Assembly (NCBI GenBank): GCA_017893485.1
Contig: CM030365.1
Coordinates: forward strand, 30,464,289 to 30,528,288
Source of the DNA: Hemerocallis citrina
Taxonomy: Eukaryota > Streptophyta > Magnoliopsida > Asparagales > Asphodelaceae
Direction of reading: 5' to 3'
Length of the DNA stretch: 64,000 bases
Part shown: in pieces, positions 1-64,000 of the stretch
Numbering within the stretch: position 1 is the first letter of the stretch
Layout: the number at the start of each line of letters is the position of its first letter
Program-made: the position numbers and the translations under genes
Notes under the pieces: generated by a model
What the model saw: only the letters and a program-made list of their open reading frames with translations
The model's database searches: none
Told to the model about the DNA's origin: nothing

Positions 1-1169
1 TTACAAGTCTGATCAGTCGACTTATAGCGGAAAACCAGTCGACTTACCAGACAAGTTTTTGAAATAAAACTCAGAAAAATTGAAATTGCAAGTTGTGAGA
101 ATACAACCACAGAGAGTCAATCACAGCCAAACACAATGATATATCCTGGTTTGGTCCTTCCTACCTACATCGAGTCCCTACCCACTTGAGATTTTTCATT
201 ATTCTTGAAAAAGTACAAGAATACTCTACGACCTTTGACAACAACAATGTCAAATCTGTAGACCTCTCTCACCACTAGAAGAGCAAACCCACTCTACACC
301 CTAGAGTGAAACCGACTCTAAAACCAAAAGCCTTACTCTCCAACCGAGAGGACCACTCTCACAACTCGAGAGTGAAAACAACAACAAAAAATTGAGTTTA
401 TAACAACCTATAGCCTTGTATGTGATAGTGCTTTGTATAATGGCTATTAGGTCAACTTCTGAATTCAGTATAAAACGAAATCAATGTTATATTAGACTGA
501 AATTTTGGGAACTAAGTCTTAGAGAGTTTGTATGCTTTTTTAACACTTGAAAACAAAAGACTTGAGAGTTTAAAGAATACTTGGAGTTGTGTAACCTTTG
601 TCAAATGAATTCTATACTCTTTTTATCGAGTTAGAAACGTTTGGACGTTGAGAGGTTGAATCCCAACTACCATACAACGGCAGTAAAAAAAGTTTGATTT
701 TGAAAAATAAGTTTTAAAATCAGAAAACTGTTGAAACGGCTTGAATAGTCGACTGGGTTGCCATAATGAGTCGACTGGCCAGAGCTTGTATGAGTTCTGG
801 CAGTTTCGTACTATCACAGTCGACTGGTTCCAAGGAGTGGTCGACTGGTACTCATACAGCTGAACTTATTCAAGCCTGTTTTGACATTTTAATTTTGTAA
901 AATACTCAGATTATTTAAACTATATGTGAGTGTGTGTGTGACAAAGCTTTTACAAATTTCTAAGACTCAAAGAATTAAAATTACAAGACACTTTGTTTAA
1001 TACAATTGAAGCACTTTGAATCTTGTCTTGAACTTGAGTCTTTGTCTTGATCTTGAGCCTTTGTCTAGATGTGTTGAAGCTTGATCATTTACTCTTGAAA
1101 GCTTCATCAGATTGTGTTGCCTTTGTGTATTTCACCATGGTATTGAATTTGATACACTCCAGATTAGCA
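1..1169. other. Unclassified repeat-like DNA with paired GTCGAC palindromes
   Basis: No coding frame of substance is visible. The stretch is AT-rich and has short direct repeats, for example CTTGA-CTTGAG-type units near 1020-1070 and repeated 'actct/gagag' words near 260-390. GTCGAC cores lie at 16, 38, 748, 770, 819 and 840, that is, as three pairs 21-22 bp apart. The same paired motif fills the Athila LTRs at the other end of the window, so this may be a decayed LTR or leader of a related element. I could not find its ends or a primer site. Confidence 0.4.
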
Positions 1170-1527
1170 GAGATGTAAGCTCCAGATTAGTAGAGAAACC
1201 CTAAGTATCGATTTATTGGAGTTAGGTTTTGCCGGGACAGATGTCATTATTGGTATGGATTGGATGTCGAAGCACAAGGCAAGCATTGACTACAAGGAGA
1301 AGAAGGTAATCATCTCAGCTGAAGGAGTGGAACTTGTACACTACAAATCTATGCTATAGAGATGTAAGCTCCAGATTAGCAGAGAAACCCTAAGTATCGA
1401 TTTATTGGAGTTAGGTTTTGCCGGGACAGATGTCATTATTGGTATGGATTGGATGTCGAAGCACAAGGCAAGCATTGACTGCAAGGAGAAGAAGGTAATC
1501 ATCTCAGCTGAAGGAGTGGAACTTGTA
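1170..1527 (+). repeat. 169-bp direct duplication in Tekay protease end
   Basis: 1170-1338 and 1359-1527 are near-identical direct copies at an offset of 189 bp, separated by about 20 bp of unrelated sequence. Only two differences were seen by eye (tag/cag in 'agattagTagag' and tac/tgc in 'gactAcaag'). Both copies carry the end of a retropepsin and the linker to RT, including the motif VIIGMDW. The duplication lies at the 5' truncation point of the Tekay element, so it probably arose during that rearrangement. Confidence 0.85.
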
Positions 1528-3040
1528 TTCCATGGGGAGCAGAGATCGGAGGCAATGACTTTTGCAGCCAAAGTGCGGATACAAGAAGAGGTGAACAAGG
1601 TGCCAGTGGTGAGGAATTTTCCAGTTGTATTCTTAGAGGATTTACCTGGAATTCCCCCACACCGTTATGTTGAGTTTAGCATCACAATTCAGCCAGGTAG
1701 CGCTCTAGTATCCAAAGCACCTTATCGAATGGCACCAGTAGAGCAGAATGAGGTCAAGAAACAGATTGAAGAGTACTTGCAGAAAGGATTTATTAGACCA
1801 AGTGCATCACCTTGGAGAGCATCAGTATTGCATGTTGAGAAGAAGGATGGGTTATCCAAGATGTGTATTGATTATCGGGAATTGAATAAAGTCACTATTC
1901 GGAACAAGTACCCAATTCCCAGGATCAACGATTTGTTTGATCAGCTTCAGGGAGCAGCAGTATTTTCCAAAATTGATCTACGGTCCGGATATCATTAGGT
2001 ACGAGTCAAGGAAGATGATGTACCTAAGACAACTTTTCGAACTCGACATGGACACTATGAATTCTTGGTAATGCCGTTTGGAGTGACTAACACTCCAGCA
2101 ATCTTCATGGACTTAATGAACAGAATTCTACGACCGTTTATTGACTCATTTGTCGTGGTCTTCATCGACGATATTTTGGTATATTCAAGGATAGAAGAGG
2201 AGCATACTGAACATCTGACAGCAGTCTTGAGCAAGTTACAGGAGCATCAGTTGTATGCCAAATTATCTAAGTGTGAGTTCTGGAAATCGGAAGTTGCATT
2301 CCTAGGCCATATCCTTTCTAAGGAGGGAGTGGCAACGGATCTTCAGAAGATAGAAGCGGTCAAGGAATGGCCACAACCAAAGACGGTAAAGGAAGTAAGG
2401 AGTTTTCTGGGTATGACTGGATATTACTGGAAGTTTATCCAGAATTATGCCAGGATAGCTATACCCCTTACAGCTTTGACCAAAAAGAACCAAAGTTTCG
2501 ATTGGACGGAGAAGTGTGAAGAGAGCTTTCAGGAACTTAAGAACCGGTTGATCTCCGTACCTATATTGGTTTTACCTCAGGAAGACAAGGACTACGTCAT
2601 TTACAGTGATGCGTCATATTTAGGGTTCGGGTGTGTTCTGATGCAGGAGGGTAAGGTCATAGCTTATGGTTCGAGGCAGCTATGACCACACAAGAAGAAT
2701 TATCCGACCCCCGATTTGGAACTCGCAACAATAATTTTTACTTTGAAATCATGGAGACATTATATCTATGGAGCAAAGGTGAAAATTTACACTGACCATA
2801 AGAGCTTGAAATATATCTACCAACAGAAGGATCTCAACTTAAGGCAGAGGAGATGGTTGGAAGCACTCGAAGATATCAGGCCTGAGATTATATTTCATCC
2901 AGGGAAAACCAACGTGGTAGCAGATGCGCTCAGCAGGAAGAGGAGTGTGGCTACATTGATAGCAACCCGGAGGGAGCTAGATGAAGAGATCAGGCAGGCA
3001 GGCATTGAAGTGATTACACAACACTTAAGTGCAGTTTTGA
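1405..3040 (+). pseudogene. Tekay-type Ty3/Gypsy pol: protease end, reverse transcriptase, RNase H (broken)
   Basis: This is the middle of a chromovirus polyprotein that would copy the element's RNA into DNA. The protease tail ([17 protein letters not shown]) is followed by RT with [13 protein letters not shown], the palm start [20 protein letters not shown] and an intact catalytic FIDD at about 2164-2175. RNase H follows, with YSDAS near 2600 and the tail TDHKSLKYI to NVVADALSRK (2790-2940). In-frame stops interrupt it at 1996-1998 (GYH*VRV, consistent with CAG to TAG) and near 2683 (RQL*PH). A frame change follows about 3040. Gag and the front of protease are missing. The clade call rests on the chromodomain and LTR start downstream. 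Confidence 0.9.
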
Positions 3041-3044
3041 CAAG

Positions 3045-4482
3045 TTGGTGTTACGACCAAGCTCGAATGAGCAAGTGAAAGAGGTTCAGACCAAAGATCC
3101 AGAGATGGAAGACATGAAGAAGCAAGTGCATGAAGGAAAATTGCCCGAATTCAATATAAGAGATGGTTCACTATGGTTTGGTAACCGGCTATGTGTACCA
3201 AAGGACGAGGAGTTGAGGAAAGACATCATGAAGGAAGCTCACTCCACATTACTTGTGATTCACCCCGGAAGCACCAAGATGTATCATGATATAAAGCAGC
3301 ACTATTGGTGGTCAGGGATGAAGCGAGATATAACAGAGTTCGTCACCAAATGTTTGACATGCCAACAAGTTAAGGCCGAAAATCAGAAACCAGGAGGATT
3401 GTTACAGCCTTTACCCATCCCAGAATGGAAATGGAAGAACATCAGTATGGATTTTATCACGGAATTACCTAGGAGCCCTAAAGGAAATGACTCAATATGG
3501 GTGATTGTGGATCGATTGACCAAATCAGCAAATTTTCTTCCAGTAAAGACGACCTGAACAGTCGAGAAGTTGGCCGAGGTCTACATCGAGAACGTAGTGA
3601 AACTACATGGAGTGCTAGTGTCGATAGTATCCGACCGAGATGCAAGATTTACATCTCGATTCTGGCAAAGTCTATAGTTAGCATTGGGAACTAGAACAGA
3701 CTTTAGCACAGCTTTTCACCCACAGACGGATGGACAGACAGAGAGAGTCAACAGGATTCTTGAGGACATGTTGTGGGCATGCATTTTGGACTTCAGAGAA
3801 AGTTGGGAGAAATACTTAGCCTTGGTAGAGTTTTCTTATAATAACAGCTATCAGGCAAGCATTGGCATGGCCCCGTATGATGCTTTATTTGGACGAAGAT
3901 GCAGAACACCAGTTTGTTGGCTCGAGGTAGGAGAGCGGCAGATGTATGGACCAGAAATCGTGCAACAAATATCGGAGCAGATCAAGCTTATTCAGAAGAG
4001 GCTTCAAGGAGCACAGAGCAGGCAGAAGAGCTATGCGGACAACCGCCGAAGAGAGTTGGAATTTGAGGAAGGCGACTCCGTATTTCTCAAGGTATCGCCG
4101 ACGAAAGGAGTTATCAGATTCGAAAAAGGCGGGAAGTTAGCTCTGAGATATATTGGACCATACAAGATTCTGAAGAGGATTGGCAGGATGTCTTATAAGT
4201 TGGAGCTACCGGCCGAGCTATCTCACGTGCATGACGTGTTCCACGTCTCTATGCTACGGAAGTATGTGCCGGATAAGCCATCGGTTGCCAGAGGTTCCGA
4301 AAGATTTACAGATAGATCTTTCTTATAGAGAGCAACCAGTCAGGATACTTGATCGTTAGGAAAAGGTACCGAGAAAAAAGGTCACCCCAATGGTCAAAGT
4401 TCTCTGGAAGAACCAGTTTGTGGAAGAAGCCACGTGGGAGCCAGAGAGCCGCATGAAGGCTTTATTTCCAGATTTATTTTAA
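3045..4482 (+). pseudogene. Tekay-type integrase with C-terminal chromodomain (broken)
   Basis: The integrase inserts the cDNA, and the chromodomain tail steers chromoviruses towards modified chromatin. The zinc-binding part is present: HSTLLVIH, then CLTCQQ near 3350. Catalytic residues are visible in MDFITELP (first Asp), SDRDARF (second Asp, in a segment lying outside the long frames) and HPQTDGQTERVN (Glu). GPYKILKRIG and HDVFHVSMLRK near 4160-4260 mark the C-terminal domain. After a frame change near 4285 the tail reads YREQPVRILDR*EKVPRKK and ends EEATWEPESRM, a chromodomain. Breaks: a stop at 3553-3557 (PVKTT*), a stop before LALGTRTDF (consistent with CAG to TAG), the frame change and the TAG in the chromodomain. 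It ends at the TAA at 4480-4482. Confidence 0.9.
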
Positions 4483-4548
4483 GTGTTTTCTGTTTTAATT
4501 GATGTTTTTCTTTCTCCCACTAAGAACGTTATGGGGACAGAACGACTC

Positions 4549-4562
4549 TAAGGAGGGAGTGA
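4549..4562 (+). promoter_or_regulatory. Polypurine tract before Tekay 3' LTR
   Basis: The purine run AAGGAGGGAGTGA sits directly before TGTAACACCCCG. In LTR elements this tract primes plus-strand DNA synthesis and fixes the LTR start. A very similar tract precedes the Tekay LTR at 13969. Confidence 0.8.
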
Positions 4563-4588
4563 TGTAACACCCCGTATTGCACGATACC

Positions 4589-4591
<3 letters not shown>

Positions 4592-4619
<28 letters not shown>

Positions 4620-4646
4620 CTGTGTGTGTGTATGTGTGTGTGTGTA
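4592..4646. repeat. AT then TG microsatellite
   Basis: About 28 bp of (AT)n at 4592-4619 are followed by about 26 bp of interrupted (TG)n. The microsatellite lies inside the start of the LTR, in U3. Confidence 0.95.
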
Positions 4647-5872
4647 TTGTCTGTATGCGTGCACTTAATTGCAGTGTTATGGGTCGATTTTGCTATCGTG
4701 GTGTACGGTTAGGGTTACGGGACGGTTCATGGGAGGATTGCATTCTAAATATGTACGAGAACGAGGAAGACCGATACTAGTATAAACGCTAGTCTTCAGT
4801 ACAACGTCCATGCAAATATTGTATGATACTACAGTAGATATATATTGCGTGCGCTCGATAAACCGCTCGTCTCGCACTCGTTGGAATGCATTTACCCTTA
4901 AGTTGGGCAGCCAACACAACAACCACCAAACTATGGGCTAGAAGCCATGGTTTGATCCAGAACCACCTACAACCTACCCTACCCCCCTAGCTCAAAACCG
5001 GCCATACCCCCCCCCCTCTCTCCCTTCTCCTTCATTTCTCCACTCTTTCCCACCTCTTTGCTTTGGAAATTTCAGAAACCCCTTCAAGAGATTATAGGAG
5101 AGAAAGAAGAGAGAGTGAAGAAGAAGACTCAAGGAAGGATTTTTCAAGGAAGGAAGCTTGAGAAGATCAATTCCTCTACAACAACCAAGGGTGAAGAGTT
5201 TCTCTAAACCTTCATTTCTTGTCTTTTAATTCATTTTTCTTGCATGCATGTATGATAGGATGTACTAGGATGATCATCTAAGAGTTGAAAGTTGAAATCA
5301 GAACCGAAAATAGAAAACTGATTCAGAGTGCTATTTTTTTGATTTTCGTGAGAGCAAACTACAAAGAAGTAGACAATGAAATTTTCAGCGATTGTTCACA
5401 TATGTGTTAAGAATGTTCATGATTTATTTCAGATTTGTTTGTGGCTATTTGATATTTTAATAAAATCATAAGGTGCAACTGTGTCGCAAGGCAGATCAGC
5501 AAATGATAAACAGAATGACTGATGTTGTAGGAATTTTCATGATTTATTGAAGTATGATCGTGATCTGAAATTTTTACCCTATATTCCTACATTCATCTAG
5601 ATTCTATAAAAAAATTAGGAAATTATTTGGATGAGTTTATAGGCTTGAGAAAAATTGAGCTTTAATCAGTAGCTGAAGCTGAACTAAAGAACTTGATGGT
5701 TTCCGTGCTAAATTGAAATAGATAGAACTCACTGTATATTTAGGATTTTTGGCATAAGGTCTTTTGCATATTGTTTAGTATGATCTCTAGTATCATCACC
5801 ATAAATTTTGCGTTATTTGGACAAGTACGGAATTTAATATGATTTTATGAGTATGTGCTATGCTGGTTTCAA

Positions 5873-6008
5873 CCAGTTTGGATACCCTGTAGAGATTGGG
5901 CACTTGAGACTCATTAAGAGCACATTGTGAGAACCTGATTCATTAGAGAGTTGTAGTAGACACCAAGATCTTTCCAACAAGACCAATTTGAGGCAATTCC
6001 AGTAAAGG
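5873..6008 (+). repeat. Left arm of 136-bp inverted repeat
   Basis: Its reverse complement occurs at 7007-7142 with 134 of 136 bases identical by eye; the two differences are in 'attggGcaCttgag'. The left arm lies inside the Tekay LTR, so it is the likelier original copy. Confidence 0.92.
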
Positions 6009-7006
6009 TTATATTTACTGTGATTTTTGTAAGACTGGACAGAGACCTAGAGTGGATATGAGTGCTCTGATTGGGAGAGACCCATTGTGTGAATTGGTGC
6101 ATCGGTGAGAGATGTGTGTGTTAGGGTGACTTAATGGTATAATTTGGACTCATGATCAACTATAGAGTTGTTGAGGACACCCACACCCTTCCATATAAAT
6201 TGGGTTTGTGACGTTCTGACGAACGAGTAGAGTTTTGTGCTACCGGTAAGGTGCAGCCCGTGCACAGGAAGCACGCAGACTGAGGCTTGAGAGGCTATTT
6301 TGAGGACCTAGATGTTTGAATTTGAGTTCAGGATCAACTAGAAAGTTGTAGCCTAGGATCTCACCTTTCTAGATTGGGCTCGTACACTCCAATCGGAGTT
6401 GTATCGAGAGAGTTATAACCATTTTAAGATTCGGGCAGAAACCCCATAGGTTGCTTAGTCTTGTTTTTGACTAAATATTGTGAGGACATTTTCCGTGTGA
6501 ACTATCAGAGTCGATGACTCTTGTCTAGGGATGGATGATGTCTATTATTGAGGTTGTTGACTCCCAGAGTGGGATGCGTAACTCGAGTTAGTCTCCAGGG
6601 TAAGGGATACCCTGCACCTGTCAACCCTACATTATAAACTTCCGTCGAGCGTAGGACATCCGAGCCGCGCCAGTATTATAAGTTCACAAGGGTGAACATA
6701 CATTCACAGTCGGGACAACGGCGAATGTAGGCCGGAAGGCTGGACAATTCCTAGCCGAGGAAGTGGCGAACCGGACTAGTGTCGCCAGGGCCAGAGGTTG
6801 ATAGGCAAGTGTGGAAGCAGTTTTATCTTATTCCCAAAGTGGTAGAGTAAGGCAGGGGTTAGTATGACATATTAAGAGGTTGGAAAATTGCATTAGTCCT
6901 AGTAAACCATAGTTGGTGTTGTACCTTCCAGTCGTAGGGATACGTTTTCGGCACTCATGGATTGAGTCCTCGGCTCGTATCTCGATCTGTTAATTTCCAA
7001 ATGAAT

Positions 7007-7142
7007 CCTTTACTGGAATTGCCTCAAATTGGTCTTGTTGGAAAGATCTTGGTGTCTACTACAACTCTCTAATGAATCAGGTTCTCACAATGTGCTCTTA
7101 ATGAGTCTCAAATGTCCAATCTCTACAGGGTATCCAAACTGG
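7007..7142 (-). repeat. Right arm of 136-bp inverted repeat
   Basis: This is the reverse complement of 5873-6008, with 998 bp between the arms. It lies exactly where the recognisable LTR stops, so the inverted duplication and the loss of the LTR end may be one event, such as template switching or break repair. Confidence 0.92.
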
Positions 7143-8103
7143 AATTTACAAAATAAACTTATGGATTGAATCCTTATGAATCCTTTCCCCCCTAAATATC
7201 CAAATTACAACCAACTTAAAATTATCAAGAAAATGAATCCTAATTGGTAAGGGGTGACGGATGTCATGCGAGTTTATAGTTTGGGCTCAACTGTGATCTA
7301 TTTAGGTCAAAGTGAGGGGTGCCTAGGATTTCTCTCATGTCATGGAGGGGCATATGTGTTACCATTGGGGGGCAACGGCCGGTTCGGTTGGCAAAAACAT
7401 GTTCCGATTGTGGGTAACAATAGACGATAGAATGTGCCATTTGCGGAACCGTCGGGGGTGACGGCAGCCGTCGTTGTGAGGTGGTGGTGATGGTTAACAG
7501 TGGTCAAGCTAGGCGAAGTGAACGAGACCTCAATCTGAACATGGGTATGTCAGATTGGTGGGTTCCTGCGTTATCTCTCGTATGATGTTTGAGTTGACGC
7601 CTGGGTCATTGCTTGGGGTGACAGCTATTGTGGTTGCGAGTGATGGTGATGACAAAAAGTGTACAAGCGAGTGAATGAGAGAGAATGAGCCCAAATTGGC
7701 ACGAGAAACTTGATGTGGCGAGGTCGGCCGACCACTAGGATTAAGTTTTATTTTATTATTTGTTTGTTGGTTGGGGAATATGAGTTTTATGACCCAGCTT
7801 GTTGAGTTTTATGAACTTTATAATCCTAATTTTTAGTTTTATGTTTTGTTAAACTCTTTTTAAGGAAATGCAGGGAGCTTTCATTTACCCATCGGTTAAT
7901 GATAACAAAAAAAACATGCTATAAGTACAGAGAAAATGTAGAACAAGAATATTTCCAAATTTAAATATTTGCAAAATAAGAAAAAAAAAGGAAACATAGA
8001 AGGAAGAGAACAGACGGGAGATAGTAGAAACATTCTAGGCTAAACTCCCCGATCATCAAAATCATAGCTAAATTCCTAATTTGGCATACTTAATGCTAGC
8101 AAT
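7143..8103. other. Unclassified intergenic DNA
   Basis: No supported gene or element end was found. 7240-7740 is richer in GC and has repeated 'ggtgacggcagc/ggtgatgg' words, which look like decayed repeat. 7740-8100 is AT-rich. Confidence 0.5.
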
Positions 8104-8111
8104 ACAGTACA

Positions 8112-8317
8112 CAGCGTCGGCCTCCACCTTAAGGCTGGTGAGGCGGCCGCCTCAGGCCCCCGAATTTTTTACAATTTTAGTCTTTCAAATTTGTATTTTT
8201 CTTATAAATATAGACACGTATTTTGCGCTAATAAAAATTACATTGTTATTAGGGGTCTCAAAAAACAATTATTTGGGTCTTTCGCTTCGGACCTCCGAAA
8301 ACTCATGGCCGATCCTG
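8112..8317. mobile_element. hAT-type MITE with 8-bp target duplication
   Basis: A 206-bp element starts CAGCGTCGGCC and ends GGCCGATCCTG, giving imperfect terminal inverted repeats (9 of 11 bases match). It is flanked on both sides by ACAGTACA (8104-8111 and 8318-8325), a perfect 8-bp duplication as expected for hAT elements. There is no transposase inside, so it is non-autonomous. Related sequence occurs at 36043-36240. Confidence 0.85.
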
Positions 8318-8325
8318 ACAGTACA

Positions 8326-8691
8326 AACATGCATTGTGCAGCAGTATGACCAAATAAGGGCATTGAACGCCAGCAAAGTTGGTCACTAGTAGAAAGCTCG
8401 AAAGTCATGCCTACACCAAGGAAGACATCGTGAGGCCATGATTTGAAAAGCCATTAATTTTGGTCATCTATATTGAAAAAATTGACAAGGATATAGCCGG
8501 GATGCATATTTGCGTGGATAAAATTGTTCACCTGGAGGCAAATTACTGAATGTCAGAAGTCAGAATACCGTAATTGAATGAAATACCACCTAACAAATCT
8601 AACATGCAGATGAAGAAAAAAAAATGATGAAAAAAAAAAGTCGTCATAGGGAAGACAAAATATGGAAGAACATGAATTCTTTTTTAACAAA
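8326..8691. other. Unclassified DNA between MITE and CACTA-like end
   Basis: I see no coding frame, inverted repeat or recognisable motif. Runs of A lie near 8610-8640. Confidence 0.5.
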
Positions 8692-9189
8692 CACTACAAC
8701 ATTTATAAGCTACAGCGGCATATATACCTCGGTGTTTTTCTAGTCCCGCCGGGATAGGATAAGACCAGGAATGCTTTTAAAATTTCTATCGATATACATC
8801 AGTGTTTTACAACAAACGCCTCCGTAGAGCATCCTACAGCGGCGTTTCCTTAAAAAACGCCGGGGTAGGAAATGCCCTAATATACATAAAATTCCAGTAA
8901 CCCTACCGCGGCATTTTTATTAAAAAAACACCGCGGTATGGAGTGAGATAAAATCCCCAAATCCTCCCGAATCCTAACATTTCGCGGACTCTTTCTCTAA
9001 ATTTCCCAGAACCCCAAATTAAAGCGTGCAAAAAAATCGACCGCCGTTTGCGCCTCCTTCCCTTCATCACCGTTACCGACATCTCCTCCACCGTTGCAGT
9101 GGGTCCCGTCGCCGTCCCCGCCTCTTTGTCGCGATCACTCTCTATCTCTCTCCCCCAAAACTCTCGATCCTTGCTCTTCCCAATGTCGC
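8692..9189. mobile_element. CACTA-like transposon left end
   Basis: The segment starts CACTACAAC, as CACTA (En/Spm) ends do. Within 260 bp it contains several direct and inverted versions of a GC-rich subterminal word, 'taccgcggcgttttt', near 8714, 8840, 8850, 8908 and 8928. Such subterminal arrays bind transposase in this superfamily. The GC-rich DNA at 9020-9189 resumes at 12743 after the solo LTR. No right end was found, and a 3-bp target duplication could not be checked. Confidence 0.5.
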
Positions 9190-12100
9190 TGTAACCCCTG
9201 TTTTTTCAAAAAATGTATTTTTTTGTATTTTCTATATTTTAAAAAATTTCGCAAATTATTTTTTCCGGTTTTCAAATTCTTTTGTCAAAATGTATTTTTT
9301 TTGGATCTTCTATTTTAAAATCTGTTTTCGATCAAATGAATTTAATTGTAACTATTTTCTGTGATTTTATATTGTAATAAAAATCTCATTATTATTATTG
9401 TTATTATTGTTATTAGTTTTGACTGGTTATTAACGACCTATTTCTATGTACAAATTGTATTTGTAGTGTTTTAAATAAATTCTATCTTTGCATTGCAAAT
9501 TACATTTTTATTATAAACAATCTTTTTTATTTGTTATTTTATTTTCTCATTGAATTTTAATACCCTAATAGATTTTTTTTTTAAACCCAATATATTTTAA
9601 TACCCATTTTCCCGTAACCCAATATAATAATACCCATTACCCAATTTAACTTAACCAAAACCACTACCCATTAATACCCAATTCAAACCATACCCATTCC
9701 TATACACAATAACCCATCGGTAACTATTCCATTATAATACCCTCCTATTTAAAAACCCTACACCAAACCAACTCATTACCTAATTACTACACCTATTACC
9801 TTATATTTCCACTCCCTGGCTATCCAATCCCCTATTCTACCAAACCCAATACTACCCCCCCCCCCCCCTATAGCCGGCTGTGTGTGCCCCCTCCCCTCCT
9901 TCAACCCTAATGCCTATGTATCCTTATATATATTCAACCGCATGCTGCAAAATTTTTTTGTTTTCCAAACCTTTGCTCCTATCCCGTGCTTCATCTCTCC
10001 TGTTCTCCCTCTTCATCCGCTGTCTCGCGCTCTCTTGTTCTTAGAGTTTTCTTGTGCATGCTCGAGTGCGTGTGTAGATCGTTCGTGAGTTCGTGGATTT
10101 TCGTTCGTGGGTTTTGCTTCTACTTTTGAGTTCATCGTTCTTCATCCCCAATTTAAGGCAAATAACTTGTACTCCAATTCATTTGTTTGATACAAGTCAA
10201 AAAGTTCACCTATGGTGTAGTTGGGTCTAGAGACAACTCATGTTGTGTTTTCCTTGATGGGTTTTGTCTCTATTGTGATATTTTGGCCATTGAAGACTCA
10301 CGACACAATCTTCACATGATTTAACCTAGGATTTGCCTGATTCTTGATTTTGAATATGTATGTGAGATTTGTGTGCAAACTTGTGTTTTGGTTAAGACCC
10401 ATGAGATATATTTGGCGTGGACATGTTAATAACCCTAATTCATGATGTTTAGACACTTGGTAGACTTTATTTCAAGTTTGGATGTATTTGGATCAATATT
10501 CTTGAATCTATGTTGATTTTGTTTTAAGGGGGAAAATCTGTATTTTGGCACAGTTCGGTTTTGTTTGCTATTTTTGACTGTGCTACAGTCAGTATCTTAA
10601 TTTCGATATAAAACGCTAGTTTTAGATAATTTCTTCTACTTTCAAATCCCTCTGACCTTACTTTATTTTGATTTCGTATGACTGAGTTATGATTGTTTTA
10701 GTACAGAGGTGTCGATCTTTTCCAAATTCTATTTTTCAGGAATTTTGATAACAAATTATTTTCAAGAACCATGTTATACATATTATTTTGATTTGAAACT
10801 TTGGTCAATGTTTCTTTATTAAGTTAGGGATTACCCAGAATTTTGGTGAATTTTATTGATAAGTTTTATATGATGTTTCATGTTCATTTATAAAATCTAT
10901 GCTTGTTGTATTTTGCTCGCTGTTCTGTAAAAAACCTTATTTTTACTATGATTCATTTTACTGTATGAAAATGTTTGTAAAATATGAAAGTTAGTATATT
11001 TTATCTATTTTCATATTCCTTTGGCGGAATTGGATTTCGTTTTACTGGTTGCAAGATATCATAGTTTTCGTACAGCAGTGTTGGGATTTCTAGATTTGCC
11101 AAACTATGTTTTATTGATGTTTTCTTATTTTTGATGACTGATCTATCTTTACTGAAAAATTATTAAAATTTATATTTAGCTACTGGCAATATAGGGAAAT
11201 ACCCCAGATTTTTCCTGAATTTATTTGAGAGATTTTGATGGGGTTTTCTTGATTGAGAATTCGTACATGTTTTCTGGATTCAAACTTATTTTGAGTTATG
11301 ATGTTGTGAATTACTATATGAATTAATTATACTCACTGGATTCGTGTGTAAGTCTATTTTCCAGATCCATTGACGGATCCAGATTTGGATGTTTGTAGTA
11401 GCGGAAATCACTGTTTTAGTACTGTACTGTCATACTGTCCTGAATATGAATATACACAGTTTTGGTCGTTTATGTGACTGTATCTCATCTATTCATATTT
11501 ATTTGTTTTCCTGAACTTAGTACTGATTAACCATGTTAGTTTGACACTATTTCGTACACATTCATGCATGTTTGATGACATTAATAATAAATAACCAAAC
11601 TGGGGTTTAAGGAAAAGATCGAATAGTGGATAATTTAGAAACGTATACTTGGAAGGGGGCCCGTGTTTCCCATTTTGATTCATGTTGATACATGAACCTG
11701 TTACTGGATGGAACTTTGGTTCATGTACCTGTTATCTGCTGCTGCATGGACCTGTTGGTTTATGTACCTGTTACTTGTTACTGCACGGACCTGTTGGTCG
11801 TGTTCCTGTTGCTTCATGAACCTGTTGCTGCATGAATCGGATGATTCGTGTACCTGTTGCTTCATGAACCTGTTACCTATTTCTGTTCTAATTTCTGAGT
11901 ACACTGCCCTCTATGATCCACTATGAAATCTAAATCAAAACTGTTTGTTGTAGCAACTATGTAGTAAAAGCTGGGATGCATGAAGTGCTACCTAGATGGT
12001 AATCACTAAAAGACTTGAACATGATACTTGAACATGATACATGCTTGGTTGACACTTGACTACATGATACATGAGACTTGTTTACATGAGACTTGAAACT

Positions 12101-12737
12101 TGATATGTGATACATGATTACATGATACTTGACACCTGATGCATGTTCACATGATACTTGATTTTCTTGACACTTGATTCATGCCATGTACACTTGTTCA
12201 CTTTGCCATGCTAGTTGTTTATGTTGACATCACACTTATACCATGTGCTAGTTAGTTTCCCCATGTGCTTGTATCCTACATTATAAGTGGCCCGTAACTT
12301 GCAATTGACGGGTACTTGTTTTTCTCTTTTCCTTTTTCCTGCATTCGTTGAATTACAGATTTTGGAGAACAGATTCCAGATGGTATTGGTGACATGAAGT
12401 ATTAGTGCTGGATCTTGTTATTATTATTTCTTTTAGTTTGACTGAACAATAATTGTATTCATGTATTTGGATTTATTCTTGTATTTGGGCATTGTAACCC
12501 AGGATTCATTGTGTATTTCAGATCATGACTATTTGAGATTAATATATTTTATTTTAAGTAGTTTTGTTGGTATTTGGTTCATATGTGCATGTGGTTGACT
12601 TTTCTGGCTTCCGAATCTGATTTTTTTGTGAGATATTGTAAAGATTCCTGAACAGCTTATAGATGATGAAAACTATTCGCTGGGCATTTGTTGCGTATCC
12701 GTATTCCGTATTCTTTTTTGGAAAGCGGGGCGTGACA
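9190..12737 (+). mobile_element. Solo LTR, family TGTAACCCCTG (copy A)
   Basis: The LTR runs from TGTAACCCCTG to AAGCGGGGCGTGACA, with no internal region on either side. The flanks are GTCGC (9185-9189) and ATCGC (12738-12742), a 5-bp target duplication with one change. The sequence on both sides is GC-rich and continuous in character. A solo LTR forms when the two LTRs of one insertion recombine and delete the interior. A possible TATA region lies near 9917. A C-run sits at about 9857-9868 and a degenerate ACCTGTT repeat at 11690-11880. Copies B (19849) and C (28907) share both ends and the interior words. Confidence 0.88.
11690..11885 (+). repeat. Degenerate ACCTGTT tandem repeat in solo LTR A
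   Basis: Irregular 'tgcatg-ACCTGTT' units recur about every 15-35 bp. The same part of copies B and C carries its own, differently expanded version. Confidence 0.7.
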
Positions 12738-12742
12738 ATCGC

Positions 12743-13689
12743 CGCTGTCGTAGCCACGCCGTCGCCCTCTCCGTAGTCCCTGTCGTCACTGTCTGGCTAG
12801 CCCCCACCATCGGCCCCTTGAGTCCTCCCCCGTCTCCCCACCGTCAACAACTTCGGCATTGAGTGGTATAATACTTTATTCTTATCGTTTTTTTGAATTG
12901 TTTATCATGTGCTAAATATAAATGTTATTATTGTGCTAACTACGTTTTTTTACTAATAATTAGTCATGCACCAAATAAATAAAGCATCTTTTTGTTCTTC
13001 TTGTTATCATATCAACCGCACGACACCCTCGTTATTCGCCTTATTCCCAGCAAATATCCTTCACCATCTTCATCTCCTTGAACGGAAAAACAAATTCAAG
13101 GGAGACTATATTTGAATCGATATTAGACTCGAACACAAGTTGTTTGATCAATTGCCACAAAGGTGCTTGACATAATTCCCACAAAGGTGGTTTAAGGTTG
13201 TGTGAATAGAGTAGATTGTATTGAGTTTTAATTGTTTTTGATACAATTTTTGTTTAGATTTTTTTATTTTAGAGTTAATTGGTTTACAGTTTATTTGTTT
13301 TAGGACCTTAATTATAGATTTTAGAGTTCCATGATATAGTCAAGTTTATTCTAAATTGTTTAATGTTCTAAAGTGTTGAATGATCTTGAGGTGTTTTGTT
13401 TAATTGGAGTTACATATATTAATTAAAACCAGATTTTGGGGTTTTATGAATAGAGTTTTTTTTGCTGAGATTTATTTGTTTTAGAGTTAATTTTATTGAT
13501 AGGCTTGTAATACACTTGAAGTTAATCATATTGGTTGACATGTGTAATATACATAAAAATCAACTAGGGAATGTTTTTAAAAAAAGGTGAAATTAATTAG
13601 AAAAATGCCTTTTCAATCTTGTTTTGGCAAATGTTGTAATGCAGTTTTGAAGACTAGTTTAAATAAATAAATATCAAATTTGAAGACTA
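12743..13689. other. DNA continuing from 9189, possibly CACTA interior
   Basis: The first 120 bp are GC-rich and resemble 9020-9189 in composition, as expected if the solo LTR split one sequence. The rest is AT-rich, without a supported gene. Transition to the Tekay fragment is at about 13685. Confidence 0.4.
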
Positions 13690-13881
13690 GTACCGGAGGG
13701 TTTGCAGTTAGATCTGAGCTACACTGAGGGGCAGGTTGAGATTGTGGATCGTCGGGACAAAGTCTTGAGTAGCAAGACGATACTGATGGTCAAAGTAGTC
13801 TGGAGAAACCAGTTGGTTGAAGAGGCTACTTGGGAATCCGATGAGAGGATGCTGAAGAATCATCCCGAGCTCTTTGTTTGA
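13690..13881 (+). pseudogene. Tekay polyprotein 3' tail with chromodomain
   Basis: This is an open stretch of 63 codons plus stop. It reads from VPEGLQLDLSYTEGQVEIVD through KTILMVKVVWRNQLVEEATW to HPELFV. It is the C-terminal end of a chromovirus integrase with the chromodomain signature EEATWE, like the one ending at 4482 but without its stop. Everything upstream (gag, protease, RT, most of integrase) is missing, so this is a 5'-truncated remnant that marks the 3' side of an element. The polypurine tract and LTR follow immediately. Confidence 0.88.
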
Positions 13882-13954
13882 TTGTATTGTTTTTCTTTTT
13901 TCTTTATGTTTTGTTTCCCGCTCTTTAAGCGTAGTTTCGGGGACGGAACTATTC

Positions 13955-13968
13955 TAAGGAGGGAGTGT
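13955..13968 (+). promoter_or_regulatory. Polypurine tract before split Tekay 3' LTR
   Basis: The purine run AAGGAGGGAGTGT is followed directly by TGTAACATCCTG. Confidence 0.8.
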
Positions 13969-14019
13969 TGTAACATCCTGAATTTTTATATAATTAAATA
14001 TAATTTTTTCATTTGATTT

Positions 14020-14353
14020 CACGTGTTTCACACGTGCAAATTAATGTGAGCATTTGGCCTTAAAATTATTTTAATGTCATGAACAAATATTTCATTTCTC
14101 TTTTAAAAGTTTTTTATTAATTATTATAGAGTCCTAGGCCTAATATCTTAATTCTAGCCCACCCAAAATAAATTTAATTAATTAATTAACAGCCCATAGA
14201 TTTTGGCCTGCCTAGCTAGCCCACTAATTAATTCTATTATTAATTAAAACAACTTGTATGGTAGACTTGCCATGTAATAAATTAGTGCAATAAATAAATG
14301 AACAACTTAACTAGGTGTGCATGTGGGGGCACGTGCATTGCACATGCACGTGC
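14020..14353 (+). promoter_or_regulatory. CACGTG (G-box) cluster in LTR U3
   Basis: CACGTG occurs at 14020, 14031, 14330 and 14347, the last two inside GCACGTGC. The cluster lies upstream of a TATAAAT-like word near 14513. The sister LTR on the minus strand has CACGTG at 17639, 17656 and 17942 in the same relative part. In plants CACGTG binds bZIP and bHLH factors; a promoter role here is inferred. Confidence 0.55.
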
Positions 14354-16299
14354 AATATGAATGAGAACAAGGGAGGCCCGCCATACATGGAGTGGGGAGA
14401 TGGAGAGAGTGGAGAGTTGGTTGCTTACTAGTGGGTGGTTCTTCTAACTCCGAAGTGCAACGTAACCCTTCATCCAAACACATCTCAACCCTTCATTTGT
14501 TCATGAGTTGTGTATAAATGCAACCCCCCTGTCATTCTTTATCATTTGTACTTAGAAATTCTTAAAGAGAAAGAGAAAGAGAATACATTGTGTGAAAAAG
14601 ATTGTGTGTGAAGAAATTGTGTGAGGAAAAGAAAGTGAGTGTGTGTCCTTTTCATTTGAGGCCGGCCAAAGAGAAGGGAGTCCCGGTTTGTACAAGGAGG
14701 AGGAGCTCGGTTTGCACATGTAACGCCCCGAATCCCAAATACATTGAATTCGAGATGTTCTACAGGATCTTTCCGCTTCCTTTCGTATAATTTTACAAGA
14801 AAATTTGAACTTTTCACTTTACATCACAGTTTACATGAATACATTACAATTTACACTGCACAGCAGAAGTAAACTTTACAATAATGAAACAAATGTACAA
14901 CAACATTGAATAATCTTAAGCATTTGTTCCTCTTTAATCTGTATCAAGCCATTTACCTGCATATAAGACTGTGGGTACGTCAGTTTATTCAACCGACAAT
15001 CATTATACACGGCCATCCTCTCTATGCCGGAAATAGTATAACTTATTTTTCATATTTAGAAAACACAAACTTGTCACATATCAAACTAAAGGAACTACCC
15101 TATTGATGTCGTGTTGTGATTGTGCACTTAGTCCGTAATGCATTTATTTATATTACATGACACTATTGCGCACTTGTTCGGATTCTATGCATCCCATACT
15201 ACATAGGTTCGAGGGCAAGCCCTTAATCGTTCTTCATCTTTGTAGGGTTCAATCCCTCGTCATGACTTAATCTACTACTGTAACTACGGTAAGTATCCTA
15301 GATGTTTTCTGACCTACGAACTCATGTCTAGGCGCCCTGGAGGGAATCCCATCGCTGACATGACTCATCATGCAGACATCCTGTGGTAATTCAGCTCCTA
15401 CCATAGACATGACACCACCCGTAGTCTTCAGACATCCCACGAGCGTCACCACCGGGACGATACTCTGGAGCACTATCCTCGCCCAGACTCATCATGGGAC
15501 ATCCTGGGATACGCTCTCGCCGCTATCCAATGGCCCTCATACTCAATGTTTTTCTCTTACTTTCATCACGTCTTCACTATGTACTAATCCTTAATTTTTA
15601 TTAAAATCATGAACAAAAATCAAAGCTCTAGAGTTAGCCTCTCCACTAAACCGGACTTATTCATTCATTCAAACATGACCAACCTTGGTCTTTCTTTTCA
15701 ATTTTCATTTCATTTATTTCCAAAATGCCGGGGGAGACTTAGCTACTCTTTTTGTTTCAATTTTCAATTCACAATTTCCAATTCGAGCATTTCCAACTCA
15801 TAAATTCATTTGTTGATTTGTCATACTCAAAAGTATTTCTCTTTTCAAATCATGATTTCTAATTCGTTCAAATAGTCCATAACTATACATGAATTTCAAC
15901 TATTCATCATGTAACTCATGAAATGTTATTTTTCACATAAAAACCCACATCACAAATTATTCGATGAAAGGTGAACATTTACAACTTCATAATTTCCACA
16001 CTATTCTCAATGAGAATAAATTGCATCACATCCATAATAAAATTTTCTTTCTCGACTATATTAATCTTCTAATCTTTCATTTCAATTTCCTTTTGCAAGA
16101 TATAATTTCACAAAAATATACATATAGAACCATAGTTCTATTTATGCATTTTATTCCCAAATCATAGTTTATTTCATGCAAATAATTCCCAAATTATTTT
16201 TATAAAGTCCCATATAATTTTAGAAGAATAGTCATATTTTTTTCATAATTTTTGGACCAACAAAACACCCAAAAAAATTAATTTTCCTAAGCTGCCGAT

Positions 16300-16370
16300 G
16301 TCAAGAATCGAACCCAGCACCAGGGAGAACACAGCCGAAGGCACAGACCAACCGGTCACTTGCGCCAGCG
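16300..16370 (-). other. tRNA-like module 1 inside LTR
   Basis: On the minus strand a possible A box (TGGCGCAAGTG) is followed by a good B box (GGGTTCGATTCT). It lies within the minus-strand solo LTR about 155 bp from module 2. It is too divergent to be a working tRNA. Confidence 0.5.
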
Positions 16371-16450
16371 GTATAAAGGGGCGCTGAGAGTATTAAATAC
16401 TCTCGGCCTCTGATTTCTATACATTTAAAAAAAATTGTGAAACAAATGTG

Positions 16451-16520
16451 TGCCACAGGGATTCGAACCGGCCTTCACAGGGAACCGAACGCACCCTCTG
16501 ACCACTTGAGCTACGTGCTC
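16451..16520 (-). other. tRNA-like module 2 inside LTR
   Basis: On the minus strand it reads an A box TAGCTCAAGTGG (16502-16513) and a B box GGTTCGAATCC (16459-16469). The distance of 44 nt between their starts is that of a normal tRNA gene. Pairing of the acceptor and anticodon stems does not look intact, so I call it a tRNA-derived module and not a tRNA gene. Confidence 0.6.
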
Positions 16521-18904
16521 AGGTTGTCAAAGTACAACTTAAATTCTTTTTGAACCAATTTTCTCCGTTGTTAAAACGTCTCGATGTTCAACTAGTCCTC
16601 ATTTCATTTTGCTTTCATGAAAATTACTGTAAAATTCCAGATTGATTATTTCTTGTCTAATTTACATATCATTATGAAAAAATAATTTTTTCAACAATTA
16701 AAACATATTTTCATACCATTAATTCGAAATATGAACTATCACTACCACATTTTCTTCTCTTTTCGACATTTCTTAGCAGTTAGCATCCTAATCTCTTTAT
16801 CAACAAATTTCACATTAGTTCTCTGTCTTTAATCATTTATCCAACATACAAACTCATATTTTAATTTATTCATGCCCACATTAATACAAAAGATCTATTT
16901 AACACATGAAATAGCATTATTAATCTACTAACTTTTGTATGTAATTCTTGATGGCAATAAATGTGTTTTCCTCAATCAATTCATGATCATAATCAATTCA
17001 CATACACTCAAATAATAGAACCACATATAAATTTGTATATCCACATTTCAATCATTCAAGAGGTCATTTTTCCCAATTAAAGTGTGCTCTTCTTAATCAT
17101 TTTCATGCTTCATTCATTCATTTCTAACATGCATTTCTAATTTAGAAATATGGAGAATTTACCCACCTCAATGGAGAGACAAACACAATTAGCAACTTCC
17201 TAAACAAAAGTCCTTGCACACGAACGGTCCTCCTCCTAGAAGCGCGCACTCGAGCCTCCAAAAGCACCACACCCGAGCACCACACAAGCCCACCGAGTAC
17301 TACAAAGCCGGCCCTTCTTCTCCTTGGTGTTGTAAGAACAATCTCACACACACTCAATCTTTTAACTCACACAATCACTAAGGTATTTGAACTATAGGTT
17401 TGGAAGAGAATAATTGGCACAAGAATAACTAGCCAGGGGGGGGGGTGGTATTTATACTAAAAATCAAAGGGAATGGAGGGCTAGGATCAAGTAGTTGGTT
17501 GTAAGATGGAGGGCTAGGATGAAAGTAGGAGTTGCATTAACTACCCACAACCTAGTAACCACCACACCATGATCACCACTCAAATATTCATTTCCCTCCA
17601 AAAAGATCACAACCGGTCTACTAGGAGTGTGCATATTGCACGTGTACGTGTAGTGCACGTGCATGCAACTAGGCCCAAAAATTGTACATTAAATTTTGTA
17701 TAAAACTAAAATAGTCTTTAAAATGTATTCTGCATGACAGGTTGCTTAAAAAAATAGTCCATGGGCTTTAGTTTATGGGCCAAAATAATTATTATAAAAA
17801 TGATAAATTAAATTAACTTTGGGCTTTTAAAGAAAAGAATTTTTGTCTAATTAAAAAAAAGAAGGCTTTGTATAAAATAATTGAAAGCACATATTTAAAT
17901 ATCTTTACTCATCTTGATGAAAATATTTATCAAAAATATTGCACGTGCACACTACGTGCAAATAAATAATTTTTCATTAAATGAAAAAATCAGGGCATTA
18001 TAGTACAAGCTAGGAGGAGAAGGCTAGGATCAAGGAGAAGGGAAGACAATCGTGCTTTCAAGGAGTTTTCTTTAAGAATTTCCATTGTTCTTCAAAGAGG
18101 TGGACAATTTCTCTACTTCTAATTTAGATATTATGTTAGTAGGTTAAAATTATGAACATGCTAGAGAAAATAGTAGAATTGTGCCATGGTATTGCTTAAT
18201 GAGATTAGTAGGGAAAAAGAGAAAAATAGTGACGGTTAATATATAAAAATTCGTAAAAAAATGAATTTGAGATTAGTGAATTTACCATTGTACTATATCA
18301 ATATTTCATGCTAGAATATCTAATTTACTGAACCATGCTTGTATGAAAATTGCGCATGTGAATGGCTTGTGTAAAGTAGTGTGTAGAATGTAAAATAACA
18401 CTCATGAATTGTTGAATCAATTAATTAGTATAGAAAATTGCAATAAATGTTGAATTTTATTTACATTGTATGAATAGTTCTATATCCACTTGATTGTCAA
18501 AATATGTTGCCTTTTGGAATTATAATAAAAAAAATTTGTCTTGTAAAGGATAAAATTAACCTAAGAGAATAAATTATGCTAAGAATGAAAATTGTACAAA
18601 AACTATGGGGAACAAGTAGCTAAAAGATTTATCAAGAATAGAAACTTCAATGTCAATAAATACATTAATTTTTTCATTTCTCAAAAGAAATATAAGGAAT
18701 AATTTCTATGATGTTGTTGAAAATAAGAATTTCATAAATCTAAATATATATACTATACTGTATTTTTAAAGAACACATTCTGAAAAAAGATTTAGATTTT
18801 GAATAAGTACAAATTAATTGAGAAATCGAATTTATTAAAGAATGAGTTAGAAACAGATTAGTAGAATAAAGTAATTTTAACTCGTGAGTATAACAGAAAG
18901 TGAA

Positions 18905-19145
18905 TTTGGGCATACTGGCTTTCGGTGTTAGGTTAAGGCACTGTGTTTAGTATATTTCTTCATGGGTTCGAGTCTTGAAGAGACTCTGTTTTTATTTAAT
19001 TTGGGTTTAAACCAAATCACCGAAAACATATTTAAAGGTTTTTCGAGTTCACCTTAAATCACTAGTCGTCCTTGGACTTTCTGGTCTTTGGGTGCGCTTT
19101 GGGTCGGTTACTGTAGCAGGGCGGAGGTCGTGGGTTCGAACCTTG
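18905..19145 (+). other. tRNA-like B boxes in split Tekay LTR
   Basis: GGGTTCGAGTC (18964-18974) and GGGTTCGAACC (19132-19142) lie 168 bp apart, in the same part of the LTR as the two modules of the minus-strand sister. The A boxes are decayed. Two B-box modules per LTR therefore predate the split of these copies. Confidence 0.55.
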
Positions 19146-20996
19146 GCGCTGACTTTTAATGTATAATTCGATTTTTTGGGTATTTTAAGAGTTTTAAAGA
19201 GTATTAAATTGGGGAAAAAATGCTAATATTCTTCTAAAATTATTTAGACTTTATAAAAATTATTTCTACAATATTTCGACTTATTTTAGTGAGATTTGGA
19301 AGTGATTTTTGGGAGGAAGAGATTAGAAAATTTTCTTAGAATATGACTCTGAATAATTAAAGAAAAGAAAAATTTTGAATGTAAGGAATTGTCTGTAGAG
19401 ATCAAATATTGAGATTTTCGACATGGAAGATTTGAGTAAGTAAATAAATGAAATTTGATGTTTTAATATATGCAAGTGTGCATGAAAAAATGAAATAAAA
19501 AGATCATGATGAAATATGGAAATTTGTGAGTATGAACACTCAGTTTTTGGTGAACATGGAAAGAGGTTAAAATCTAGAGTCTAGCGAAGTCCTTACATCG
19601 GCGTGAATGAATTTTGAAGAGAAATGTTGTAATAAAAGACCAAGAATGGGTTGTGGTTATCAATTGATGTTTAAGACTGGTGTAGGGAAAATGCTAACTC
19701 TAGGGTGTTAATTTATTCTTGATTCAATTATCTAAGGACAACACTATAGTGAAGATGTGATGAAAGTAGGAGAAAAAATACAAGTATGAGAGCATCGGAT
19801 TCACAGTGTCAGAGTTTTCACAAGCTGTCTAAGTGATGCGTCATGTCATGTAACCCCTGTTTTCCCAAAAACATATTTTTGTGTATTTTATGTATTTAAA
19901 ATTTTCGCAATTTTTTTTTTCGGTTTTCAAATTTTTATGATTGTTATTCGTATTATTGTCCTTATTGATATTTTTGATTGGTTATTAAAAATCTACTTCT
20001 ATTTACTAATTGTATTTGTAGTTATTTAAAATAATTTTCATATTGTTGTACAAATTATATTTTGTTATATAAACCTACCGTTATTGGGTATTTACTTTCC
20101 TATTGGTTTTTGAAACCCAAACCCGTTATTTTTTTAATTGATTTTAAACCCTATTTAAAACCATATTTTTCTTATTGGATATTTTCCTTAAAACCCAAAA
20201 ACCCAATTAACCTATACCTAATACTCCACCTGATGCCATAACGCATTAACAACTCCTAAAACCCATTATTTTTTTACCCTATTATTCATTATATAAATCT
20301 AACCCAATAAGCCCTATACCCCAGACCCGTTACCCCTTTATCACCCCTTCAGCCTAATTACCCATACAAGTTACCCCAATAGCCCTTTTCCCTAATTACT
20401 CACCTATTTATATTCCCCCCCTATAAACCCTGCTCCTCCCTCTTACCCTAGCCAGCCGTCTGTTAACCTATAGCCGCTGTGTTTCCCCCTACCTATTCCC
20501 CACCCCATGCACGCCATGTTTCATCATCTTCATCCGCCGTCTCTCTCTCTCTCACCGTCCACCTCTCCCGTCCATCTCTCTGTGCTCCGGAGCCTTTGCT
20601 CTGCCCTCTTCCCCGATGATCCTCTGCCCTCCCTGTGTGCTCCCTCCCATCAAGCCAGCGCCAGCACCAGCCCCGACGACCACCTGTGTTGTCTCCCTCG
20701 ACGATAGCAACTTCCTTCCACCAGCGACTATCGACCACCTGCACGCGCAGTCTCCTTGCCCTGCACTCTTGACGACCAGAGACAGACCCGACGCTGCCCT
20801 AACCCCTGGTGCACCTCCTTGCCTGCAGCCACCTGCGGCACCGCCCTGTCCCGCCTTCGACCCTCAACAGCAGTGCTTCCTTACCATGCGACGCGCTGTG
20901 CAGCTGCAGCACCGTTCCCCGGTGTTGTGCTCCTCCTGAGCAACAGTCAGCCAGTGCACTACCCATGCCTTTGTTGTTGCTTTTGTATTGGGTTGT

Positions 20997-21320
20997 GATC
21001 ACTTTGATTGTGAGCCGTCCGATCTTGTGATCTTGATCTTGATTGATTGATTTCTGGCCGTCCGTTGGATCTTGATCATCATGCGTGATTGGATGTGGGC
21101 CTCGATCTCCTCTTGATCATCCGATTAGATCCTAGCCGTCCGATCTCTTCCTGATCGTCACGATAATGATGATCATCAATTTCCTTTGACCGCAGCCGTT
21201 TGATCGATCAATCTTGATCTTCATCATTATCTTCATCATTTGGGAAATCTGACCGTCCATCTGATCTGATCATCTTGATCTTGATCTTCGATCTCAGCCG
21301 TCCGATTATGTTCGTGATCA
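20997..21320. repeat. GATC-rich degenerate repeat
   Basis: GATC occurs 21 times in about 325 bp, mostly as 'cttgatcttgatc'. It alternates with 'gccgtccgat' (six versions). Copies A and C of the LTR lack an equally dense block. Confidence 0.8.
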
Positions 21321-22929
21321 TCTCGTTCTTTGGTTTGTGTTCGTGATTGGTCCGTTCGTTCGTTGTGTTCGTGCTGGGATCCGTTCCCATTATTCTTGCT
21401 CTTTGCTTTGTTTCCATCGTCGTCTCCCAGGCAAGTAACTTGTACTCAAATTCCTTTGTATGATACATGTCAAAAATACCGCTTATAGTGTAGTTGGGTT
21501 CTAGAGACAATTCATGTGTGTGTTATGTTTGATGGGTTTTGTCTCTATTGTGCTATTTGACCATAGTTTCCTCACGACACAAAATCGACATGAAAGCAAC
21601 TAGGTTTGACTGTTCTTGATCTATTCATACATGTGAGATAATTAGGTGAAATTATGTGTTTGATGAGATCCATGTGATGTGATGGTTGTGAATATGTTAT
21701 AAACTCTATTTCATGATGTTTGGACACTTAGTAGACTCTAATTCATGTTTAGATATGTTTCGATCAAGTTTCGTGTGATTCATGTTGGTTTTGTTCCTAA
21801 AGAAAATTCTGTATTTTGCCAATAATCTGTCTTGATCAGTAATTTAGACCATATTAAGGTCAGTATCTTAATTTCAGTATAAAACATGATTTTTAGGGGA
21901 ATTCGTCTTCTTTCCAACCCCTCTGACCCTGATCGATTTCGTTTTCGTATGTGTGAGATATGGATGTTTTACTGCAGAGGTGTATTCTAATTTCAGATTT
22001 CACTTCTTGTTGATTTCGATGAATAAACTATTTTGATTCTTGTGTTAACTATAATAATTTGATCTGGAACTTTGCACAGTAATTCTATATCTATCTCGGG
22101 ATTACCCAGAATTTTGGTGGATTTTTTGATGAGTTTATATGCCGTTTCATGCATGTTTATGAAAGCTATACTTGTTGTATTTTGCTCGCTGTTCTGTAAA
22201 GATTTATATTTTTACCCTATTTACTTTTACTGTATGAAAAATATTTGGGAAATATGAAAGTTAGATTATTTTGTCTATTTTAATCTCCCTTTGGCGGATT
22301 TGGATTTCGTATCACGGTTTGCGAGATATTACTGTTTTCGTATAGCAGTGTTGAGAACTCCAGATTTGCCAAACTACCGTTTCTTGATATTTTCTGATTT
22401 TGGTTGACTAAACTAATCTTTCTGGAAAATTATGAAACTTTATATTTAGATGCTAGACATATAGGGGAATACCCCAGATTTTTCCTGGAATTTATTATGA
22501 TGATTTCTTCCTGTTTTTCTGTACTTGAATATGATTTACTAATTTCTGGCTGAACGCATTTCCTAGTTTAGATTCAGTTTTGAGTTATGGTTTTGTGAAA
22601 CACTATATGACTTATATATACTTGCTGGATTCGGTTGGAAGTCTATTTTCCAAGTTCTCTGACGGATCCAGATTTGGATGTTTTTAGTAGCGGGAATTAC
22701 TGTTTAAGTACAACACTGTCTTGCTGTCATGAATTAGAAAACTAGTTGTTTTACCCTGTTATGTATTATCTTGTGCCTATACTTGTTTATCTTGCACCAT
22801 GAACCTGATACATGTTTATATCCTGTTATCCTTTCTTTTTTTTGCGACACATACATGCATGCTTGATTATAATAATAAATGACCAAGCTGGGGTTAAGGG
22901 AAAGATCTAGTAGTGGAAAATATTGAAAC

Positions 22930-23480
22930 GTGTACTGAGAAGATGACCTGTGTTCTGCCTGCCTGTTACGTGTTCATGACTACATGATTCACGATCCTGT
23001 TACCTGTACCTGAATGCATGCTTCCCTATAAGAAGATATACTTGGAAGATAACCACTAGGTTATGTCTACTCCTATACCTGACTGTATGCTTCCCTATAG
23101 GAAGATGTACTCGGAAGAGAGCCACTAGGTTTCACCTGTTCCTGTTTCCTGTTATCCTGATCCCTGAGTACACTGCCCTATGGACTCCACTACGAAATCT
23201 AAACGTAACTTGATTGAATGTAGCAACCATGTGGTAAAAGCTGGGATGCATGAAGTGCTAGCTAGATAGTAATAACACAAGACTTGACAGAACCTGATAC
23301 CTGTTACATGATTACCTGTACTTGTACTAGTTACCTGTATACCTGTATACTTGATTACCTGTTTACTTGTTACCAGCATACCTGATACCTGGATACCTGT
23401 TACATGTTTACTTGTTTACCTGTTTACTTGACACTTGATACATGTTACCTGTACCTGTTAGTATACCATGCTACTTGATT
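22930..23480 (+). repeat. Degenerate ACCTGTT/ACCTGAT tandem repeat in solo LTR B
   Basis: Irregular 6-12 bp units based on 'taCCTGTt' are dense at 23290-23460. A 60-bp unit containing 'cttcccTATAgGAAGAT' occurs twice near 23030 and 23090. Confidence 0.7.
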
Positions 23481-24841
23481 CTATTTGCCTGATTCATATT
23501 AGATATTCTATTCTGTTATCATGCTTATACCATTCTATGCTTGTTACTTAGATTTAATTATCCCATGTACGTGTATCCTACAATATAAGTGGCCCGCAAC
23601 TTGCAATTGACAGATACTTGTTTTCTTTTTTCTTATCTTGCAATTTATTGATTGCAGATCAGGATGATCATTTGCCCGATGGTATTGGCGAAATGAGATA
23701 TTAGTGCTGGACATCTTTTTGCTATTATTATTATTGTTGCTTTGGAACAATGTATTTTGAGTACTTGGATATTTATCTTGTATTTGAGCGATGTGACCCA
23801 GGATATTATTAACTTGTCCAGATTTTGATTTATTTGAGAATATTGTATTTTGCTTCAAGTAAATTCTGTTGGTTTACTAGTTCATTTATGCATGTGTGGA
23901 TGATTCTCTTGCTTCCGACTCTGATTATTTTGTGAGATGTTGTAAAGATTTCTGAACAGCTTATAGATGATGAAAATCATTCGCTGGGCCAATATTACGT
24001 GCTCGTATTCCATATTTTTGGGAAGCGGGGCGTGACATGTCATCACGTGAATTCATCTCCGGAATTATCAGGAACGTGTCGATGCTTGTGGGGTGCTTGA
24101 TGGCTATGTAGTGCTATTGTCCCATGACGGAGGTGAATTGTCCATAGGCTGTCCACATGATGCGTCATGTCATGACGTGAGATTCTCCTCCAGGCTGTAT
24201 GGACATGGGCTCTTAACTCATAAAACATTTAGGATACTTACCGTAGTTACCGTAGTAGTTAAACTCATAACGAGGGATTCAACCCTACAAGATGAAGAAC
24301 GGTTAAGGGCTTGCCCTCAAATTTATATAGAATGGGATGCATAAGTTCGAACAAGTGTGCATTAATGTCATGAAATAATAAATAACTGCATTAAGACTAA
24401 GTGCACAACCACACATCAATAAGATAGTCCCCCCTTAGCTTTGTTTGTGATCAAGTGTGTGCTTTCCAAGTAAGAGAATTGATGTATTATATCCTAGCAT
24501 CAGTTGTATACAACTGACATGCCCATAGTTTCTATGCAAGATAAAATAAATGAAATGACTAAAGAAGGAATGCTGCTTAACAAAATGTTTCAATTATTAT
24601 TTTATTCATGTATTATGTTGTAATTTATTTCCGCTGCGTTGATGTAAATATTGTTGTATAAATTTTGTTAAATTCCTTGTAAAATTGTACGAAGCGAAGT
24701 GTAAAAATCTTGTGGAACTTCGAATTCAGACTTATTTGGAATTTGGGGTGTTACAGCCTTTTCCACCTTTTCCTTCAAAAAAACAAAATAAATAGAAATG
24801 GTGGAACTGTGAGCACTGCACAAGTGTTCATAATTCATTCA

Positions 24842-27800
24842 TGTACCGCCCTGAATCCCTGTTACAGGATATCCGTGACACAACCAGAATCTTTTCCTTC
24901 AAATGCATCTCAACACAGTAAATAACACGGAAATTTTAAAACTTTTTATTGCCAAATAAAATTATTACATCATTAATTACAAATGTATATTCTTCCTGAA
25001 CAAGGAATACAAATTACATTAACTTATTACAACTTTTTACAAATATTTATAAACTCCACTTGTAATGCTATCAACTGTCTTCCAGAACAGTAGTCGGTTG
25101 ATTACTGCTGGAATGTGCCCTGTAGTGGTCAAGCTGCGCGACTTTGATAATTCCGCGCCTGCTCGAATGGTAGGTAAGTACGCTGCCACTCCACTAGGAT
25201 GCTCTGCTTGTCTTGAGTTCTCTTGTACTCGTGACCTAGTATTCAGCACCTAATTGAGTGGGCACGTCAGTACTTATACTGACGCAATGCTGATAAGAAA
25301 ATAGTGATCTCCAACTAGCAATCACAATCAGCCTTTAATGAAACAGAAACGTACACCCTAATTTCCTAGTGTCAATGTATGCCATAACATGAAGTCTAAT
25401 ACATTGTACACAATGCACAGAAGACAGATGCACTTAGTCTAATGTCAGCAAGACTCTGGATACGCATGCATCCCATACTACATATGTTCCAGATCAAACC
25501 GTTTCCTCCAATTTCAGGGTTTCGAACCCTCCCCATGCAAATATATTCTACTATTGTACTCAACCTGTTCCTGATAGATACAATCGTGGCTGGTAAATCC
25601 TGCAGTTATTACTGTTAAACACAGTGGTGTCTTTATTTGCTACTAGTGCCCCAATCCGGTCTGGATCACACCAAATGCCATGACGATCTTATAGATACAC
25701 AACCTCATATCTATGGCGCCGAAGATCCATGGGACAACAGCCCCATGGTCCGTTCGTGTCCACTTAACATAAGAATATGACAACCTTGAAGGTCTAAGCC
25801 CCTTATCCGACAGGAACCCTCCCGTTCTTACCACGGTACTTCAGGAATCAACAGTGCGAAATACGCACAGCAACACGTATTCCTAATGATAGGAAGAAAC
25901 AACTCTGGTTATCACCGCCTAGTGCTGACTCTTAGAACATGTCGGATTATAGGTATCACCCCTGACACCAACTCGGTCTTTAAGCAAAAAGTAAATAAAG
26001 TTTAATTAGATACAGTTTACAGAAAATACGTTTATCACTCAAATCATGCACGGTGTCTTCAACAAATGTTGTGCCTCAATGGTCTGTCAAAAGAAATAGC
26101 AATTAATCACGGTGAACCAACATTCACCGATTTCCAATACCTTCACAGGTCTTCGACCAAATTTCCGGCCTATGACCCTTAGCGAGTAATCCATCAGCGC
26201 CCAAGAGATGCACACAAATTTGTGAATAAAGGTAACATACAGAACCACCAATACCCAACCATTGACAGACTTAGGCATCAACACAACCTAGATGAGGTAG
26301 AAATCCTAGCCTATCAACCCCAAACACCGACGATCCGATCTCCATCGGTCGCCACCACCTCCGTCTCGAATCTTATCTAGTATCCGGCCTGTGATCAACC
26401 TTCTCTCAGTAAAGGATCCGGCGGCGCACAGGAATTCCACTAACTCTTGAGGCAGAAATAAATCAATCACAATACTTGCTGACTAGGTTGATAGTCCTAG
26501 GGTGCTAACAACCCTATACTAGCCCCAAACTATACTAGCTACGACACCACAATTACAACAAACAGACCATAGCTGCTCTCCTAACTTACTCATGTATCCA
26601 CCATGAGTACTAAGCACAGTAATCTGTCTAAGTTCCAAATGAAGTGCTTAAAACATCTTAAAACTCAATAGCTCACAATCACCATACTATGGTATGCAGA
26701 GAATTCCTTATCAATCTTCCAATCATAAGCAGTCCAAGACATAGCAGTTGCTGCGACTCCAGCTATGCTCAATGGAATCCAACAAAATTAGGTTTCCTAG
26801 AAGGGTAGGAAACTCCACTGCAATTCCCTTGTTGACATTTCCTTCAAATTCCTTATGGAACTCTAGTTTCCTGATTTAACACTTGCTTGAAGTCGATCAA
26901 GACAGCAGGTTGCTGAACTTGTAACATCCATAACTTCCAAAATACAAATTGGAATTGTATGATATTACCCATTCTGGAAAGTTAAGACCCTAAACTACAA
27001 GTCACTAGTTAACCATTTCTTCAATTTCAGCCATCTAGAAGCTATACAACCACTATATGTCCAAAAATTTGGGATTCTAAAACTAATTATATACCATTCC
27101 ATTGTGTCCAAAAATTGAATCTATATTCGTACTACACAGAGAGTTATGACCCTTCAAACATAGCATAAAAATTCTACTGCTTTTCAGACAGGGTCTTTAC
27201 CTCTATATACAATTTATTTTTGAAACTTCATCAAATGTTGTCTAATAATTCTAAAATTTTAGACTCATGATGTAGACTCATACTAGAACCTACAACAAAA
27301 ATTTTATGACAATATCATGCACACAAACGTAGATATGAATTGATGAACTTAAACCTCAACACAAGCAGGTTCAGCTTCTGTTTTCGAGACCAGTTGCAAT
27401 CTACAAATTCTTTGAGGTATCAAACGATCTCAGAAAACTATGAAATTAGAAAATATGGTTGTAGACACATACAAGAGCATCCAGTAAAAATTATAGCTTA
27501 AAATACCCTACCAATACTGAGTTATGATTTTTGAAAGACAGATCAAGTTTTCACACAACAGCAGTTTTTTTAGCCTGCCTCTGTCCGAAAATTAAGTGAG
27601 TGGTTGGCTAATAAATGGACTCCAAATCTATATAATAAAACACAAAGAAAGCTATCAAGTGGTTCTCCTTCAATTCCCTCAAAAATCAAAGGTCCAGATC
27701 TAACTTTACAAAACATATTTCCCCCCAAAAGTTCCCTTCAAAACTCAAATTCAAATCCCCACCCAAAACAACTCCTATATTTATTTAAAATTTTTTTTCT

Positions 27801-28906
27801 CTCTCTCCCTCCCTCCCTCTTCTATTCAAAAAATTAAGAAAATAAAATTTTTAAAAATTTTTAAAAAATTAAAAATTTAAAAACTAAAAAAATTAAAATT
27901 TTAAAAGCTTTAAAAATAGTTCAAAAAAATCAAAAAAATCATATAATATGTGTTTTGCTGGACCCCAAAAGTTTCTCATATAATGTTTGTTACTTCAATT
28001 AATTTGCTCGACCTCCAAAACTATTTTATATGATCAAATAAGATGCACCGTTTCGAAGATGTGCAGTAGGCACGTGTCAACGGGCAAATCTAGTATTATG
28101 AAAAGAATCATAGAATAACATGCATTAAAAATTTTAGTCCCAATTTCAAAGCCATTTGTGAACTAGAAAATCCCAGACCCACATATTTCATACATGTTCT
28201 TCAACAACAAAAAATCATGGAAACAGTTGTTCTAACATACAAGCTATTTTTTCCTTAGCATGCCACATACTCATACAAAGTAACCAAACTTTCTTAGCTA
28301 CTACTACATACTAATTTACATACACACAAAGAAAACTAAGTTTTAAAGTTTAGAGATTCACCCACCTCTTATGTTTTGCAAGAGAATCTCCAACTAGCTT
28401 TAACTTGCCTCCTTCTTCAAGTTGCACACTTGCTATTCTCTTCTACTCCTTCTACTCTACTACTACTACTTAAAAATAATCTCTCTTTTATTTTCTCCTT
28501 CTCTTCTTTCTCCTTTTTTTTTTGAAAAACAAGATAAGAAGAGATGAGAAGGTGAATGGAGGTGGGTATTTATAAAAAATGGAGGTGCTAAGGTTTTGTT
28601 TTTTGGGGCCGGCCAAGATGTAGGGCTAGGATGGGGTAGGGTTGAGTGAGTGGAATTGGGTGGTGATGATGAGTGCCAACACAACAAAGCTAGAAGCTTT
28701 TTGAGTTCTCTTGGAAATTTCATGAAGAACTCTTCATGGTTGATTTCAAACCATTGGATCTCATCAAGATTTGCCTAGGGTTGATCAATGATGAGGGTTA
28801 GCTCCTAACCATAAGCCACCATCCCTAGGTCTAGAGAAATAACCCTAACCCTAATGAAAAACAATGTATGGTTATATTCAGTTCGATCAATTGTCTATAT
28901 ATCTAT
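24842..28906 (-). mobile_element. Tekay-like LTR, minus strand, 5' end lost
   Basis: On the minus strand it ends GGGATTCAGGGCGGTACA at 24842. It has the interior words of the family, for example 'gcatcccatactacat' near 25467, as in the LTRs at 14719 and 41654. A TATA-like word lies on the minus strand near 28570, in the expected promoter part. The LTR start is missing: sequence passes into another LTR at 28907. No primer site or coding sequence adjoins it, so it may be solo. The C-rich, T-rich runs near 27720-27840 are leader-like. Confidence 0.7.
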
Positions 28907-30146
28907 TATAACCCCTGTTTTCCTAAAAACGTATTTTTTTAATATATTTTCTGTATTTAAAATTTTGCAAATTATTTTTTCTTTTTCGCTTTCAAACTCT
29001 TTTGTCAAGATGTATTTTTTTTGAATCTTCTATTAAAATCTATTTTTGATCCATAATTTTAGCTGTAACTATTTTTTCTATGATTTTTGTATTTAATACA
29101 GTTCTTATTATTGTTATATTAGTTTTATTATTTTTATCATTTTTATTATTATTAATATTGTTACTATCTGTATTATTTTGCTAGTGTTGTTATTTGCATT
29201 ATTATTTTATTTTATTTTTATTGTTAAAATTACATTATTTTATAAATTATATTTATTAGTTATTGTATTAATTTTCTTATTGGATTTTTTATTTAAAACC
29301 CAAACCCATTTTTGTTGTAGCAACCATGTGTTATGTTTTTGGGGTGCATGAAGTACTACCTAGATCGTAATAAAGCAAGACTTGTCGTAATCTGATTTCC
29401 TGTACTTGTACCTGTTACCTTACCTGTATACCTGTATACCTGATTACCTGTTACCTGTTACATGATTACCTGTTTACCTGTACACCTGTTACCTGATACC
29501 TGTTACATGTTTACCTGATTATCTGTTTACTTCACACTTGATACATGTTACTTGTACCTGTTAGTATACCATGCTACTTGTTTCTATTTTCCTGATTCAT
29601 GTTAGATATTATATTTCTGTTGACACACTGATACCAGGCTAGGCTTGTTACTTAGAATTTCATATCCCCTGTACTTGTATCCTACATTATAAGTGGCCCG
29701 TAACTTGTAATTGACGGGTACTTGTTTTCTTTTTCCTTCTCCTGCAAATTTACTAATTGCAGATCAAGATGGTCTACTACCAGATGGTATTGGCAAAATG
29801 ATGTACTAGTGCTGGATTTTCTGCTTTATTATTATTATTTGTTGCTTGAACTTGAATAAATTGTACTTGATGACTTGGATAGTTATTTGTATTTGGGCGA
29901 TGTGACCCAGGATATTTGACTTGTTCAGAACCTGATTATTTGAGATTATTGTATTTGGTTTCAAGTAATTTCTCTTGGTATCTTGTTTCAATTATGCATG
30001 TCTGGTTGTTTCTTTGCTTCCGACTCTGATTATTCCTGTGGTATGTTGTAAAGATTCCTGAACAGCTTATGGATGATGAAAATCATTCGCTGGGCTTTTG
30101 TTACGCATCCGTATTCCGTATTCTTTTTGGGAAGCGGGGCATGACA
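28907..30146 (+). mobile_element. Solo LTR, family TGTAACCCCTG (copy C), internally deleted
   Basis: It starts TATAACCCCTG (decayed) and ends GAAGCGGGGCATGACA. It matches the first 400 bp and last 830 bp of copies A and B. The middle, about 3 kb in copy B, is missing; the break lies near 29320, where 'aaacccaaaccc' passes straight into 'tgttgtagcaacc'. The flanks TCTAT and AACGC do not match, so no target duplication remains. Confidence 0.82.
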
Positions 30147-30359
30147 AACGCGAAAACATGTTTTCCTGTACTGAACCCTTAAGAACTGCAGATGTAGCCC
30201 TTACTACCACTAGCATGAATGACATTGCTAATAAATTGCTCTCGACCACAAAATAAAGACAAAAAAACTCCAAAATTGATAAAAGAAGTAAGCGAACTAT
30301 GGCCGCCTAGTGCTGCATGGACAAATTATACTCGTAAGGGAAGTAGTTACATACTCAGG

Positions 30360-30845
30360 TGTTCTAACTCGACCTCCAGCGGTGTTGTTGGACGCGGCGG
30401 GTCGTCTTCTCGCCATTGAAATGCAAACCCTAAGGTTGAGCTAAAAAATGGAAGAAGGAAGAAGAAGATAAACAAGGACAAATTGTCTCAATTCTATTCA
30501 TAGTTCCAATGGGTTACACTGAGTTCTTTTTATACAAGATAATAGAAACACATGCATAGCACGGAAATAGACATAATATCCTAACATAATTCATTTAGAG
30601 TGGGGCCCATACTAACCCACCTCCAACCTCCTTCTTGCAACTGTTCACTATGTGCATTGCGCACCATTATTACATGGACTCATATGAAAGATGCACAACT
30701 TATTTACAAAATAACCTTCCAGAAACAGAATATTACACTACACCTGATACTATCAACTGCAGCTTCAATACTCCACAACTGTAGCTTCAATCTGAGACTT
30801 CGTGATGATGACTTGAGGACGTTCCAAGCTCAGGCACTTGGATCA
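30360..30845 (-). repeat. Reina 3' LTR
   Basis: On the minus strand it starts TGATCCAAGTGCCTGAGC and ends GTTAGAACA. It pairs with 35546-36042. Confidence 0.9.
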
Positions 30846-30862
30846 TTCCTTTCCCTATCTAA
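30846..30862 (-). promoter_or_regulatory. Reina polypurine tract
   Basis: On the minus strand TAGATAGGGAAAGGAA lies directly before the LTR start TGATCC. Confidence 0.7.
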
Positions 30863-30909
30863 AGGAGGTTCCATGGAGCTCCGAAAAGCGGAGAACCTCC
30901 AGTAAACAT

Positions 30910-32160
30910 CCCAAAAACTCTTCCACGTTGCCTCAGTTGCAAGACCCCCTTCCCACTGCGCAAGGATCTCTGATATTGCAATTCATCTTCTTGGAACCAT
31001 CCTCCTATACAACAACTTCATTGGTTTGGGAGCCGCATCGACATAATATGCAGGAATTTAAGAAGTATGGGCAACTGAAGGACCAGTATGCCCCTTTAAC
31101 TGTGAAACATGAAACACACCATGAATTTTAGCCTCAGCGGGTAACAAAAACTTATTTGCAACTGCACATATCCTTTCTAACACCTTGTAAGGCCCATAAT
31201 ATAAGGATGAGAGCTTGTGTACCCTGTGATTCCCAACAGAAACCTGCCTGTAAGCCTGGAGCTTCAAAATCACCCAATCACCCACTCCATATTCCTTATC
31301 TGATCGATGGGCATCAACTTTTGACTTCATCCTCCCTTGTGCTCTGAGCAAGTTATCTTTCAATAACTGCAAAGCCACATCCCTATTGATCAGTTCATCT
31401 TCATCAGCCTGTACTCTTGTAGAATGGGGCACATAAGAGAACACTGTAGGGGTATCCCTTCCATATAAAGCTTGATAAGGATTGAGCTTAGTAGAGCTTT
31501 GTACATGTGTTTTATAGGAGAATTCTGCCCAAGGTACCATCTCACCCATTCCTGAGGTTTGTAGGCAGCAAAGCATCAAAGAAAGGTTTCTAAAACCCTG
31601 TTCAAAACCTAAGTTTTCCCATCAGATTCGAGGTGAAAAGCAGTGCTCAAGCAGAGCTTTGCCCCTTGTCCATTTAAGAGCTCTCTCTAAATATAACATC
31701 TCTATCACTTACAATGATTTTAGGCAATCCATAAAGCTTGAAGACTTGTGCAAACATCACTTCAGCTACTGACTTGGCAATATATGGATGTCTTAAAGGT
31801 AGGAAATGGCCATATTTGCTCAATCTGTCAACAACAACCAAAATAGTAGTATAACCACTACTTTTTGACACCCCTTTAAAAAAATCCATGCTAATGTCTT
31901 CCCACACATGATCAGGTATAGGCAAAGGTTGTAAAAAACCAGCTGGGCTTGTGCTTAGATACTTGTTTCTTTGGCATACATCAAAAGATCTGATATAATC
32001 CTTCAATTCCTTCTTCATACCTTTCCAACACACAACATTTTAAAGAAAGCCCCACACTTTATCAATTCCAGCATGTCCACCTTGAAGGGTTGAATGGAAA
32101 TCATGTAAGAACCATTACCTCAGTGTGGAATAAGAACTGAGCAAAACCCTTCCTTTATAA
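30910..32160 (-). pseudogene. Reina integrase and chromodomain (broken)
   Basis: In minus-strand order there is a zinc-binding remnant HDFHSTLQGGHAG with SFDVCQRNK, where the first Cys of the CxxC pair is Phe. The catalytic core follows with MDFFKGVSK (first Asp) and IIVSDRDVIF (second Asp). Near 31630 the segment aligning to the catalytic Glu reads SDGKT*VLNRVLE, so the Glu codon position is a TAG. After a frame change come KLNPYQALYGRDTP and GPYKVLERI (31058-31579). The chromodomain remnant LYRRMVPRR*IAI then ILAQWEGGLATEATW lies near 30940-31040. It is inactive. Confidence 0.88.
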
Positions 32161-32164
32161 AAGT

Positions 32165-33470
32165 ACACCCCATTCACAAACCGATAGTGAGTATCACCAG
32201 CTACCAATTTGAGTTTGATATCCTGATTAAAAGGGTTGGAAATGACTACATGCTGCACCAAACTTAACCACTTTGGTTGGACAACTGTATAAGCAAACAA
32301 GAAACTCTCCAAATCCTTATATTTTCTTGAGAGCCCATCAGCAACCAAGTTATCTCTCCCTTTTTTATACTCTACAACATATTGATATCCTCTGTTCAAG
32401 CAAGTGCTTGAGAGCTTTATGATCATTCTTTATGATGACTCTACCCAATAGGTATTGCCTCCACTTTTGGACTACTAATAAGATTGCCAACATTTACTTT
32501 TCATAAGTAGATAAAAGTTTCTTTTTACCCTTTAGCTCTTGATTTAGGATTGCAATAGGATGGCCTTCTTGCATCAAAATAGCCCCAAGACCTGTACCAC
32601 AAGCATCACATTCAAGGACAAAAGGCAAATCAAAATTTTGCAACTGTAGTACTGGTGGTGAAATCAGAACTCTTTTCACTTTTTCAAATCCCTCTTGAGC
32701 CTCATCTAACCATTGAAAGGTACCCTTCTTTGTGAGTTTAACTAGAGGCCATGTTATAGAGCTATAGTGAGCTATAAATTTTCTACAGTAGCTAGTTAAA
32801 CCCAAGAAACCTCTTAAATCCTTAAGAGTTTGTGGAGTAGGCAAATCTTGAATTGCCTCAACCTTACTAGGATCCACTACAACACCCTTAGCTTAGACTA
32901 CATGCCCAAGGAATTCCACTTGATCAACTCTAAAGGAACACTTACTGAGTTTGGAAAATAGTTGATTCCCTTGTAAAATTTGAAGCACCTCTTGCAAATG
33001 CTGACAATGTGTGGACAAATTTGCGCTATAAACTAGGATATCAACGAAGAAAACCAACACAACTTTCTAAAATAGGGCCTAAAGATGTCATTCATCAAAG
33101 CTTGGAAGGTGGCATGAGCATTTGTCAACCCGAAAGGTATAACCAAGAACTCATAATGTCCTTCATGGGTTCTAAAGGCAGTTTTGTGTATATCTTCACT
33201 CTTCATCCTAATTTGATGATAACCATTCCTCAAATCAAGTTTGCTAAATATTGTTTACCCTTGCAATTCATCTAAGAGCTCATCAAAGATAGGAATTTGG
33301 TATTTGTCCTTGATAGTGATATCATTTAAATCCATATAATCTACACACATCCTTCAACTACCATCAGGTTTTTAACCATTACAATGGGTGAGGAATAGGA
33401 GCTGTGACTGGGCCTGATAATTCCACTGCTTAACATTTCGTTCACATGCTTTTCTATCTCATTTTTTTAA
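32165..33470 (-). pseudogene. Reina reverse transcriptase and RNase H (broken)
   Basis: RT segments on the minus strand are SSGIIRPSHSSYSSP, a fingers/palm part with [12 protein letters not shown], then [16 protein letters not shown] (33033-33233). The catalytic block near 33045 reads FFVDILVYS, so the first Asp of the usual FFDD is Val. The connection and RNase H follow: GFLGLTSYCRKFI, FVLECDACGTGLGA (32494-32877), DHKALK, then NLVADGLSRK (32115-32426). Stops and at least two frame changes separate the parts. Confidence 0.88.
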
Positions 33471-33819
33471 TGCCAAGGATGTTTATAAGGTCTTTGACTA
33501 ATGGGTTTACCTCTAGGAATAAGAGGAATGCTATGGTAACAAGTTCTATGGGGAGGGAGGCCAATATTTTCTTTAAAAACCAAACGAAATTGCTGTCAGA
33601 CCCTTTGGATTTCAGGTTGAGTTGCGACTGAATTTGGGGATAACAATGACAACTCAGCAACAAGAGATTTATGGGTAGTGCCTGACATTTGTAGTAACCA
33701 ATTACCCTTCATGAAGTTGAGACTCTTGGACATGGACTTAGCAGTAGATACCTTCAATTCCTTTGGTAAGAGACCATTAAACTCTCTTGGTTTTCCATCT
33801 AATTGGAACCTCATTCTCT

Positions 33820-34190
33820 TCTACTTCATGTTCCACACCACATCCCCCAAAGTTTCAATCCATTGAGCCCTAGGACCAATTGACTAGTGTCCATATCTAA
33901 CACATAAAAATCAGCTATAATAGTTACCCCCTGACACATGAATTGAACCCCTTCACATAGGCCTTGACTATACAACTGTTCTCGTCCAGCCATTGTTACC
34001 TCAAGCTGCATGCTAGTGTTGATGGGGTGTAGATTTTTTTTAACAAATTCTCTTCAATAAAATTGTGGGTAGCTCCTATGTCTAATAAAGCACATATTGG
34101 TGTGGATTTAATAGTTCCTTGCACCCGAAAAGTTCTTGGCCTCGCACTTCCTGCAAGAGTATGAAGAAATATAGCAGCCACATCAGCCAT
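33820..34190 (-). pseudogene. Reina aspartic protease (broken)
   Basis: The active-site loop reads LLDIGATHNFI; the usual DSGA is DIGA. The chain ends in TSQLVLGLNGLKLWG, the retropepsin C-terminal loop. A frame change lies near 34000-34010 between the two parts. Without an intact frame it cannot process the polyprotein. Confidence 0.85.
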
Positions 34191-34194
34191 TAGT

Positions 34195-35110
34195 GTAATT
34201 TTCTCTCAATCTTCACCCTTTAACTCTTTGTGTACAACTTCACATCTGAGCTACCATCATACTCATACATCTCACCATCAATAGCCTCCAATATCTGCAT
34301 GAAAGAACTACCTTCATAAGCCTCATCATCTGCATAAAAGTCTTCCCCGCACACTTATGGCCCTTGACAAACTTCTCATCACAATGGAAACATAGGCCAT
34401 TCACTCTTATTTTCTTCATATATTTTAGGAACTAAATGACTCCAGCTATTGCTGACACACTGGAAGAGGAAGCAATAGGCATGGAAGGAGCTACATTAGA
34501 CTTATTCAAGGGTTGAACATTTGCAGTTGTACTATATTTTGAGTAAACAAATGTTCCCACCATATTGGAAGTGGACTTAGTATAACCACTAGGTTTCCAA
34601 GCTTTTTTATGATAATCAAGGATTGACTCTCTTGCGATAGCTTCCTTGTAAGCCTCCTAGACAGTTTAAGGATGTTTCAACTTCACTTCTTTTCTCAACT
34701 CATCCTTAAGCTCTGATATATAACAACTTACTGAAGAAGATTTGTCAATATGCCTCACCAAATATCTGTATTTCAGAAACTTTCTATGGTACTCAAATAC
34801 TGTTTATACAAGGTAGCCTATGGATCATCCAGCTCAGAAGGACTAAATTGCAATAACAATTCATTCTTCACCATTTCCCAACCAATCACACCCTCTTCTT
34901 GCTGTTCATACCACCTCCACCACAATAGGGCTTCTCCCTTCAAATAGTATACACTAAAAGGTAGCTTATCAAAGTAGCTAACTCCCTAAGTGTGAAAATG
35001 ATGTTCCATATGATACACCTAGTTTGTAATATCACTAGATCCATCAAAACTGGGTAAGTCAATCTTCAAGTGTTTTGGAAAAAATGTGGCCATACCTTGA
35101 CTCGAATGAT
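34195..35110 (-). pseudogene. Reina gag with zinc knuckle (broken)
   Basis: Minus-strand segments are IDLPSFDGSSDITN near 35040-35065, LKGEALLWWRWYEQ near 34900 and a zinc knuckle at about 34351-34398 reading CFHCDEKFVKGHKC. Several stops interrupt the frame. This is the capsid/nucleocapsid part, which would package the element's RNA. The leader between 35110 and 35532 shows no coding sequence I can assign. Confidence 0.75.
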
Positions 35111-35532
35111 TGTTCCTTGGATCTTGCCTTCCCGTGTGCTCTTCCTGATGACTTAAGACCCGTTCTCGATCTATTTCTTCTCATCGGCTATGGTGGTGCC
35201 GATGTCGAACACTTGGCGGATGCCTGTCACTCCTTCTTCTATCTGAATCATTCCCACTTCCTTCCATACCGCCCGATCGTTCTGATTGCTGAGAGAGGTG
35301 ATGTCGTTGGCCTCAAAGAAATTCATCTACACTCACTCAATTTGATCGAGCTTCTCCTCATAGATGGAACGCTTGCGAGCATCATCACCATTACTAGCGG
35401 TTGCTCGTGTGTCCTGATCCCTAGTTCTAGGTCCAGACCGAGGTCCAATCACAAATTCGTTAGGATTCTCAGCTTCTTGAATCGGTCCCTTATCGAAATT
35501 TTCATCAACGGCAGGTTCTGGATCGATTTTGT

Positions 35533-35544
35533 GCTCTGGTACCA
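35533..35544 (-). promoter_or_regulatory. Reina primer binding site (tRNA-iMet type)
   Basis: On the minus strand TGGTACCAGAGC lies one base after the 5' LTR. It matches the usual TGGTATCAGAGC with one change. Confidence 0.85.
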
Positions 35545-35545
35545 A

Positions 35546-36042
35546 TTTTCCAACTTGACCTCAAGCAGTATTGTTGGACGCGGCTGGTCGTCTTCTCGCC
35601 ATTGACATGCAAACCCTAAGGTTGAGCTCAAAAATGGAAGAAGGAAGAAGAAGAAGAAGAACATGGAGAAATTTTCTCAATTCTATTCATAGTTCCAATG
35701 GGTTACACTGAGTTCTTTTATACAAGATAACGGAAACACGTGCATAGCATGGAAATGGACATAATATCGTAACAAAATTCAGTTAGGGTGGGGCCTATAC
35801 TAACCCTCCTCCAACCTCCTTCTTACAGTTGTATACCACTTGCATTGCGCACCATTATTATAGGGACTCATATGAAAGATGCACAACCTATTTACAAAAT
35901 AACCCTTAAGAAACAATATATTACACTAGGCCTGATATACCTGTTACTATCAACTGCAGCTTCTATACTCCATAACTGCAGCTTCAATTAGAGACTTTCT
36001 GATGATGAGTTGAGCTAGATCCAAGTTCAGGCACTTGGATCA
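35546..36042 (-). repeat. Reina 5' LTR
   Basis: On the minus strand it starts TGATCCAAGTGCC and ends next to the primer site. It is about 497 bp, against 486 for the 3' LTR. Its end has decayed from the canonical CA. Confidence 0.9.
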
Positions 36043-36240
36043 TCAGGGTTGACCCCCCAATGGAGGCCAGAGAGGTGGCTGCCGTGGGCACCCAATTTTT
36101 TCACAATTTTAGGTGCCCCAATTTTTTTTTCTCTTTGTATTTACATATATATACTTTGCGCATAATATTTTTTGTAGGGGCCACCAACTTTAATTTTTTG
36201 GGCTTTTGTTTTTTAAAAATTAGTACTCAGACCCGCTTAT
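36043..36240. mobile_element. hAT-MITE-like remnant, split by the Reina element
   Basis: Joining 30355 directly to 36048 gives an uninterrupted start CAGGGTTGACC. 'gaggcc-gagaggtggctgcc' follows, then an AT-rich body resembling the MITE at 8112-8317. The right terminal repeat was not found. Confidence 0.45.
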
Positions 36241-36645
36241 TTTAGTTGAGCTTTAATTTTTATGGATATTTTTTTCTCAAATCCCTAAATCTCCATCTAT
36301 TTCTTCATATATATCGGATTTTAAAAATTGTAGCAAAACAAAAAAAAAATCAAAAATTTTGTTTAACAACATTTTTTTAAAATATATATAAATTTTGTAT
36401 GGGGGCCCCATTTTGGGATTTTGCATAAGCAGAATTTCAGAAAAGTGTATGCTTGATATGGGTAAAAATAGAACCAAATCGGGACCGTTCAAATCGGGCA
36501 CGAATCTTAAAGCTCTAAGGGGTAAAACGGTAATTTCAGTAAAAGCAGTTTCGTATACGGGAATTTGGTCTATTTCAAGTCCAACAACTCAAAACAGGTC
36601 TTTCTATCGGGTTTTCATAACAACCCAAAAAGAAAGGGTCCATAT
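36241..36645. other. Unclassified AT-rich DNA
   Basis: No supported gene or repeat boundary. Runs of T and A at 36300-36395. Confidence 0.5.
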
Positions 36646-37161
36646 TGTTTAAGTGCGATTTAAACCCATAATTATCCATAAGAGATGGTTCAAAAACCAT
36701 ATCTCTTATCCTGAGGGGGAGTTTAAACTCTCCTCAACCACTCTTATTTCTTCATGAAGAAGAGGTAACTGGTTCAATCAAAAAACACCAGAAAGTAGAG
36801 ATAAATCGTGATCTTGAAACTGACCGAAGCGACTATAAATACCCATATAAATACCCCCTACCTCCACCAGAAACATGTAATCAATATTTTCTCCACAAAA
36901 AAGCTCTCCCATAGTCTTCTTGATATCTAACTTGACCGTCGAAGGCTCTGTAAACAACCCCGGTGTTTCAGACTTTTTTTAGGTCAACTGAGGCGATCGT
37001 CACCACACGAATCAGATCCAACGGTGCAAACGAGTTTAATTGAGAAGTCAACTGCAGTCAAAGGTAGTTAACCCCATTGAAAGTCAAAAGGTAAGTTCTT
37101 GATCATTCCTTAAGAGAATCCACATCATCTATTTGCTCCCACACCGAAAAAAGCAGCAACA
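36646..37161 (+). repeat. Tat-type 5' LTR (start uncertain)
   Basis: The end is set by the primer site that follows (…AGCAGCAACA at 37161). The start TGTTTAAGTGCG at 36646 is a guess from TG and length. TATAAAT words occur at 36835-36860. The other LTR is not in the window. Confidence 0.55.
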
Positions 37162-37164
37162 GAT

Positions 37165-37180
37165 TGACACCGTCTGTGGG
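37165..37180 (+). promoter_or_regulatory. Tat-type primer binding site
   Basis: TGACACCGTCTGTGGG matches the common plant Tat-lineage site TGGCGCCGTCTGTGGG with two G-to-A changes. Confidence 0.7.
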
Positions 37181-37230
37181 AACAACAAAAAAATCTGAGC
37201 AGAACTCGTCAGTGAAAACATCTTTCAGCC

Positions 37231-37830
37231 ATGCCTCCTAAGGGGATAGGGAAGCAGGCGACCTCAAGCTGACGAGCCAACCCTCTTCCTCCACCTCCTC
37301 CTCTTGAGGACCTTCCTCCCGCCTTTCAACAAGTGCAACCTCCATGAAGAGCCTCTCATTCAATAGATTTAGCCTCCCTCTGGAGAAGCTCCACCGGGGG
37401 GTTCCTACCAAAGTCATCCCGAACCATCTGCAATACCCTTCGTCGGAAACAGAGGTTCAGTATATACCTCGACCCCTTCCACGTTGGCTCAACCAGAACT
37501 CATCCTCCGTCAGGTCATTATCAGCTGCCGGCAGGGGTCTGACCTCCGAACCCGTCTCAACGAGAGGAGAACTCGTGAAGATTCATCAAGAAAAAAAGGG
37601 AAGTAGGAGAAGCCTTTCTCTTTGAAGGCCTCGATACAGAAGAACTCCCTCTCCAAGGGGGCGAGGAGGATCTCCATCTCCCAGAAGGAGTAGAAGATGG
37701 GGGTGAAGAAGCCACCAATCCCTGTGGGACCACAGAAGAACTCCTCCACAAGAGAGGAGACATCAATCTCCAACTAGCAAAACATCCCCTAAAGAGGAAG
37801 GGTGGAGGAAGTACCTGTCACCAGAGCAAA
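37231..37830 (+). pseudogene. Tat-type gag N-terminus, truncated
   Basis: An ATG 50 nt after the primer site opens MPPKGIGKQATSS*, followed in frame by a proline-rich ANPLPPPPPLEDLP and acidic, glutamate-rich stretches. In-frame stops fall within the first 50 codons and later. It is cut off at 37830 by the next LTR. The position just after the primer site and the proline-rich start suggest gag; no conserved capsid motif is reached. Confidence 0.55.
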
Positions 37831-40800
37831 TGTAACTACCGTTTCCGCTATTTTCATTTCCCCACTTTTGTAATATTATATTTGTATTTAAATAAAATAC
37901 TCTATTTTTGTTTCTTAATTATTTTAATTAAGATTTTGTTCATTAAATTCTTCATTCTTGGGGATTGAGCTATTTTTGTTGATCATATTTTCTTCTATTT
38001 TGTTGTGGTTATTTTTATTTGAACCCTATTGATTTGGATATATCTCTTATTGAACCCTTCAACCCAATTCATTTGTTCTTGACCCAAAACTACTATTATT
38101 GGATCCTCAACCCTTAACCCAATACCCTAATTGTACCTTATAAATACAAATCCACTGCAACCCCTAAAAATTACACACAACTGAAACCCTAGCTGCTTAT
38201 TCTCTCTCCTCTCTCTCCTTGTCGTTCTCTCTCCCCGTTGGTTTCCCGCCCAACTCCAAGAACCCATTGTAGCACCTTCTTCCCTAACCAATTTCCGGCA
38301 CCCATTTCAACAACCCCATCCATCGGCGACCCCCTAGTCGCCATCCCCTCCCGTCTACGCCCACACAGCTGCCCAACCAAAACCCCGACCCCTTATTTAT
38401 GATCGTCAGCCAAATCCCCAATCCCTCCTCAACCAAGCAGTGCCGCCCTGTTGCACTGTCGACCTCGCCGTCGATCCCGCCTCCGCTGGTCGCCAGCGCC
38501 ACCGCCCCCTTGGCCTGGTCGCTATTGTCGTTGTCTCTTTGTTAGTGGCTATTGCTGCAATTGCTGAGTTCTCTTGTTTCTGTTATTGCTTTGGATCTTT
38601 ATTGCACATGTATTTTATGTGTTAAATTAATTAGTCCGTAGGTTCGTTGCTTCGAGATCCTTATCCTATTATTCTTGGTACTCGTTTTCACCGGTTATAA
38701 GGCAAGTCACTGTCCTCTTGAATTATTAATTGTATCAAACTCAAGTTTTGTTGAAACTCTTGCAAGTAGATCCCTTGTTATGGTATTATACTTTGTTCAT
38801 CTCTTTGTTGGGTCTATTGAGAGTTTACACGAGCTAATCCCAGTATTCTTGACATCGTGCCACTTTTGACTCCAAAGATTGAATCTCTCATGAGTACATA
38901 TAAAATTGATAATAGGGTTGTTCATCTAATTGTCACATAAATAACTTATTGTAGAAATAATTGTTAGGTTGTATGTTCGGTTGATTGATTGTTGTTGGTT
39001 GATGATAAATTGATGTATTAGTGTGTTCTAATTTTATTCATCTTGTTTTTGCACCCATCATGCTGATTAGATAGTTTATCGACTAATGGAACTGATACCC
39101 ATCCTATTTAAATTAATTTATTTCAAGAAAACTACCCAAAATTCTGTATATTGCTTGTGACCTGTATGTCAACTGCTATTTTTGAACCAATAAATTATCT
39201 TAAATTACTTTCTGAATATGAGTTGTATCCTTATCTTTCCATTTTCCAGAACATCTTGAATTTTTGAATTCCGAGTTATATAGCAAAAGTCATGCCCGTT
39301 TTACTATACCTGTGTTTTTACTTTTAGATTTCCAGATTTTATCTTGCATGCTTAAACAGTAAAAAGGCTGATCAAATGTTAAAATTTTGCTCTGAAAATT
39401 TTGAGATTGTTAGTAATCATATTTAGAAGTCCAGAAAATATTTCTTATAAATTTAATATTGAGTTTTTGCTGATTCTAAAATTATAATAATATGATGTCA
39501 AAATTCTGCCTGAGCATGAAATATGTAAAGAACATTGTGATTGACCTAGCTACTATTGTCGGATTTGAACTTTAAACATGCGTTGGAACCTTGTGGAAGT
39601 CTAGTTTAAATAATTTCTGACGGATTCTGTTTTCGAGTTCTGAAACAGCAGGAAACTACATTTTTGTACAGACTACTTTTGCTGTCCAGAATTTTGTAAA
39701 TCAGATTTTAATAGATTAATTATTCCTATATCGTACTATTACATGAATTAATGTATGTATGTTGTATTGCATAATCCTAATGAGTTATTGTCATCATTCT
39801 ATTTGTCCTACTTCATGTTATCATCCTATTGTTCCCCTATTGATATTATCGCTCACCGAAATGTCCATTATTTGCATAGTGTATTGTTGCATTGTTAAAT
39901 AATTAATAAGTCTGGGATTAAGGGATTGACTAGAGTAGTTGATGATATAGAGTCTGTACTCGGATGATGGCCCGTGATTATTACAGTTATCGTCATCGTG
40001 TAAGAAATTACACCATGGCCCATGTTATTACCGTTATCGTCATCGTGTAAGAAATTACACTATGGCCTGTATTATTATCGTTATCGTCATCATACCCAGT
40101 ACATGAACTATAAAATCTAGAACTATAAAATCTACCACTATAGTCTAAACGAAATTGATTATATGCATCGAACCTGGGGTATGGAACATATGGGACACAG
40201 TAGTACATGCATTAGTTAAGATTTAAAATGACTAATAGACATAAGGATTGAAACATCAACGACATTGTATATTATTCATCATTGTTTTCATTGATATCGA
40301 ATATTGGCTAAGTGTTACCGTTATGGATCATTGATTATTGTTACCGAATATTGAATCATTGTTTATAGCCATTGCATCGATTACCGTGATATTGATTATT
40401 GATTATTGTGCCATGTTATTGATTCCTATTGATCCATTGATTCATTGTTATACCGTTATTCCACTGTTCCTTGCTTTCTCTACTTGCTTTCCATGACTTG
40501 CTCTAAGGACAATTTTTCTTCTGTTTTTAGATAAAGTGTACACAGGTAATGAAGGAGAATTGCCTAGTGGGATTGGAGAACAGGCATTCTAAAGACTTAA
40601 TGCTTTCTAATTGCTTATCGCTTTAATGAACTTATTGTATTGAGACTTGTTACTATTGTGTTTGAGATTTATTATTGTATTGGGCTCATGTCCCGGATTT
40701 TATTATTGTTTCCAGATGTTGGATTATTATTGTATTTGGATATTTTTATTACTTCATTCCAAGTATTATTGTTCATGAAATTATTACTATTGCCTGCGCA

Positions 40801-40922
40801 ATTGTTCTGTATTGATTATATTGTTGAATTGATCGGATAAACAGCTTATGGATGACGTTAGTCATTCACTGGGTCAATGTCATATACTCGTATTCCATAT
40901 TTTTGGGTAACGGGGCGTGGCA
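37831..40922 (+). repeat. Tekay-like 5' LTR
   Basis: It runs from TGTAACTACCG to GTAACGGGGCGTGGCA, 3092 bp. A primer site follows 10 nt later, so this is a 5' LTR. A TATAAAT word lies at about 38139. The last 80 bp resemble the ends of the solo LTRs at 12737, 24037 and 30146 ('acagcttatggatga…'), so these families share a 3' end. Confidence 0.85.
39967..40092 (+). repeat. 48-50 bp tandem repeat in LTR
   Basis: About 2.7 units of 'atggccc-…-cgttatcgtcatcgtg-taagaaattacac' lie in a row. They occupy the same relative place as the ACCTGTT repeats of the other LTRs. Confidence 0.85.
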
Positions 40923-40932
40923 AAGTTTTTAG

Positions 40933-40944
40933 TGGTATCAGAGC
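40933..40944 (+). promoter_or_regulatory. Primer binding site, tRNA-iMet type
   Basis: TGGTATCAGAGC, an exact match to the usual plant methionine-tRNA site, lies 10 nt after the LTR. Confidence 0.92.
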
Positions 40945-41653
40945 CTGGGTTTAGATAATATATCAGTCAAAAATGACTAACGAAAGGAAGTTTTGCTTTG
41001 ATTGATATATTAATTAGATTTGGGTTTTATCGGTTTGACTCAACAGTATGTGCAACACAGAAATCGCATGAACAATTGATATCCAACTTATGATCTGGAA
41101 ACTAGTCTTATTTGATTCCTCTTTGATCCCTTGATCCCTTCTATTCATTGATTCCTTATTGGGTATGATTTCATTCTTTTCATACCCATACTCTTGATTC
41201 AAGTGTCATCTATTCTTCTTCTTCCTGCTTGGTCCGTCATTCGGCATCGCTTTATCTACAATGATTTGTCTTCAACTTGGAGCATCACCATCAAAGTAGC
41301 GCAGCTGAAGCGTGGTGGGACCATAACGCACAGGTCCCTAGATTCTAATGATTTCTTCTCCTTCCTTGCATTATTTGCTTTCAGTCTTTCCTTGCTATTT
41401 TATTCTTCTATCCTGTTGTTTATTCATGTTAGCCTCTCCTTCATGTCTGTTCTTGCATTTTGTTTCTGCCTTTTGTGTTCTCATTTTGACTTCTTGCTAG
41501 GCATTATCCTTGTCCATTCCCATCCAGCTCATGCTCTTTTTGACATTAGTGCCACTCATTCATTCGTTTCTTCCCGCTTCGTCCATATACATCTCTCGGT
41601 TAGCAGCGCAATGCTAGTACCTTGGAACATTTCTACAGGTGGAAATGTGGTCA
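40945..41653 (+). pseudogene. Tekay-like leader fused to protease remnant; gag missing
   Basis: After the primer site there is about 550 bp of leader with no gag motif. A frame at 41194-41658 then ends in LVHSHPAHALFDISATHSFV and SSRFVHIHLSVSS, the active-site part of a retropepsin; the usual DSGA reads DISA. The normal 1-kb gag between leader and protease is missing, so this element had been deleted internally before the minus-strand LTR cut it at 41654. Confidence 0.7.
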
Positions 41654-43235
41654 TGTAGCGCCCCGAATTTCTAATATGATATCTCAGAAATATGTGGCAC
41701 AATTTCCAGCATCAACTTCAATTGCAATTGTAAACATAGCCAAAACACATATAATTTTTATTACAACTTTTATTACATTAATTATTTACAAAACACAGCG
41801 GAATACAAAACACCTTGAATTACAATATTTTTCTGCAACAACACTTTCTTTTACAATTTACACAAGCCATTACATCAATTTTATCTCATGCATCCAAATT
41901 CCAATGCTAAAGGTACCTACCTTTAAAACATGAGGCTAGAGATAAGCCTAACCCCCGAAACTACAGGGGTCAGCCATAATAGTGTGAGTGACATCAAAAT
42001 AAAATAACATAAATAAATCATAAGGCATAAAGTCATAAGCAATATGTATTAACAGCATGAATAAATGAAATAAGAAATAACAATAAATAAAACATGAAAA
42101 CATCAAGGAATATGAAATAGTAAATAGTAAGACATGAAAACATCAAGTGAAACTAGACTAAGTGTCATGTGTAGGAAAGCAGGAAACAACATGCATAAAT
42201 CCAAGTCAAGAAAATATCAATGCTATATGCTGACTCTCTAATGCATACTTGTCGGATTCTATGTATCCCACAATACATAGGTCCGGTGCAAGCCCTCATC
42301 GTTCTCTACTTTATTGGGTTTGATCCCTTGTTATGCAACAAATCCTACTACGGTGATGGAGACAAGATGCAGAGTACTCCGCGAATAGGCACCACAGCCC
42401 TCGACGTGCAAGCATCTTGTAAGAATAGCGCAACAACTGGAGAATCACCTCCCAACCTTGTACCCCACGAATAGGCTTGCAAGGCCCTCGATGTGCAGAT
42501 ACACTAGGTACATTCCTTGAATAGGCCTGCCGACCCTCAACACGCGAATGCACTCTACATGCTCCGTGAATAGGCCTGCAGACCCTCGACACGCGAACAT
42601 ACAAATGTCCTCTCGAGACAGAACAACACACTGTCCTGGAACGCATCTGTTGGACTAACAAGACCAGAGCATATACTTACGTTTTCCAAGTTCCATCACA
42701 TCTACACTAGTGCATGTCCTTAAGTTGATTATTATTAAAAACACAAATCCCCCTCTTTAGAATTAGTGTATCCTGCCAGACTTAATTCCACAAAACAAAC
42801 CCAAGACCCCGCAGGTCTAAATCCACAAATCTCATCTGCCGGTTCACAGGACTCCCACTCAACTCCTAGAGAAATCACAACTCATCCATCAAGACCAAAA
42901 CTTTCAATAAAACTCACATATCCATCGTCAAAACGATTATATGAGGACACTTCTTAAACCAACAAAAATCCAAATCTTATATAAAATTCTAGAATCCAAA
43001 TAAATATTAAATCTATTAAATAACTGAAAATCATACTTTTAAGTTGTAGAATATCACAAAACATTAATTCATTTGAAAACACGTATAACTCAAATAAGGT
43101 CCAAAAGAATACATTTAAAGCTCCAATATAAATCCCTGTAAGACATTTTTAATGTATAGGAAAACATCTTTTAAAACAATATAATATTAAAGGAACAATC
43201 ATTCAAAAGAAGCATCAGAAAACTCAAGAAAACAT
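41654..43235 (-). mobile_element. Tekay-like LTR, minus strand, cut by Athila element
   Basis: On the minus strand it ends GAAATTCGGGGCGCTACA at 41654. It shares 'ggattctatg-atcccac-atacatagg' (42250-42280) with the LTRs at 14719 and 24842. Its start is not seen, because an Athila LTR begins at 43236. The rest should lie beyond the window. Confidence 0.75.
42378..42607 (-). repeat. About 49-bp minisatellite in LTR
   Basis: Four units of 'cc-gaataggc-tgc-gaccctcgacacgcga' occur near 42379, 42465, 42515 and 42564. The last three are 49-50 bp apart. Confidence 0.8.
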
Positions 43236-44924
43236 TGTTGTGAAATCTAGCTACCTAAATAAATCGATAAAACTAGACACAAATTAAAAAAAAACCTCAC
43301 AAGTGCACGAATCGTTTAGAAAAGCGTAGCAATAGCAAGGGTCGATCCCACAGAGATTGCAGACTTTAACTTACTAATCAATAAAAAGACTAAGAATCAT
43401 AAAGAGCTGTTTTAAAAGTCTAAAAGAAATAAAAAGATTAAAACTAAATAAGAAGTGTTGAATCACAAATATTTATGAAGTAGTTGGGTTTAGATCTCCA
43501 CCAATAGTCAGTAATGCTAATTAACCTTCTGAACTTCTTCTTATTACTCATGTTTGTTCCCTTCAAGGGCATGGTATCTACTCCTCAAAGTACTGTTTCC
43601 CTAAGCCAAGAATTAGGCATGGTATCTACTCTAATTCGTTTCTTTCATTAAGTATTTTTAGCATGGTATCTACTAAGTTGCATTTAAAGAAAACATAAGA
43701 TCAGTGGAAACGAACAAACACTCAAGGTTCTAGAAATTGGTATCAGATCTAGATCCCTTAAGTTGATTGAACCAACAACCCCTAAAGATTCCCTTGTTAC
43801 AAATTATGAACACGAGATACGGGTCGTCTCAATATGCTCATATAACAGATTCAGATAAATGGTAATGCAAACTTGATATTCTCAAGATCTGTATGTCAGT
43901 CGACTGGCTCTCACCTCAGTCGACTGCTCTCAGAGCTTCGAGAACAAGCTTGATTATCATCAATCTATATCACTTCATTTAGATTCAATCAATAAGTAAA
44001 ATAAAAGAATTCAGAAGAACATAGCACTACATAACTATGGTTTCAATCTACCCAACTATGAAATTAGTTCCACATAATAATGCTTTTATTAATCAACAAG
44101 TTCGAATACATGACCAACATAAAAGTATAGAAGAAGAAGAAATAAACTAATGAAGTCCGGCAATGAGGTCGACTGGCTGTCACACAGTCGGCTGCCTTCG
44201 AATACTTGATCTCCTATCTCCTTCCTCGATGCTGATAGAATAATGCCCCTGTTGATGACTTGAACGCTCAGAAACTCTTGTGATTCGGTGATTAGGAACG
44301 TGGAAGAAGATAGAGCCCCCCCTTCATGCTTCTTGGTTGGTATTTATAGAACACAGCTGAGGAATTAGGGTTTTTTTTCTTTTTCAGGAAAGTCCCTCTC
44401 TTTTTATTATTTCTTTCCTTATTTTGATCGGCGATTTATATCTTTCTCTTTTCTTCTTTTATTCCTTATCTGCTAACCACGTGCTTTTGCCAATCCCCTG
44501 TCTCTGGCTTTGATTCGTTGGAGAAGTTATTATTCACATATAGCCTGGGTTTGGATAGATTTAGATTTAGATTCGGCTGCATCTTATCCTTTCACTCCGC
44601 CGCATACCAGTCGACTGCCTTGGATGAATGTCGACTGGTACTGAGACATCTGTGGCTTCACGATTTCTCGGTCAAGTCGACTGGTGTTTGGGGAAGTCGA
44701 CTATGCCGAGGCTTAGCAAACTCTCTGTCCGGTCGACTGGTTGAGGAATCAGTCAACTGATCTCTGCTGTAGTTTGTATTGGTCTGGAATCTGTTTTGTT
44801 TGCTGTTATCGGCTGTTTCCTATTGAAAAGAAAAAATAAGAGTTAAATACCACATATAGAGCTTTTAAATGTGCATTTATAATAAGATTATTGCTCCTAA
44901 ATGTGAATATTCTTGTGTTCATCA
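43236..44924 (-). repeat. Athila 3' LTR (minus-strand element)
   Basis: On the minus strand it starts TGATGAACACAAG and ends CTAGATTTCACAACA, 1689 bp. A TATA word lies at about 44342-44348 (minus). GTCGAC or close variants occur in pairs about 20 bp apart near 43911, 44167, 44610, 44683 and 44733. Confidence 0.92.
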
Positions 44925-44940
44925 AATACCCCCAAACTTA
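44925..44940 (-). promoter_or_regulatory. Athila polypurine tract
   Basis: On the minus strand TAAGTTTGGGGGTATT lies directly before the LTR start. The same tract precedes LTRs 53190 and 58349. Confidence 0.85.
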
Positions 44941-45925
44941 GATTTTTGCTTGTCCTCAAGCAAACTAGAATTATGAACAAGGGTATCTTTATAATAATGA
45001 CAGCCTTAACCACCTAGAGTTCTTATTATGTGAGTATCAACATATTAACTATAAACAATTTCATATAAAGTAAAATTAAACATGCCCACTTTCTCTAGTG
45101 CAATTGTTTAGTCATAATTCCCAGACTCAATCATATTTGTCATGCAATTAATGTAGTTATAGTATGCGACTACTCAATCTGTGATTATCTCCTCTTCTCT
45201 ACTACAAACCGAGTAGCAAACTAGAGTTTTTTATTTTTTATTTTTTATTTTTTTATTTTTTTATTTTTTTTAGTCTCTTCTCTAAAGCTGTCACTTGCCT
45301 TTTGACGCGAATGCGAAACATTGGTGATGAATCCACCTGGTTACTCAGCAAGTCACAAACTCTAAAGTGCTTTGCATACTCATATTTCAAGTTGCCGTTT
45401 GACGTAAAGGTAAACATTGGTGATGAATACCCCTAGTTACTAAGCACTCAAAACATTGGAGTAGATTGACTTTATTCAAATATATATATATTTATTTATC
45501 ACTCTATTTACTTAAACTCAATTTAGGACTAGATTTAAAGAGAATAATCACCAGAAAAAGGTATCACATTTGTTTATTATGTATAATCACATGACTTACA
45601 TAACTTTGTAGGGAACTATGGAACTCAACAATCCTAAAGTAAATAAGTATCCTTCTTCTTACTTTATAAGAAATTGTTTATCCTTAAAAAAAAAATTCAA
45701 AAGACTCTATAAAATAACCCTAATACCCCCAAACTTAGATGGAACATTGTCCTCAATGTTCGAAAGAAAATTTAAAAATAGGCATGTGTCACATCTAGTA
45801 AGGAGAGACTGAAAATAAAAGATAAAATGAAAGAAAATAGAGGGAAAGTGTAAATACTCCCCTGAAAAATTGGGTTGCCTCCCAATAAGCGCTGTGTTTT
45901 CTATCTTCAGCTAGACATGATGAGT
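44941..45925 (-). other. Athila 3' noncoding region with conserved repeat pair
   Basis: There is no env-like coding frame. A direct repeat pair (minus strand; 45292-45344 and 45388-45441 on this numbering) has the core 'ATTCATCACCAATGTTT'. It is conserved in the plus-strand derivatives. T-rich runs at 45225-45270. The word GGGAGGCAACCCA near 45880, just after the coding end, is shared with the derivatives. Confidence 0.7.
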
Positions 45926-47065
45926 TCATGCCATGTCTTGAATGGTTTGAAGATTCACATCTTCCTCTTGCGGTTCTAGACTCATCTCTATGTATGGCTT
46001 CGCTCTATGCCCGTTCACCTTAAATGTTTGATTCTTTTCTTGGCTATGAACCTCCAATGCACCATGTGGAAAGACTCTTGTGACAATGTATGGCCCATAC
46101 CATCGTGACATAAGCTTGCCTGGAAAAAGTCTCAATCTTGAGTTGTATATCAATACCTTCTGTCCTTCATAAAACTCCTTCCTTGCTAGCTGTTTGTCAT
46201 GGTACAACTTTGTCCTTTCCTTGTACAATTTTGCATTTTCGTATGCGTCATGCCTCAACTCTTCAAGCTCATTCAGTTGCAATCTTCGTTTGTCGCCTGC
46301 CTGTTTCATATCAAAATTGAACCTTTTAATAGCACAATAAGCTTTGTGCTCCAACTCTACTGGCAAATGACAAGCTTTTCCAAAAACCAAACGGTATGGT
46401 GACATGCCGATGGGTGTTTTGTAAGCCGTTCGATAGGCCCATAATTCATCGTTCAAGCGCAGCGACCAATCCTTTCTCCTTGTGTTGACTGTCTTTTCCA
46501 AAATGCTCTTAATTTCTCTATTGCTGATCTCCACCTGTCCACTAGTTTGAGGATGATATGGGGTGCCCACTTTATGTGTGATACCATATTTCTTCATCAA
46601 AGAAGCAAATGGAAAGTTATTGAAGTGGCTCCCTCCATCACTAATTATTGCTCGTGGTGTACCAAACCTAGTGAAAATGTTCTCCTGCAAAAACTTGACA
46701 ACAACTTTGTGATCATTAGTTTTTGAGGGGACAGCCTCGACCCATTTAGACACATAATCCACACCAACAAGTATATATAAATAACCAAATGAGTTAGGAA
46801 AGGGACCCATGAAGTCGATTCCCCAAACATCAAAAAGCTCGATCACTTGGATGTTTTGCAGTGGCATTTGATTTCTAGAAGAGATGTTCCCTGTCCTTTG
46901 ACATTTGTCACAAGACCTGCACAAAGAAAAAGCATCTTTGAATACTTTAGGCCAATAAAATCCAGATTGCAATACCTTGAGTGCTGTTCTTTTTGGTCCA
47001 AAATAGCCTCCACATGCATATTGTTGGCAATGTTGTAAAATGCTCATTTGTTCTTCTTCTGCCAC
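45926..47065 (-). pseudogene. Athila integrase (379-codon open frame, pol fragment)
   Basis: The frame is open for 379 codons, but it is only the integrase part of pol. A stop just upstream (IIR*CVAEEEQ, consistent with CGA to TGA) cuts it from RNase H. Catalytic residues D, D, E are visible in [20 protein letters not shown] and [12 protein letters not shown]. In the zinc-binding part CRSCDKC is intact, but the second His is Tyr (GGYFG where GGHFG is usual). C-terminal motifs [18 protein letters not shown] and [11 protein letters not shown] are complete. The last 50 codons align to the tail kept in the derivatives at 51624 and 56787. Confidence 0.88.
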
Positions 47066-47068
47066 ACA

Positions 47069-48027
47069 TCATCTTATAATTTGATCAGGGCAAAATTTGA
47101 ACAAATAAGGATCATCCCAATAATAGTGCTTGCACATAGCCACTGGTCTCTTTCTTTCCTGACTTGTCATACCTGGAGGGAAAACATGAGCGGTTAGATA
47201 ATTTACAATATCTGCAAACCATGGAAAATTTAAACAGTGAGATACCAGTCGACTGGTCCTGATACCAGTCGACTGTCCCGAGGATAAGTTTATTTCAAAG
47301 AGGTGTTCATCTGGGAAAGTTTCATTAAGTGGCGGCACAATTCTTTCTTCCTCCTGCAGTAGCCTGGACATGTGATCTGCAACAACATTGTCGCTTCCTT
47401 TTTTATCTCTAATCTCAAGATCGAATTCTTAAAGCAACAGCACCCATCTGATCAACCTAGGCTTAGCATCTTTTTTCGCAAATAAATATCTCAAAGCAGC
47501 ATGGTCAGTGAAAACAATAACTTTAGAACCAATCAAATATGATCTAAACTTCTCTACAGCAAAAATAACAGCTAACATTTCTTTTTCAGTAGTAGAATAA
47601 TTTAGCTGTGCATCGTTTAAAGTTCGAGAAGCATAGTAAATAACATGTGGTTTCTTATTGATTCTTTGACCTAACACAGCTCCTAAAGCATAATCACTTG
47701 CATCACACATGAGCTCGAAAGGATGGCTCCAATCTGGTGCCATGACAATAGGTGCAGAAATGAGAAGATTTTTCAATGTATTAAAAGCATTTGTGCACTC
47801 TTCTGTCCATGCAAACTCAACATCCTTAGCTAATAAATCACAAAGGGGTTTGGAGATTTTTGAGAAATCTTTTATAAATCTTCTATAGAACCCTGCATGT
47901 CCTAGAAAACTCCTAACACCCTTAACTGTAGTGGGAGGGGGTAGTTTTGATATTATATCGATTTTTGCTTTGTCTACCTCTATACCTCTTTTTGACACCA
48001 CGTGTCCCAACACAATACCTTTTTGTA
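47069..48027 (-). pseudogene. Athila RT end and RNase H, with palindrome-bearing linker
   Basis: On the minus strand it starts at the insertion point with [20 protein letters not shown], then [13 protein letters not shown] and RNase H ([28 protein letters not shown]). A stop at about 47427 (LLL*EFDLEI, consistent with CAA to TAA) interrupts the frame, which resumes to ADHMSRLLQEEE. The linker to integrase at 47247-47278 contains two GTCGAC palindromes 20 bp apart, read as QSTG and then, in the next frame, TSRLV. It joins in frame to the RT part at 60029. Confidence 0.87.
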
Positions 48028-49706
48028 TGATGAACACATTATTATTCACATTTAGAGGCAATAATCTTAATGAAATTAGACATTTAAAAGCTCTATATGT
48101 GGTATTTAACTCTTATTTTCTCTTTTCAATAGGAAATAACCAAAAGCAGCAAAACGAAGCAAATTCAGGATCTTAAGGATGAACTCAGAAGATTACAGAA
48201 GCATCAGTCGACTGGTTCTCCACAACAAGCGACTGGACAGAGAACTCAAGCTTACACAGATGTCTCGTCATAGTCGACTTACTCTAAAGGACAGTCGACT
48301 AGTCTGATCAATTATGAAATCTTCAGAAGTCTCGACTCAGTCGACTGGTTCGAAGACAAGTCGACTGGTCTGCGGCGGAGTAAACAGATAAGATATTCAA
48401 AGATACACCTGCATCTAATTTCGAATCTATGTGGATCCAGATTTTATATGAAGAATCAAATCTAAAGACTGGGTATTTCCAAGAGCACGTGGTTAACAGA
48501 TAAGGAAGGAAAGAAGAAAAGAGAAAGAAATAAATCACCAAATCAAATAAAGAAGGACTTTCCTGAAAAAGGGCAAAAACCCTAATTCTTCAGCCGCCTC
48601 TATAAATATCAGAAAATGGATATCATTCGGGACGCTCTCTTCAACATTCCAAAACTACCGAATCACAAGAGTTTCTGCGCATTCAAGTCATCAACAAGGC
48701 CTTATTCTATCAGCATTGAGGAAGGAGAGAGGAGATCCAGTATTCGAAGGCAGTCGACTGTGTGACAGCCAGTCGACCTTATTGCCGGAGTTCATTAGTT
48801 TATTTCTTCTCTTTCTATTCTTTTATGTTTATCATGTATTCAAACTTGTTGATTAATAAAAATATTATTATGTGGAACTAAATTCATAGTTGGGTAGATT
48901 GAAGCCGTAGTTATGTAGTGCTATATTCTGCTGAACTCTTCTAGTTTACTTATTGATTGAATCTGTTTGTATTGATATAGATTGACGGTAATCAAACTTG
49001 TTCTCAAAAGCCTGAGAGCAGTCGACTGAGGTGAGAGCCAGTCGACTGACAAACAGAGCTAGAGAATATCAAGTTTGTATTACTATCTATCTGAATCTGT
49101 TATATGAGCATATTGAGACGACCCGTATCTCGTGCCCGTAATTGTAACAAAGGGATCTTTAGGGGTTCCTGGTTCAATCAACTTAAGGGATCTAGATCTG
49201 ATACCAATTTCTAGGACATTGAGTGTTTGTTCGTTTCCACTGATCTTATGTTTTCTTTAAGCACAACTTAGTAGATACCATGCTAGACACTTAATGAAAG
49301 AAACGAATTAGAGTAGATACCATGCCTAATTCTTGGCCTAGGGAAACAATACTTTAAGGAGTAGATACCATGCCCTTGAAGTGAACAAACATGAGTAATA
49401 AGAAGAAGTTCAGAAGGTGACTTAGCATTACTGACTATTGGTGACAATCTAAACCCAACTATTTCATAAATATTTGTGATTCAACACTTCTTCATTCAGT
49501 TTTAAGCTTTTTATTTCTTTTAGACCTTTAGAACAACTCTTTATGATTTTTATTACTTTCTATTGACTAGTTAGTTAAAGTCTACAATCTCTGTGGGATC
49601 GACCCTTGCTATTGCTACGCTTTGTCAAACGATTCGTGCACTTGCGAGGTTTTATAATTTGTGTCTAGTTTTATCTATTTATTTAGGGAACTAGAAACCA
49701 ACAACA
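48028..49706 (+). repeat. Derivative LTR 1
   Basis: 1679 bp, TGATGAACACATT to CCAACAACA. TATAAAT at 48601-48607; CACGTG near 48486. Palindrome array at 48205-48375, with further pairs near 48753 and 49020. One base is missing in GCCGC-CTC just before the TATA word compared with the other two LTRs. Confidence 0.95.
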
Positions 49707-49712
49707 AGTTTT

Positions 49713-49730
49713 TGGCGCCGTTGCCGGGGA
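49713..49730 (+). promoter_or_regulatory. Primer binding site 1, tRNA-Asp
   Basis: TGGCGCCGTTGCCGGGGA is an exact complement of the 3' end of plant tRNA-Asp, the normal Athila primer. Confidence 0.95.
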
Positions 49731-49901
49731 TTGTTTAGTATTTTAACTTACAAATCAGTAAAATCTTTTTCTTTTTATTTTATTTTATTTTTTCTTCTTC
49801 TTTTATAACATTTTCTTTCAGGTTACATTCTGCACAGGCAGACCAGTCGACTGTCCCAAGGATCAGTCGACTGTCCAGAGGAATTTTTCCAAAAAGCAGC
49901 A

Positions 49902-51668
49902 ATGGGTGAAATTTTTTTAAACCGAGTACCAATGCAAGACAAATTCATTCCTAAGAATATTGAGAACCCTTCTTGCATAGCTTTTCAATCCAAAGTCACA
50001 GGGAATATGCATCTATCTCCTCAATTGCTCAGCATGGTGCCCCACTTATTTGGCAGAACAGACGAAGATCCGCACCTCCATTTGCAAGATTTCTTTGATC
50101 TTTGCAGAAAACAAAGCGTCCAAGGGCTTTCCCCTGAACAGATCAGGTTAATCTTGTTTCCATTTTCATTAAAACTTAATGCTAAATTGTGGTATAATTC
50201 CTTGGAACCAGGATCAATTCAATCATGGGAACAATTGGCAACAAAATTTTTGAAGGAGTTCTTTCCAGCCCAGAAAACCAGACAACTAAAAAGGGAAATT
50301 CTACTTTTCCAACAAAAAGATGGCGATTTATTTTTCGAGGCATGGAAGGACTTTAAGAACAAGCTTTACAAGTGTCCTACGCATAACATACCTAAGGATG
50401 ATCAGGTACAATCATTTTATGAGGGTTTAAATGACACTAACAAAGCAATTGTAGATGCAGGTTGCAATGGAATGTTGATGAGGAAGAGTGCTGAGGAGGC
50501 TATAGAGCTATTTGAAGAACTCAGCGAGAACTCACAACAATTCTCAACAAGGAGGGGTCTTTCGAAAAAACAGGGAGTATACGGAATTTCTCATAATAAT
50601 AACATGCAATAAGAAATGGAAACCATGAACAAAAAGATTGATATGCTTGTGAATTCAACGTTGGGTAGCGTAAAAAACCAACCAATAGAAATTGGTGCAA
50701 ATTGTTTTCAATCTAACCATACAACTAATTCATGTCCCATGTTTTCTTTCGCAGATCAGGAGCACACAAACTACGAAGAACAAGGAATGTACCCGCCCCA
50801 GAACAATTTTTTTTCAAACCCGTATAACCCAGGGTGGCAAAACTATCAAGGCAATCAATTCACACCAGGGCATACGCAACAATTCCAGGGTGGGAATGGA
50901 TATGATAGGCCAGAACAAGAACAGAATAAGTTGGATTTCGAAACCACCATTCTTCAACTACTCCAACAGCAACAGCAAACAAGCAGGCAACAAGGACAGG
51001 CCATTCAAAAATTGGAATTTCAAATTGGTCAGATTGCTACGGAGTTAAGTGAAAGGAAGGCAGGAGAATTCCCATCACAAACCATACCTAACCCTAGAGG
51101 ACAAGAACAGCTCCAATCAAGAACAACACTAGAGGAAGAGATTGAGTTTAAAATGTTTGATGCACCACAATGTCCACACGATGATCATGAATGTTATAAT
51201 GTTGATGTGGTTAAGGAAATTTGTGACCAAACATTTCGGGAACATAGTGTTAATCCATTACAAGAAACAGTTACACACCCTCTAACATTATCTCATGTTG
51301 AACAGGAATACGATGACTAGAGGATGGCAGAGACAGTACATCACCTTGAAACTCCAAAGTCATATTCAGGTAAGCTTGCACCTGCATTTGAAAAATTTGT
51401 ATCTGATAACATTTGTGTTTTTCCAGACCAGTCGACTGGTGCATGGAGCCAGTCGACCGCTACCAGGATTCCAGACATGGAGCTGAAGCCACTACATGAC
51501 CATTCGAAGTCTGAATATGTGGGAGAAAACCAGACATTTCCTGTGACAGTTGCTGCAAATTTAAGGATGCATAAAGAAGCAAGGCTGCAGGGAGTCTTGC
51601 AGGAGCACAATGGTGCATTAAGATGGATCCTTGCAGATAAGCTGATGTCAAGATGGTACGGTCCATAA
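49902..51668 (+). pseudogene. Athila gag-like fused frame, copy 1 (two stops)
   Basis: A frame of 588 codons plus stop runs from MGEIFLNRVPMQDKF to LMSRWYGP. It contains the Athila capsid part (HLHLQDFFDLCR, EQIRLILFPFSLKL, FLKEFFPAQKTRQLKRE, DLFFEAWKDFKNKL), a degenerate zinc knuckle (ANCFQSNHTTNSC) and a glutamine-rich stretch. The protease is missing (TTL joins EEEIEFKMFD). The RT-to-integrase part is also missing: the RT-start remnant RWILAD joins the integrase tail KLMSRWYGP. In-frame stops are TAA at 50610-50612 and TAG at 51318-51320. Copy 2 has Leu and Trp codons there. Confidence 0.9.
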
Positions 51669-53189
51669 ATTGTTGCAAAGGTTTCCCCCACATGGAGCAT
51701 TGGAGCAAAAATCAAACATTCAAGGTGAATGGGCAGAGGGGGAAACCTTATAATAAGATGAGTTGGGAGCCGCGAGCCATTCACTACATTGCACAAACTC
51801 ATCGAGTCTAGCTGAAGACAATAAACACAGCGCTTATTGGGAGGCAACCCAATTTTTCAGGGGAGTACTTACACTCTCTCTTTATTCATTTTTTTTAACC
51901 ATTTCTTTATTTCTTTTTATTGCATTTAGACTTGATTTATTTTTTGTAGTTTATTTATTTTAATTTTTGGATTTTATCTTATAGGATTGCAGAAAATTTG
52001 AAGTCGCCGGGGCGGAGCTGTTTTGAACACATGCATTGACGGCTGTTTTTGAGCAATTTAGATTCAAAATCTGGAAAAGTGATTCAAAGATAAGTTGTAG
52101 CCTATCTTCTTAGCTTTCCAGCAAAAAAAAATTCAGCCCATTTGGACATCTACAGCTCCGGATATCGCCAAAATACCGAACGCTGCTCGTGCAGAATTTT
52201 CAAGACGAATCAGGGGAGAATTTCTGAACTTTTGCATTCTTTTTGTTTTTCTTTTTCCTTTCCCATTGAGGACAATGTGATATTTAAGTTTGGGGGGGAA
52301 TGTTTACAAATTTTGATTTATTTTTAGAAAAGCAAAACAAATTTTTTTAAAAAAAGGATTTAAATTAATCTCACCATTACACTTTTGAGTTCTTAATTGT
52401 GATAAGCATTGGAATATTTCTTTTGGGATAAACAATTTCTTATAAATTAAGAGTAAGTATACTTATTTACTTTAGGATTATTGAGTTTCATAATTCCTTA
52501 CAAAGTTATGTGAGTCATGCAATTATACATAATAAACAAATGTGATGCTTTCTTTCTGGTGATCATTCCCTATAGATCTAGTCCTAAATTGAGTTTAAGT
52601 AAATAGAGTGATAAAAAAATATATATATATATAACTATATACTTGAATAAAGTCAATCTACTCCAATGTTTTGAGTGCTTAGTAACTAGGGGTATTCATC
52701 ACCAATGTTTACCTTTACGTCAAACGGCAACTTGAAATATGAGTATGCAAAGCACCTTAGAGTTTGTGACTTGCTGAGTAACCGGGTGGATTCATCACAA
52801 ATGTTTCGCATTCGCGTAAAAAGGCAAGTGACAACTTTAGAGAAGCGACTAAAAAAAAAAAAGAAAAAAAGAAAAAAAAAAAAAAAAAACTCTAGTTTGC
52901 TACTCGGTTTGTAGTAGAGAAAAGGGGATAATCACAGATTGAGTAATTACATACTATAACCATAATTAATTGCATGACGAGTATGGTTGAGTTTGGAGTT
53001 ATGAATAAACAATTGCACTGGAGAAAGTGGGTATGTTTAATTTTACTTTATCTAAAATTGTTTATACCTTTCTATGTTGATGCCCACATAATAAGAACTC
53101 TTGGTGATTAAGGCTGTCATTATTATTTTCCCCTTGTTCATAATTCTTGTTTGCTTGAGGACAAGCAAAAATCTAAGTTTGGGGGTATT
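51669..53189 (+). other. Derivative 3' noncoding region, copy 1
   Basis: It begins with the remnant of the integrase tail and GGGAGGCAACCCA near 51840. It contains GTTTGGGGGGGAATG near 52290, a conserved direct repeat pair at 52681-52734 and 52777-52829 (offset 96 bp), an A-rich run at 52851-52890 and the polypurine tract TAAGTTTGGGGGTATT at 53174-53189. No env-like frame. Confidence 0.8.
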
Positions 53190-54869
53190 TGATGAACACA
53201 TTATTATTCACATTTAGAGGCAATAATCTTAATGAAATTAGACATTTAAAAGCTCTATATGTGGTATTTAACTCTTATTTTCTCTTTTCAATAGGAAATA
53301 ACCAAAAGCAGCAAAACGAAGCAAATTCAGGATCTTAAGGATGAACTCAGAAGATTACAGAAGCATCAGTCGACTGGTTCTCCACAACAGGCGACTGGAC
53401 AGAGAACTCAAGCTTACACAGATGTCTCGTCATAGTCGACTTACTCTAAAGGACAGTCGACTAGTCTGATCAATTATGAAATCTTCAGAAGTCTCGACTC
53501 AGTCGACTGGTTCGAAGACAAGTCGACTGGTTTGCGGCGGAGTAAACAGATAAGATATTCAAAGATACACCTGCATCTAATTTCGAATCTATGTGGATTC
53601 AGATTTTATATGAAGAATCAAATCTAAAGACAGAGTATTTCCAAGAGCACGTGGTTAACAGATAAGGAAGGAAAGAAGAAAAGAGAAAGAAATAAATCAC
53701 CAAATCAAATAAAGAAGGACTTTCATGAAAAAGGGCAAAAACCCTAATTCTTCAGCCGCGCTCTATAAATATCAGAAAAGGGATATCATTCGGGACGCTC
53801 TCTTCAACATTCCAAAACTACCGAATCACAAGAGTTTCTGCGCATTCAAGTCATCAACAAGGCCTTATTCTATCAGCATTGAGGAAGGAGAGAGGAGATC
53901 CAGTATTCGAAGGCAGTCGACTGTGTGACAGCCAGTCGACCTTATTGCCGGAGTTCATTAGTTTATTTCTTCTCTTTCTATTCTTTTATGTTTATCATGT
54001 ATTCAAACTTGTTGATTAATAAAAATATTATTATGTGGAACTAAATTCATAGTTGGGTAGATTGAAGCCGTAGTTATGTAGTGCAATATTCTGCTGAACT
54101 CTTCTAGTTTACTTATTGATTGAATCTGTTTGTATTGATATAGATTGACGGTAATCAAACTTGTTCTCAAAAGCCTGAGAGCAGTCGACTGAGGTGAGAG
54201 CCAGTCGACTGACAAACAGAGCTAGAGAATATCAAGTTTGTATTACTATCTATCTGAATCTGTTATATGAGCATATTGAGACGACCCGTATCTCGTGCCC
54301 GTAATTGTAACAAAGGGATCTTTAGGGGTTCCTGGTTCAATCAACTTAAGGGATCTAGATCTGATACCAATTTCTAGGACATTGAGTGTTTGTTCGTTTC
54401 CACTGATCTTATGTTTTCTTTAAGCACAACTTAGTAGATACCATGCTAGACACTTAATGAAAGAAACGAATTAGAGTAGATTCCATGCCTAATTCATGGC
54501 CTAGGAAAACAATACTTTAAGGAGTAGATACCATGCCCTTGAAGTGAACAAACATGAGTAATAAGAAGAAGTTCAGAAGGTGACTTAGCATTACTGACTA
54601 TTGGTGACAATCTAAACCCAACTATTTCATAAATATTTGTGATTCAACACTTCTTCATTCAGTTTTAAGCTTTTTATTTCTTTTAGACCTTTAGAACAAC
54701 TCTTTATGATTTTTATTACTTTCTATTGACTAGTTAGTTAAAGTCTACAATCTCTGTGGGATCGACCCTTGCTATTGCTACGCTTTGTCAAACGATTCGT
54801 GCACTTGCGAGGTTTTATAATTTGTGTCTAGTTTTATCTATTTATTTAGGGAACTAGAAACCAACAACA
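53190..54869 (+). repeat. Derivative LTR 2 (middle)
   Basis: 1680 bp. By eye it has about eight changes not shared with the outer LTRs (for example GGATTCAG near 53596 and AGATTCCATG near 54479), more than either outer LTR. TATAAAT at 53764-53770. Confidence 0.95.
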
Positions 54870-54875
54870 AGTTTT

Positions 54876-54893
54876 TGGCGCCGTTGCCGGGGA
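54876..54893 (+). promoter_or_regulatory. Primer binding site 2, tRNA-Asp
   Basis: Identical to the site at 49713, seven bases after LTR 2. Confidence 0.95.
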
Positions 54894-55064
54894 TTGTTTA
54901 GTATTTTAACTTACAAATCAGTAAAATCTTTTTCTTTTTATTTTATTTTATTTTTTCTTCTTCTTTTATAACATTTTCTTTCAGGTTACATTCTGCACAG
55001 GCAGACCAGTCGACTGTCCCAAGGATCAGTCGACTGTCCAGAGGAATTTTTCCAAAAAGCAGCA

Positions 55065-56402
55065 ATGGGTGAAATTTTTTTAAACCGAGTACCAATGCAA
55101 GACAAATTCATTCCTAAGAATATTGAGAACCCTTCTTGCATAGCTTTTCAATCCAAAGTCACAGGGAATATGCATCTATCTCCTCAATTGCTCAGCATGG
55201 TGCCCCACTTCTTTGGCAGAACAGACGAAGATCCGCACCTCCATTTGCAAGATTTCTTTGATCTTTGCAGAACACAAAGCGTCCAAGGGCTTACCCCTGA
55301 ACAGATCAGGTTAATCTTGTTTCCATTTTCATTAAAACTTAATGCTAAATTGTGGTATAATTCCTTGGAACCAGGATCAATTCAATCATGGGAACAATTG
55401 GCAACAAAATTTTTGAAGGAGTTCTTTCCAGCCCAGAAAACCAGACAACTAAAAAGGGAAATTCTACTTTTCCAACAAAAAGATGGCGATTTATTTTTCG
55501 AGGCATGGAAGGACTTTAAGAACAAGCTTTACAAGTGTCCTACGCATAACATACCTAAGGATGATCAGGTACAATCATTTTATGAGGGTTTAAATGACAC
55601 TAACAAAGCAACTGTAGATGCAGGTTGCAATGGAATGTTGATGAGGAAGAGTGCTGAGGAGGCTATAGAGCTATTTGAAGAACTCAGCGAGAACTCACAA
55701 CAATTCTCAACAAGGCGGGGTCTTTCGAAAAAACAGGGAGTATACGGAATTTCTCATAATAATAACATGCAATTAGAAATGGAAACCATGAACAAAAAGA
55801 TTGATATGCTTGTGAATTCAACGTTGGGTAGCGTAAAAAACCAACCAATAGAAATTGGTGCAAATTGTTTTCACTCTAACCATACAACTAATTCATGTCC
55901 CATGTTTTCTTTCGCAGATCAGGAGCACACAAACTATGAAGAACAAGGAATGTACCTGCCCCAGAACAATTTTTTTTCAAACCCGTATAACCCAGGGTGG
56001 CAAAACTATCAAGGCAATCAATTCACACCAGGGCATACGCAACAATTCCAGGGTGGGAATGGATATGATAGGCCAGAACAAGAACAGAATAAGTTGGATT
56101 TCGAAACCACCATTCTTCAACTACTCCAACAGCAACAACAAACAAGCAGGCAACAAGGACAGGCCATTCAAAAATTGGAATTTCAAATTGGTCAGATTGC
56201 TACGGAGTTAAGTGAAAGGAAGGCAGGAGAATTCCCATCACAAACCATACCTAACCCTAGAGGACAAGAACAGCTCCAATCAAGAACAACACTAGAGGAA
56301 GAGATTGAGTTTAAAATGTTTGATGCACCACAATGTCCACACGATGATCATGAATGTTATAATGTTGATGTGGTTAAGGAAATTTGTGACCAAATATTTT
56401 AG
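55065..56402 (+). CDS. Athila gag-like protein, copy 2 (445 aa open frame)
   Basis: The product would be the capsid-like protein that packages Athila RNA. The open frame covers the whole gag part: capsid motifs HLHLQDFFDLCRTQS, EQIRLILFPFSLKL and FLKEFFPAQKTRQ, then a knuckle remnant ANCFHSNHTTNSC, then a glutamine-rich coiled stretch QLLQQQQQTSRQQGQAIQK. The zinc knuckle lacks its first Cys; the minus-strand relative has CAICSHVDHTTDTC, a perfect CCHC. The start is the ATG matching residue 52 of the minus-strand gag. The frame stops at TAG 56400-56402, where copy 1 reads TTTCGG, and stays in frame beyond it to 56831. No protease or polymerase follows, so any activity would need proteins supplied by other elements. 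Confidence 0.8.
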   Translation: MGEIFLNRVPMQDKFIPKNIENPSCIAFQSKVTGNMHLSPQLLSMVPHFFGRTDEDPHLHLQDFFDLCRTQSVQGLTPEQIRLILFPFSLKLNAKLWYNSLEPGSIQSWEQLATKFLKEFFPAQKTRQLKREILLFQQKDGDLFFEAWKDFKNKLYKCPTHNIPKDDQVQSFYEGLNDTNKATVDAGCNGMLMRKSAEEAIELFEELSENSQQFSTRRGLSKKQGVYGISHNNNMQLEMETMNKKIDMLVNSTLGSVKNQPIEIGANCFHSNHTTNSCPMFSFADQEHTNYEEQGMYLPQNNFFSNPYNPGWQNYQGNQFTPGHTQQFQGGNGYDRPEQEQNKLDFETTILQLLQQQQQTSRQQGQAIQKLEFQIGQIATELSERKAGEFPSQTIPNPRGQEQLQSRTTLEEEIEFKMFDAPQCPHDDHECYNVDVVKEICDQIF

Positions 56403-56831
56403 GAACATAGTGTTAATCCATTACAAGAAACAGTTACACACCCTCTAACATTATCTCATGTTGAACAGGAATACGATGACTGGAGGATGGGAGAGACAGT
56501 ACATCACCTTGAAACTCCAAAGTCATATTCAGGTAAGCTTGCACCTGCATTTGAAAAATTTGTAACTGATAACATTTGTGTTTTTCCAGACCAGTCGACT
56601 GGTGCATGGAGCCAGTCGACCGCTACCAGGATTCCAGACATGGAGCTGAAGCCACTACATGACCATTTGAAGTCTGAATATGTGGGAGAAAACCAGACAT
56701 TACCTGTGACAGTTGCTGCAAATTTAAGGATGCATAAAGAAGCAAGGCTGCAGGGAGTCTTGCAGGAGCACAATGGTGCATTAAGATGGATCCTTGCAGA
56801 TAAGCTGATGTCAAGATGGTACGGTCCATAA
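56403..56831 (+). pseudogene. Tail of fused frame, copy 2
   Basis: It is in frame with the gag above after one TAG. It reads VEQEYDDWRMGETVHHLETP, the palindrome-encoded DQSTGAWSQSTA, an RT-start remnant and the integrase tail LMSRWYGP with TAA at 56829-56831. Copy 1 has the same tail and the same deletion junctions. Confidence 0.8.
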
Positions 56832-58348
56832 ATTGTTGCAAAGGTTTCCCCCACATGGAGCGTTGGAGCAAAAATCAAACATTCAAGGTGATTGGGCAGA
56901 GGGGGAAACCTTATAATAAGATGAGTTGGGAGCCGCGAGCCATTCACTACATTGCACAAACTCATCGAGTCTAGCTGAAGACAATAAACACAGCGCTTAT
57001 TGGGAGGCAACCCAATTTTTCAGGGGAGTACTTACACTCTCTCTTTATTCATTTTTTTTAACCATTTCTTTATTTCTTTTTATTGCATTTAGACTTGATT
57101 TATTTTTTTTAGTTTATTTTATTTTAATTTTTGGATTTTATCTTATAGGATTGCAGAAAATTTGAAGTCGCCGGGGCGGAGCTGTTTTGAACACATGCAT
57201 TGACGGCTGTTTTTGAGCAATTTAGATTCAAAATCTGGAAAAGTGATTCAAAGATAAGTTGTAGCCTATCTTCTTAGCTTTCCAGCAAAAAAAAATTCAG
57301 CCCATTTGGACATCTACAGCTCTGGATATCGCCAAAATACCGAACGCTGCTCGTGCAGAATTTTCAAGACGAATCAGGGGAGAATTTCTGAACTTTTGCA
57401 TTCTTTTTGTTTTTCTTTTTCCTTTCCCATTGAGGACAATGTGATATTTAAGTTTGGGGAGGAATGTTTACAAATTTTGATTTATTTTTAGAAAAGCAAA
57501 ACAAATTTTTTTTAAAAAAAGGATTTAAATTAATCTCACCATTACACTTTTGAGTTCTTAATTGTGATAAGCATTGGAATATTTCTTTTGGGATAAACAA
57601 TTTCTTATAAATTAAGAGTAAGTATACTTATTTACTTTAGGATTATTGAGTTTCATAATTCCTTACAAAATTATGTGAGTCATGCAATTATACATAATAA
57701 ACAAATGTGATGCTTTCTTTCTGGTGATCATTCCCTATAGATCTAGTCCTAAATTGAGTTTAAGTAAATAGAGTGATAAAAAAAATATATATATATATAA
57801 CTATATACTTGAATAAAGTCAATCTACTCCAATGTTTTGAGTGCTTAGTAACTAGGGGAATTCATCACCAATGTTTACCTTTACGTCAAACGGCAACTTG
57901 AAATATGAGTATGCAAAGCACCTTAGAGTTTGTGACTTGCTGAGTAACCGGGTGGATTCATCACAAATGTTTCGCATTCGCGTAAAAAGGCAAGTGACAA
58001 CTTTAGAGAAGCGACTAAAAAAAAAATAAAAAAAATAAAATAAAAAAACTCTAGTTTGCTACTCGGTTTGTAGTAGAGAAAAGGGGATAATCACAGATTG
58101 AGTAATTACATACTGTAACCATAATTAATTGCATGACGAGTATGGTTGAGTTTGGAGTTATGAATAAACAATTGCACTGGAGAAAGTGGGTATGTTTAAT
58201 TTTACTTTATCTAAAATTGTTTATACCTTTCTATGTTGATGCCCACATAATAAGAACTCTTGGTGATTAAGGCTGTCATTATTATTTTCCCCTTGTTCAT
58301 AATTCTAGTTTGCTTGAGGACAAGCAAAAATCTAAGTTTGGGGGTATT
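56832..58348 (+). other. Derivative 3' noncoding region, copy 2
   Basis: Nearly identical to 51669-53189. The direct repeat pair is at 57847-57900 and 57943-57995 with the same 96-bp offset; the A-rich run at 58015-58050 is shorter and interrupted by T. The polypurine tract ends at 58348. Confidence 0.8.
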
Positions 58349-60028
58349 TGATGAACACATTATTATTCACATTTAGAGGCAATAATCTTAATGAAATTAG
58401 ACATTTAAAAGCTCTATATGTGGTATTTAACTCTTATTTTCTCTTTTCAATAGGAAATAACCAAAAGCAGCAAAACGAAGCAAATTCAGGATCTTAAGGA
58501 TGAACTCAGAAGATTACAGAAGCATCAGTCGACTGGTTCTCCACAACAGGCGACTGGACAGAGAACTCAAGCTTACACAGATGTCTCGTCATAGTCGACT
58601 TACTCTAAAGGACAGTCGACTAGTCTGATCAATTATGAAATCTTCAGAAGTCTCGACTCAGTCGACTGGTTCGAAGACAAGTCGACTGGTCTGCGGCGGA
58701 GTAAACAGATAAGATATTCAAAGATACACCTGCATCTAATTTCGAATCTATGTGGATCCAGATTTTATATGAAGAATCAAATCTAAAGACAGGGTATTTC
58801 CAAGAGCACGTGGTTAACAGATAAGGAAGGAAAGAAGAAAAGAGAAAGAAATAAATCACCAAATCAAATAAAGAAGGACTTTCCTGAAAAAGGGCAAAAA
58901 CCCTAATTCTTCAGCCGCGCTCTATAAATATCAGAAAAGGGATATCATTCGGGACGCTCTCTTCAACATTCCAAAACTACCGAATCACAAGAGTTTCTGC
59001 GCATTCAAGTCATCAACAAGGCCTTATTCTATCAGCATTGAGGAAGGAGAGAGGAGATCCAGTATTCGAAGGCAGTCGACTGTGTGACAGCCAGTCGACC
59101 TTATTGCCGGAGTTCATTAGTTTATTTCTTCTCTTTCTATTCTTTTATCTTTATCATGTATTCAAACTTGTTGATTAATAAAAATATTATTATGTGGAAC
59201 TAAATTCATAGTTGGGTAGATTGAAGCCGTAGTTATGTAGTGCTATATTCTGCTGAACTCTTCTAGTTTACTTATTGATTGAATCTGTTTGTATTGATAT
59301 AGATTGACGGTAATCAAACTTGTTCTCAAAAGCCTAAGAGCAGTCGACTGAGGTGAGAGCCAGTCGACTGACAAACAGAGCTAGAGAATATCAAGTTTGT
59401 ATTACTATCTATCTGAATCTGTTATATGAGCATATTGAGACGACCCGTATCTCGTGCCCGTAATTGTAACAAAGGGATCTTTAGGGGTTCCTGGTTCAAT
59501 CAACTTAAGGGATCTAGATCTGATACCAATTTCTAGGACATTGAGTGTTTGTTCGTTTCCACTGATCTTATGTTTTCTTTAAGCACAACTTAGTAGATAC
59601 CATGCTAGACACTTAATGAAAGAAACGAATTAGAGTAGATACCATGCCTAATTCTTGGCCTAGGGAAACAATACTTTAAGGAGTAGATACCATGCCCTTG
59701 AAGTGAACAAACATGAGTAATAAGAAGAAGTTCAGAAGGTGACTTAGCATTACTGACTATTGGTGACAATCTAAACCCAACTATTTCATAAATATTTGTG
59801 ATTCAACACTTCTTCATTCAGTTTTAAGCTTTTTATTTCTTTTAGACCTTTAGAACAACTCTTTATGATTTTTATTACTTTCTATTGACTAGTTAGTTAA
59901 AGTCTACAATCTCTGTGGGATCGACCCTTGCTATTGCTACGCTTTGTCAAACGATTCGTGCACTTGCGAGGTTTTATAATTTGTGTCTAGTTTTATCTAT
60001 TTATTTAGGGAACTAGAAACCAACAACA
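58349..60028 (+). repeat. Derivative LTR 3
   Basis: 1680 bp, closest to LTR 1: about six differences by eye, against about ten to LTR 2. TATAAAT at 58923-58929. It is followed by TTGTA and the interrupted RT. Confidence 0.95.
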
Positions 60029-61195
60029 TTGTACCATAAAATGGCACTTTTCCCAATTCAGCACTAAATTGTATTCTTCACATCTTTTAAGCACAAGCTC
60101 GATGAACCTTTCCACCATGTCTGAAAATATACTCATCATACATCTTTGAAATGTAGCTGGTGCGTTGCACAATCCAAAGGGCATCCTCCTGTATGCAAAA
60201 ATACCAAAAGGACATGTAAAAGTGGTTTTTTCTTGATCTTCTGGGGCAATAGCAATTTGATTATAGCCACTATAACCATCTAAAAAACAATAATGACTAT
60301 ATCCTGCTAATCTTTCTAACATTTGATCAATAAAAGGAAGAGGGAAGTGATCTTTCCTGGTTTCGTTATTCAATTTTCTGTAATCAATGCAAACCCTCCA
60401 TCCTGTGGTCACTCTTGTCGGGATAAGTTCATTTTCTTCATTTGTCACCACTGTGACTCCACTTTTCTTAGGCACTACATGTATAGGACTTACCCATTTG
60501 CTATCTGAGATAGGGTAGATGATGCCAACATCTAGTAGCTTCAGAATCTCTGCTCTTACCATTTCCTTCATGTTTGGGTTAAGCCTTCTCTGTGCTTCCC
60601 TGCTTGGTGTTGCGTTGTCTTCAAGAAGTATTCTATGCATGCATTTGGATGGACTTATTCCCTTGATGTCTGCAATGGTCCATCCAATAGCATTCTTGTG
60701 TTCTCGTAATACCCTTAGCAACTTCTCTTCTTCCTGTGCACTTAGGTTTGCGGCAATTATCACTGGTAGCGTCTGGTTCTCACCCAAATATGCATGCTTC
60801 AAATGGTCGGGCAACTGCTTAAGCTCTAAGTGTGGAGGTCTCGGTGCAGTCGACTGGTCCCTGGTAGCAGTCTGGGCAGTCGACTCATCCTCTCCAACAG
60901 TCGACTTGTCTAATGCATCAGTCGACTTGTCTGCAGAAACAAAAGTGTCATCAGTCACCAATGTTTCAAATACTGGTGCAAACTTACCTGAGTATGACTT
61001 TGGAGTTTCAAGGTGATGTATTGTCTTTGCTATCCCCCAGTCATCGTATTCCTGTTCAACATTAGACAAAGTTAGAGATTGTGTAATTGTGGCTTGTAGT
61101 GGTTCAACGCTATGTACCTGAAATGTTTGATCAACAATCTCCTGCACCACATCAACATTATAGCATTCATGATCATCATGTGAAATTTTAGTGTA
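60029..61195 (-). pseudogene. Athila reverse transcriptase, catalytic block deleted
   Basis: On the minus strand there is a spacer rich in palindrome-encoded repeats (DKSTDALDKSTVGEDESTA, 60849-60945). RT follows: DVGIIYPISDSKWVSPIHVV, GWRVCIDYRKLN, HFPLPFIDQMLERLAG, YCFLDGYSGYNQI and FAYRRMPFGLCNAPATFQ. Then SDMVERFIE passes straight into LVLKRCEEYNLVLNWEKCHF. The segment that normally carries the MDD catalytic motif lies between these two and is missing, without loss of frame. Upstream a one-base change near 61188 separates this frame from gag-protease. The 3' side is cut by the derivative at 60028. Confidence 0.9.
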
Positions 61196-63369
61196 TCAAA
61201 CATTTTAAATTCAACCTTCTCTCCATTTATTTTCATGCTTATAGTACCCTTTTTAACACAAATTTTTATATCAGCCGTACTCATAAAGGGCCTACCTAAG
61301 ATGATTGGTAGAGAAGATGGCATTGAGGATTCCTCCATGTCTAACACAACAAAATCAGCAGGCAAGATGAAATCGTTTACCTGAACTAGGACATCTTCCA
61401 AAATACCTCTAGGTCGTTTGATATTGCGATCCGCCAATTGCAACGTGATGGATGTTGGTTGGAGTTCCCCTAATCCTAGCTTTTCATAGACAGTGTATGG
61501 GAGGAGATTGATGCTTGCCCCCAAGTCTAGTAATGCTTTCTCAAAGAAGTGCTCACCAATCCTGCAAGGAATGGTAAAACTACCTGGGTCTTTTAGTTTG
61601 GGAGGTAATTTTCTTAATAAGACAGCGCTCACTTCTTCTGTCAAAGCCACATCCTTCCTAACCTGAAATGTTCTTTTGTGAGTGCAACATTCTTTCAAAA
61701 ATTTAGCATAAGAAGGAATTTGTTTAATAGCATCAAGTAGGGGGATATTAATTTCTAACTTTCTGAGAGTTTCAAAGATGTCAAATAAATGTTGATCTTT
61801 CTTTTGTTTTACTAACCTTTGAGGGAATGGTGGCAAAACTGTTCTTACTTTTTCACCTACCTTGTTGGAACCCAAAACTTTTGATGGTTGTTCTTCTGTT
61901 TCTTCGGTGTGTGTTCCAACCTTGTTGTCAATTATCTTACCACTTCTGAGAGTTATTACTGATTTGAGCTGTTCTTGACCTCCAGGGTTTGGTATGGTTT
62001 GTGATGGAAGTTCCCCTGCCTTTCGTTCGCTTAACTCTTTAGCAATTTGGCCAATCTGTGTTTCCAACTTCTGAATTGCTTGCCCTTGCTGGTTGCTTGT
62101 TTGATGTTGTTGTTGGAGCAATTGAAGAACGGTAGATTCAAAATCCAATTTCTTCTGTTCTTGAACTGGCCTATCAATCCCACTTCCTTCTTGAAAGTTC
62201 CGTGCATGTCCTTGTGTGAATTGAGTCCCTTGATTATTCTGATTATTGCTCCAGGAGAAGTTTGGATGGTTCCTCCACCCTGGGTTGTATGTGTTCGAGA
62301 ATGGATTGTTCTTTGGTGGAAACACTCCTCGACCTACATAATTTGCATGCTCCTGATCTGTGAAAGAAGACATGGGACATGTATCAGTGGTATGATCTAC
62401 ATGAGAACAAATTGCGCAAATTTCATTTGTGTGATTTTTAACTCCACCCATCATAGACATTGCATTAACAAGCATATCAATTTTCTTATTCATGTTTACC
62501 ATTTCCAATTGAATGTTATTGTTATTAGAGATTTCGTAAACTCCCTGTTTTTTCGAAGGGCCCCTCCTTGTTGAGAATTGTTGTGAATTTTCGCTGAGTT
62601 CTTCAAATAGTTCAATGGCCTTTTCACCGCTTTTCCTCATTAAGATCCCGTTGCAAGCTGAATCCACAATTGCCTTGTTATTATCGTTTAAACCTTCATA
62701 AAAAGCTTGTACCTGATCATCTTTAGGCATATTGTGCGTAGGGCATTTGAGAAGTTTGTTCTTGAAATCCTTCCATGCTTCGAAAAATAAATCTCCATCC
62801 TTTTGTTGGAAGAGTTGAATTTCCCTTTTTAGCTGTTTGGTCTTTTGGGCTGGAAAGAATTCTTTTAAGAATTTTGTCGCCAATTGCTCCCATGAGTTTA
62901 TTGATCCTGGTTCCAAAGAATTATACCATAGATTAGCGTTAAGTTTTAAGGAAAAAGAAAACAAGATTAACCTGATTTGTTCAGGGGTAAGCCCTTGGAC
63001 GCTTTGTGTCCTGCAAAGATCGAAAAAGTCTTGTAAATGGAGATGAGGCTCTTCATCTGGTCTGCCACTAAAGTGGGTAACCATACTAAGTAACTGAGGA
63101 GATAGATGCATGTTCCCTGTGACATTAGGTTGATACGCAATGCAGGAAGGTTGTTCGATATTCTTAGGCGTGAATTTGTCCTGCATTGGTACTCGATTTG
63201 GCATTTCCTCAGCCATTGCTGTATGTGAACTGGGTCTCTGGACAGTCGACTGGTTCGTGTGGACAGTCGACTGGTGCGCTGCAAACAGTTTACCTAGTCT
63301 GTACAAAGTGCGTTCTGTTTCTGCGTCAATCGGTAGTAGCTCTGGACGAAGTGATCTCCTTCCGTGCAT
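61072..63369 (-). CDS. Athila gag-protease (765 aa open frame)
   Basis: The open frame holds capsid, nucleocapsid and protease of the minus-strand element. An N-terminal extension of 51 residues contains HQSTVHTNQSTVQRP, encoded by two palindromes 21 bp apart. The capsid part (about residues 60-270) includes HLHLQDFFDLCRTQSVQG. The zinc knuckle CAICSHVDHTTDTC near residue 340 is a complete CX2CX4HX4C. A glutamine-rich stretch follows, then LRSGKIID and the protease active site LLDLGASINLLP with the C-terminal loop IILGRPFMST. The last 35 residues are out of frame after a one-base change near 61188. The start could also be Met 52, the start used by the derivatives. Confidence 0.85.
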   Translation of the reverse strand: MHGRRSLRPELLPIDAETERTLYRLGKLFAAHQSTVHTNQSTVQRPSSHTAMAEEMPNRVPMQDKFTPKNIEQPSCIAYQPNVTGNMHLSPQLLSMVTHFSGRPDEEPHLHLQDFFDLCRTQSVQGLTPEQIRLILFSFSLKLNANLWYNSLEPGSINSWEQLATKFLKEFFPAQKTKQLKREIQLFQQKDGDLFFEAWKDFKNKLLKCPTHNMPKDDQVQAFYEGLNDNNKAIVDSACNGILMRKSGEKAIELFEELSENSQQFSTRRGPSKKQGVYEISNNNNIQLEMVNMNKKIDMLVNAMSMMGGVKNHTNEICAICSHVDHTTDTCPMSSFTDQEHANYVGRGVFPPKNNPFSNTYNPGWRNHPNFSWSNNQNNQGTQFTQGHARNFQEGSGIDRPVQEQKKLDFESTVLQLLQQQHQTSNQQGQAIQKLETQIGQIAKELSERKAGELPSQTIPNPGGQEQLKSVITLRSGKIIDNKVGTHTEETEEQPSKVLGSNKVGEKVRTVLPPFPQRLVKQKKDQHLFDIFETLRKLEINIPLLDAIKQIPSYAKFLKECCTHKRTFQVRKDVALTEEVSAVLLRKLPPKLKDPGSFTIPCRIGEHFFEKALLDLGASINLLPYTVYEKLGLGELQPTSITLQLADRNIKRPRGILEDVLVQVNDFILPADFVVLDMEESSMPSSLPIILGRPFMSTADIKICVKKGTISMKINGEKVEFKMFDTLKFHMMIMNAIMLMWCRRLLIKHFRYIALNHYKPQLHNL

Positions 63370-63470
63370 CCACCAAAATCCTGTATCCTAAAAGAAAAAT
63401 ACTGATTAATAAAATTAAAAGAAAGAAAATAAAAACTTGCTACTGATCTGTAAGTTAAAATACTAGACAA

Positions 63471-63488
63471 TCCCCGGCAACGGCGCCA
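63471..63488 (-). promoter_or_regulatory. Athila primer binding site, tRNA-Asp
   Basis: On the minus strand TGGCGCCGTTGCCGGGGA, exact, lies six bases after the 5' LTR. Confidence 0.95.
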
Positions 63489-63494
63489 AAAACT

Positions 63495-64000
63495 TGTTGT
63501 GAAATCTAGCTACCTAAATAAATAGATAAAACTAGACACAAATTAAAAAAAAACCTCGCAAGTGCACGAATTGTTTAGAAAAGCATAGCAATAGCAAGGG
63601 TCGATCCCACAGAGATTGCAGACTTTAACTTACTAATCAATAAAAAGACTAAGAATCATAAAGAGCTATTTTAAAAGTCTAAAAGAAATAAAAAGATTAA
63701 AACTAAATTAAGAAGTGTTGAATCACAAATATTTATGAAGTAGTTGGGTTTAGATCTCCACCAATAGTCAGTAATGCTAATTAAGCTTCTGAACTTCTTC
63801 TTATTACTCATGTTTGTTCCCTTCAAGGGCATGGTATCTACTCCTTAAAGTACTGTTTCCCTAAGCCAAGAATTAGGTATGGTATCTACTCTAATTCGTT
63901 TCTTTCATTAAGTGTTTTTAGCATGGTATCTACTAAGTTGCATTTAAAGAAAACATAAGATCAGTGGAAACGAACAAACACTCAAGGTTCTAGAAATTGG
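63495..64000 (-). repeat. Athila 5' LTR, partial (window end)
   Basis: On the minus strand it ends CTAGATTTCACAACA. It is nearly identical to 43236-43740, the matching end of the 3' LTR, and runs off the window. Confidence 0.93.

Follow-up and report, generated by a model that had tools for sequence, protein, structure and literature searches.

Introduction

Palindromic boxes have been described in the Sireviruses, a Ty1/copia group, where the RM boxes lie in the upper LTR before the TATA box and before env, in 8–32 copies (Bousios et al. 2010, PMC2829016). In that paper the boxes are called Sirevirus-specific and are said to be absent from the classic elements compared there; a CGG-CCG signature is present in 12 of the 13 boxes of its Table 3, and the Vitis box is CGGTCGACCG. 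Arrays of short target motifs are also known from the VANDAL transposons of Arabidopsis and their VANC proteins (Hosaka et al. 2017, PMC5735166; follow-up PMC10398659). The VANC21 motif YAGTATTAY is non-palindromic, lies in one orientation and mainly in non-coding DNA, and has an element-encoded binder (PMC5735166). Retand and other Tat-type elements carry contiguous tandem arrays of at least three copies of an 8–100 bp unit, located for the most part between pol and the 3' LTR (Vicient 2025, PMC11963269).

Here we analyse a 64,000-nucleotide stretch of Hemerocallis citrina DNA (contig CM030365.1; hereafter the window), in which a short palindrome with a GTCGAC core recurs in pairs in two Ty3/gypsy-type elements. 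We regard these palindromes, from their sequence and arrangement, as candidate boxes for recognition at the DNA level by a dimeric protein, a tentative reading to which we give a little less than an even chance.

Organization of the two elements

Element A (48028–60028, plus strand) is of putative Athila type, carries a gag domain (Pfam PF03732) and is arranged LTR–internal–LTR–internal–LTR; it has three LTRs and two internal regions, and the units 48028–54869 and 53190–60028 are 99.1% identical. The repeat ends place the unit-1 LTR at 48028–49706 (plus strand) and the other two at 53190–54869 and 58349–60028, with the TATA box TATAAATA at 48601, 53764 and 58923. A putative tRNA-Asp-like primer site at 49713–49730 (plus strand) directly follows the unit-1 LTR, and the assignment to the Athila lineage, a name given in the initial annotation, presumably holds as it agrees with a primer site of this type. 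A keeps gag, and an ORF scan found no pol domain in it. It sits in pol of the second element, BC, between 5-bp target duplications of TTGTA at 48023–48027 and 60029–60033; a tandem with one target duplication, as seen at 48028–60028, is what recombination between copies would give.

BC is on the minus strand. Its 3' half (43229–48022) includes the 3' LTR (43229 to about 44924), an integrase ORF (45926–47065) and an RNase H ORF (47429–48061), the final bases of which (48028–48061) lie in A, and its 5' half (60034–64000) includes an RT ORF, a gag-protease ORF (61072–63369) and the 5' LTR, which starts at 63489 and runs off the window. The LTR pieces 43229–43740 and 63489–64000 are 97.9% identical, and the domain order (gag, protease, RT, RNase H, integrase) is that of Ty3/gypsy elements. 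The LTRs of A and BC are 82.7% identical over 1733 columns. Among ORFs of at least 120 aa in A and BC, five of which were examined with Pfam, we found only gag and pol pieces and antisense frames, and no extra protein.

Excess and spacing of the palindromes

GTCGAC occurs 58 times in the window, against a mean of 3.91 and a maximum of 10 in 100 dinucleotide shuffles, and 26 pairs at 18–23 bp compare with none in those shuffles; AGTCGACT is present 48 times and CAGTCGACTG, the commonest 10-bp palindrome of the window, 30 times. Because A is present as three tandem units that are about 99% identical, 22 of the 58 copies are duplicates, and the non-redundant set, from which units 2 and 3 of A are dropped, contains 36 GTCGAC and 16 exact pairs at 19–22 bp, with distances of 19 (one pair), 20 (seven), 21 (six) and 22 bp (two). 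Each of the other 63 palindromic 6-mers forms at most one pair at 19–22 bp in that set. In the retrotransposon region taken alone (13,943 bp), 29 GTCGAC compare with 0.68 on average over 300 shuffles, and pairs at 19–22 bp number 13 there and none in the shuffles. With degenerate partners included there are 19 pairs, at 19 (two), 20 (eight), 21 (seven) and 22 bp (two); the 30-bp pair 60849/60879 was omitted from the distance tally, and as a pair from the spacer and flank analyses below, and the pair 60879/60900 was entered in the tally and the spacer comparison and not in the later flank and core tests. The initial annotation had described dozens of copies of GTCGAC paired at about two helical turns, and both the number and the sharp spacing stand far clear of shuffled sequence.

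The recurrent motif is shorter than the palindrome first named. That 12-mer, CCAGTCGACTGG, is exact only three times, at 47245, 51428 and 56591, the last two being mutual duplicates, and it is therefore best taken as a consensus of which the conserved and recurrent part is 8–10 bp. Over 38 sites, with A and BC both counted, the constant part is AGTCGACT, preceded by C in 29 of 38 and followed by G in 29 of 38. Outside the core there is a symmetric context at offsets 3–5, with purines on the left (25/33 and 30/33 in a set of 11 loci) and pyrimidines on the right (24/33 and 22/33), although the right-flank pyrimidine excess is weak in a second locus set (22/33 and 20/33). Symmetric purine/pyrimidine flanks such as these are what an extended dimer site would give.

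As had been proposed, the motif is nearly confined to the two Athila types and the first kilobase. Positions 1169–43228 contain a single GTCGAC, at 38458 and without a partner, so the other elements there, labelled Tekay, Reina and Tat, lack the arrays.

Repeats of other kinds are present in that part of the window. The stretches 11696–12161, 23292–23460 and 29409–29555 are related stretches of another family and carry degenerate ACCTG(T/A)-like arrays, with ACCTG counts of 9, 12 and 13 in the printed stretches; this is a second family with short-motif arrays of its own. A 189-bp protease-region stretch of a chromovirus-like element is in tandem duplicate at 1169–1527 (about 98% identical), and a 47-bp tandem repeat at 39967–40091 has 2.6 copies with 89% matches.

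Positions of the pairs

The U3 cluster of A (48205–48369, plus strand) comprises three pairs, with cores at 48207/48228 (the second degenerate), 48273/48294 and 48340/48360 and a pair-to-pair repeat of 66–67 bp. The cluster lies 178 bp from the LTR start and its end is about 240 bp short of TATAAATA; copies of it in units 2 and 3 are at 53367–53531 and 58526–58690. Further pairs of A, all on the plus strand, lie in the LTR after the TATA box (48751–48780, cores 48753/48772), on the R-U5 side of the LTR (49019–49048, cores 49021/49041), between the primer site and the gag ATG at 49902 (49844–49873, cores 49846/49866) and in the protease-RT linker (51429–51459, cores 51431/51452). On the minus strand, BC has a U3 cluster of three pairs in its 3' LTR (44608–44759, cores 44610/44630, 44676/44696 and 44732/44752), the last of which is decayed at CpG, followed by the counterparts of 48753/48772 (44166–44194, one core changed) and 49021/49041 (43897–43926). 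The counterpart of 49846/49866 is in the gag ORF of BC, near its start (63243–63273, cores 63245/63266), and the protease-RT linker of BC holds four palindromes (60847–60928, cores 60849, 60879, 60900 and 60921) with spacings of 30, 21 and 21, all in frame.

A and BC have seven pair positions in common: three in U3, two farther along the LTR, one at the gag start or ahead of it, and one in the protease-RT linker. BC has one additional pair, in the RNase H-integrase linker (47246–47275, minus strand, cores 47248/47268), a region that A lacks. There are 16 GTCGAC in BC within the window (10 in the 3' part and six in the 5' part) and, by hand count, 15 cores in unit 1 of A, with more when the two flanking LTRs are included. 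Three of the pairs first listed (44610/44630, 48753/48772 and 49021/49041) were placed exactly, but three others were off and are corrected here, from 44683/44703 to 44676/44696, from 49843/49863 to 49846/49866 and from 63244/63265 to 63245/63266.

The motif is also carried by stretch N (1–1168), beside a chromovirus-like pol, in one pair at 14–45 (cores 16/38) and two at 746–847 (cores 748/770 and 819/840), all on the plus strand; the order and layout of the latter two are like those of the U3 cluster of A. Pfam searches with five translated pieces of N (from at least 20) returned nothing useful. N matches the U3 cluster of A at 75 of 110 positions, and with cores removed 15 of 2000 shuffles were as good for the between-pair stretch, 9 of 2000 for one spacer, 1942 of 2000 for the other spacer and 8 of 2000 for the sum, in a comparison chosen post hoc. 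Judged from this likeness, N is possibly an LTR that diverged within the A/BC lineage, and we therefore claim no independent lineages. The view of N as a third, unrelated element, with sharing of the motif across lineages, was dropped since N resembles the U3 cluster of A.

Divergence of cores and spacers

When the fast-evolving U3 of A is compared with that of BC, from nine bases inside the LTR (48037) onward, identity is 43/48 in the core octamers, 16/36 in the spacers and 335/446 in the other U3 sequence, the comparison being one of two element families. Cores differ from spacers with p ~1e-5 and from the rest of U3 with p = 0.03 (Fisher), and the spacers have changed faster than the rest of U3 (p = 0.0003). 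When the core pattern was slid rigidly along U3, 6 of 376 positions equalled or beat the observed value, and 528 of 20000 random core placements were as good; the contrast between cores and the rest of U3 is modest. In R-U5 the corresponding identities are 31/32 for cores, 23/23 for spacers and 932/1049 for the rest, and the core/spacer test is uninformative there because everything is conserved. Core CpGs are kept at 9 of 10 sites against 16 of 28 elsewhere, which is too few sites to carry weight.

The expectation that cores change more slowly than spacers across Athila copies is borne out in U3, at modest strength. The companion statement, that the bases between the palindromes are not conserved, describes U3 but not R-U5, where the spacers are identical, and between loci it is weakened by a slight same-orientation similarity that the spacers retain (see below). 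Neither a lack of excess or spacing nor equal divergence of cores and spacers is what we find, given the excess, the peak at 19–22 bp and the slower cores of U3.

Pairs as possible RNA structures

Three cores have changed (48228, 44187 and 44752) and in each case the partner core is unchanged, so that each box behaves as its own unit. This bears on the possibility that the boxes are signals at the RNA level, each pair forming a hairpin of about 10 bp, or the palindromes of two genomic RNAs pairing for dimerisation or packaging. All boxes lie inside the transcribed genome, at positions along the whole RNA and beyond the promoter; pol-less A keeps them, as it would keep cis signals for trans-supplied proteins; and folding z-scores are below −2 in 12 of 13 segments (−2.17 to −5.00; 48195–48246 at −0.95). 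Hairpin stability is no independent evidence, however, since a hairpin necessarily follows from having the palindrome twice. The outer flanks pair in just 3 of 19 at offsets 3 and 4, with no complementarity past the palindrome, and the changed cores lack a compensating change in the partner, and we consider RNA-level signals unlikely.

Hairpin transcripts might instead feed small RNAs for host silencing, by analogy with maize Sireviruses, the LTRs of which are rich in palindromes; regulatory regions of LTRs with complex palindrome motifs are described as small-RNA hotspots (PMC5311732). Under this reading one would expect such sites to disappear from an element and not to be kept in cores. Stems of about 10 bp are also short for dicing, and we rate host silencing as very improbable.

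Probable gain and multiplication of the boxes

A new observation is that two pol linkers hold palindromes in extra in-frame sequence. The protease-RT linker, measured between two conserved anchors, has 26 residues in 13 of 13 parsed relatives (12 of the 19 matches of one search plus P0012), 36 in A and 53 in BC, a surplus of 10 residues with two palindromes in A and of 27 with four in BC; the surplus in A, 30 nt, equals one pair in length. In BC the linker between RNase H and integrase has 26 residues, against 7 (two proteins), 8 (52) or 13 (eight) in the 62 of 122 relatives that were parsed, a sample heavy in Rosaceae because it consists mostly of the best 120 of 7901 matches of a search seeded with a Prunus protein. 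As these linkers are longer than those of relatives, the boxes were probably gained in the A/BC lineage, mostly by added sequence where this is visible, the direction (gain, not loss) being taken from the relatives.

Gain by insertion is also what a functionless repeat of about 30 bp (palindrome-spacer-palindrome) would produce if it spread by insertion or slippage, for example through template switching in reverse transcription; the helical spacing would then be merely the repeat period, and copies would persist where they are harmless, in LTRs, UTRs and flexible linkers. The lengthening of both palindrome-bearing linkers by whole codons is the strongest point for such a repeat. BC has four palindromes at the protease-RT site where A has two, and the stretches between pairs in U3 of A are alike (28 of 2000 shuffles as good), which suggests 66-bp duplications. 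Tandem Repeats Finder reports a single locus, 49844–49882, as a repeat of 20 bp, and the individual loci 49846, 63245 and 47248 do look duplicated. With two bases trimmed, the spacers of different loci are also alike in the same orientation (shuffles as good: 0 of 2000 and 1 of 2000), but the likeness weakens once three bases are trimmed (23 of 2000 and 122 of 2000). Some of it is seen in reverse orientation too, with two bases trimmed (6 of 2000 and 8 of 2000), and the likeness is therefore due in part to a pyrimidine-to-purine gradient. Moreover, drift should not spare cores while spacers change. A functionless spreading repeat is in our view possible, if doubtful.

Local duplication of a 20-bp unit was considered as the source of every pair and found no support: in eight permutation tests, from which the first pair of N was left out, flanks were no more alike within loci than between loci (587 to 3721 of 5000).

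A last candidate was selection for a peptide (QST/VDW/SRL) in the gag and pol linkers, suggested by in-frame QST repeats in the gag and protease-RT linker of BC. Most loci are non-coding, however (five of nine in BC and six of seven in A), the frame varies by locus (for example QST then SRL at 47246–47275), and doubled QST or VDW is present in none of 160 related proteins, the doubled motif likewise being absent from 23 gag relatives. Peptide selection was rejected on these grounds as scarcely credible.

Candidate recognition boxes for a dimeric protein

We return to the reading of the palindromes as DNA-level boxes for a dimeric protein. It builds on the excess, the spacing, the positions common to A and BC, the cores that outlast spacers in U3 and the extra linker length, and what it would add to these is a protein, a dimer, an effect on expression and selection as the cause. 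The unit would be the 8–10 bp palindrome (C)AGTCGACT(G) in two copies 19–22 bp apart, a spacing that would put two bound dimers on one face of the helix. Dyad symmetry, fixed helical spacing and conserved cores, the features of a dimer operator, are all present, with the modest contrast in U3. The putative boxes cluster in U3 upstream of the TATA box and recur in the transcribed LTR, ahead of gag and within two linkers of pol. The most likely binder would be a factor of the host that acts in transcription or on chromatin, or else a protein that another element provides in trans; once bound, it would keep the element expressed or open, much as has been proposed for Sirevirus boxes and shown for VANC target motifs. 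Short in-frame insertions would create new boxes, as would tandem duplications of about 21 bp and about 66 bp, with the cores then retained by selection.

The proposal of dimeric-protein sites in the initial annotation is consistent with the non-random palindromes, their spacing and the slower U3 cores, but it gains little from the contrast of cores with the rest of U3 and nothing from R-U5. The two alternatives listed there, an RNA hairpin array and a minisatellite seed, come out weaker than the dimer reading. Four of the nine BC loci lie outside U3 and R-U5 or in coding linkers, and a promoter-only reading leaves these unexplained; promoter elements would not be expected to lie in coding linkers. 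Multiplication and function may both hold, with boxes spread by insertion and then kept. A more far-reaching form of the idea, which we think improbable, is that the paired palindromes are an address of a Ty3/gypsy lineage, written in LTRs, gag leader and polyprotein linkers, spread by 30-bp in-frame insertions and read by a dimeric factor that tells the family, with pol-less A, from other elements, as an anti-silencing tag or a shared tag for transcription or packaging.

If the boxes are bound, palindromic address boxes, known for Sireviruses, would also have arisen in a Ty3/gypsy lineage, such boxes could be written into coding linkers, and there would be a testable system for host-factor recruitment or silencing resistance by plant retrotransposons. 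Methylation and binding are easily assayed, since GTCGAC is the SalI recognition site and has a CpG at its centre. If they are instead a spreading repeat, they would be a clean case of very short sequences multiplying in retrotransposons with the reading frame spared.

Occurrence of the pair in other sequences

The pattern CAGTCGACTG-N8-12-CAGTCGACTG had no matches in the viral_contigs collection and matched nine stretches in genome_contigs, all bacterial and with no plant carry-over. Three of these (L001, L003 and L007) look by eye like terminator hairpins and four (L002, L006, L008 and L009) are tandem repeats of a 21–22 bp unit. Such matches warn that pairs of this kind can arise for other reasons, and the count itself carries no inference. 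In L002 (2930–3045, Pengzhenrongella frigida), six GTCGAC follow at exact 22-bp steps just past an ORF end, and in L006 (4765), L008 (3779) and L009 (4535), from one Myxococcales MAG, 21-bp-unit tandem repeats with CAGTCGACTGG are present in both orientations. Alignment of gag against viral_contigs matched 48 stretches, none of them a relative. Literature searches with the exact motif strings gave, among the matches listed, none on plant retrotransposons by title, and a search for GTCGACTGG with retrotransposon gave no paper on this motif.

Comparison with known systems

With the arrays of Retand and other Tat-type elements (PMC11963269), A and BC share short tandem repeats within a Ty3/gypsy element, but in A and BC these are isolated pairs spread from the LTR to pol. 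There is also a likeness to Sirevirus RM boxes (PMC2829016): in both, short perfect CpG-containing palindromes are present in at least eight copies per element (16 GTCGAC in BC) and are concentrated in the upper LTR, ahead of the TATA box (48205–48369 in A, with the LTR start at 48028 and TATAAATA at 48601), and the Vitis box CGGTCGACCG also has a GTCGAC centre. A and BC are, however, Athila-type Ty3/gypsy elements, BC having the gypsy domain order, and not Ty1/copia; their consensus CAGTCGACTG is without CGG-CCG; and their boxes are paired at 19–22 bp and are also found in gag and pol linkers. With a host element outside the Sireviruses and no CGG-CCG signature, these boxes resemble Sirevirus RM boxes in layout and are not members of that group. 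The VANC arrays (PMC5735166) differ in that the A/BC motif is palindromic and also lies in coding sequence, and that the ORFs of at least 120 aa in A and BC include no recognisable extra protein. In both systems, an element-specific motif of 8–9 bp is present in many copies in one family, rare elsewhere and partly tandem-duplicated, and the VANC arrays are, by analogy, the best model for an element-wide address of the kind that the A/BC boxes may form.
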